Source: Elusimicrobiota bacterium
GTDB lineage: Bacteria; Elusimicrobiota; Elusimicrobia; Elusimicrobiales; UBA9959
Reading direction: 5' to 3'
DNA length: 37,911 bases
NCBI GenBank assembly: GCA_016207645.1
Contig: JACQPH010000150.1
Location: 1-37,911, forward strand
The translations under genes were made by a program, and so were the position numbers. Below are positions 1 through 37,911 of the stretch, piece by piece (position 1 is the stretch's first letter; the number at the start of each line of letters is the position of its first letter). The notes beneath the pieces were generated by a model. The model searched no databases, was not told the origin of the DNA, and saw only the letters and a list, made by a program, of their open reading frames with translations.

Positions 1-14
1 ACCGGGAGGTGGAT

Positions 15-998
15 ATGCATCACGCTACCAAGAACTCTCCAGCGCCCAAAGTCCTAAGAGCGGTATTTTCAGCCGCCCTTTTCCTCTCAGCCGTATTCCA
101 TTTTGCCCCCTGCTCCGCCGGCACGCAGGCTTTCGACCAGCTCATTACCGGCGCCCCCGCCGTAGAGATACCGCTCGCCACCCCGCCGCAAGACGCCACC
201 CTCTTCGCCATAGCCCCGGGCCTTAATGTATATTTCCTCAATGTCGGCCAGGGCGATTCCATCTATATCGAACTGCCCGGCGGCAGGAACGCGCTGATAG
301 ACGGCGGGCCCTCCCGCTCCGCCTCCGGCCCGCTCCCGAAATTCCTCGCCGCCAAGAACGTCACCAGGATAGACCAGGTGCTGCTCACCCACCCCCACAG
401 CGACCATTACAACGGCCTGCCCTATGTCTTCTCCAATTTTACCGTGGGCAATTTTTACGACACGCGCGTGGACAATACCGGCGCCACCGGCGACAATATC
501 CTCCGCGAGCAGGTCAGGGCCCTGGGGGTGAACACCATCTATCCCGCGGCGGGTGACCATCTGGACTGGAGCGTCCCAGGCCTGGACGTGAAAGTCTTCA
601 ACGCCTGCTCCGGGACCAGGGCCAGCTCCGACAACAAGACCGTCAACAACTGCTCCATAACCTTCAAGCTCAGCTACCGCGATTCCTCCCTCCTTTTCAC
701 CGGGGACCTGCAGGACGACATGGAGAAAGTGCTGGTGGAGCGCTACGGCGACGAGCTCAAGGCCGACGTGCTCAAGGTCGGGCACCACGGCAGCAAGTAT
801 TCCTCCACCAAGGTTTTCCTGGACACCGTAAAGCCCGACAGGGCCTATATTGAAGTAGGCAAGAACAATTACGGCCACCCCACGCAGGAGGCGCTCGGCC
901 GCCTTATAGCGGCGGGCGCGCGGGTGTTCCGCACCGACCTCGACGACACGCAGGAATTCTCCATGACCGGAGACGAGGCCGGAACCCAGGCCGATTAA
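15..998 (+). CDS. Secreted ComEC/Rec2-like metallo-beta-lactamase-fold hydrolase
   Basis: This 327-residue protein has a hydrophobic signal peptide (about residues 13-36) and then a metallo-beta-lactamase domain of the type found at the C-terminus of ComEC. Visible motifs are NVGQGDS near 76-82, LIDGG near 94-98, the metal-binding HPHSDH at 126-131, TGD near 229 and GHHGS near 257-261. It lacks the membrane channel of ComEC, so it is a free-standing periplasmic or extracellular enzyme; members of this family are phosphodiesterases or nucleases, but the substrate cannot be read here. I chose ATG at 15 over GTG at 9 because GGGAGG at 4-9 then sits at normal Shine-Dalgarno distance. A strong terminator follows, so it ends its transcript. 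The family call is firm; the function is open. Confidence 0.85.
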   Translation: MHHATKNSPAPKVLRAVFSAALFLSAVFHFAPCSAGTQAFDQLITGAPAVEIPLATPPQDATLFAIAPGLNVYFLNVGQGDSIYIELPGGRNALIDGGPSRSASGPLPKFLAAKNVTRIDQVLLTHPHSDHYNGLPYVFSNFTVGNFYDTRVDNTGATGDNILREQVRALGVNTIYPAAGDHLDWSVPGLDVKVFNACSGTRASSDNKTVNNCSITFKLSYRDSSLLFTGDLQDDMEKVLVERYGDELKADVLKVGHHGSKYSSTKVFLDTVKPDRAYIEVGKNNYGHPTQEALGRLIAAGARVFRTDLDDTQEFSMTGDEAGTQAD

Positions 999-1036
999 AC
1001 CACGGCAGAAGGCTTTCATGCAAATAGCATAGCAGA

Positions 1037-1068
1037 CGAACCCGACAAGGGCGTGTCGGGTTCGTTTT
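1037..1068 (+). terminator. Rho-independent terminator after the metallo-hydrolase gene
   Basis: There is a perfect 11-bp stem (1037-1047 with 1054-1064), a 6-base loop and then TTTT. The minus-strand side has no T run, so it serves the plus-strand gene ending at 998. The same stem sequence recurs almost unchanged at 27561-27584. Confidence 0.75.
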
Positions 1069-1105
1069 CGCTATTTTCGGTTTTTTCCTGGACCGGGGAG
1101 GGCTC

Positions 1106-1720
1106 TTACCAGTTCTTCCGGGCTTTGCCCAGCTCTCTCACCAGCTGGCGGACCACGTCCTCGGATTCCGGGTATAAAGGGTTGTCCATGAGGTTCTCCA
1201 CGGCCTTGTTCGCGTAACCCTTGATAAGCACGTTCTTGGCGGCCGTTTTTGAAAGCCCCAGTTCGGAATTGGCCTTGCTCTTCACGGTCTCCCAAAGCTT
1301 TTTTCCGGTCCTGGCGTCCACGAGCAGAAGCGTGACCTTTACCGTGCGCGAGGCGTATACGCCTACATTCGCGTTATTGAAGGTCTCTATGTCGCCGTAG
1401 AGCAGGGCGTCGGCCTCCAGGAGCGCGCCTATTTTCTGCGGGGTGACGGCGTTGAGCTGGCCGCCTTCCATGATGCCTATGCCGCGGAGCTTCTCCTCGG
1501 CCTCTTTGACGTCGGTAAGGTTGAAATTAGCGGCGGAAAGATAGGTGTCCAGCAGGTCGCGCAGGATCTCCGGCGCGCGCAGGTCCAGGGATTCGTTCTC
1601 GAAAGGCAGCAGGGCTATGGCGGCGGGGAAGGCCGAGTTATGCCTGGGGGCGGTGGGAGCCGTGGAGGCGCAGCCGCCAAAAACAGCGAAGAGAACGATG
1701 AAAGGGATATGGCGCCGCAT
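1106..1720 (-). CDS. GNA1162/DUF799-like putative lipoprotein
   Basis: This is a 204-residue lipoprotein: a short signal sequence ends in a lipobox (FGGC, Cys17), followed by a compact alpha/beta domain. The stretch IALLPFENES, then a predicted helix, then LLYGDIETF and the hydrophobic strand VTLLLVDARTGKKLWE, is the pattern of the DUF799/GNA1162 family, which has a TolB/CsgG-like fold. It is expected to be anchored in the outer or inner membrane and face the periplasm. I chose the start at 1720 because GGAGGT lies just upstream (1724-1729); the frame is open ten codons further, but that extension precedes the signal peptide. It is transcribed divergently from the barrel/lipoprotein pair at 1853-3256, so the two units may share control. 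The exact role is unknown. Confidence 0.7.
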   Translation of the reverse strand: MRRHIPFIVLFAVFGGCASTAPTAPRHNSAFPAAIALLPFENESLDLRAPEILRDLLDTYLSAANFNLTDVKEAEEKLRGIGIMEGGQLNAVTPQKIGALLEADALLYGDIETFNNANVGVYASRTVKVTLLLVDARTGKKLWETVKSKANSELGLSKTAAKNVLIKGYANKAVENLMDNPLYPESEDVVRQLVRELGKARKNW

Positions 1721-1784
1721 AAAACCTCCGTATCTTCCGCCCGCTTCCAAGATTTTAGTACATTTATCGGCGGCGGAACAGCGG

Positions 1785-1813
1785 TTGTAAACGCCGGTTA
1801 TTAATGATAAAAT
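1785..1813 (+). promoter_or_regulatory. Sigma-70-type promoter for the 1853-3256 pair
   Basis: TTGTAA (1785-1790) and TAAAAT (1808-1813) are separated by exactly 17 bases. Transcription would begin near 1820, giving a leader of about 33 bases before ATG 1853. This argues against the earlier in-frame ATG at 1826. Confidence 0.55.
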
Positions 1814-1852
1814 TGACCGGAGACAATGACATTCGGCCAGGGGGTATTTCTC

Positions 1853-2671
1853 ATGCGGAAAAAAATATTACTGCCGCTTTTCACCGCGCTGCTCTTCACC
1901 GCGGCCGGAAAGGCCGGGGCGGGCGAGACGTTTCAGTTCGCTCCCCCTCCTTTCCCGGTCCTGAACCTGCGCTCGGTGGACATAGAAAAGAACAGCGGCT
2001 TCGACTATATCAATATGAAGGTAGGGGATTTCAGCTTCAACGCCCTTAACTTCGGCGGCAGCCGCGCCATCAAGTACTGGGACCGCGGCGGCTTCAGCCT
2101 CGGCGGGAACCTGATGCTGATCCTGGGAACCGGGAAATTCAGCGGCACCAGCACGACGCTGTTCGGCGAGGGCCTCGGCCTCCAGCCCAACTGGTATTTC
2201 GACCTGAGGGGCGACGAGGAGGACGACTTCAGCCTGCCGGTCTACTTCGGCCCGCACGTCTCCGCCAATTTCATGGCGGGGTCGTTCTCGCAGACCGTCT
2301 TCGGCACCAGTTATACCACCTACATAACGGTCGCCACTATAATGTACGGCTGGCAGGCCGGTATCCAGGCGGGCGTGAACCTGAACGACTCAATCAAGTT
2401 CATCCCGTACGTGGACTTCTCGCAGGAGATAGGCGGCGCGGTAGGGACCTCCATCACTTCCTCCGGCTACAGCTCGAGCACCTCCGTCAGCGTCAAAGCG
2501 CTGCCGGTGACCATGTCCCCCGGCTTCGACTTCAAGTTGCGGAAGATCAACCTCAGCCTCGGCGGCGCGATACAGAACTCGAAGAGCGCCAGCGGCACGG
2601 GCGAGAAGACCAGGACCACGGTCATCCACGCCCGCTTTCAGACCAAATTCCGCTCCATCTGCGGTATTTAA
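1853..2671 (+). CDS. Predicted outer-membrane beta-barrel protein, family not recognised
   Basis: This 272-residue protein starts with a basic signal peptide (MRKKILLPL..., cleaved around residue 22). It continues with alternating hydrophobic/polar strands rich in Gly, Ser, Thr and aromatics (for example GGFSLGGNLMLILG, YFGPHVSANFMAG, KINLSLGGAIQNS), typical of small transmembrane barrels. The C-terminus does not end in a classic terminal Phe. The frame opens at ATG 1826, but that start lies almost on the predicted transcription start, so ATG 1853 is preferred. The lipoprotein gene begins 15 bases downstream, so the two are probably co-transcribed. Porin-like or structural roles are possible; no specific function is supported. 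Confidence 0.6.
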   Translation: MRKKILLPLFTALLFTAAGKAGAGETFQFAPPPFPVLNLRSVDIEKNSGFDYINMKVGDFSFNALNFGGSRAIKYWDRGGFSLGGNLMLILGTGKFSGTSTTLFGEGLGLQPNWYFDLRGDEEDDFSLPVYFGPHVSANFMAGSFSQTVFGTSYTTYITVATIMYGWQAGIQAGVNLNDSIKFIPYVDFSQEIGGAVGTSITSSGYSSSTSVSVKALPVTMSPGFDFKLRKINLSLGGAIQNSKSASGTGEKTRTTVIHARFQTKFRSICGI

Positions 2672-2686
2672 AGGAGGAACGACCAT

Positions 2687-3256
2687 ATGAAAAACAATCT
2701 ACTTACCTTCGCGTTGCTGGGCGCCGCGGCGCTCATGATGGGCGGCTGCCAGACCTCCCGCACCGCCTCCTTCCCGAACCACGACTACAACACGGTGTTC
2801 AAGGGCGCCGTCAACGGCCTCTGTTCGGAAAAGAAACTGCTGGTCTATAAGGCCGACAAGCAGAAAGGCATTATCTGGCTGCAGGGCAGGGGCATGTTCG
2901 CCAACCCGCCGGAAACGCCCGTTTACCTGACCAAGGCCCACGACGGCTCCGCCAATGCCAGCGTGACCATACAGGGCATGAACAACCCCTGGGCGGACCG
3001 CATCATGAACCTCATCTCGGACGGACTGCCGGCGCAGAAGCAGGGCGTCTCCAAGTCCCGCGGCAAAAAATCCCTGGACGAGGGGTCGGACACCGACCTG
3101 GAAAGGCAGCAGCTGGAACTGGAGAGGGAAAAGCTGAAGCTGGAAAAGGAAAAGTTCGAGTTCGAAAAACAGAAGCGGAAAACCCGCAAGCCGCAGCCTA
3201 AGCCCGAACCGGAACCCGAGCCCGAGCCCGCGGCGGACGAGGAACCGGTCGAATAG
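2687..3256 (+). CDS. Lipoprotein with coiled coil and PE-repeat tail
   Basis: This 189-residue protein has a lipoprotein signal peptide with lipobox MGGC (Cys21). A globular part follows (about 25-110). After it comes a highly charged Glu/Lys/Leu coiled coil (about 138-166, repeating LELEREKLKLEKEKF) and then a Pro-Glu repeat tail (PKPEPEPEPEPEP) to the end. The layout suggests a membrane-anchored head on a rigid periplasmic rod, as in proteins that span to peptidoglycan or partner with an envelope protein. It has an excellent ribosome site (AAGGAGG) and lies 15 bases after the barrel gene, with a strong terminator behind it. I do not recognise the globular domain. Confidence 0.65.
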   Translation: MKNNLLTFALLGAAALMMGGCQTSRTASFPNHDYNTVFKGAVNGLCSEKKLLVYKADKQKGIIWLQGRGMFANPPETPVYLTKAHDGSANASVTIQGMNNPWADRIMNLISDGLPAQKQGVSKSRGKKSLDEGSDTDLERQQLELEREKLKLEKEKFEFEKQKRKTRKPQPKPEPEPEPEPAADEEPVE

Positions 3257-3280
3257 CCGGAAGGCCCGTTCGCGCCTGAA

Positions 3281-3317
3281 GAAAGGACCCGGCGGCATCG
3301 CCGGGTCCTTTCTTTTT
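3281..3317 (+). terminator. Rho-independent terminator between convergent genes
   Basis: A perfect 14-bp stem (3281-3294 with 3299-3312) has a GCAT loop and is followed by TTTTT at 3313-3317. It ends the plus-strand 1853-3256 unit. The minus-strand gene 3323-5530 ends six bases away and may use the same hairpin, although its T run is weaker. Confidence 0.85.
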
Positions 3318-3322
3318 CCGGC

Positions 3323-5530
3323 TCAGTCAGTCAGCGCGGAGGGGTCGTTGAAGCGGTCCCGCATCTGCCCGGCTTCGGCCAGGGCGCCGTCGAAGCCGTC
3401 GCCGGAACCGAAAGCGGAATAGGTCCGGGTGACGTCCTCTTCGCCCTCCACGTTCTTTTCGGTGTGGACATAAAGCTGGGCCGAAATATCTTTCACGTCC
3501 ACCAGTTGTATCATTACCTTGAGGCAATTCTCGTAGCCGAGCCCGCTCCTCCACGTGCCCGCGCCGGCATCGGCCAGCCGCTCCGAGCGGGCTTTCCAAC
3601 CGGCCTCGTTCCTGACGCCCAGGAGGTCCTTGATGAAACCGGAGGCGCAGGAGGCCAGCGTCCTGACTATCTCCAGCGGGTTGGCGGTGTGGTCCATTTC
3701 CCGGCCGGTCCCCAGCCGTTTCGCCGCCTCTCTGTAATCGCAGGTTACGCCGCCGTTCTCGGTCACCTCGAAGAGGTCCAGGACCTTATCCACTATGAGC
3801 GGCTGGGTCTCGCGCATCACGTTCATATAGGCCGCCAGGATGGCCTGGGGCGCGGCGAAAATTATATCCTGGACCGCTTTTTCGTTGAACAGCAGTTTAA
3901 AGGACATTACGGCGGCTTTGTAGAACTTTACCGCTTCCGGCGGCGGAGGAGGGAAGATGGAACCCGAAGGGAAAAAGCCGCCGGGACCGGCGGGGCCGCC
4001 GTGGACGCCGGCGTACCTGAGGATGCCGTCGGCCTTCTCCAGCATCCCGCGCGCCGCGGCGTCGTTGGCCCGGACGAAACCCTCGTAATGCTGGTAAAGC
4101 AGCGCCGGCCCCGAGACCTCGCCGGAAGGGGACTCTTTGTTCACGACGTAAAGATTCCTCTGCGTATTGTACTTGTACATATGCCCGAGGACGGGGATAT
4201 TGATGGATTCCCCGTAGGACGCGCCGGTCCTCTGCTGGACATGGAGGACGCCGCCGTCGTCCTGCGAGCGGTAGCGGTGATAGACCGAGGCGCTGGCGCT
4301 CTGGTGGTAGTGTATTACGGGGATATTGACGCCCAGGTTATTGCTGTGGCCGCTGTAGTGGTCCGCGCCGGCGAAGCTGTGCTCCGCGCCGAGCTCCGCG
4401 CCGGCGGCCCCGGCCTGGGCGTTCAGGTCGTCCCCGGCTTCGGAGAAATCGCCGTGCCTGACGCCCATCTCCACCAGTTTCCTGATGATGCCGATATTGC
4501 CTTTCAGGAATTCCGCCAGCTTCCCCATCTGTTCCGGGTTATCGGGGTCCAGGTAGTATTCGAGCAGCAGCTTCCTGCCTTTGGCCCTGGACTGGCCCAG
4601 CGCCAGCTGGAAGGCGATGAATTTGTTTATTTCCCCGGCCAGGCTCTTGTCTACCTGCGCGGCCAGGATGTTCTCCGCGCCCGGAAGGCCGAGCTCGCCG
4701 GCCGGGATCCGCACCGTCGCCGCCGACGCCCCGAAGGTCCTGACGGTAAGATGGTCCAGTCTCAGGCGCAGCCTTAAAGTATTTTCGTCCAGCCGGTAAA
4801 GGGTTACGGAGGGCCTCCCCTCCTTCGCGTAGCTCGCCCCTATAGTAATGTTGACCAGCTCTCCCACAGGCATGCTAACGCCGCCGCCGATGCCGTAGCG
4901 GACTATGAAGGGGACTTTCCAGATCTCCCCCTTCTCCATCCCGGCTATCCTCCCGGCGCTGGCGGGGAGGACGGTCTTCACCTCATAAAGCTTCGCCAAC
5001 GTACCCAGCTCTTTGCAATAGCGCTTGCTTTCCAGCGGCCGGACCACCATAGACCTGCCTTCCACCCCGCCGAAGACGTTCACCGTCAGAACGGCGGCGT
5101 TCGGAACCTGAAGCGCCTGGATGCCGAAATTGGCGCCCAGCTTGAGCCGTATCTCGTCTATAAGAGCTATCCGGTTGTCGGGGAACTGCCTGAGGTACCG
5201 CTTCAGCCCGCCTTCCAGCCCGACGACGTCCGAGATGACGGCGTGGGCGTTCAGGTCCGCCTGGGCGCTCTTGCAGAGACCGTCGCCCATGGCGCCGAGC
5301 TTCAGGTCTTCCCAGAAGCGGGTCAGCTCGTTAGAAGGGGTAACGGCGGGCGGCGGGTCCGGCTCCAGGAAACCTTTTGACCGTTCCTTGAGGTCCAGCA
5401 CGGTTTCAGAGAGGGCGCCGTTCCCGTAAGGAGCGTCGAAGGAAAAGCCGGAGGCGGCTGCGGGAGCGGCGGAGAGCGATATAACCATGGCCGCCAGGCC
5501 GGCCCCGAACGTTCCCTTAAAGGACAACAT
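3323..5530 (-). CDS. Large secreted protein of unknown family
   Basis: I do not recognise this 735-residue protein. It begins with a clear signal peptide (about 1-27, ending AAPAAASG). The mature part is mixed alpha/beta. It has a strand-rich segment near 205-270 (GIGGGVSMPVGELVNITIGAS), a His/Tyr-rich stretch near 385-420 (ADHYSGHSN, VIHYHQSASASVYHRY), a Gly/Pro linker ending in PPPPP near 525, and a helical C-terminal third with several Cys. There are no transmembrane segments after the signal peptide and no lipobox, so it is periplasmic or exported. No Shine-Dalgarno sequence is visible before ATG 5530. Codon use matches the neighbours. It lies downstream of the deiminase gene but behind that gene's terminator, so it is probably a separate transcript. 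Confidence 0.6.
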   Translation of the reverse strand: MLSFKGTFGAGLAAMVISLSAAPAAASGFSFDAPYGNGALSETVLDLKERSKGFLEPDPPPAVTPSNELTRFWEDLKLGAMGDGLCKSAQADLNAHAVISDVVGLEGGLKRYLRQFPDNRIALIDEIRLKLGANFGIQALQVPNAAVLTVNVFGGVEGRSMVVRPLESKRYCKELGTLAKLYEVKTVLPASAGRIAGMEKGEIWKVPFIVRYGIGGGVSMPVGELVNITIGASYAKEGRPSVTLYRLDENTLRLRLRLDHLTVRTFGASAATVRIPAGELGLPGAENILAAQVDKSLAGEINKFIAFQLALGQSRAKGRKLLLEYYLDPDNPEQMGKLAEFLKGNIGIIRKLVEMGVRHGDFSEAGDDLNAQAGAAGAELGAEHSFAGADHYSGHSNNLGVNIPVIHYHQSASASVYHRYRSQDDGGVLHVQQRTGASYGESINIPVLGHMYKYNTQRNLYVVNKESPSGEVSGPALLYQHYEGFVRANDAAARGMLEKADGILRYAGVHGGPAGPGGFFPSGSIFPPPPPEAVKFYKAAVMSFKLLFNEKAVQDIIFAAPQAILAAYMNVMRETQPLIVDKVLDLFEVTENGGVTCDYREAAKRLGTGREMDHTANPLEIVRTLASCASGFIKDLLGVRNEAGWKARSERLADAGAGTWRSGLGYENCLKVMIQLVDVKDISAQLYVHTEKNVEGEEDVTRTYSAFGSGDGFDGALAEAGQMRDRFNDPSALTD

Positions 5531-5630
5531 ATATAAAGTATGACTTAAAGGAGCCGCTTCCGTAAGTATCTAACTACCCAGCCGGGGAATATTTTTAATC
5601 CCAGACGCAGCTGGGCCCTTTAGGCCCGGG

Positions 5631-5660
5631 AAAATAAAAACCGCCGGTCTCGCCGGCGGT
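5631..5660 (-). terminator. Terminator of the deiminase gene
   Basis: The 8-bp GC stem (5640-5647 with 5653-5660) has a 5-base loop. On the minus strand it is followed by TTTTTATTTT (complement of 5631-5640). A second GC hairpin (5611-5629) lies immediately beyond it. Confidence 0.8.
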
Positions 5661-5683
5661 CTTTATTCTGCCTTATAAGTCTT

Positions 5684-6886
5684 TTACAGGCCGAGCAGCT
5701 GTTCCACCGAAGTGGAGCCGCCGCCGTTGGTCAGCGGGGCCAGAGGCACGGTCACTTCCATATCCGTGAACACGGGGAGGTCCGTCAGGCTCACGCTCTT
5801 GCCCGGCTCGCCGGGGATGGTCTGAGTGACGCAGTGGATGGAGCCGCCGGAGCGTATGCTGTCGTCGGAGAGCACTGGAACCACGGTGTAGCCGGCGGCT
5901 TCGTAGGCGGCCCTGGCGTTGCCTTCCTCCGCGGAGCCGGAATAGGAAGGTATGATCGCCACGTTGTTGACCACCACGGAGTTAGTGTAAGTGTACCAGG
6001 CGCCGTTAGCCCAGGCCTTCACGGTGACGATCTTGTAGGGCCGGCCGTTGGGGGCCTTGTTGGCCTTGAACCAGGCCAGGGCCTTGTCGCAGGCCGCCTT
6101 GAAAGGCTCGTCCTCGGTCACCGCCAGCAGCACGGTGTTGTCGTCGAGCAGTTTTATGAACATGTCGATATGGCCGGTGCCGTCCGCGGGTTCGCCGGGG
6201 TAGCCCGCGTAGTCGAAGGTGACTATGTTCTTGACCTTCAGGTAGTTCTTAAGGTGGGTGTTGACCTCGTCCTCGCTCATATTGGAGTTCCAGAGGTAGG
6301 TGCGCCTGGTCATGAACAGGGTGCCCTTGCTGTCCACCATCAGGTTGCCGCCGTCCATGATGATAGGCATGCCGTACACGCCGATGTTCTTGGCCTGGCC
6401 GAGCACGCCGGGGACGGCGTCGTCGTTGCGGCGGTACTGGTAGTGGCGGTAGATGGAATCGACTATGCCGGGCTTGCCGGCCGAAACGCCGAAGGGACCG
6501 TAGTCGCGCATCCAGACGGTGTCGAGCGGGGCGGAGATGCGGGAATACTTGGCGGCGGGCACGCCCGAAATAGAGGAAGGACCGGCCACGGCCCAGAGCT
6601 GCGCCCTGCCGGGGCCGGTGACGGCTCTGGCTACGCCGGTCAGCATTGGCGTATAAGCGGCCCAGCCGATGGCTACCGCGCTGACGGGCTCGTATTCGGC
6701 CGGCATGCGGAAATCGGAAGGAGTGACGCCCTTGCGGGTAGCCGAGATAACGGGCCCCCTGCCGTCGGCCTTTTCGCGGCTGTGGTCTATCCAGTTAGGA
6801 AGGGGTTTATCCAGGTCCAGGGCGAAAGCCCCGGTGGTAAGGACGCTTAAGAACGACAGAGCGAGGAAACCGTTGATCTTTTTCAT
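5684..6886 (-). CDS. Secreted agmatine/peptidylarginine deiminase family protein
   Basis: This 400-residue enzyme belongs to the Porphyromonas-type peptidylarginine deiminase/agmatine deiminase family (PF04371). The expected motifs are in order: WMRDYGP at 125-131, DGGN at 178-181, GHID at 238-241 and the C-terminal GGSIHCVTQ with the probable nucleophile Cys352. Family members hydrolyse guanidino groups, giving citrulline or N-carbamoylputrescine plus ammonia. Unlike cytoplasmic agmatine deiminases, it has a signal peptide (MKKINGFLAL...GAFA, 1-22), so it acts outside the cytoplasm, where free or peptide-bound arginine is a likelier substrate than agmatine. AAGGCGGA supplies the ribosome site. 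It appears monocistronic, with its own terminator and a TATAAT box (6927-6932). Confidence 0.88.
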   Translation of the reverse strand: MKKINGFLALSFLSVLTTGAFALDLDKPLPNWIDHSREKADGRGPVISATRKGVTPSDFRMPAEYEPVSAVAIGWAAYTPMLTGVARAVTGPGRAQLWAVAGPSSISGVPAAKYSRISAPLDTVWMRDYGPFGVSAGKPGIVDSIYRHYQYRRNDDAVPGVLGQAKNIGVYGMPIIMDGGNLMVDSKGTLFMTRRTYLWNSNMSEDEVNTHLKNYLKVKNIVTFDYAGYPGEPADGTGHIDMFIKLLDDNTVLLAVTEDEPFKAACDKALAWFKANKAPNGRPYKIVTVKAWANGAWYTYTNSVVVNNVAIIPSYSGSAEEGNARAAYEAAGYTVVPVLSDDSIRSGGSIHCVTQTIPGEPGKSVSLTDLPVFTDMEVTVPLAPLTNGGGSTSVEQLLGL

Positions 6887-6926
6887 TAGTGTCCGCCTTG
6901 TTTAAGTTGCACAACTATCTGTCTCA

Positions 6927-6932
6927 ATTATA
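6927..6932 (-). promoter_or_regulatory. Possible -10 box for the deiminase gene
   Basis: A perfect TATAAT on the minus strand lies about 40 bases before the start codon in an AT-rich gap. I see no good -35 hexamer at 17 bases, so an activator or another sigma factor may be needed. Confidence 0.35.
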
Positions 6933-6991
6933 GCGATATAACCTTATAACCGCACGGGCCATATAGGGTAAGCCGGCCTGGGTCTAAAGAC

Positions 6992-8035
6992 CTACTTCCC
7001 CTCTTCCGCCGGCTGTACCTGCCAGGAATTCAGCAGGGCCAGGAGCATGGCCGCCACTATGGGCCCGAAAATAACGCCCAGGATGCCGAACATACGTATG
7101 CCGGCGAAGATGGAGATAAGAGCCAGCAGCGGGTGCATATCCCCGTGGCCTTTCATCACTATAGGCCGCACGACATTGTCCATCAAGCCGGCCACCACGG
7201 CCACCAGGCCCAGCAGGGCCAGCTTGAAGAGGGAGCCGCTGAAATACAGGTAGACCGCCCCGGCGAGGCAGACCGGCAGGCTGCCCAGTATGGGTATCCA
7301 GGCGAAGATGAAAGTGGCGCCTCCGGCGAGGAAGACATTCGGCACGCCGAGGAGCAGGAAGCCCAGCATGACCACCAGCGCCTGGGCCGCCGCCGCCGCC
7401 GCCGTAGCCCAGACCGTGGAGGCCGCGGTGGCGCGGAAAGAATCGGCGAGCCTGCGGCGCAGCCCCGGGTCCATATTGACCCTCCCCATCAGCCATTTAA
7501 GGAAATCCTCCCCCTCGAAAAGCAGGAAGAACCAGGCCAGCAGGGAGATCACTATCTTGAGCGCCAGGTCGGGCAGGGCCGCCGCCTGCACTAAAATAAC
7601 GCGGCTCAGCGCCGCGCCGGCGCTCTGCGCGAATTCCAGGCCTTTGGCCTGCAGGTCGGCCGGGCTTTCTATCACCCACTGCACGGGCTTCAGCGCGGTT
7701 ACGGCGGCCACGGCGGCCCGTATAAACTCCGCGCCGCGCTCGTCGGCCAGGTAGGCGGCCAGGGCTATGGCCTGCTTCACGGCGGTGACGGCGAAGACGG
7801 TCAGCGGCGCGATTATGGCCAGCAGAATGACGGTCATCCCGAAGCCGGCGGCGGCGCGCGGGCCCAGCCCGCGCCTGGACAACAGGTCGTAAAGCGGCCT
7901 GCTGAGTATGGCCAGCAGCAGGCCCATCAGCAGGGCCACCAGATAGGGCCAGACCATGGCCAGGAAAAGGGAAAGGAAAACAGCCAGCAGCACCCACAGC
8001 GTCAGGTCGGAAGACCTTTTTTCCATTGTCGTCAT
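6992..8035 (-). CDS. AI-2E family transporter (YdiK/TqsA-like membrane protein)
   Basis: This 347-residue multi-spanning inner-membrane protein has the AI-2E transporter layout (PF01594). There are hydrophobic segments near 12-45 and 62-88, a soluble middle region (about 95-145), a paired segment near 155-175, and a C-terminal block of four or five helices. The latter contains the family signatures FAWIPILGSLPV, DNVVRPIVMKG and GVIFGPIVAAM. Family members have been linked to autoinducer-2 export or to Na+/H+ antiport; the substrate here cannot be inferred. Neither ATG (8035 or 8026) has a clear Shine-Dalgarno sequence, and a TAGAAT box lies just before ATG 8035, so a very short leader is possible. 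Confidence 0.85.
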   Translation of the reverse strand: MTTMEKRSSDLTLWVLLAVFLSLFLAMVWPYLVALLMGLLLAILSRPLYDLLSRRGLGPRAAAGFGMTVILLAIIAPLTVFAVTAVKQAIALAAYLADERGAEFIRAAVAAVTALKPVQWVIESPADLQAKGLEFAQSAGAALSRVILVQAAALPDLALKIVISLLAWFFLLFEGEDFLKWLMGRVNMDPGLRRRLADSFRATAASTVWATAAAAAAQALVVMLGFLLLGVPNVFLAGGATFIFAWIPILGSLPVCLAGAVYLYFSGSLFKLALLGLVAVVAGLMDNVVRPIVMKGHGDMHPLLALISIFAGIRMFGILGVIFGPIVAAMLLALLNSWQVQPAEEGK

Positions 8036-8061
8036 TTTTCAATTCTACTATTTTACGGACG

Positions 8062-8084
8062 AAAAAGGCCTCCCCGCGGAGGCC
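8062..8084 (-). terminator. Terminator of the sigma/anti-sigma/bactofilin-like operon
   Basis: A 7-bp GC stem (8067-8073 with 8078-8084) is followed on the minus strand by TTTTT (complement of 8062-8066). It separates the operon from the AI-2E transporter gene. Confidence 0.8.
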
Positions 8085-8104
8085 CTTTCCCATGTTCATA
8101 GCTT

Positions 8105-9247
8105 TTATTGCGCCGGCGGCGGCAGGACCGGCAGCGCGGGCAAGCCCGGCACTACCGGCGGAACCGGCGGCGCCGGCGGGTTGCCGCCCTGGTTCCCCAT
8201 CCTCGTCATCCACGCCGCGCCCAGGCCCAGCATGGTCCCAAAAGCGAGCAGCATGAAGCCGATAAGGGAAAGCACCCCGCCCACCAGCGGGATGACCTTC
8301 CCGAAGAACATCAGGCCCGCCATCAGGGCGTAGCCGGCGAACACTTTCCCCGGCAGCCCGGCGGGGCCGGTCTTCTTTATCCCGTCGAAGAACCTGGCCT
8401 GCAGCACCAGGCTGAAAGCGCTCAGGCCCAGCGCGGCCGCGGCCGCGTAGAGCATCAGCGCGAACGGCACCAGCGGTATGCCCAGGACGGAAACTATCAC
8501 CATCAGCAGGCCGGGGAAAAAGCCCACCACCAGCAGCGCCCCTATGCCGCAGGCGCGCCACATATCTACGGAGATAGCGGCCGCGGCGTTCTCCACGTTC
8601 TTCGGGAAGAAGACGGCCGGCAGCAGCAGCAGCACCGCGCCGGTGGCCAGCAGGGAAAGGAAGACCAGCAGCCCGAGCCCCAGCAGGCCGCCCAGCAGCC
8701 AGGGGTTGGCGCCGTCCTGGTCCCGGCCGGAGTAGCGCGCGAGCCTGAGGACGCGCGGCAGCATCTTGCGCGCCGCCCTGGCGTCGAAGCTGTGCACCTC
8801 CCCTTTATGGGTGGCTTTCTCGCCTTTGATGAAAGAGCCTCCGAGCGCCGAGATGTCGCCGAGCACGTTCGCGGTTCCGGAGAGTTCTATGCTGCCGCCC
8901 ATGCTGGCCACGTCGCCCATGACCGAGCCGCTTATGTTTACCGGTCCGCCCATGCTGGCCACGTCGCCCTTTACAAAGCCCGGGACGAAGACCGCCCCGC
9001 CGATGGAGGCGATGTCCCCGGTGACTTCCCCGTTCACCGTTACCGAGGCGCCGCCGACGGAAACCGCGTCTCCGTACAGCGCGCCGTTCACGGTTATGGA
9101 CTTCTCGGTGGCCACGTCCTCGCGCAGGGTCCGGCCTTTTTCCACCACCACGTCCTCGTGGCGCAGTTCGGAACGGCGAGCCTGGGCCGCCTGCCCCAGG
9201 CACAGCAGCGCAAAAGCCGCCAGCGCGTAATTTTTAATGTTTTTCAT
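8105..9247 (-). CDS. Polymer-forming (bactofilin-like) domain protein with membrane domain
   Basis: This 380-residue protein has a signal peptide (MKNIKNYALAAFALL...AQA). It then has a repetitive right-handed beta-helix segment (about 40-140) built of units such as GDVASMGGPVNISGSV and GDISALGGSF, as in the polymer-forming/bactofilin superfamily. After a linker there are four or five transmembrane helices (about 190-345) and a Pro-rich tail (PPAPPVPPVVPGLP). Classical bactofilins are cytosolic; here the helix would lie in the periplasm on a membrane anchor. ATG 9247 is chosen because GGAGGAG precedes it correctly, while the ATG at 9262 overlaps that site. It is the last gene of an operon with an ECF sigma and a probable anti-sigma factor, so it is likely a regulated envelope component or part of the sensing device. 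Confidence 0.75.
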   Translation of the reverse strand: MKNIKNYALAAFALLCLGQAAQARRSELRHEDVVVEKGRTLREDVATEKSITVNGALYGDAVSVGGASVTVNGEVTGDIASIGGAVFVPGFVKGDVASMGGPVNISGSVMGDVASMGGSIELSGTANVLGDISALGGSFIKGEKATHKGEVHSFDARAARKMLPRVLRLARYSGRDQDGANPWLLGGLLGLGLLVFLSLLATGAVLLLLPAVFFPKNVENAAAAISVDMWRACGIGALLVVGFFPGLLMVIVSVLGIPLVPFALMLYAAAAALGLSAFSLVLQARFFDGIKKTGPAGLPGKVFAGYALMAGLMFFGKVIPLVGGVLSLIGFMLLAFGTMLGLGAAWMTRMGNQGGNPPAPPVPPVVPGLPALPVLPPPAQ

Positions 9248-9265
9248 TTTCTTCTCCTCCATGAT

Positions 9266-9727
9266 TCAGACCGCCTGGCGGGCAAGGCGCCCGCCTTTTG
9301 AAAAAGCCGCTATGGCCGCGGAGCAGACCAGCGCCGCCGCCGCCGTTTCGTACCAGGCCGGCAGCCCGCCGGCCGCCGCCGAGAGCAAACCGGAAAAGGC
9401 GGGCAAAGCCGCCGTCAGTTTCGCCAGTATGAGCCCGGCGCGCGCCGCCGCCAGGTTCAGCGCCTCCGCTATGCCTCCGGGCTGTATAAGGAGAGCGGCC
9501 AGCTCGCCGAAATTAGCGTAAAGCAGCTTCGCCGAAACGAAGGCGAGGCCGGCGCCCCAGGCCGCCACCAGCAGGCCCGCAGCCTTCAATAAGCGCGCCT
9601 CCCAGGCCGGCTGCGCTTCGGCGGCTATGCCGGCCAGCACCCTGGCGCTGAAGCCGGCCGAAGGCCTGCGGTAAGGCAGGGCGGCTATGGCCCTGGCTAT
9701 AAGTTCTTCGGTCTTGTCGCTTTGCAT
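9266..9727 (-). CDS. Probable anti-sigma factor, membrane protein
   Basis: This 153-residue Ala/Leu-rich protein has a short cytoplasmic N-terminus (MQSDKTEELIARAIAALPYR...FSARVLAGI) resembling the sigma-binding start of many ECF anti-sigma factors. Hydrophobic segments follow near 45-68, 72-100 and 128-145. There is no zinc-binding HxxxCxxC motif, so it is not a ZAS-type anti-sigma. Identification rests mainly on position: it starts 30 bases after the sigma gene and ends 18 bases before the bactofilin-like gene. The ribosome site AGGA precedes ATG 9727. It could instead be only a membrane partner of the last gene. Confidence 0.55.
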   Translation of the reverse strand: MQSDKTEELIARAIAALPYRRPSAGFSARVLAGIAAEAQPAWEARLLKAAGLLVAAWGAGLAFVSAKLLYANFGELAALLIQPGGIAEALNLAAARAGLILAKLTAALPAFSGLLSAAAGGLPAWYETAAAALVCSAAIAAFSKGGRLARQAV

Positions 9728-9757
9728 ATGTCCTCTCAGGTAATACGGACGGAGCGC

Positions 9758-10315
9758 CTAAACGGTTGCGCCCCCTTTCCTGAAGATCTTCACTTTTACG
9801 AGCTCCCGCCCGCGGGACAGCCTGGCCTTCACCGTGCCTTCCGGCGCGCCTATCACGCGGGCTATCTCCGAGGAGCCCATGTTCTCCCTGTAAGCCAGCA
9901 GCAGCACTTCGCTGTAGATAGGCGGCAGGGAAGCCAGCATGGCCTCTATCCTTTCCGAATCCAGCGAATCCGAAACGCTCGCGTCCACCCCGGCCGAGGG
10001 GTCGGGCAGCTCGGTAAAATCTTCTTCGTCCATAGAAACGTTCTTAGAGCCGGCGCGCAGGGCGTCCATGCAGGCATTGTGCGTTATGCGGAAAAGCCAG
10101 GAGGAAAAAGGATAGGCCGGATTATAAGAGGAAAGGCCTTTGAAGGCTTTTACGAAGGCTTCCTGCGCGGCCTCTTCGGCGGCGACGGGGTCTTTGAGCA
10201 GGCGCAGGGCGAAGCTGTAGATCCTGTCCTGGTAAATTTCGAGGAGGCCGGCGAAAGCGGTATTGTCCCCCCCGAGGCAGCGGCTTACCAGGTCTGTTTC
10301 GGTCTCAGCCATCAT
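9758..10315 (-). CDS. ECF-family RNA polymerase sigma factor
   Basis: This is a roughly 185-residue sigma-70-family factor with only regions 2 and 4. Region 2 shows YSFALRLLKDPVAAEEAAQEAFVKAF and PFSSWLFRITHNACMDALR. Region 4 shows LPPIYSEVLLLAYRENMGSSEIA and the helix-turn-helix GAPEGTVKARLSRGRELV. It would direct RNA polymerase to a stress or envelope regulon. ATG 10315 or 10312 is the likely start; the frame is open to ATG 10363, but that codon lies inside an 18-bp palindrome and would add a non-conserved tail. No Shine-Dalgarno sequence is seen at any of these starts. It heads the operon with the anti-sigma-like and bactofilin-like genes, the usual arrangement for an autoregulated ECF module. 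Confidence 0.9.
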   Translation of the reverse strand: MMAETETDLVSRCLGGDNTAFAGLLEIYQDRIYSFALRLLKDPVAAEEAAQEAFVKAFKGLSSYNPAYPFSSWLFRITHNACMDALRAGSKNVSMDEEDFTELPDPSAGVDASVSDSLDSERIEAMLASLPPIYSEVLLLAYRENMGSSEIARVIGAPEGTVKARLSRGRELVKVKIFRKGGATV

Positions 10316-10350
10316 TGTAATACGTGCGGGGCCCCGTCCCGGTTGCGCGA

Positions 10351-10403
10351 AATACGGCGACATAATACTTAAATCGGTGAAATAGGTATTATGTCGCCGT
10401 ATT
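10351..10403. repeat. 18-bp perfect inverted repeat (REP/MITE-like palindrome)
   Basis: The arms 10351-10368 and 10386-10403 are perfect complements around a 17-base spacer. The element is AT-richer than its surroundings and lies between the end of the cyclase gene (10415) and the sigma-factor gene. No T run follows on either strand, so it is not a typical terminator. It is probably a mobile palindromic repeat, with a possible effect on sigma-factor expression. Confidence 0.8.
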
Positions 10404-10414
10404 CTCCGTATTCT

Positions 10415-12388
10415 TTACGGCTCGCAGAGGAAGGCGGTCAGGGGTTTGGCCTTGCCCTTGAGGGCCACCACTTTTTCCGAAGCCGAGCCGAAGACGGAGC
10501 CGGCTTCAGCGTGGACCCCGGCCGAAAGCAGGACCTTCCCCGGCTCGCAGTTGCTCTCCAGGCGCTGGGCCGTGTTCACCGCGTCGCCGATGAAAGTGTA
10601 TTCCCGGCGGTTCGGCGCGCCCACGTTGGCGCGCACGGCGCGGCCGCCGTTCAGGCCTATCCGCACGTCGAAGGGATTCCCCTTCGCCTTCAGCTCCCGG
10701 AACAGCAGCAGAATGGCTCTGGCCGCGCGCGCAGCCTCCTCCGCCGATGGGAAGCAGGCGAAGATGCAGTCGCCGATATATTTATCCACGTCCCCGCCGT
10801 GCTTGTAGATCAGCCCGGTGGCCGGGGAGAAGATCTCGTTCAGGGCCTTCACGACCTCGGCGGAAGTATGCGCCTCGGTATAGGGCGTGAAGCCTTTCAC
10901 GTCCATGAACATGAATACGCCGGTGAACTCGGCGTCCTTCAGCTCCTGCCCGCCGGCGGAGGCCACCGCGCCCACCTCGTCCCAGACCCCGTGCGGGGTA
11001 TAGGCGTGGATCATCTCGTGCTGGCGGCGGAGCAGCTCTCCGTCCTTGTAAGACTTGCGGCTCAGATTCGCCAGGAAGCTTTCGGTGGTGTCCAGCATTT
11101 CCTCGCTGCGGGCCAGCAGGACCTTGTCGGTCCCCGCCGGCTGGGTCTCAGAGCGCCTCTCTTTCGGCACCGAGAACTTCACCGCGCCGTCCGCGTAAAG
11201 CGCCATCAGCGCCACCGTCGTGGCGTGGTAGAAGGAGCCGCAGCCGCCGGCCGGGGCGCAGCTATTCAGCCAGGGCACTATCTCCCCGCCTGAGTAGAAA
11301 CCGAACACCGGGATGGCCTTGCCGAAAACGGAGCGCACCGCGTCCACTTCGTCGTTCTCCCTGCTGTGCAGGATATGGGAGCGGGAGCAGCAGCTGACCA
11401 TGAAGACCAGCGCCGGTTTTTTGCCGGGGCGGGCCGCGGCGCATTCCTTGGCGGCCTCGCGCGCCCCTTCGACGAGGCTGCGGCGGCTGGCCTGGATCAG
11501 GCGCACTTTTTTGCCCCGCATATCCTCGGCCGGGAAATAGCGGATGGAGCCTTTCTTGAAATCGCAGGCGACGGGCAGCTTTATCAGAGTCTTGCCCGCG
11601 CCCGGCGCGACGATGGAGAAACCGTAGCGCTGCAGCATCAGCTCGAAGAACTTGTCCCCGGCGTCGCGCCCCAGGAACTGCCGGTAGAACTCTATCACCG
11701 GCAACCCGTTCAGTTCGAAGACCTCGGGGCCTTCGGCGCGGGTTATCTCCAGCTCCTCCCCCACCGGCTCCCAGCCGTGGCCGTAGCCGAAAGCCAGTTT
11801 CGTGCCCGCAGGCAGCTCCAGCGCGGCCAGCCTGGCCCCGGTCCTGGAGAGATCGCAGCCGCAGAACTGGTAATTGGTCCAGAAATCCGGGTGGCTCATC
11901 CCCAGGTCGTATTGCCCGCAGGTGAGCCCGCCGAAGACCGGCGCCGGGGCGAGCTTTTCCGTGATCGCGTCCACCATCCGCTGCTCGTAACCGGTCTTGA
12001 TGGAGCCGAAGAGCAGCGCCAGCTTCCGGGCCCCGGAGTCTGCCGGCGGCAGACCGGCGGCGAGCGCCAGGCCTGTCATGCGGCAGTCCTCGAAAACCTC
12101 GGAGACGCTGAAAGACGCCTTAAGCCCTTCGCCGGAGAGCAGCAGCACGGCCACGCTGTGCTTCGAAACCCCGGCATTGGTGATCTCGGCGTAGCAGGAG
12201 CCCCCGGTAAGCACGGCGGGGTCCAGATAGCGGCAGAGCGCCTTATGCACTTTCTTCTGGTCGTAGTGTATGGAAGCGAAAGCCACCGCCAGGCCGGGTT
12301 TAGGCACGGTTTTAAGCGCCTGCTTCACCGCTTCCGAGACAGCCTTCTCCGGGTTCTTATCCAGTCCGAGTCCTATGGCTATTTTCAT
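10415..12388 (-). CDS. FIST sensor domain fused to class III adenylyl cyclase
   Basis: This is a 657-residue soluble signalling protein. The N-terminal half (about 30-365) matches FIST_N and FIST_C, a ligand-sensing module thought to bind small molecules such as amino acids; visible features are LTGGSCYAEI, LNGLPVIEFY, SCCSRSHIL and GFYSGGEIVPW. After a helical linker (about 400-470) comes a class III nucleotidyl cyclase (about 485-655). Its metal-site motif is FMDVKGFT near 490, then KYIGD near 537, and the transition-state motif GDAVNTAQRLE near 600. The Lys and Asp in these motifs are those expected for ATP rather than GTP, so cAMP is the likely product. FIST is more often joined to kinases or chemoreceptors. 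A clear promoter precedes it (12439-12467). Confidence 0.88.
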   Translation of the reverse strand: MKIAIGLGLDKNPEKAVSEAVKQALKTVPKPGLAVAFASIHYDQKKVHKALCRYLDPAVLTGGSCYAEITNAGVSKHSVAVLLLSGEGLKASFSVSEVFEDCRMTGLALAAGLPPADSGARKLALLFGSIKTGYEQRMVDAITEKLAPAPVFGGLTCGQYDLGMSHPDFWTNYQFCGCDLSRTGARLAALELPAGTKLAFGYGHGWEPVGEELEITRAEGPEVFELNGLPVIEFYRQFLGRDAGDKFFELMLQRYGFSIVAPGAGKTLIKLPVACDFKKGSIRYFPAEDMRGKKVRLIQASRRSLVEGAREAAKECAAARPGKKPALVFMVSCCSRSHILHSRENDEVDAVRSVFGKAIPVFGFYSGGEIVPWLNSCAPAGGCGSFYHATTVALMALYADGAVKFSVPKERRSETQPAGTDKVLLARSEEMLDTTESFLANLSRKSYKDGELLRRQHEMIHAYTPHGVWDEVGAVASAGGQELKDAEFTGVFMFMDVKGFTPYTEAHTSAEVVKALNEIFSPATGLIYKHGGDVDKYIGDCIFACFPSAEEAARAARAILLLFRELKAKGNPFDVRIGLNGGRAVRANVGAPNRREYTFIGDAVNTAQRLESNCEPGKVLLSAGVHAEAGSVFGSASEKVVALKGKAKPLTAFLCEP

Positions 12389-12438
12389 ATTAATATCACG
12401 GTTAGGAAGTTCCGGTCTTCTTTTGAACGTATGCTTCT

Positions 12439-12467
12439 ATTATAACGTCTATTTTAGAAGTAGTTAA
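12439..12467 (-). promoter_or_regulatory. Promoter of the FIST-cyclase gene
   Basis: On the minus strand, TTAACT (12462-12467) and a perfect TATAAT (12439-12444) are separated by exactly 17 bases. Transcription would start near 12432, about 45 bases before the start codon. Confidence 0.6.
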
Positions 12468-12477
12468 GCTTTTTTAG

Positions 12478-15270
12478 CTACTCCACCCATTGTCTGCCGC
12501 AGAGATCTTTGAAGGAGCAGAGAGCGCATGGCTTTTCGTCCGGGGACGGGGCGAAAGGCAGGTCTTTGTCCAGTATCTCCTCCACCAGGGCCGTGATGGC
12601 CGCCTTGTAGTTCGCGAAAACCGCGGTCTTGTCGGGGGACTTCTTATAGCGCTCTTTGTAAAGCGTTTCCTCGGAGATATTCTCCGCGCCGAGCAGCATC
12701 AGAGAGGCGTCCATGTTTCGCGCCTCCGCGCCCTTATTCCCGGAGAGGTAAGCCAGGATATAGAAAGGGAGCTGGGTGGACTTCAGAGTATCGGGCCAGT
12801 CTTCGCGCGCGGCCGGGTCGAACTTCCGCCAGTTGGGCACGCCGGCGCGGGCGCCGGTCTTGTAATCCAAAATGTGGACCACCCCGCCGCGCTGGTCCAC
12901 CCGGTCGGCCCGGCCTTTCAGTTTTACCGCGCCATACCTGGTGGGAAGTTCGGCGGTCAGTTCGGTCTCGCAGCCCAGTATAGTGATGCCGGGCAGGTTG
13001 TCCCGGTGATAGTCGAGGATCTCGCGCAGCCGGCGCTCCACCTGCCGCTTTATCAGGTATTCGAAGCCCGCGTTATGGCCTTTCAGCCGCTCGTCGAAGA
13101 CCCTGCCTGCCTCTTCCAGGACCCGCTTGTAATCCGCCTCTTTTATGTTCAGCGGCTTCCCCGTCCCGGCCTTGAAGAAATTCTCCAGCACCTCGTGCAC
13201 GATAACGCCTATGTCGCGCTGCTCTATGTCGTCGGAGAGCTCGTCCTTTTCGCTCAGGCGCAGGGCGTAGCGGTAATAGAACTGAAGGCCGCAGCGCAAA
13301 TAGGCGTCCAGGGCCGAGGGCGAGAATTCCCGGGCCTTCAGCGAGGCTGTCAGCTCCGGGGTTTTAGCCGCCGGCCCCGGCTCGGCCTGCGAGAAATCTA
13401 TGCGCAGGTGCACGTCCGTCTCGTCCGGCTTTTCCCCCCGCCGCTCCAGGTCCCAGGCCAGCTTCTCCACGAAAGGGCTCCGCTCGCTGGCGGCGCTGTC
13501 TTTGTAAAAGATATGCGCCTCGCCCGCCCCGGCGAGCAGGGCGCTGAAATAATACCGGGAAAGCCGCTCGCGGGTCTTATAGGTGGACAGGCCCAGGCCT
13601 TCGCGCACGAAATGCGAAAGGATGGTGTCCTCCTTGCGGGAAGCGGGCAGGATATCGGCGTTAGCGTCCAGGAAATAGACGCGTTTGAACTTCAGGCAGC
13701 GGGTCTCCAGGAAGCCCAGCACCTGCAGGCCCTTCAGCGGCGTGCCTGGGAAAGGGTAAGCGGCGCCCTGGAGAAAGGTCATGAAGAACTTGAAATAACC
13801 GGCGGGGCCATTGAAGCTTTCCCCGGCCAGCCTGGAGTTCTTCAACTCGATTATCCGCTCCATCGTTTTTTCCACGAAAGGCGCCCAGTAAGGGTGCAGC
13901 GGCGCGGTGCTGCTCTCCGAGATCCGCGAGATCAGGTCCAGCAGCTTGCCGGAGAAGTCCGCCAGGTCCTTGATCTCCTCGAAAGGGGCGAGGAGGGCCT
14001 TATGCAGGGCGGCCAGATGCGCTTTCACGTCGGCGGGGCCGAGGCTTTCGCCGTGATCCTTCAGTTTCGCGGCGGCTTCCCTCAGCAGTTGTACGTCCTC
14101 CTCTATATCCCGGAGCGTGACGTATTTGTTCATCCGGCCGGAAAGCCGCTCTTCCACGGTCTGGAAGATCACGCGGCCGGGCTCGGCCGCGCCCTTGAGG
14201 TAGAAGTTCTTGATGTACGGGTGGAAGACGAACTTCAGATAATCCGGCGCGAAATAGCCGGCCTCGCCTTTCCCGTCCAGCAGGTCGCCCAGCGCGTCCA
14301 GCAGGGCGCAGACCGGCGTGGCGGCCAGCGGGTAGCCCATCGAGATATTGTAATCCCCGGCCGCGGGCAGCACGTTCTCCAGCAGCGGGAAAAGGGTCCG
14401 CGCCTCCGGCAGCACTATCACGTCGCCGGGGGCCGGGTCCTTCAGCACCCGCGCCAGCTTGAAGACCTCGCCGTGGGTATCTGAGGCTTTATAAAAGTGA
14501 AGCCTGGGCTGCTTATGGGCGGCCGCCGGCGGAGGCGATTTGCCTAGAAAGGCGAACTGCTCCTCCAAGCCGGGCCCGGCTTCAAGCAGCACGTGCGCGC
14601 CGCGGGCGGAGAGGTGTTTCAGAACGGCCTTCTCGGAATTGGTGAGGGCGAAAAAGCCGGCGAAAACGATGTTCTCGTACTTCGACAGGTCCAGTTTCCC
14701 GATCTCCCCGGCCACCCGGGCGTATTTCATGGAGCGGGTCAGCAGTTCCTCTTTTTCCAATTCGTCGTAGAAATCCCCGTAGAGGCGGCTGAAGCTCTCC
14801 AGCTTCTTTATGTAGGAAGCGGAACGCAGGTCTTCGGGCAGGATAGAATCGTAGCCGGACAGGTCTTTCCGGGTCTTCAGCTCTATCTTCAGCTCCTCGA
14901 AATCCCCGGCCAGCTTCAGCGCCCAGGGCAGGAAGGAATCCAGGGAAAGCTCGCCGGGTGAGCGCGCTATCAGTTGGCAAAGTTCCTTCTTGAGGCGCCC
15001 GTACAGCACTTCGGCCAGGTCCAGGGAAGAGGCTTCCCGGCCTTTTATCCCGAGCTCTTCCGCCGCCAGGTCGATGAAACCGTCCATCGAGGTTATGACC
15101 GGCGCCCTCAGCGCCCCCCCGCTCTTCTCCGCCAGGTATTTCCGCAGGAAATGCGCCGGCCGCTTGCCGGGGAAAACCACGAGGTTGCCGGGCAGCGACC
15201 TGGAGGAAAGCAGGAGCTCCCCCGCTTTCTCCACCAGGTTCTCGTCGGGGCCGATAATTTCGACTTTCAT
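12478..15270 (-). CDS. AddB-like helicase/nuclease with PD-(D/E)XK domain
   Basis: This 930-residue protein resembles AddB of the AddAB double-strand-break repair complex. It has an N-terminal degenerate superfamily-I helicase region (for example LVVFPGKRPAHFLRKYL near 35). The C-terminal RecB-family nuclease shows the AYLRCGLQFYYRYALRL motif near 650, VIVHEVLENFF near 700, LKGRADRVDQ near 780 and the catalytic ILDYKTGA near 797. The Cys near 659 plus CALC and a final Cys near 915-925 (CALCSFKDLC) match the four-cysteine iron-sulfur staple of AddB. No AddA partner lies in the window. No strong ribosome site precedes ATG 15270. A stand-alone RecB-family nuclease is the alternative. Confidence 0.8.
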   Translation of the reverse strand: MKVEIIGPDENLVEKAGELLLSSRSLPGNLVVFPGKRPAHFLRKYLAEKSGGALRAPVITSMDGFIDLAAEELGIKGREASSLDLAEVLYGRLKKELCQLIARSPGELSLDSFLPWALKLAGDFEELKIELKTRKDLSGYDSILPEDLRSASYIKKLESFSRLYGDFYDELEKEELLTRSMKYARVAGEIGKLDLSKYENIVFAGFFALTNSEKAVLKHLSARGAHVLLEAGPGLEEQFAFLGKSPPPAAAHKQPRLHFYKASDTHGEVFKLARVLKDPAPGDVIVLPEARTLFPLLENVLPAAGDYNISMGYPLAATPVCALLDALGDLLDGKGEAGYFAPDYLKFVFHPYIKNFYLKGAAEPGRVIFQTVEERLSGRMNKYVTLRDIEEDVQLLREAAAKLKDHGESLGPADVKAHLAALHKALLAPFEEIKDLADFSGKLLDLISRISESSTAPLHPYWAPFVEKTMERIIELKNSRLAGESFNGPAGYFKFFMTFLQGAAYPFPGTPLKGLQVLGFLETRCLKFKRVYFLDANADILPASRKEDTILSHFVREGLGLSTYKTRERLSRYYFSALLAGAGEAHIFYKDSAASERSPFVEKLAWDLERRGEKPDETDVHLRIDFSQAEPGPAAKTPELTASLKAREFSPSALDAYLRCGLQFYYRYALRLSEKDELSDDIEQRDIGVIVHEVLENFFKAGTGKPLNIKEADYKRVLEEAGRVFDERLKGHNAGFEYLIKRQVERRLREILDYHRDNLPGITILGCETELTAELPTRYGAVKLKGRADRVDQRGGVVHILDYKTGARAGVPNWRKFDPAAREDWPDTLKSTQLPFYILAYLSGNKGAEARNMDASLMLLGAENISEETLYKERYKKSPDKTAVFANYKAAITALVEEILDKDLPFAPSPDEKPCALCSFKDLCGRQWVE

Positions 15271-15321
15271 GGTTTATAGTCAGCCGATATGTGAGTAAGC
15301 AAGGCTGCCCGGCAGTCCGGG

Positions 15322-15359
15322 AGCGGCCCGGCCCGCGGCGGGCTGGGCCGCTGGTTTTT
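15322..15359 (+). terminator. Strong terminator-like hairpin on the plus strand with no gene upstream
   Basis: A 14-bp GC stem (15322-15335 with 15339-15352, one G-T pair) has a CGG loop and is followed by GGTTTTT. It reads as a plus-strand terminator, but no plus-strand gene precedes it. It sits at the left edge of the AT-rich island. Confidence 0.7.
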
Positions 15360-15485
15360 CTTGTTTCTGCTCGCTCAATTGATTTCCTTTATAAACATTA
15401 CCCCTACGCTGCCGGGGTCTGTCCTACTAAATCCGCTGTTTAATTTAGTTCTTCCACCCGGATTTCGACTTCCCTGTTGCTGCGA

Positions 15486-16547
15486 TCATTTCCTTGACCC
15501 CAGTTCTTTTTCTATTTCTTTGATGCTCGGCAGGCTGGATTTAATGCTCTTGGGCAGCGACTGCGTTAATTTATACTCGGAAACGCCTATAGGTTTGAGG
15601 ATGTCGCTTAAGGCGTATTCGGCGATGATTCCATCTTTCTTCTTGCATATAATTATGCCTATGGTAGGGTTATCCTGCTCGGAGCGGACCTGCCTGTCTA
15701 CCGCTGTCAGATAAAAATTCAGCTTGCCGGCGAATTCCGGTTCGAACGCAGTTGTTTTCAACTCGATAACCACATAACTGCGGAGTTTCAGATGATAAAA
15801 AAGCAGATCAATATAAAAATCACTTTCCCCGACCCGCAAGGGAACCTGCCTGCCGACATAAGCGAAACCGGCTCCCAATTCCAGGAGGAACTTCGTTATA
15901 TGTTCAACAAGAGCGTTTTCCAGCTCTCTCTCGTCATGTTCCTGTGTAAGGTTCAGGAAGTCGAAAATGTAAGGGTCTTTCAGCGTCTGTTTCGCCAGAT
16001 CGGACTGCGGCTTAGGCAGGGCTGCGGCGAAATTATTTGGAGCCATTCCTTCCCGGTTATAAAGTCCGCTTTCCATCTGGTGGACGAGAACGCTCCTGCT
16101 CCAGTTATATTTAACGGTATTATGAACATAAAAAAGCGCTTCTTTCACGCTTTCGCAACTAGTAATTATTTCCCTGTTATGTCCCCAGGGAATTTTAAAA
16201 ATCCCGGCCAAGGCTGCCCCGCGCGTTTGTCCCACAAGCTGTGGGACAATTAGATTCCCGCCGCTATAGAACACACACCACTTTTTTACGTACAGAAGGT
16301 TGGTGCGCGAAAATCCTTTCATCTCAGGAAATTCCGACATTAAATCCCTGCTCAACTGTTCTACCAGCCCGTCGCCCCATTTCGCGTTTTTCTGTTTTTC
16401 AATTAGGTCCGCGCCAAGCTCCCAATAGAATTCAAGAAGCTGCGTGTTTACAGCTACGGCGGCCTTAAGCTGGGCGCCAAGGATTCTCCCTTTTAGCTCC
16501 GCAAGCCAGGCCTTGTAGGTTTTATCGTGTATAAGGCTGTGTTTCAT
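15486..16547 (-). CDS. YhcG/DUF1016-type PD-(D/E)XK nuclease
   Basis: This 353-residue protein has both domains of the DUF1016/YhcG family. The N-terminal helical domain contains QLLEFYWELGADLIEKQ and WGDGLVEQLSRDL. The C-terminal PD-(D/E)XK nuclease contains FYIDLLFYHLKLRSYVVIELK, with the catalytic Asp near 245 and Glu-X-Lys near 260. These proteins are common in and around type I restriction loci and defence islands. The frame is open further upstream, but ATG 16547 matches the family start; it overlaps the HsdR fragment's end by 26 bases. Base composition is clearly lower in GC than the flanks, a sign of recent transfer. The fold call is sure; its role in defence is an inference from the family. 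Confidence 0.88.
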   Translation of the reverse strand: MKHSLIHDKTYKAWLAELKGRILGAQLKAAVAVNTQLLEFYWELGADLIEKQKNAKWGDGLVEQLSRDLMSEFPEMKGFSRTNLLYVKKWCVFYSGGNLIVPQLVGQTRGAALAGIFKIPWGHNREIITSCESVKEALFYVHNTVKYNWSRSVLVHQMESGLYNREGMAPNNFAAALPKPQSDLAKQTLKDPYIFDFLNLTQEHDERELENALVEHITKFLLELGAGFAYVGRQVPLRVGESDFYIDLLFYHLKLRSYVVIELKTTAFEPEFAGKLNFYLTAVDRQVRSEQDNPTIGIIICKKKDGIIAEYALSDILKPIGVSEYKLTQSLPKSIKSSLPSIKEIEKELGSRK

Positions 16548-16800
16548 AACTCTTGTCCTCGGATTTGGCCTCAAGAACAATAAACGGGAAACCTTTGGCG
16601 TCCAGCAGCAGGAAGTCAATGAAGCCTTTACCGGTTTTCTCGAAGTTTTCGCCGAGCGCTTCAAGTCCGGCCGGTTTGAGCGTCACACCGGGCTCAAGAA
16701 GGATAGTGGCCGGGGCGCTTCCTTCCGGAAAAAAGCGCCAGCCAGCCGCTTCAAGCAGCTTATTGATCTTGATACGCGCCGCGGCTTCTTTATTTTCCAT
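16522..16800 (-). pseudogene. Truncated HsdR N-terminal fragment (type I restriction subunit)
   Basis: This 92-residue frame resembles the start of the type I restriction endonuclease subunit R. It has a helical lead-in (IKINKLLEAAGW) and then the PD-(D/E)XK core FIDFLLLDAKGFPFIVLEAK, with Asp62, Glu77 and Lys79. A complete HsdR is roughly 700-1,100 residues and continues into a helicase; here similarity stops right after EAKSEDKS and the frame ends eight residues later, overlapping the DUF1016 gene. No hsdS, hsdM or helicase remnant is visible. It is most likely a deletion relic, though a retained small nuclease-domain protein cannot be excluded. It shares the low GC of the island. Confidence 0.7.
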
Positions 16801-16980
16801 CGGATTTTCAGCGTCAACTCTTTAATTGACCTTATACAGTATATTTTACGATACTTCGCGCTGTTTTAAGTCCGCATAGGGTTCCCGGTCTTGAAAGCCG
16901 GCCACGGCGGACCGGCCCGGCAAGGGACGCAGGCAGAAAAAGCTCTGACTTTATGAATAATGGCCCGCTGCCTGCCCCTG
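16801..16980. other. Intergenic right edge of the AT-rich island
   Basis: The left part (16820-16860) is AT-rich and may hold the promoter of the HsdR fragment. Near 16882-16900 a tRNA-Ser(UGA)-like anticodon stem-loop (CCGGT, CTTGAAA, GCCGG) appears, but there is no acceptor, D or T arm. A GC hairpin spans about 16897-16921, and 8-bp arms (16929-16936 with 16968-16975) flank the end of the next operon. No gene is seen. Confidence 0.4.
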
Positions 16981-18081
16981 CTATGGCGCCTTTCCGTAAA
17001 AAGCGCTTATGGCGGCGGCGGCCGGGCGTTTTTCCCAGCCGCTGAAATCCAGGAAATAGCCGTCCAGAAGCCCGGAGGTCCTGGAAAAAAGCTGGCCGTA
17101 GAACCGCGCCTCTTCTTCAGCCGAATATTCATGGCCGCTGCCGACAAAGCCCCTGACCGGCGAACTTTCGGCTTTCACCATCACGGCGGCCAGGAGGACC
17201 TTTTCGATACCGCTTTTCGCGGCTATTTTCCTGGCCGCTTCGGCGGAGGCCGCCGCGTACTCGATAAGCCCGTCCGGGGTCATCGAGGGATCGGGATGCG
17301 GGTTTATCGTCAGGAAATCGTAGCCGCGCGCGTCCAGCCCGCCGGCATGCGGATTTTCCGCGAAGCCGCCGGCAGGGTCCCGCCTTATCAAATTGGTAAA
17401 GCCCACCCCTATCAGGCCCGAATAATGTTTCTTGGCCTCTTTCAGCAGAACGGCGTTGGTCCGGTTGAGCGCGTCGGCCGAATCGCCGGCCTCCGGGTAA
17501 CGGGCGTCGCCTTCCCAGTTTATAAGTATCATCTGCGCTTTGAGTTCCTCGGCGAGCTTGAGCCATTTCGGAGAAACGGGCAGAACGAGATTAACCACCA
17601 GGCCGAGCGCGTGCGCGCCCTCCGCGAGCTCCCTGACCTCTTTTTCCGTTTTTACGTCGGGCGGCGGGAAGCAGTCGGCCTGCCCGTCAACGCCCTCTTC
17701 GCCAAGGCCCAGCAGCCGGTTCTGGTCAAGGGCGCCGGCCAGGTCCTCCACCATTATATTGACGGTATTCGCGCCCCAGTCCCTGAGTTTACCTATATCC
17801 GGCCTGTATTTTTCTTCGTAATAGTACGGGGTGAACCCGAAGAACTTACGGACGGAACGCGCCGGGACCGGCGGCGCCGCCGTCCTGCCCGCCATTACGG
17901 CAGGGGCCGGCGCAGGCCCCTGCCCGCTCTTCACGGGCCCGGGACGCGGGGAAGAGGAGGCCTGTACGGGGAAACCTCTCGGGAATTTTCCGGTGATGAA
18001 ATAATGGACGAACGGCGCGACAAAAACACCGCAAAAGACCAGGACCGAAACCGCGGTTATGATCCTGGATCTTATTGTCAT
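16981..18081 (-). CDS. Membrane-anchored TIM-barrel-like (glycosidase-like) protein
   Basis: This 366-residue protein has an N-terminal membrane anchor (about 8-28) and a Pro/Ala-rich linker (about 38-78). A domain then resembles TIM-barrel glycoside hydrolases: GFTPYYYEEKYRPDIGKLRDWGANTVNIMVED, GLVVNLVLPVSP, MILINWEGDARYPE, LIGVGFTNLI, DFLTINPHPDPSM and DGYFLDFSGWEK are successive beta-strand ends with acidic residues. A sugar-processing role in the periplasm is plausible, but I cannot name the family or the catalytic pair. It begins 33 bases after the barrel gene and is probably the last gene of the ABC/LolA operon. A polysaccharide or glycolipid substrate would fit that context. Confidence 0.55.
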   Translation of the reverse strand: MTIRSRIITAVSVLVFCGVFVAPFVHYFITGKFPRGFPVQASSSPRPGPVKSGQGPAPAPAVMAGRTAAPPVPARSVRKFFGFTPYYYEEKYRPDIGKLRDWGANTVNIMVEDLAGALDQNRLLGLGEEGVDGQADCFPPPDVKTEKEVRELAEGAHALGLVVNLVLPVSPKWLKLAEELKAQMILINWEGDARYPEAGDSADALNRTNAVLLKEAKKHYSGLIGVGFTNLIRRDPAGGFAENPHAGGLDARGYDFLTINPHPDPSMTPDGLIEYAAASAEAARKIAAKSGIEKVLLAAVMVKAESSPVRGFVGSGHEYSAEEEARFYGQLFSRTSGLLDGYFLDFSGWEKRPAAAAISAFYGKAP

Positions 18082-18114
18082 TTTATCGGCGCCTCTTAAG
18101 AAGCGTCCTTAGAT

Positions 18115-19443
18115 TTAGAACGAAACCCCCGCAGTAAGCTGCAGCAGGAGTTTTGCTCCGGAGAAAGTGTATTCGCCATTGGCGGGGCCCAGGGGCGCGA
18201 GGACAAGGCAGCCGGCGGTGAAATCGTTCAGATTCTTATAATTGACGCCGGCCGAGAGCGCGCCGGTAGCGTCGTTGAAATTGTGGATGTAGTTGGTGTT
18301 GAGCGTAAGGTCCGTAATGACGAAGCGGCTGACGCTCAGGAACACCGCCCCGTAATAGCGGGCGAGGTAGTTGGGCGTGTAGAGGCCGTTGCCGAGCAGG
18401 AAGAGGCCTTTGGTGCCGGCTGGCAGCGCCGAGGAAAGAGGTCCGGAGAAGAGATAAAGGTTCTTGTCCCTGAACGGGCTTTTGACGTAGCCGCCCTGGT
18501 TGTAGAAGAACTCGGTGGTCACGGTGAGCCTGTCTTTGAAATTGCCCAGCCGGAAGCCCTTGCTGAAGTCCACGGCGGCCTTGGAGACCCACTCCTGGTC
18601 CTTGCGGAAGGTCTCGAGCGTGCCGTTATTGTTCCGGACGAACCGGTCGTTGTCGCGGCGCGCTACGCTGACCTCGCCGGCTATATCCACGTCCCCCAGG
18701 CGGCTGGACAGGTCGTAGCCGAAAACGGGCCGGCGGTTGCGCTTCGCCCAGCCGGAGAAGGCCATCTCGGTGCGGCCCGTCAGCAGCTCGAACTTGAGCG
18801 CGCCGCCCAGGTCGCGGTCCGTGGCGGCGCTGCCGGTGTCCAGGAAGCCGTAGATATTGTACCTGGTGCCGAAAGGCACGTGGAACTTCAGGCCGTAGGC
18901 GCCTTCGCGCGAGCCTATCTTGGGGACGAAAGGGATCTTCTCGACGTTCACCAGGTCGGTGGGGTTCCAAAGGTAGCACCGGCCCCACTGCAGCACCTGC
19001 TTGCCGGTGCGGAAATAGACGCGGTCGCCTATATTAAAATCCAGGAAGATCTCGCGCAGCGTGGCGGTGGTCTGGCGGACTTTGGGATAGTAGCTGGTCT
19101 CCAGGTTGGCGAAGGCCTTCACGCCGTTCTTCAGGCGCGCGTCCAGCAGGAGGCTGCCCAGGATATAGGTATTGAGCGGGTCGGCGGTGGAGGAGCTGTA
19201 GACCACGTCCTCCATGACGCTCACCACGCTGCCGGAGACGCCGAGGGTCTTCTTTTCCTCGGCCCGGCCGGGCGCGGCGGCGGCCTGCGTGACCACTTCG
19301 GAGCTGGAGAACAGCTCCTCTTCGGAAGGGTCGGCGGCTACCCCGAAGGTCATACCCAGCCTCGTGGGGGGGTCCTCCGCGAAAACCGCGGCGGTAAAAA
19401 TGGAAGAGAGCGCGGCCACGATAAGCAGTCTTTTCATGTTCAT
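18115..19443 (-). CDS. Predicted outer-membrane beta-barrel protein of the ABC/LolA operon
   Basis: This 442-residue protein has a signal peptide (MNMKRLLIVAALSSIFTAAVFA) and a short acidic N-terminal segment. It continues with amphipathic strands typical of a large barrel (GVKAFANLETSYYPK, DRVYFRTGKQVLQWGR, TVTTEFFYNQGGYVK) and ends LLLQLTAGVSF, a C-terminal Phe signature of Bam-assembled outer-membrane proteins. The RTGKQVLQWGRCYLWNPTD part resembles DUF1302-like barrels found beside LolA-like carriers and lipid exporters. ATG 19443 overlaps the LolA-like stop codon by four bases, so translation is coupled. It is probably the outer-membrane endpoint of the transport route. Confidence 0.72.
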   Translation of the reverse strand: MNMKRLLIVAALSSIFTAAVFAEDPPTRLGMTFGVAADPSEEELFSSSEVVTQAAAAPGRAEEKKTLGVSGSVVSVMEDVVYSSSTADPLNTYILGSLLLDARLKNGVKAFANLETSYYPKVRQTTATLREIFLDFNIGDRVYFRTGKQVLQWGRCYLWNPTDLVNVEKIPFVPKIGSREGAYGLKFHVPFGTRYNIYGFLDTGSAATDRDLGGALKFELLTGRTEMAFSGWAKRNRRPVFGYDLSSRLGDVDIAGEVSVARRDNDRFVRNNNGTLETFRKDQEWVSKAAVDFSKGFRLGNFKDRLTVTTEFFYNQGGYVKSPFRDKNLYLFSGPLSSALPAGTKGLFLLGNGLYTPNYLARYYGAVFLSVSRFVITDLTLNTNYIHNFNDATGALSAGVNYKNLNDFTAGCLVLAPLGPANGEYTFSGAKLLLQLTAGVSF

Positions 19444-20201
19444 TTGCTCAGGTTCTCGAGGTAAGCCTTGGTGAAGAGTTTGTCGTCCAGTTTGCCGGGG
19501 ACCAGGTTCGAGATCTCGACCACGGTCTTATTGCCTTTCTCGAACTCGTCTATGAAGAGCTGCTTCACGGGCACGAAGCGCCCCTCCACCTCGGTGAACT
19601 TCAGGAAATAGGCCGTCTGCATCAGCGTGCCCGACAGGGAATAGGATTCCTGCTTGAGCAGCAGATTATTGTCGCGGCGGGTCCAGAAGATCTGCTTGGG
19701 ATAATCCACGTCGTTGACCCTGGCCCGCACCTCGAACTTATTGACTTCCACCTTGCCCAGCAGCTCCAGCGAGAATTTCTCGGCGCCGGAGGGATCCAAG
19801 GCCGGCCCGTAGAGCTCCTCCAGCTTGCGGGTCTCGAAATCGTCGCTGTGCGCGTCCGTGCCGCCTATGCTCTCGTCCCGGTTCACGTGCTGGAAGGTGC
19901 GTGTGTTCTTGCGGTACATCCAGAAATTGTCGCCCACCCGCAGGTAACCGTTCCCCTTCTCGTTCTCCGGCGCGTTCATGGCTATCAGGAAGGCGTCGTC
20001 CGAGTCCCGGCGGAAATAGGCCATGTCTATTATCTTGGTCCCCTGTCCCGCCCTCTGCTGGGTCATGGTCACGTCGGCCCTGATGTCCTTGCGCATCTTG
20101 TAATTGGCGTCTATGGCCTTCAGGACGGGGACTACGCGGCTTTCGGCGCGCAGGCCGGCCGCCGGGAAGACGAGGAGCGAACACAATAGAAGTTTTTTCA
20201 T
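19440..20201 (-). CDS. LolA-like outer membrane lipoprotein-sorting protein
   Basis: This 253-residue periplasmic carrier has a signal peptide (MKKLLLCSLLVFPAAGLRA) and the concave-sheet fold pattern of the LolA-like lipoprotein-sorting family (PF17131 type). Visible features are TMTQQRAGQGTKIIDMAYFRR, FLIAMNAPENEKGNGYLRVGDNFWMYRKNTRTF, GTDAHSDDFE and the late IFWTRRDNNLLLKQESYSLSG. It would ferry a lipid or lipoprotein from the ABC exporter to the outer membrane. It lies three bases after the second permease and overlaps the barrel gene by four bases. Its divergence from classical LolA and its dedicated operon suggest special cargo rather than bulk lipoproteins. Confidence 0.85.
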   Translation of the reverse strand: MKKLLLCSLLVFPAAGLRAESRVVPVLKAIDANYKMRKDIRADVTMTQQRAGQGTKIIDMAYFRRDSDDAFLIAMNAPENEKGNGYLRVGDNFWMYRKNTRTFQHVNRDESIGGTDAHSDDFETRKLEELYGPALDPSGAEKFSLELLGKVEVNKFEVRARVNDVDYPKQIFWTRRDNNLLLKQESYSLSGTLMQTAYFLKFTEVEGRFVPVKQLFIDEFEKGNKTVVEISNLVPGKLDDKLFTKAYLENLSK

Positions 20202-20204
20202 AGA

Positions 20205-21959
20205 TCAAGTGAAATGTCCCAGCGCCTGCGCCGGAGGCATGTTCGCCGCGCGGCGCGCCGGGAACCAGGCCGTGACCGCGGCTATCGCTATTATCAGCAG
20301 CACGCTGCCGGCTATGCCGAAGAAAGTGGGCAGGAAGTACAGATGCCCGTTCACCAGCAGCATCCCCAGCGGGTTGTCCTGCGGGTGGAAAGTGATGAGC
20401 GAGACGAGCTTCATGGCCGCGAAGCCCGTCAGCACCCCGGCGATGGAAGAGAAAAGGGTCAGGAAGAAGGTCTCGAGCAGGAACATAGCGTGCACGTCGT
20501 TGCGCTGCATGCCGATGGCGCGCACGGTGCCTATCTCCCGGGTGCGCTCCCGGATGGTCATGCGCAGGGTGTTCACCACGCCCAGCAAGATGATGAAGAA
20601 GAGCACCAGCACGGCCGAAAGCGTGATGATGTTCAGCACGGATTCCAGCTTGAGGATATCGCTGGCCGTCTCGTACATGGTGGAGACGTCTATGGTGGTG
20701 CCTTTCCACTTGTTGCGGGCTATTTCCTGGTACTTCAGCTTGTACTCGTCGGTATTGTAGGTGCGCTTAAGCAGCACCCATTCCGGCGCCGCCAGGGCGC
20801 CCCAGGGGCCCTCCGCCGTGTAAGGCTTCGCGCCCGGTCCGGGGCCGGCCGGCAGGTCGTCGTAATAAAGGTCGTAGAAGCCGGAGTCGTACAGCAGCAC
20901 CACGTCCTGGCCGGGATAAGCCCCGGCGCCGCAGACCGCGCTTACCTCGAGCCTGGCTTCACGCGGCGTTCTCTCGAATTTCCTGTCATAGCGCACCGTA
21001 AACTTGTCGCCGGCGCTCACGCCCAGGGCGCGGGCCAGGGGGACCGGGAGTATGACGCCTTCCTTCCTGAAGGCTTTCTCGAAGCTGCCCGAAGAGAGCT
21101 TGAGCAGCTCCGAGAGCTTCTTTCTGGACCCGTCGTCGCTCTTGAAGCCGATAAGCGTCACCGGCCTGCGCCCGGCGCGCCCGGCGGCGGAGGCGTAGAT
21201 GGCGGCGGTGCCGGGCTTGAGGCGGTCGTGGATGCGGTCGGCCAGGGCCGCGGCGTTCTTCTGCGGGTCCTTTATCTTGAGGCTCAGGCTGGGCGTCTCG
21301 TAAGGCCGGAAGCCCAGCAATTCCTTCGTCCTGCCCAGCTCGAGGAAAACGACCGGCTGCATGAAGATATTGTCGTTCTTCATTATCCCGACTATGGTCA
21401 GCCTGGCGGCCTGGTCCTGCCCGAACATATTGCGGAAGCGCACCCGCAGCACGTCGTTCATCTTCACGTTGAGGTACTGGGCTTTCTCGGCCGAGATCAC
21501 CACCGGGTTCTCGGCCTTCTCCCCGTTCACATCGTCCCAGCTGCCTTCCACCAGCCTGAACGATTCCTCCAGCTCCCGCAGGCCTTCCCTGCTGACGGGC
21601 TTCTTCGTATCCGCCCCCACCAGGATTATATTGTCGGAGCGGCCGTTGCCGATGGCGCGGGCGAACATGGCTATGGCCTCGCTGGTTTCCTCTATGTCGG
21701 GCTCGCCCTTCACGGCCTCCAGGGCGCGCGCCCGGTCGCGGAAGATCTCGCGCATCACGCCGCCGCGCTCGTTGAAGCGTATGGCCACGTGCCCGGTGAC
21801 GTAGCGCATGATCTTGTTGAACATGATGTCCGAAATGCCGTGGGAGAAGGAGTTCGCGACCACCAGAATGGCCACGCCGATGGCCATGGCGGAGCCCAGC
21901 AGGATATTCCTGCGCTTCTGGCGCAGCAGATTCCTCAGGCTAAGTCGTAGCAGCAGCAT
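20205..21959 (-). CDS. FtsX/MacB-family ABC permease (second permease)
   Basis: This 584-residue inner-membrane permease has an N-terminal helix (about 20-42), a large periplasmic MacB_PCD-like domain (about 45-420) and three C-terminal helices of the FtsX domain (about 435-575). The coupling motif REIGTVRAIGMQRNDVHAMF follows the second helix, as in LolC/LolE and MacB. It would form a heterodimer with the permease encoded just upstream and be driven by the ATPase at 23634-24320. The start codon immediately follows the previous stop with no gap, so translation is coupled. The 165-residue-longer periplasmic part, compared with the roughly 415 residues of LolC/E, points to a specialised substrate. 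Confidence 0.88.
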   Translation of the reverse strand: MLLLRLSLRNLLRQKRRNILLGSAMAIGVAILVVANSFSHGISDIMFNKIMRYVTGHVAIRFNERGGVMREIFRDRARALEAVKGEPDIEETSEAIAMFARAIGNGRSDNIILVGADTKKPVSREGLRELEESFRLVEGSWDDVNGEKAENPVVISAEKAQYLNVKMNDVLRVRFRNMFGQDQAARLTIVGIMKNDNIFMQPVVFLELGRTKELLGFRPYETPSLSLKIKDPQKNAAALADRIHDRLKPGTAAIYASAAGRAGRRPVTLIGFKSDDGSRKKLSELLKLSSGSFEKAFRKEGVILPVPLARALGVSAGDKFTVRYDRKFERTPREARLEVSAVCGAGAYPGQDVVLLYDSGFYDLYYDDLPAGPGPGAKPYTAEGPWGALAAPEWVLLKRTYNTDEYKLKYQEIARNKWKGTTIDVSTMYETASDILKLESVLNIITLSAVLVLFFIILLGVVNTLRMTIRERTREIGTVRAIGMQRNDVHAMFLLETFFLTLFSSIAGVLTGFAAMKLVSLITFHPQDNPLGMLLVNGHLYFLPTFFGIAGSVLLIIAIAAVTAWFPARRAANMPPAQALGHFT

Positions 21960-23468
21960 TCAATCCCTCGAAACGGCGTCCAGCGGGGTTATATTCACGG
22001 CCACCCGCATCGGGTACAGGGCGGCGACCACGGTGACGAATAAAAGCTGGAGGGCCGTCAGGGCTATGTCGGGCAGGCTGAGCAGCGGGTTGAAGAAATT
22101 CCCGCCGTAAAGCAGCTGCAGCATGTCGTTCTTCGTGTTTATCTTCAGCAGCGGTATTATCTTCACCGCCGCTATGCCGGCCAGAACGCCGAGACCGCCG
22201 AAGACGGCCGAGAGCACGGCCGTCTCGCCCAGGAACATGCCGGCTATGAAGGTCTTCTGCGCGCCGATGGCCCGCATCATGCCTATCTCCGGGGCGCGCT
22301 CCAGCGCCGCCATGGTGAGCGTATTGACTATTATTATCACGGCCACGCAGAACAGCAGCATGACGAACAGGAACAGCGCGCCCTTGATTATCAGGGCCAT
22401 GCCGCCTATGGGGCCGGAGGCCTTGTTCCAGGTGACGGCCCGCACGCCCTTGCCGGCGAGCGCCTTGTTCAGTTCCTTCAGCGCTTTGCCGTAGTCCTCG
22501 CCTTCGTTCAGCTTTATGAAGACGGCGTTATAGACCCCGTCCCCGGCCAGTTTGGCCTCTTTCGGCGCCTCCGCTTTCAGCTTCGGGGCTTTCTTCGCGG
22601 TGGAGACTATCATCTCCTCGCCGCCGAACATGGAGTCCAGGTCGGAACCTTCCAGCTCCAGTAATTTCTTCTCCTCCCGGGGCACCTGGGCCGCCATGTC
22701 GGCGGCGGTGAAATAGCCCAGGCATTCCCGGTAGGATTCTATGTCCACCAGGCAGAAATGGCCGAAGATCTGGTTGAGCGCGCCGTACCTGTTTATCCCG
22801 GTCACCGGGAAGCGGATGTCGTTGGTGGTGTTCAGGCCGCTGGTCATGCCCATCATCACCACGCTGGTGCTGAGGTTCAGGGTCGGAAAATTGGCCAGCG
22901 CCTCTTTCTTGAGGTTCTCTTTCACCACGCGGCCGCCGGCGGGCAGGAACCAGATATTGTAGAAATCGTAGAATTCGTCGCGCGCGAAAGTGGGGACGAG
23001 GAGGGCGCGCTCCCCGGGGGCGGGATAGCTGCCCTCCAGCACGGTGAAGTTGTCGGGGAACATCTTCCGGTATTCGCCGAAATCCGCGCCCAGGAGGTAG
23101 GCGTAGCCGGGGGCGGTGGTGCTTTCGTCCAGGACCATGGCGAGGTTCTTGCCGACGGGTAGGAAGCGCTTGACGTAAGGCTGGGCGGCGAGTATGCCCT
23201 TGATCTCCCTGTAGGCGGTTACCGGCTCGATGCTGGCGCCCATCATGGGCAGCAGGATATTGTCGCTCTTCTGGGCGTCGCTGATCAGCACCAGGTCGCC
23301 CATGAAGCCGTCTATGATATTCTTCTCTATGCCCGCGGCCATGCCGGAGATGACGCCGTTGCCGACGGTCATCAGGAAGGCGCCGGTGAACAGGATGACG
23401 CCTATCACGAGGCTTTTTCCTTTGTGGCGGAGAATGTTGCGCCAGGCTATGGTCAGGATAAGGTTCAT
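21960..23468 (-). CDS. FtsX/MacB-family ABC permease (first permease)
   Basis: This 502-residue permease has the same architecture as its neighbour. It has an N-terminal helix in AWRNILRHKGKSLVIGVILF, a periplasmic domain (about 45-365), and FtsX helices with the coupling motif PEIGMMRAIGAQKTFIAGMF. ATG 23468 matches the family start (MNLILTIAWRN). The open frame continues to 23603, but only by reading through the palindromic element at 23493-23599. The two permeases differ in sequence and probably form a heterodimeric LolCE-like pair. Confidence 0.88.
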   Translation of the reverse strand: MNLILTIAWRNILRHKGKSLVIGVILFTGAFLMTVGNGVISGMAAGIEKNIIDGFMGDLVLISDAQKSDNILLPMMGASIEPVTAYREIKGILAAQPYVKRFLPVGKNLAMVLDESTTAPGYAYLLGADFGEYRKMFPDNFTVLEGSYPAPGERALLVPTFARDEFYDFYNIWFLPAGGRVVKENLKKEALANFPTLNLSTSVVMMGMTSGLNTTNDIRFPVTGINRYGALNQIFGHFCLVDIESYRECLGYFTAADMAAQVPREEKKLLELEGSDLDSMFGGEEMIVSTAKKAPKLKAEAPKEAKLAGDGVYNAVFIKLNEGEDYGKALKELNKALAGKGVRAVTWNKASGPIGGMALIIKGALFLFVMLLFCVAVIIIVNTLTMAALERAPEIGMMRAIGAQKTFIAGMFLGETAVLSAVFGGLGVLAGIAAVKIIPLLKINTKNDMLQLLYGGNFFNPLLSLPDIALTALQLLFVTVVAALYPMRVAVNITPLDAVSRD

Positions 23469-23492
23469 TTTGAGATTCCGGGTTCGGTGTGA

Positions 23493-23599
23493 ACGGGGAG
23501 TTCCCCCGCTCACCCTGGAAGATGGAAACCCTTGCGTCGGTTTCCCCCCGCCAGGCGGGGCCCCCCCTTCCGCAAAGGGTGATCGGGGGAACTCCCCGT
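23493..23599. repeat. Palindromic repeat element inside the ABC operon
   Basis: The 24-bp arms 23493-23516 and 23576-23599 are complementary except for one mismatch. Inside, a second pair of arms is visible near 23527-23535 and 23571-23580, and a GC hairpin near 23545-23561. The whole element forms a nested cruciform-like hairpin between the ATPase and first-permease genes. It looks like an inserted REP/MITE-type element. Confidence 0.8.
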
Positions 23600-23633
23600 C
23601 CACACCTCCGAAAGAACTGAATTTTATATGTCT

Positions 23634-24320
23634 CTATGCCGGCGCGGGCTCCTTCTCTATCAGGCCGTCCTTGATCTTTACTATGCGCCTCGCGTATTTC
23701 AGCACGTTGGCGTCGTGGGTGGAGAAGATAAAGGTGGTCTTCTCGAGCTCGTTCATGCGGCGCATCAGCTCCAGGATGGAGGCGCCGGTGACGGAGTCCA
23801 GGTTGGCGGTGGGCTCGTCGGCGAGGACTATGTCCGGGTTGGTGACCAGGGCGCGGGCTATGGCCACGCGCTGGCGCTGGCCGCCGGAGAGCTCGGCCGG
23901 GCGGTGGGCGGCGTATTCCCGCAGGCCCACCTCCTCTATAAGCTTGTCGGCGCGCCCGCGCGCCTCGGCGGCGGAGCTCTTCATCAGCAGCAGCGGGAAC
24001 TCTATGTTCTCGATGACGTCGAGGACGGGGATGAGGTTGAAGGTCTGGAAGATGAAGCCTATCTTGTTGAGGCGGATCTCGGTTATCTGCCTGTCGGTGA
24101 GCGCGGTTATGTCGCGCTCCCCCACCCTGACGGCGCCGGCGGTGGCGGAATCTATGCAGCCTATCACGTTGAGCAAAGTGGTCTTGCCGCTGCCGGAGGG
24201 ACCGATGATGCTCATGAAGTCGCCCTCGGCCACGTCCAGGTCCACCCCGCGCAGGGCCGGGACTATGGTGTCGCCCAGGGGATAGTCCTTCTTGAGGCCT
24301 TTTATCTCTATAATATTCAT
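23634..24320 (-). CDS. LolD/MacB-type ABC transporter ATP-binding protein
   Basis: This 228-residue ATPase has all the hallmarks: Walker A GPSGSGKT at 40-47, Q-loop in FIFQTFNL near 90, signature LSGGQRQRVAIARAL at 144 onward, Walker B IVLADEPTANLD at 164 onward and the H-loop in FIFSTHD. The sequence groups with the LolD/MacB/FtsE class, which uses ATP to drive mechanotransmission by FtsX-type permeases rather than transport through a channel. It is the first gene of the six-gene operon; GAGGGA precedes ATG 24320. A TAAAAT box at 24340-24345 with TTGATA 15 bases further upstream could be the operon promoter, although that spacing is short. Confidence 0.93.
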   Translation of the reverse strand: MNIIEIKGLKKDYPLGDTIVPALRGVDLDVAEGDFMSIIGPSGSGKTTLLNVIGCIDSATAGAVRVGERDITALTDRQITEIRLNKIGFIFQTFNLIPVLDVIENIEFPLLLMKSSAAEARGRADKLIEEVGLREYAAHRPAELSGGQRQRVAIARALVTNPDIVLADEPTANLDSVTGASILELMRRMNELEKTTFIFSTHDANVLKYARRIVKIKDGLIEKEPAPA

Positions 24321-24362
24321 AGCTGTTCCCTCAAAATCTATTTTACTGTAGCCGCAATAATA

Positions 24363-24935
24363 TCAAACCCGGCTTTTGCAAAAAGAGCAGAAGGCGGCCG
24401 AGTCCGCCACTAGCTGCCCGCACTTCGGGCAGCGGCGGGCGGCGGCGGAGGGCCGGGAGGGTTCGTCGGAGTCTGCGGAAGGCGGGGCGGCGGGAACGGC
24501 GGCCAGGAAAGGCAGGGCGAGTTTCCAGAGCTTATAACCCAGGTAAACGGCATAAGCCAGCGCAGCCGTCCTGATCAGCGCCCGCGGCCGGCCGGCCCCG
24601 AGCATTTCCCCCAAAGGCGGCCAGACCACCGCGAGTACGGAGAGATAACCGGCCGCGCCCAGGAGCTTCCCGGCGAACTCGCGCGTCCTCTCCGGCGGCT
24701 GCGAGTACTTCTCCAGCCTGGCGGACAGTTCCGCGTGCAGCTCCCGTTTCAGCTCGAAGAGGCCGCTCACCAAAGAGATACCGAAGCCGGCCTGGATGAG
24801 CAGCGAGAAACTTAAACCGCCGTAGAAAGCGTCGCTGCCGCCCATCAGCCAGCGCGTGAAGGCGGGCACGGCGAAATAGCAGAGCAGAAGGACCCCGGAG
24901 GGCCTGAGCCTGGCTTGCCATTCGTTGAGATTCAG
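24363..24935 (-). CDS. Membrane protein with C-terminal zinc ribbon; probable CTG start
   Basis: This protein has about 190 residues, with hydrophobic helices near 12-30, 38-58, 88-110 and 120-140, a short Ala/Pro/Ser linker, and a C-terminal zinc ribbon with two CxxC knuckles (CPKCGQ and CSFCKS). I do not recognise the membrane part. No ATG, GTG or TTG gives a complete first helix with a ribosome site. GTG 24869 has no Shine-Dalgarno sequence and would cut the first hydrophobic segment. CTG 24935 lies five bases after AGGAGA and adds 22 residues (LNLNEWQARLRPSGVLLL...) that complete it. It begins 22 bases after the small gene 24958-25212 and may be co-transcribed with it. Function unknown. 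Confidence 0.6.
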   Translation of the reverse strand: MNLNEWQARLRPSGVLLLCYFAVPAFTRWLMGGSDAFYGGLSFSLLIQAGFGISLVSGLFELKRELHAELSARLEKYSQPPERTREFAGKLLGAAGYLSVLAVVWPPLGEMLGAGRPRALIRTAALAYAVYLGYKLWKLALPFLAAVPAAPPSADSDEPSRPSAAARRCPKCGQLVADSAAFCSFCKSRV

Positions 24936-24940
24936 ACAAC

Positions 24941-24946
24941 TCTCCT
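24941..24946 (-). promoter_or_regulatory. Ribosome-binding site that selects the CTG start
   Basis: AGGAGA on the minus strand ends five bases before the CTG at 24935-24933, and no other start codon is at a suitable distance in any frame. Confidence 0.5.
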
Positions 24947-24957
24947 GTACCGGCGGA

Positions 24958-25212
24958 TCATTTGCTCCCCCACCTTTTCAGCTCCGAAATAAGCCAGGGA
25001 TCCACCTCTTCCCCCACCAGCACGTCCCTGTAGTCGGTCTTCGCGGTCTCTATAGAGGCGCGCAGTTTCTCCAGCGAACCGCGGGAGACTATGACAGCGT
25101 CCCGCTTCACCCGGTCCGGCTCCCGGTGCCATTCTTCGGTACCATAGCCTGCCAGGATCGTCCGCGCTTCGGCGGTCTGCTCCGGTTTAAAATATCTTTT
25201 CACCCAGGACAT
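24958..25212 (-). CDS. Small soluble protein, unknown family
   Basis: This is an 84-residue charged, probably helical protein (MSWVKRYFKPEQTAEARTIL... ending LISELKRWGSK). It has no signal peptide, no membrane segment and no recognisable motif. It sits in a tight minus-strand row between the ChrB-like gene (26 bases upstream) and the zinc-ribbon membrane protein. Codon use fits the neighbours. I see no Shine-Dalgarno sequence before ATG 25212. No function can be assigned. Confidence 0.5.
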   Translation of the reverse strand: MSWVKRYFKPEQTAEARTILAGYGTEEWHREPDRVKRDAVIVSRGSLEKLRASIETAKTDYRDVLVGEEVDPWLISELKRWGSK

Positions 25213-25237
25213 TGGCTCTAAAATTGCGGCCCGACCT

Positions 25238-25672
25238 TTATACTACCTTTTCGATCTCGCCTTTAAGCGCGGCATAAAGGGCGTCGTAGACCGGGAACTG
25301 GTACTCCAGGTTCTCGTTGTCGTCCGGGTACATCAGCGAGAAGCCGCGCGCCAGCGCCTCCAGGCCGGCGGCGTACGGGTGCGCCTTAAGGTGGCCGGTA
25401 TCCGCGGCGTTGACTATGTCGCCCAGCTTGTGCAGGACGGGGTCGGTAAGGTCGTATTTCTTAAGGATGGCCCGGAAGGTGCAGTCGACGCCGTGGTGCC
25501 CCAGCTCGGCGTCCTCCACGTCGAAAGGGATGGCGTTCTCTTCCCGCGCTATCTTATCCACCAGGCTGTCCGCGGCGAAGAGTATCTCGGCCCGCGAATC
25601 CACGAACCTCTCTATCAGCCAGGGGCAGGCCACCCTGTCCACGTGCACGTGAGCTCTGGTCACCCATTTCAT
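25238..25672 (-). CDS. ChrB-domain (chromate resistance) protein
   Basis: This 144-residue protein consists of the C-terminal domain of ChrB (Chrome_Resist, PF09828). It opens with WVTRAHVHVDRVACPWLIERFVD and includes IPFDVEDAELGHHG and DIVNAADTGHL. ChrB regulates or supports chromate efflux by ChrA, but single-domain relatives occur without ChrA, as here; no chrA lies in the window. The conserved His, Asp and Cys residues suggest metal or oxyanion binding. A good ribosome site (GGAGGA) precedes ATG 25672. Chromate resistance itself is not proven by this gene alone. Confidence 0.85.
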   Translation of the reverse strand: MKWVTRAHVHVDRVACPWLIERFVDSRAEILFAADSLVDKIAREENAIPFDVEDAELGHHGVDCTFRAILKKYDLTDPVLHKLGDIVNAADTGHLKAHPYAAGLEALARGFSLMYPDDNENLEYQFPVYDALYAALKGEIEKVV

Positions 25673-25702
25673 AAAGTTCCTCCGTCCTCTGTTCCCGCCT
25701 TC

Positions 25703-27541
25703 TTAATTCGCCCCGGCTATCGCGTCCAGGAAGAGGGCGCCGTATTTCTCTATGCGCTTTTCGCCCAGGCCTTTCATGCCGCGGAGCTCGTCCAGGGTCC
25801 GCGGCTTTTTGGCGGCAATTTCTATAAGCACGGTGTCGTGGCAGATGACATAGGGCGGCACGCCCTGCTTGTCGGCCACGGCCCGGCGCAGGGCGCGCAG
25901 CTTCTCAAAGAGGTCTTTGTCGGTTTCCAGGAAGGCGACGCCGGCCTTTTCCGCCTTCTGGAAGGCCTTGGCTTTTTTCTTCAAGGCTTTGGGCGGCACC
26001 GGCAGGCCTAGGCGCACCGAGCCTATGCCCTGGCAGAGGGCGCGGCCCCCGGCGGTGATGCGCAGCAGCGGGTATTCGTTCTCCTCGGTCACTTCCAGGT
26101 AGTCCTGCACTATAAGCTGGTCTATCCAGGAGCGGACGGCGGGTTCCCCCGCCTCTTTAAGCAGGCCGAAGACCTTCAGCAGGTCATGGCCGTTGGCCGT
26201 CATGCGGTCGTTTATCCGGCCCAGCAGCAGGTTCACCACGTAGCCGGCGCCGTAGCGGCCCTCGGCGCGCCAGGCCGCGCTCAGCACCTTCTTGGCGGTA
26301 AGCAGGGCTTCCTCGCCGGAAAGGCCCCTGGTCTCGCCCAGGCAGACATCGCAGGCGCCGCAGCCATCCTCTGCCTGCGTCTCCACGGGATAAGGCGCGC
26401 TGAAATGGCCGGCCAACTGGCCGTGGCGGCAGACCGGGGCCACGGCGTAGCGGCCTATGTCGCGCAATTGTTTTTCCAGGGCGCGCTCGCGCTCGGCGGA
26501 AAGGGTGACGTCCTTTTTTGCCATCCAGCGGTGCATGGCCAGGTCGGCGGCGGAAAAGAGCAGCGTGCAGTCGGCGGGCAGGCCGTCGCGGCCGGCGCGG
26601 CCGCTCTCCTGCTGGTAATGCTCCACCGAGCGCGGGGTGTTGGCGTGCACCACGTAGCGCACGTTGGAGCGGTCTATGCCCATGCCGAAGGCGATGGTGG
26701 CGACTATGACGTCCAGCCGCTCGTTCACGAAATCGTCCTGCGCCAGGCGGCGCTCCTCGGCGCTGAGGCCGGCGTGGTAGGGCGCGCTGGAGACGCCTTC
26801 CTTCTTCAGATTGGCGGCCAGGCGCTCCACGTCCTTGCGGGTCTGGGCGTAAACTATGCCCCCCTCGCCGTGATGACGGCGCACCACTTCCAGCACCTGC
26901 TTCGACTGGTCCCGGCGCGGGAAGGCGCGGTAGATAAGGTTGGGCCGGTCCGGGTGGCCTATGAGTATTTCGGGGTCGCGCAGGGCCAGCTGGGTCCGGA
27001 TGTCCTCCCGCACCACGGGCGTGGCCGTGGCGGTGAGGGCCATCCGGGCGGCCTTGGGGAAAAGGTCCAGGGCCGCGGTGAGGCGGCGGTACTCCGGGCG
27101 GAATTCATGGCCCCAGTGCGAGACGCAGTGCGCTTCGTCCACGGCGGCCAGTATCAGGCGCGGGGCTATCAGCCCGTAAAGGTCGCCGGCGAGCAGGCGC
27201 TCCGGGCTCACGTACAGGAGCTCGGTCCTGCCGGAGGCGAGGTTCTGGTAGGCTTCCCTTTTGGGAGAGGCTTTTAAATGGGAATGCAGGGCGTCGGCGG
27301 CGAGGCCGGCTTCGCGGGCCGCGGCCACCTGGTCGTCCATCAGGGCTATGAGCGGGGAGATCACCAGCACCAGGCCTTTGCCCGCGGCGGCGGGAAGCTG
27401 GTAGCAGAGGCTTTTGCCCCCGCCGGTAGGCAGCACTACGAGGGAGTCCCGGCCGGCCAGCGCGGCGGCTATAGCCTCTTTCTGGAGCGGCTTGAAGGTG
27501 TCGTAACCCCACCGCTTTTTCAATATTTCTTCCGGCTGCAT
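25703..27541 (-). CDS. recQ: ATP-dependent DNA helicase RecQ
   Basis: This 612-residue helicase matches the length of E. coli RecQ (about 609). Motifs in order: Walker A PTGGGKS ending at residue 44, DEAH at 135-138, the RecQ aromatic loop SHWGHEFRPEY, motif V ATIAFGMGID, motif VI QQESGRAGRDG, the zinc module with Cys near 370 and CGACDVC, a winged-helix region and a C-terminal HRDC domain ending in a helix-hairpin-helix-like GMKGLGEKRIEKYG. It unwinds DNA 3' to 5' in recombination and fork repair. No Shine-Dalgarno sequence precedes ATG 27541, and TATAAT ends only six bases upstream, so the mRNA is probably leaderless. Confidence 0.95.
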   Translation of the reverse strand: MQPEEILKKRWGYDTFKPLQKEAIAAALAGRDSLVVLPTGGGKSLCYQLPAAAGKGLVLVISPLIALMDDQVAAAREAGLAADALHSHLKASPKREAYQNLASGRTELLYVSPERLLAGDLYGLIAPRLILAAVDEAHCVSHWGHEFRPEYRRLTAALDLFPKAARMALTATATPVVREDIRTQLALRDPEILIGHPDRPNLIYRAFPRRDQSKQVLEVVRRHHGEGGIVYAQTRKDVERLAANLKKEGVSSAPYHAGLSAEERRLAQDDFVNERLDVIVATIAFGMGIDRSNVRYVVHANTPRSVEHYQQESGRAGRDGLPADCTLLFSAADLAMHRWMAKKDVTLSAERERALEKQLRDIGRYAVAPVCRHGQLAGHFSAPYPVETQAEDGCGACDVCLGETRGLSGEEALLTAKKVLSAAWRAEGRYGAGYVVNLLLGRINDRMTANGHDLLKVFGLLKEAGEPAVRSWIDQLIVQDYLEVTEENEYPLLRITAGGRALCQGIGSVRLGLPVPPKALKKKAKAFQKAEKAGVAFLETDKDLFEKLRALRRAVADKQGVPPYVICHDTVLIEIAAKKPRTLDELRGMKGLGEKRIEKYGALFLDAIAGAN

Positions 27542-27547
27542 ACCTAT

Positions 27548-27553
27548 ATTATA
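27548..27553 (-). promoter_or_regulatory. -10 box of recQ
   Basis: A perfect TATAAT on the minus strand places the expected transcription start at about 27541, which is the A of the recQ ATG. No convincing -35 is seen. Confidence 0.45.
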
Positions 27554-27560
27554 GCAGGTG

Positions 27561-27584
27561 AACCCGACAAGGGCTTGTCGGGTT
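27561..27584. repeat. Second copy of the 1037-1064 hairpin
   Basis: A 10-bp perfect stem (27561-27570 with 27575-27584) has a GGGC loop. Its sequence is nearly identical to the terminator stem at 1037-1064. Here there is no T run on either side, and the hairpin lies directly upstream of the recQ -10 box. Confidence 0.7.
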
Positions 27585-27595
27585 CGCGGAAGAGC

Positions 27596-28750
27596 TCATT
27601 CCGTTCTTTCCGGCTCCTGGTACTCGCACCTTTCTATCTCGCCGGAAGGGCCGTCGAAGACCAGGGTAAAACCGTCGGAGAAAGTCGCCTTGTAGAAATC
27701 GGAACGCTGGTCCGTGGCCGCCGTGAAGATGCCGGTTACCTTCTCGTCGTAAGACAGTTTCCACTTGTCCAGCTCGGTCCTGAGGGAATCGGGGTCCCGC
27801 TTTTCCGGCACCGGTACGTACTTGTAGTCCATCACTTCCCGGAACTTCACCCATTCCTCGGCTTTCACCATGTTCTGGTAGCCGCGCCGCCTGGCCAGCA
27901 GCCGCATCTTCAGCCTGGCGTAGGACCTTTCCGGGTAGTAGCAGTCCAGGATATCCCCGGCCTCGTCGAGCTGCAGCACGAAGCCGTCGGGGAAGTAGAC
28001 CTTGAAATAGCCCTCGCCGCCGGCCCCGATGGCGTCGCAGTTGGCGGCGGAGCAGTAAAAGTACACCCTGTTCACGGTCTCGGCCGGGTAAGCTTTCCAG
28101 ACCTCGGTCTCGAAATCGGCCAGCTTCTCCCTGCCGCCCAGCGAGACTATGGAAAGCCTCGTGGCCAGGCTGCCGGCTTTCAGCCTGGCGAATTCCGTCC
28201 ATTCCGGGGTAGCAGTCACTTTAACCCGCTGTTTCGCCAGGGCCCGGAGGGCGGCGCGCACGTTGCGCGGTTCCACCGGCCCGGCCCAGTCCCGCGCCAC
28301 CGTTATCCGCACCGCGGCCATTACCGCGCCTCCGTCGGTATTCACCAGCCGCGCGTTCAGCTCGGACCAGCCGTCCCCCAGGTTGGCCGTCATGCCGGTG
28401 ACCAGCGCGTCCACTTCGAATTCATCATCGAGCTTCTCCGCCAGTTCGGGGCCGGCGCCGTCTTCCGGCTTGAAACCGAGTTCGCCGAGGACCTTGGAGA
28501 TCCGGCCGGAGTCTATGACGGTGAACTTACCCAGGTTCACGAGCTCGGTGGTCAGGCGCTCGCCCAGCATCCGGCCGTCCATGGAAGTGCCGGTGCTCTC
28601 GGCGCAGCCGAAAGGCAGCACGGCCACGGTCTCTATTTTCTTCCCCGCCAGGGCGGAGAGCCGCTCGGCCAGGGTCCGGTACGGGCTTTCGGCGGCGGCT
28701 GCCGGCCCCGCAAGAAAGACCATGCAGGCGATAAACGAAAAGATCTTCAT
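27596..28750 (-). CDS. FlgO/CsgG-like secreted protein
   Basis: This 384-residue protein has a signal peptide (MKIFSFIACMVFLAGPAAAA). A FlgO/CsgG-type nucleotide-fold domain follows (about 22-165): YRTLAERLSALAGKKIETVAVLPF, GRMLGERLTTELVNLGKFTVIDSGRISKVL and FEVDALVTGMTANLG. The C-terminal half holds two similar segments, VYFPDGFVLQLDEAGDILDCYYPE and ATFSDGFTLVFDGPSGEIERCEYQE, an apparent internal duplication. Its start follows AGGAAG and a good promoter. It belongs to the same broad fold class as the lipoprotein at 1106-1720 but lacks a lipobox. The role is probably structural or in envelope assembly; the partner is not evident. Confidence 0.72.
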   Translation of the reverse strand: MKIFSFIACMVFLAGPAAAAESPYRTLAERLSALAGKKIETVAVLPFGCAESTGTSMDGRMLGERLTTELVNLGKFTVIDSGRISKVLGELGFKPEDGAGPELAEKLDDEFEVDALVTGMTANLGDGWSELNARLVNTDGGAVMAAVRITVARDWAGPVEPRNVRAALRALAKQRVKVTATPEWTEFARLKAGSLATRLSIVSLGGREKLADFETEVWKAYPAETVNRVYFYCSAANCDAIGAGGEGYFKVYFPDGFVLQLDEAGDILDCYYPERSYARLKMRLLARRRGYQNMVKAEEWVKFREVMDYKYVPVPEKRDPDSLRTELDKWKLSYDEKVTGIFTAATDQRSDFYKATFSDGFTLVFDGPSGEIERCEYQEPERTE

Positions 28751-28767
28751 AATGACTTCCTACTGCG

Positions 28768-28796
28768 AATATATCAAAAACCCGCCGGAAAGCCAA
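28768..28796 (-). promoter_or_regulatory. Promoter of the FlgO/CsgG-like gene
   Basis: TTGGCT (28791-28796) and TATATT (28768-28773) are spaced by exactly 17 bases on the minus strand, just upstream of the gene's leader. Confidence 0.5.
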
Positions 28797-28851
28797 CCGT
28801 CTTAAAGATCCATGACATTTTAACTTGCTTACAACGGCGGCGGGAGCCGCT

Positions 28852-29769
28852 TTATTTCCCCAGGCGGTAGGTAAGGCCCAGGTGGTGGGTGGTGCCGAGC
28901 AGGCCCATGGTCCTGAAGGCGTAATCGCAGGACAGGCTGTTCAGCGCCAGGCCGAAGCCGGCCGAGAGGCCGTTGACGCCTTTAGTGTCGGCGGCGGAAG
29001 TATTGTAGCCCGCGCGCCCGATAAGCTTCCAGGCGCCTTTCCGGGCGAAAGCGTATTCGGCTCCGGCCGCCGCCCAGGCGGTGCCGTCCTTTGGGAAATT
29101 GAAATCCGCCGCGAAATTCCAGTTCTCGACGTAATGCACGTTCACCCCGAACCGCAGGTTCACCGGCAGCGGGGACTCCTCTTTATTGAACTTCAGCCCT
29201 TTGCCCATGTTCTGCGCCGTGAAACCCATCGAGAAGCTTTCATCGTACATCAGCAGCCCGAAGTCCAGGGCTGAAGTGGCCGCCAGGCCCGAGATCTTCG
29301 AACTTATATACTTCGCCGTCGCTCCGGCCATGACATCCTCGCCCAGGCTGAGGCCGTAACCGGCCGCGAAAGCGCTGTCCTTCGGCGAAAGTGTGCCGGC
29401 CGGGGCGCCGGTATTATCCAGCGACTTCATGCTGCCGTACTGCAGGTACTGCGCCCCGACGCCTATCACGCCCCCGCTCTTCAAAGGCAAAGCCAGGCCC
29501 AGCACGTCGTAGGAGATATCCTCCACCAGCAGAGAGTGGCTGAAGGAAAAAGCGACGGTTTTATTGGAAACGAGCCCGGCCGGGTTCTGAAATAAAGCCA
29601 TAGGCCCCGAAGCCGCTCCGGCCACGGCCTCGCCCATGCCGGCGCCGCGCGCTTCCACCGGCAGCTTGAGGAAAGGGACGGCGCCCGTGCCCGAGGTATT
29701 GGCGCAGTACCCCTGGCGCGCGGCGGCGCACAGCAGCAGGGTCAGAATTATCCGCAGGGTCTTTTTCAT
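28852..29769 (-). CDS. PorV/PorQ-family outer-membrane barrel protein
   Basis: This 305-residue protein has a signal peptide (MKKTLRIILTLLLCAAARQGYC) and the FadL-like barrel pattern of the PorV/UPF0164 family. It begins VPFLKLPVEARGAGMGEAVAG, has the family motif LFQNPAGLVSN, and continues with alternating strands to the end (GLTYRLGK). PorV proteins of the type IX system pull cargo with a C-terminal domain through the outer membrane. Its ATG overlaps the stop of the giant gene by four bases (ATGA), so the two are translationally coupled. A weak 5-bp hairpin follows. It could also be only a structural barrel; no other Por genes are in the window. Confidence 0.85.
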   Translation of the reverse strand: MKKTLRIILTLLLCAAARQGYCANTSGTGAVPFLKLPVEARGAGMGEAVAGAASGPMALFQNPAGLVSNKTVAFSFSHSLLVEDISYDVLGLALPLKSGGVIGVGAQYLQYGSMKSLDNTGAPAGTLSPKDSAFAAGYGLSLGEDVMAGATAKYISSKISGLAATSALDFGLLMYDESFSMGFTAQNMGKGLKFNKEESPLPVNLRFGVNVHYVENWNFAADFNFPKDGTAWAAAGAEYAFARKGAWKLIGRAGYNTSAADTKGVNGLSAGFGLALNSLSCDYAFRTMGLLGTTHHLGLTYRLGK

Positions 29770-32700
29770 CTTTCTACCGCTATCTTGAGTATCTTAATGC
29801 TCGACCCGGACTTGATATGCGCCAGGTAGACGCCGCTGGCCGCCTTCACGCCGGCCGAGTTCTTCCCGTCCCACACCTTCACGCCCAGGTCCAGGGAAGT
29901 TAGTTTCAGTTCACGCACCAGCTGGCCGGTTATGGTGTAGATCTTTATTTCGGTCTTATCGGTCAGATTGTCGAAAGTTATGCCGTCCGTACCCAGCGCG
30001 GAATCGAACCTGCCGCCGGAACCGGGGCGCCAGGGCAGCGGGTAGGCCCTGGCCGAATTGATATTGGCCGCCTGCGGCGCGAACAGGGCGAAGAAGCTGA
30101 AATGCGTGGTATGGCCGGTCACTTTCTTGCCGGCCAGGTCCACCACCGAAGCGAGGTCGCGTTCCCAGGGCCCGGCGGCGCTGTGCGCCGAGTACATCTC
30201 CAGCTGGCTGGCCAGCATGGTGGTGCCGTCCACTATGCCGTTATTGTCCGCGTCGGGGAAGAGCAGGGTGACCGCCGCGGTCTGGCCGCCGGCGAGCACG
30301 CTCTGGTTGGAAAGGACCACCTCCGTCACTATCCCGGTGGCCGCGGCGTCGGCCGGGGCGGGCGGGACCACGGCGGGATTATTGGTCACGGCCACCGTGG
30401 CCGTGGAGGCGTCGAGGGCTCCCGCCGGTATCACCAACTTGGTGACCTGCGCCGACACGGGGTCCGCGGCCTGCAGGGTGTTGGGGACCAGATTGTTGAC
30501 CTTCTGTTCCTTGGTCGCCTTGCCGCCGGAAACGTTCTCGACGATATCCGCTTCGGCGGCGTCCACCGTTATGGTCACTGAAGCCGGAGAAGGGTCTGAA
30601 ACGTTCCCCAGATCGGTGGCCACGGCGCGCAGGTCGTAACCGCCGGCGGCCAGCCCCGTCACGTCCCAGTGTATGAAGTACGGGGAAGTGGGGTCCGGGT
30701 TGGGATGTTGGCCGGGGTCCTTGGGAGGTATGTTCAGCCAGGCGGCGGAGGAAGAAGGCTTGTACTGCAGCCTGACGTTCTTGGTCTCGGCTATGGCGCC
30801 GGTCACCAGTTCCGCCATCACCGTCACGCTGTTGCCGTTCACTTTCTTGCCGGTCTGCGGGATCTTTATGGAAGCGCGGACCCCGGTCAGACTGTAAATG
30901 GAAGCCGCGGCGGCCAGCACGCTGGTATTCTGTTCCTCTACGCCGCAGCGGTGCGCGGCCCGCAGGCCGAACTTATAGGCCGCGCTCGAGGCCAGCACGC
31001 CGGTGGTATAAGAGGTCTGGAGGGCCGACAGCGAGGCCAGCGGCGCAGCGTAGTCTATGCTGCCGTCGCCGGCGTCATAGTAGAGGTTATAGCCGGTTAT
31101 GCCTTCAAAAGGCGCGGGTTCCCAGTCCAGGGCTATACGGCCGCCGGCCAGGGAATGCGCCGAGAGGTTGCCCGGCGGCAGGGGGATGGGGTTGCCGGTG
31201 AAGCCCGGACCCGCTTCCTCATATTGCGTGGGGATGCCGGCGCGGTTCAGGTTCCAGACGCGGAAATAATAGCTGGTGCAGCCCAGCAGCCCGGCGTCGG
31301 TATAAGTAAGGCCGGTAGTGAGGAAAGTCGTGCCGGTATTCACGCGCTGAAGCTTCGCCGTTGTTCCGGCCGGGTTGCCGTTCAGGCCCCAGATCAGGGT
31401 AGCGCTGGTGGCGTAGACCGCGGTGACAGCCGCCCCCGACGGCGGATAGGCCAGGGTGGCCACCGCGGCGGCGGCCGGCGAAACGGAGCCCTCGCCTGAG
31501 GAGTTCACACCCGACGCCACTATGCTGTAAGTAGTATTGGGGCTGAGCCCTTCCTGGATATAAGCTGGAGCCGGAGGCGAAGCCAGCAGCGCGGCCTGGG
31601 CCGTGGCGGGATAGACCTGGTAGCTGATAGCGCCGCTGACGGTCGCCCAGCTCCAGGTTATCGACGAGACGCCCAGCGCCGAGCCGGACGGCGCCGCCGG
31701 CGGAGCCGGCAGCAGGGGCTTGGTGGCGGTGGAGCTCACGGCGCTGAAATCGCTGAAGACGCCGTCGCCGTTCGCGGCGCGTACCTTGAAGTAATACTGC
31801 GTGCCGGGCGAGAGGCCGGAGACGGTGTAGGAACCGGCCGCCGAGGTAGCTATCACCGCCCCGCTGAAATCCGCGCTGGCGCCGCGCCACAGTTGGTACC
31901 CGGTACCGGAGGGATTCCCGTTGGCCGGCCAGGTTAGCCCTAATACGGTATCCGTTCTCGCGCCTATAACAGGCGCGCCGGGCGCCGTTGCGAAAGTATA
32001 GTAAGTCGCCGACTGAGCGAGCTGGCCGCAGCCTTCGGAGTTACAACCCGCTATCTTCACCGAGACCGGCGTATTGGCGGGCAGCCCTGCCTGCACATAT
32101 GAAGCGCCTGCGGTACTGAAAGCTATGCTCTCCAAAAGCGCGCCGGAAGAAGAGAATACCCCGTAGCTGTCCGCGTTCGCCACGCTGCCCGCTTCCCAGG
32201 TCCAGTAAACCGAGGTGGAGCCCAGCACCGTACCGAGCAGGCCCAAAACCGAGCCTGTGGCTGGAACTACATGGACCAGAGTCACCACAGGGCCAAGGTA
32301 GACGTAGGGAGTCGGTATCCAGCCGCTGTTGTAAGCCCTGAGCCTGGCGTAGTAAGTGGTGCCTTCCGTCATACCGAGCTGCCATACTTTTAACTGGTCC
32401 TGGTGGGTTTGGTATACGGCGGGCAGAGCGGTTTCGAACGAAGAGGACACCGACATCTGGAAGAGATAATAAGTATGCGGGGGGTTCGCCCCGGTGGACC
32501 ACATGACGCCGGCGCTGGAATAGGCTATGCCGATGAAGGCGGCCCCGGACGGCGTCATCGCCAGGGTGGCCTGCGCGTCCGTCAGCAGGTAGCCGAAGCC
32601 GGACGAGGTGGAGACATAGCCGAAATAAGTGGTGTTCGGCGTCAGGCCGGTCAGCGTGTACCCTGCGGCGGTGGTGCTGGCGCCTAAGACCGGCTGCGCG

Positions 32701-35700
32701 GCATTGGGCGCCGTGGCCAGGCGCACGTAATAGACGGTGCCGGTGCTGTAAGTGCTTTCCCAGTTCACGGTCAGCGAGCTCACAGCCACGCCGGTGAAAG
32801 GCAGCGCGTTCAGCTCCGGCGGCGGTGGCAGGATAAAGGTGAAGGTGCTGACCAGGGCTTCCGAGAGCTGCACGTTGCCGGCCAGGTCCGTGGCGCGGGA
32901 AACCGCGAAGTAAGTGGTTCCCGAAGTCAACTGCGCCTCCGGGAGGCCGTCATAAGACCAGGTGACGCTGCCGGCGGCCAGGTTCCAGGCTTGCGCTACT
33001 GTCCACTGGGAAATAGCCCCGTTCCAGTACCGGTCGTCGGAGGTGCGCTTCACCCCCACCCAGAGCTGCGCCGTGAAGGATTCAATATCCACGGCTGTTC
33101 CGCTCAACCCGGAGAAAGAAGGAATAGCGGCCCCGGAAGCGGGAACGGTAACAGCCGAATTAGGCAGCCCGGTGTCGAAATAGAAGACAGCGGTGGAATA
33201 AGCTACGGACACGCCGCCCGCGTTATCCATCGCTCTCGCCGCGACGCTGTAGGAGGCCCCGTTCACCCAGGCTGGAGTGGCCGAGAAGCTCCAGGAGGGA
33301 GATGAAACCGATGCCTCCAGCCAGCTCTGCGGCGCTGCCCAGGCCGCGCCGTTCCAATAATAACCGTCGGACAGGCGCATGATCCCCACAGCCACGCTGG
33401 ACACCTGCACGTCGTCCGCCGCGGTGCCGGTCAGCGCCGTCAGCGAGTTCCGGTAGGAATAATTCTGCGGCTGCAGTATGGCTACCGTGGGCGGCGGGTT
33501 ATAGTACTCCAGCAGCACTACCGGCGAGACATAGGCGTAGGAAGTCGGCACCCCGTCGCCGTTCACAGCGCGCACCCGGCCGTAATAGGCAGCACCCGGG
33601 GTAAGCCCGGTCACCCAGGCCGACGAGGCCGTCCCCGTGCCGCTGGCCGCGCTCACGCTGAAAGCTGAGGACAGGGAAATTTCATATTCGTAAAGAGTGC
33701 TTCCCGGGTTGATCCCTCCATCCCAGCTGAAAGCGACGCTGGAATAAGACGCACCGCTGAAAGCCGCCGAGGAAGGCGCGGCGGCCAGGGTATAGCGCGT
33801 CACAAACTCTGAAGCGGAAGAACCGGAGACATTGAAAGCTTCCACCCGTCGCGTATACGCGGTATTCGCCTCAAGCCCGGTTTCCATCCATGCAACCGCG
33901 TCCTGCACCAGCCCGCCCGACATATTCCCCCCGCTGGAGCTCAGCACCCTGTAGCCGGTTTCATACAACACATCGTTCCACGTCCAGGTTATCGACGAAA
34001 CCCCCGCTGCGGAAGCGGAAAGCGATGGCGCCGCTGGAGGGATATAGTAAGCGAATACGCTGGTGGCATAGATCACCGACCAGTTACCGACGGGATCTCT
34101 CGCTATCGCCGCCACGGTGTACGAAGAGCCGGACACTAAGGCAGGGATATTGGCGTAGGTCCAGGACGAAGGGAATACCTCCGCGCCCAGCCAGGCCTGG
34201 CCGGCCGACCATTGCGTACCGTCCCAGAACAGGCCGGTATCCGACCGCAATATGGACAGGGCCACAGAAGAGACAACCACATTATCCACGGCGGTGCCGG
34301 CAATAGAAGCCAGCGAAGTGACGTTGGAAAGATCTGCCGGGGTTAGGATCGCAACTGTGGGCGGGTTTACGTCGCCAAACGGGCCGGAGTAGACAAAAGT
34401 GCTGCCGCCTACTTCAGTCGTCTGCACATTGTTCGCCAGGTCCAGGGCGCGCGACAGCGCGTAATAAGTGTTGCCGTTGGTCAGCAAAGCTTCGGTAAGG
34501 CCGTTATAGGTCCAGGTGAAGCTGCCGGCGGCCAGGTTCCAGGCTTCGGCAGCCCCCCAGACCGCCGAACTGCCGTGCCAGTAATAACCGTCGGAAATGC
34601 GCCGTATCCTGACCTCGGCCCGGTCGGCGAAAGATTCATTATCCCAGGCGGTCCCGGCTATGCCGCTGAAAGTGGTCAGGACCGGAGACGAGGAAGGCGC
34701 GGTTATACCGGACACCGGGAGTCCTACATCGTAGTAGAACACGGAAGTAGAATAAACCGCGGACCAATTGGAGGAACTGTCCATAGCCCTGGCGAAAACG
34801 CTGTAGGAAGCCCCGTTCAGCCACGCGGGCATATTTGAGTAACTCCAGGCGGTAGTCGAAAGCGAAGCGTCCAGCCAGGTCTGCGTCGGAACCCATACCG
34901 CGCCGTCCCAGTAATAGCCGTCGGCCATGCGCATTATCCCGGCCTGCACGCCGGTCACCAGCACATTATCCGCCGCGGTGCCGGTGAGGACGGCCAGTGA
35001 ATTCCTGTACGAATAATTCACAGGCTGCAATATGGCGGCCGCTGGAGGCGTATTATCGGTATCCGGCAGCCAGTCCACGTAGCCGCCGGGATCCCTTTCA
35101 TAAATGGAACCGTACTTCAGGCCAAAAGCGTCGCGCATGGTGATACGCGAGCCGGAACCGAGCAGGCTGCCGTCCACGTTCACGCCTATGTCCGCGTCGT
35201 TGAAACCTATGCCGGTGAAGGTGGAAACGAAGGCGCCGCCGAGGAAGTTTATCGCCGTGGTATTGGGCGGCAGGGAATTGAAATTAATGCCTGACACTGC
35301 AAGGACGGCCCCGGCAGCCTGGGCGTCTATGCTCAGGCCGTAAAACGCCCCGCTGACGGTATTGGAGGCGAGGGTGATAGTTCCGGTATTGCCGGTATTA
35401 AGAAATATCCCGGTTGCCGGCGCGCTTACCTCGTTACCCTCTACGGAAATGTCCCGGCTGGTATCCAGCCTCAGGCCCGTGCCGGCGGTATTGGTAGCCG
35501 CGATGATGTTGTAGGAAACGGTTGTGCCGGTAGAGTCCCGGATAAAGAGCCCGTTGGCGCCGTGCACATACGAATTCTGTACCGTGTTGTAGTCCGAGGC
35601 GTCTATGAACACGGCGTTATACGCCCAGGCGGCGCTGGTTATGGTGCTGTAGCTGACCAGGTTCCACCCGCCGAACACCGAGGTAAGCGCCACGCCGGCG

Positions 35701-37911
35701 GGATTGGAGATCATGTTATGCGAAACGGTATTGGAAGCCACGCTGACCAGCTTTACCGCGAAATAAGCCGCCGCCCCGCTGTTTATGGTGCCGGAGCTGA
35801 TGTTGTTCCGGTCGGCGCCGTAACCAATGAAAACTCCGTAGCCGGCGGGGTTGGAGATATGGCACCGGCTGACCGTATTGGAAACCGAATTGTCGATATT
35901 AAAAGCCATGTAGGTGGAATTGGCGGTGATGGTGCTGAGGGTCACGCTATTATTATTTGAACCGCTGCCCAATTGCGCGCCATAGCCGGAGGGGTTATAA
36001 ACAAAGCTGTTGTTGACATTATTGCCAGAGGACTGTAAAAGACGCAGGCCGGCGCCGGCGCCCCCGCCGGTTATCACACTTTGGGTCACGGTGTTATAGT
36101 CGGAGCCGCCGGCAAGACTCAGCCCATGACCGGCCGGATTGCTGGCCGTAACCACCTGGAAAATATTGGAAGAGGCTCCAGCCAGATGAACGGCCGCATA
36201 TAGGCCGCTGTTAGACCGGGAAAGCGTGTTGGAAAGAGTATTTCCGGAGCCGTTCAGGTAAATACCGTAAGCCCCGGCCACGGCGGCCGTGGAACCTGAG
36301 ACGGAACAGGCGGTGGACAGCGCTATGCCGGCCACGGATATGTTCCCGCCGGCGTCCTGCACGTCCACGTTCAAGAGCGCGGCGGCTTCGGAAGAGACCC
36401 GTATGCCGTAGGGCACGGCCGTGGAAGGAACTATCCTGAAACCTGAAATGGTGACGCTGGCGTTCAGCACCCGGAAAGCCGCGTTGGAGGCGGCCGGCGG
36501 GCTGACGGCGGGTGAGGAACTGACGAAAGCGGGATCGGCCAGGATCTTCAGCCGGTAGCCGTTGTTCTCCATCCCCTGTACCGTCACCTGCTCGGCGTAA
36601 GTCTGCGTATCGCGCACTATCACGCAGGCGTCCCCGGAGATAACGCGCGGCAGCGCGTCCACGGCGGCCTGTATCGCAGTGAAATCCCGGGACCCGTCCT
36701 GCTTCACGTTGAAACCCTGAGCGCAGCCTGCCGGCAGCTCGCTTTCGAAATGGAAAGTGCTGGTAGAATAGTTCGCCGTCCAGTTGCCCGAAGAGTCCCT
36801 GGCCCTGGCGTTGATGGTGTAGGTAGTGCCGTCGACCCAGAGCGGCATGCCGGAATAGGTCCAGGAGGAAGCGAAACCCGTCCCGTCCAGCCAGGTGCGG
36901 CCGGCGCCCCAATCGGAGCCGTCCCAGTAAAGCCCGTCGCCCAAAACGGAAACCGTCACCGAGGACACAGCCTCGTCGTCGGAAGCGGTACCGGAGACCA
37001 GGGAAAGCGCATATAGATAAGAGCCGTCGATAGGCTGCAGTATAGCCGCCGTCGGCGGCGTAGAATCGGCCAGCGTGGCGGTGGATCTTCGGTTTAAAGC
37101 GAAAGCGGCGTCGGTTTCCGTGGATAATTTGACTTCGAAATAATAGTTGGTAGCTGGGGACAGGTCAGTGAACACCTTTGAATTCGTTCCCACAGCCGAT
37201 GAGGACACGATACTGCCGTAGCCGCTGTCGGACGCCAGCACGGCGATATAATTCGCTCCCGCGATAGACGTCCAGGAATAGGTCAGGCTGGAGGAATGAA
37301 CGGAGCTTAAGGCGGGATCCAAAGGCGTTATGAAATCCCCGAGGTAAGTGTCGTACAGGTCGGCCGAGGAAACGGCCGCTGTGCCATTATGCCCCCCGGT
37401 AACCAATACTTTGCCGTCAGGCAGCAGGGTGGCGGCATGCGAGCCCCTGCCTACGCTCATTGAACCTGCGGCGGTAAAGGTGCCGGCGGCCGGGTCATAT
37501 AATTCCACGGCAGACCAAATGTTTGTAGAGCCATCCGCCCCTGCGGCTACCAGCACCTTGCCGTTAGGCAGTATGGTCGCTGTAAATATCTGCCTTAACA
37601 CGCCCATTGAACCCGTGGCGGAGAAAGTACCGGCGGCCGGATCGTATAATTCTACCGAGGAAAGGGTTCCGCCGGGATTAGCCCCGCCGGCGACCAAGAC
37701 TTTGCCGTTCGGCAACAACGCGGCGGTATGTCTCCACCTGGCCGCGCCCATAGAACCAGTGGCTGAAAAGGTGCCGGTGGCGGGATCGTATAGCTCATTG
37801 GAGGAAAGGATCACATTATTGCTGAATCCGCCGATCACCAGCACCTTGCCGTTCGGGAGCAAGACCGCGGGACACTGCTGGCGCGCCGCGCTCATCGAAC
37901 CCGTCGCTGAA
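29766..37911 (-). CDS. Giant secreted kelch/beta-helix/FN3 surface protein with FlgD-like C-terminal domain (5' end missing)
   Basis: At least 2,714 residues are present and the frame is open to the window edge, where SATGSM continues a kelch unit, so the internal ATG 37895 is not the start. Domains (residues from 37895): four kelch-like units of about 49 residues (1-185, LLPNGKVLV.GG), an FN3 (190-275), one Ig-like domain with YWDGxxW (275-385), a NosD-type right-handed beta-helix (390-945, many NTVS/NNIS turns), three Ig-like domains (950-1283), two FN3 (1287-1465), two more Ig-like domains (1467-1690), a run of FN3 (1692-2330), two further Ig/strand-rich domains, and a FlgD-like C-terminal domain (2610-2709, TITGQLVRELKL, VWDGKN, GVYLAHIKSG). 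The C-terminal domain resembles type-IX sorting domains. It is a probable adhesin or polysaccharide-binding protein. Confidence 0.9.
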   Translation of the reverse strand, partial: SATGSMSAARQQCPAVLLPNGKVLVIGGFSNNVILSSNELYDPATGTFSATGSMGAARWRHTAALLPNGKVLVAGGANPGGTLSSVELYDPAAGTFSATGSMGVLRQIFTATILPNGKVLVAAGADGSTNIWSAVELYDPAAGTFTAAGSMSVGRGSHAATLLPDGKVLVTGGHNGTAAVSSADLYDTYLGDFITPLDPALSSVHSSSLTYSWTSIAGANYIAVLASDSGYGSIVSSSAVGTNSKVFTDLSPATNYYFEVKLSTETDAAFALNRRSTATLADSTPPTAAILQPIDGSYLYALSLVSGTASDDEAVSSVTVSVLGDGLYWDGSDWGAGRTWLDGTGFASSWTYSGMPLWVDGTTYTINARARDSSGNWTANYSTSTFHFESELPAGCAQGFNVKQDGSRDFTAIQAAVDALPRVISGDACVIVRDTQTYAEQVTVQGMENNGYRLKILADPAFVSSSPAVSPPAASNAAFRVLNASVTISGFRIVPSTAVPYGIRVSSEAAALLNVDVQDAGGNISVAGIALSTACSVSGSTAAVAGAYGIYLNGSGNTLSNTLSRSNSGLYAAVHLAGASSNIFQVVTASNPAGHGLSLAGGSDYNTVTQSVITGGGAGAGLRLLQSSGNNVNNSFVYNPSGYGAQLGSGSNNNSVTLSTITANSTYMAFNIDNSVSNTVSRCHISNPAGYGVFIGYGADRNNISSGTINSGAAAYFAVKLVSVASNTVSHNMISNPAGVALTSVFGGWNLVSYSTITSAAWAYNAVFIDASDYNTVQNSYVHGANGLFIRDSTGTTVSYNIIAATNTAGTGLRLDTSRDISVEGNEVSAPATGIFLNTGNTGTITLASNTVSGAFYGLSIDAQAAGAVLAVSGINFNSLPPNTTAINFLGGAFVSTFTGIGFNDADIGVNVDGSLLGSGSRITMRDAFGLKYGSIYERDPGGYVDWLPDTDNTPPAAAILQPVNYSYRNSLAVLTGTAADNVLVTGVQAGIMRMADGYYWDGAVWVPTQTWLDASLSTTAWSYSNMPAWLNGASYSVFARAMDSSSNWSAVYSTSVFYYDVGLPVSGITAPSSSPVLTTFSGIAGTAWDNESFADRAEVRIRRISDGYYWHGSSAVWGAAEAWNLAAGSFTWTYNGLTEALLTNGNTYYALSRALDLANNVQTTEVGGSTFVYSGPFGDVNPPTVAILTPADLSNVTSLASIAGTAVDNVVVSSVALSILRSDTGLFWDGTQWSAGQAWLGAEVFPSSWTYANIPALVSGSSYTVAAIARDPVGNWSVIYATSVFAYYIPPAAPSLSASAAGVSSITWTWNDVLYETGYRVLSSSGGNMSGGLVQDAVAWMETGLEANTAYTRRVEAFNVSGSSASEFVTRYTLAAAPSSAAFSGASYSSVAFSWDGGINPGSTLYEYEISLSSAFSVSAASGTGTASSAWVTGLTPGAAYYGRVRAVNGDGVPTSYAYVSPVVLLEYYNPPPTVAILQPQNYSYRNSLTALTGTAADDVQVSSVAVGIMRLSDGYYWNGAAWAAPQSWLEASVSSPSWSFSATPAWVNGASYSVAARAMDNAGGVSVAYSTAVFYFDTGLPNSAVTVPASGAAIPSFSGLSGTAVDIESFTAQLWVGVKRTSDDRYWNGAISQWTVAQAWNLAAGSVTWSYDGLPEAQLTSGTTYFAVSRATDLAGNVQLSEALVSTFTFILPPPPELNALPFTGVAVSSLTVNWESTYSTGTVYYVRLATAPNAAQPVLGASTTAAGYTLTGLTPNTTYFGYVSTSSGFGYLLTDAQATLAMTPSGAAFIGIAYSSAGVMWSTGANPPHTYYLFQMSVSSSFETALPAVYQTHQDQLKVWQLGMTEGTTYYARLRAYNSGWIPTPYVYLGPVVTLVHVVPATGSVLGLLGTVLGSTSVYWTWEAGSVANADSYGVFSSSGALLESIAFSTAGASYVQAGLPANTPVSVKIAGCNSEGCGQLAQSATYYTFATAPGAPVIGARTDTVLGLTWPANGNPSGTGYQLWRGASADFSGAVIATSAAGSYTVSGLSPGTQYYFKVRAANGDGVFSDFSAVSSTATKPLLPAPPAAPSGSALGVSSITWSWATVSGAISYQVYPATAQAALLASPPAPAYIQEGLSPNTTYSIVASGVNSSGEGSVSPAAAAVATLAYPPSGAAVTAVYATSATLIWGLNGNPAGTTAKLQRVNTGTTFLTTGLTYTDAGLLGCTSYYFRVWNLNRAGIPTQYEEAGPGFTGNPIPLPPGNLSAHSLAGGRIALDWEPAPFEGITGYNLYYDAGDGSIDYAAPLASLSALQTSYTTGVLASSAAYKFGLRAAHRCGVEEQNTSVLAAAASIYSLTGVRASIKIPQTGKKVNGNSVTVMAELVTGAIAETKNVRLQYKPSSSAAWLNIPPKDPGQHPNPDPTSPYFIHWDVTGLAAGGYDLRAVATDLGNVSDPSPASVTITVDAAEADIVENVSGGKATKEQKVNNLVPNTLQAADPVSAQVTKLVIPAGALDASTATVAVTNNPAVVPPAPADAAATGIVTEVVLSNQSVLAGGQTAAVTLLFPDADNNGIVDGTTMLASQLEMYSAHSAAGPWERDLASVVDLAGKKVTGHTTHFSFFALFAPQAANINSARAYPLPWRPGSGGRFDSALGTDGITFDNLTDKTEIKIYTITGQLVRELKLTSLDLGVKVWDGKNSAGVKAASGVYLAHIKSGSSIKILKIAVER
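37345..37911 (-). repeat. Tandem 147-base kelch repeats
   Basis: About four units of 147 bases (49 residues) are visible at roughly 37461, 37608, 37755 and 37900, each encoding a variant of ATGSM...LLPNGKVLV. DNA identity between units is high by eye. The array continues past the window edge. Confidence 0.75.

Follow-up and report, generated by a model that had tools for sequence, protein, structure and literature searches.

In the type IX system (T9SS) of Bacteroidota, every type A cargo travels on one and the same PorV, and for type B cargos there are cognate PorP/SprF shuttles, whose genes commonly lie directly downstream, according to the account given in PMC12618676. In Porphyromonas gingivalis, PorZ was described as retaining its C-terminal domain and binding the PorQ barrel, and it was suggested in the same account that cognate PorV-like barrels shield such domains from cleavage (PMC10202324); the opposite pairing, of PorZ with PorV, is given in the account of PMC8545088. 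For Poribacteria, proteins matching TIGR04183 were described in 2014 in genomes without Por genes, with the export route left open in that description (PMC3909097). The T9SS appeared confined to Bacteroidetes in the survey of PMC4793230, and its genes were stated to be absent outside the FCB phyla in the 2024 account of PMC11285876. Among the top-ranked papers of broad searches in the open-licence literature, we found no description of a T9SS-like system in Elusimicrobiota.

We analyzed a stretch of Elusimicrobiota DNA, here called the window, which is 37,911 nt long and constitutes one whole contig (G000:C128) of a 2.80-Mb draft genome (81.2% complete). Its last part holds a giant gene and an overlapping gene for an outer-membrane barrel. 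We consider it likely that together the two genes form a single cargo-carrier cassette, belonging to a type-IX-like system for export across the outer membrane in Elusimicrobiota. The features on which the comparison rests are as follows.

29766..37911, minus strand: gene for the putative giant cargo protein, an open reading frame of at least 2714 codons that is open at its 5' end
29769..30056, minus strand: predicted C-terminal sorting domain (CTD), a PorZ-like type A T9SS CTD formed by the last 96 residues of the giant
29766..29769, minus strand: ATGA overlap, in which the coding-strand sequence holds the stop codon of the cargo and the start codon of the carrier
28852..29769, minus strand: gene for the putative private outer-membrane carrier of the PorV/PorQ family, 305 aa (NF033709, E 6.5e-52)
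29383..29439, minus strand: carrier loop, residues 111-129, predicted from model strand order and covariation to be extracellular and CTD-facing
29161..29202, minus strand: carrier loop, residues 190-203, predicted on the same basis to be extracellular and CTD-facing
28975..29001, minus strand: carrier loop, residues 257-265, predicted on the same basis to be extracellular and CTD-facing
27596-28750, minus strand: gene with weak, sub-threshold similarity to FlgO/LpoB, 101 nt behind the PorV gene

The giant gene is incomplete because the contig ends at position 37911, and for the same reason the ATG at 37895 is merely the first start within the window. Its product was found by Pfam to contain kelch repeats, a right-handed beta-helix, fn3 domains and bacterial Ig domains. 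The preliminary description had reported that this gene and the PorV-family gene overlap by four bases, and the ATGA is indeed present. The gene at 27596-28750 is possibly in the same operon as the PorV gene. It had no relative among the loci compared except copies of the window itself, and was therefore excluded from the cassette. Elsewhere in the window, also on the minus strand, are genes for a peptidyl-arginine deiminase family protein (PF04371; 5684-6886), which has a hydrophobic N-terminus and is without a CTD-like end, and for FIST sensor domains fused to a nucleotide cyclase domain (10415-12388). Besides, a gene run at 19440-24320 of the same strand encodes an ABC ATPase, two FtsX/MacB-like permeases and a LolA-like lipoprotein sorting protein.

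The giant had been proposed to end in a domain of the kind used as a type IX sorting signal. This proposal was confirmed by TIGR04183, which scored 26.2 bits (cut-off 23) on the last 115 residues alone and 18.4 bits, below the cut-off, on the whole 2709-aa giant. On the same 115 residues, the PorZ model scored 44.8 bits (its equivalog cut-off of 260 is meant for the whole protein), and FlgD_ig of Pfam gave a sub-threshold match in the giant (23.5 bits, cut-off 27). The AlphaFold model of the window CTD (pLDDT 89) had its best PDB matches in PorZ (5m11) and PorU (6za2), both at E <0.001; the next match was 8glk_D, the CTD of NucA caught in the translocon of the T9SS (E 0.0014). Also, a CTD profile matched PorZ at E 4.3e-17 and 8glk_D at E 0.0039, together with FlgD and others. 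The alignments used for the structure comparisons comprised 53 CTD members and 47 carrier members chosen from cassettes, and the PorZ model matched all 53 of these CTDs. Some CTDs of the same genome resembled type B domains. CHU_C was over its cut-off in C152 and C119, and in C83 by whole-protein score only, with no single stretch passing; the C150 CTD was just under it (25.4 bits, cut-off 27). These type B-like CTDs (C152, C119, C150 and C83, at loci L051, L053, L052 and L054) precede PorV-family genes, not PorP/SprF genes.

The assignment of the barrel to the PorV family, made in the same description, held as well. The carrier matched the PorV/PorQ family model NF033709 with 177 bits (cut-off 90) and the Pfam PorV model with 29.3 bits (cut-off 27), and it matched the solved PorV structure 6h3i_F at E 2.3e-7, and by profile at E 7.8e-39. 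It was below the equivalog cut-offs of both PorV (80.8 of 250 bits) and PorQ (128 of 220 bits), scoring higher with the PorQ model than with the PorV model. Its AlphaFold model (pLDDT 91.6) had PorV of the translocon as top PDB matches (8gl6_F and 6h3i_F), with FadL-type barrels next. The sidedness of its loops is taken by us to be as in FadL/PorV barrels. A PorP/SprF identity of the carrier was rejected, with scores of 21.3 bits for TIGR03519 (cut-off 90.55) and 21.7 bits for Pfam PorP_SprF (cut-off 22.3); TIGR03519 was matched at E<=0.001 by 3 of the 47 aligned carriers. A 317-residue stretch of the C74 carrier was missed by Pfam and recognized by NCBIfam.

These similarities allow a different reading, in which the PorV-like barrel does no more than anchor a surface protein or act as its porin partner: the FlgD-like Ig domain would bind the barrel without being a T9SS signal, and the cargo would be exported by another route. 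FlgD structures are indeed among the CTD matches, both by profile and by fold, and the best models of the pair, PorZ and PorQ, are machine parts, not a cargo and the general carrier. However, TIGR04183 was matched at E<=0.01 by 46 of the 53 CTDs, and a SprA homologue is present in the genome. We regard this reading as unlikely, and the distribution of SprA described below argues further against it.

With regard to the cargo-carrier cassette, we found that the arrangement recurs well beyond the window. The own genome contained 19 PorV-family matches. With the weakest (C33) left out, 18 were inspected, and 15 of these are immediately preceded, on the same strand, by a gene whose product has a CTD-like end; 10 of the 15 CTDs were recognized by single-sequence search, those of C83 and C150 by CHU_C, and those of C133, C153 and C51 by eye only. 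The proteins of C133 and C153 gave no CTD match in Pfam. Their cassettes (L046 and L047) are very similar to each other, CTD and PorV alike, and represent either a recent duplication or, possibly, an assembly copy. In nine relatives, 88 of 150 CTDs among the matches listed have a PorV match within 700 nt directly downstream, against a chance expectation of about 0.4 that assumes random placement and rounded genome sizes. These figures refer to the 150 of 214 PorV matches and the 150 of 193 CTD matches that were listed, among which no CTD and PorV neighbours in reverse order or on opposite strands were found. The spacing was also tight, with an overlap of exactly 4 nt in 22 of 95 cassettes and a gap of at most 30 nt in 66 of 95. 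For the cassette set, the 88 pairs of the relatives were reduced to 83 by omitting those from G007 and G034 and 3 whose PorV match was short; 80 of the 83 were used.

Since the two genes are found side by side again and again in this genome and in the phylum, with the identical 4-nt overlap in those 22 cassettes, the arrangement exceeds chance. The possibility that the pair is an isolated curiosity was rejected, as the arrangement is present in the own genome and in the nine relatives. Not every CTD is paired: among the 150 listed, 62 had no listed PorV behind them, and four CTD genes of the own genome (C105, C13, C100 and C94) were on contigs without a PorV match. PorV-family carriers reach up to 41 per genome in some Elusimicrobiota. 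A hydrophobic N-terminus after an early start codon, as a Sec signal would have, was seen by eye in 10 of the 11 other own-genome cargos listed, the exception being C119. Some CTDs of the relatives are on very long open frames, namely 17613 codons in G028:C11:39372, 17343 in G037:C6:90185, 16223 in G086:C54:24880, 14446 in G110:C35:268892 and 13077 in G030:C6:189638; for the CTDs in G086 and G110, a PorV match is listed no more than 700 nt downstream.

The preliminary description made its case hang on the presence, elsewhere in the genome, of some other Por component and of some other protein with this CTD. Many such proteins were found, and so was a SprA-like protein. The latter, 1781 aa long, matched TIGR04189 at E 8.1e-40 (136 bits, three stretches aligned), which is under the equivalog cut-off of 200. 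A profile of 20 SprA-like proteins matched nothing but SprA in the PDB (6h3i_A, E 3.2e-35); Pfam found no SprA domain in the SprA-like protein, and a single SprA-like protein had no PDB match by phmmer. SprA-like proteins occurred in 129 of 149 genomes of the phylum, including 113 of 122 good ones, and in none of 14 control genomes. A scan of named genomes yielded 340 confirmed SprA-like loci, and the best 80 of the 340 belonged to MAGs named Elusimicrobiota, Elusimicrobia or Elusimicrobiales, some labelled just "bacterium". These named relatives bear out the Elusimicrobiota lineage on which the original proposal was conditional. The SprA homologue, the many CTD proteins and the frequent pairing support the suggestion of a divergent type-IX-like system with dedicated cargo, whose role would be export.

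SprA and CTDs were mostly lost together. In one family, CTDs were detected in 4 of 20 SprA-negative genomes versus 18 of 20 SprA-positive ones, and PorV in 10 of 20 versus 20 of 20, where the SprA-negative genomes are all negatives of the phylum survey and the SprA-positive ones were hand-picked. Of the four genomes with CTDs but no SprA, three are fragmented assemblies, and in one the CTD is a fragment with a stop. This partial co-loss of CTD and PorV genes with SprA is confounded with genome reduction. In addition, at 5 of 6 loci from one genus of that family (L266-L270), sprA belongs to a gene string that also includes a CTD-like, a PorV and a ComF-like gene. The CTD profile recovered 4 of the 5 CTD-like genes of these strings. 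The CTD-like proteins of L266 and L270 matched CHU_C of Pfam weakly (18.8 and 16.8 bits, cut-off 27), those of L266 and L267 had no NCBIfam match, and the carrier in these strings has a long C-terminal extension and a sub-threshold PorV-family match of about 60 bits (cut-off 90). Both the shared string and the joint loss argue against the barrel serving as anchor or porin partner alone, and for the cassette as part of an export system.

The two members of the cassette were also found to be tied to each other in divergence. Among paralogous cassettes within a genome, CTD and PorV distances were correlated at r=0.73, whereas shuffles gave 0 +/- 0.05 and none of 1000 reached the observed value. 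This sample comprised 94 cassettes from 8 genomes and 550 pairs, one of the 95 cassettes having been dropped for a truncated PorV. The three long predicted extracellular loops had been defined from the model in advance. Their co-divergence with the CTD went beyond that of the strands (partial correlation 0.37, 0 of 1000 shuffles); the same measure was 0.13 for the plug and 0.07 for the periplasmic turns. None of 2000 random block sets exceeded the loop value of 0.319, the best one tying with it to three digits. The divergence of the CTD is thus matched by that of its carrier, above all on the carrier side predicted to be extracellular.

A simpler explanation of both correlation and adjacency is the mere duplication of two-gene units, with no specific recognition between their products. 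Cassettes do duplicate as units, for example in the case of C133 and C153. Also, the passenger next to the CTD correlates with PorV distances and with the carrier loops (0.27 versus 0.31 for the CTD). However, the CTD-PorV correlation remained when only deep pairs were considered (r=0.35, 0 of 1000 shuffles), and it peaks on the side predicted to be extracellular, with little signal in the periplasmic turns. When CTD and passenger were controlled jointly over all genomes, the CTD retained 0.332 and the passenger 0.135; the wider set of extracellular turns in this analysis was defined after seeing the profile. Genome by genome, the passenger value was above that of the CTD in 3 of 7 genomes (G028, G045 and G110; in G110 the CTD reached only 0.08), and in G037 the periplasmic turns (0.56) were as good as the extracellular ones (0.58). 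On balance, duplication as the whole explanation seems rather doubtful, and the co-divergence is consistent with cognate binding between the CTD of the cassette and its carrier.

The part of the preliminary proposal that concerned the remaining Por components fared unevenly. The SprA homologue was found, and homologues of the motor proteins PorL/GldL and PorM/GldM and of the ring protein PorN/GldN and a C25 sortase were not, in searches without a positive-control genome. GldM and GldN each gave a single chance-level match in 31 genomes (E 0.011 and E 0.045, respectively). GldL gave none over the cut-off in 60 genomes, 24 of which matched at E<=1 versus 9 of the 14 unrelated controls. The best GldL-like match (G033, 24.7 bits, E 1.8e-5) was judged to be noise because unrelated controls match too. 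Peptidase_C25, the model for the PorU sortase, matched 0 of 31 genomes and no control genome either. As SprA was found in 0 of the 14 controls, these component searches are without a positive control. The system was accordingly classed as a T9SS-like outer-membrane module and not as a T9SS, with GldL, GldM, GldN and the C25 sortase undetected on that footing.

The surroundings of sprA were also inspected at 21 loci (L080-L099 and L004/L005), where a ComF-like gene was present in 19 and LptF/LptG permease genes in 18; the family names were checked on two loci. The ComF-like gene encodes a zinc-ribbon phosphoribosyltransferase, presumably of the ComF kind. A linkage of sprA to a motor gene was rejected, as the most widely shared neighbours at the 21 loci were the LptF/LptG permeases and the ComF-like gene. 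The position beside LptF/LptG is a possible link of sprA to LPS transport genes.

Two readings turn on the motor. A conventional T9SS could be complete after all, its motor, ring and sortase having diverged beyond the reach of the profiles used. SprA itself is under its equivalog cut-off, so that shorter components could be missed; the control set probably lacks a T9SS genome, given that SprA was seen in none of its members; and there is the one GldL-like match in G033. However, the GldM and GldN matches were at chance level, GldL was over the cut-off in none of the genomes and most of the unrelated controls matched it, and the widest-shared neighbours of sprA included no motor genes. We find a complete T9SS highly improbable. 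The failure to find a motor counts in favour of the barrel as a mere anchor partner. It also allows the tentative proposal, to which we give somewhat less than even weight, that Elusimicrobiota run SprA-PorV-CTD export without the PorL/M motor and PorK/N ring. Such an outer-membrane module would be older or reduced; the giant cargos would each supply the barrel that takes them out and anchors them, and the driving force would be a different energy source, or capture and folding on the outside.

For the cassette as an export unit, the following course can be suggested. The Sec pathway would deliver the giant protein to the periplasm. From there its Ig-like CTD, already folded, would pass into the SprA-like channel, whose gene is located elsewhere in the genome. 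The extracellular loops of the co-translated PorV/PorQ barrel, docked at the side opening of the channel, would catch the CTD, and the CTD cargo would then be pulled out laterally together with its own barrel. In this way the private barrel would be carrier and surface anchor at once. The barrel probably stays bound as a permanent anchor of its cargo, as suggested by the PorZ-like CTD, the higher score with PorQ than with PorV, and the failure to find a C25 sortase. Secretion, the order of steps, cognate binding and anchoring are what we infer here from homology, gene arrangement and co-divergence.

With a SprA channel and, in some Elusimicrobiota, dozens of PorV-family carriers in a single genome, the T9SS would become known from a wider range. 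Natural carrier-signal pairs in Elusimicrobiota would help to decode recognition, and the system would test whether a rotary motor is essential to such transport. For a phylum that is mostly uncultured, it would further hint at the way in which giant proteins are displayed on the surface.

Compared with the T9SS of Bacteroidota, the likeness lies in the SprA homologue, in the PorV-family barrel, whose model has PorV as its best match, and in a type A CTD resembling the translocon-bound NucA CTD. In contrast, Elusimicrobiota are another phylum, have many PorV copies versus one general type A carrier, and show no detected GldL, GldM, GldN or C25 sortase. Their SprA-like proteins are also shorter, with about 1730-1940 aa versus 2403 aa for SprA of Bacteroidota. 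With the type B CTDs and PorP/SprF of Flavobacterium johnsoniae, as described in PMC12618676, the cassettes share a carrier gene directly downstream, cognate pairing and the occurrence of orphan cargos too; they differ from that described system in mostly having type A-like CTDs and PorV/PorQ carriers, with marginal PorP/SprF matches. The described PorZ-PorQ pair is matched by the CTDs, all 53 of those aligned fitting the PorZ model, and by a carrier that leans to PorQ. However, PorZ is described as one part of the machine, whereas in Elusimicrobiota a PorQ/PorV-like barrel of its own goes with many a giant cargo. As in Poribacteria, T9SS-type CTDs occur outside Bacteroidota and part of the machinery went undetected; missing machinery was likewise noted in the description of that group (PMC3909097). 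Unlike Poribacteria as described there, Elusimicrobiota have a SprA homologue and paired PorV carriers.
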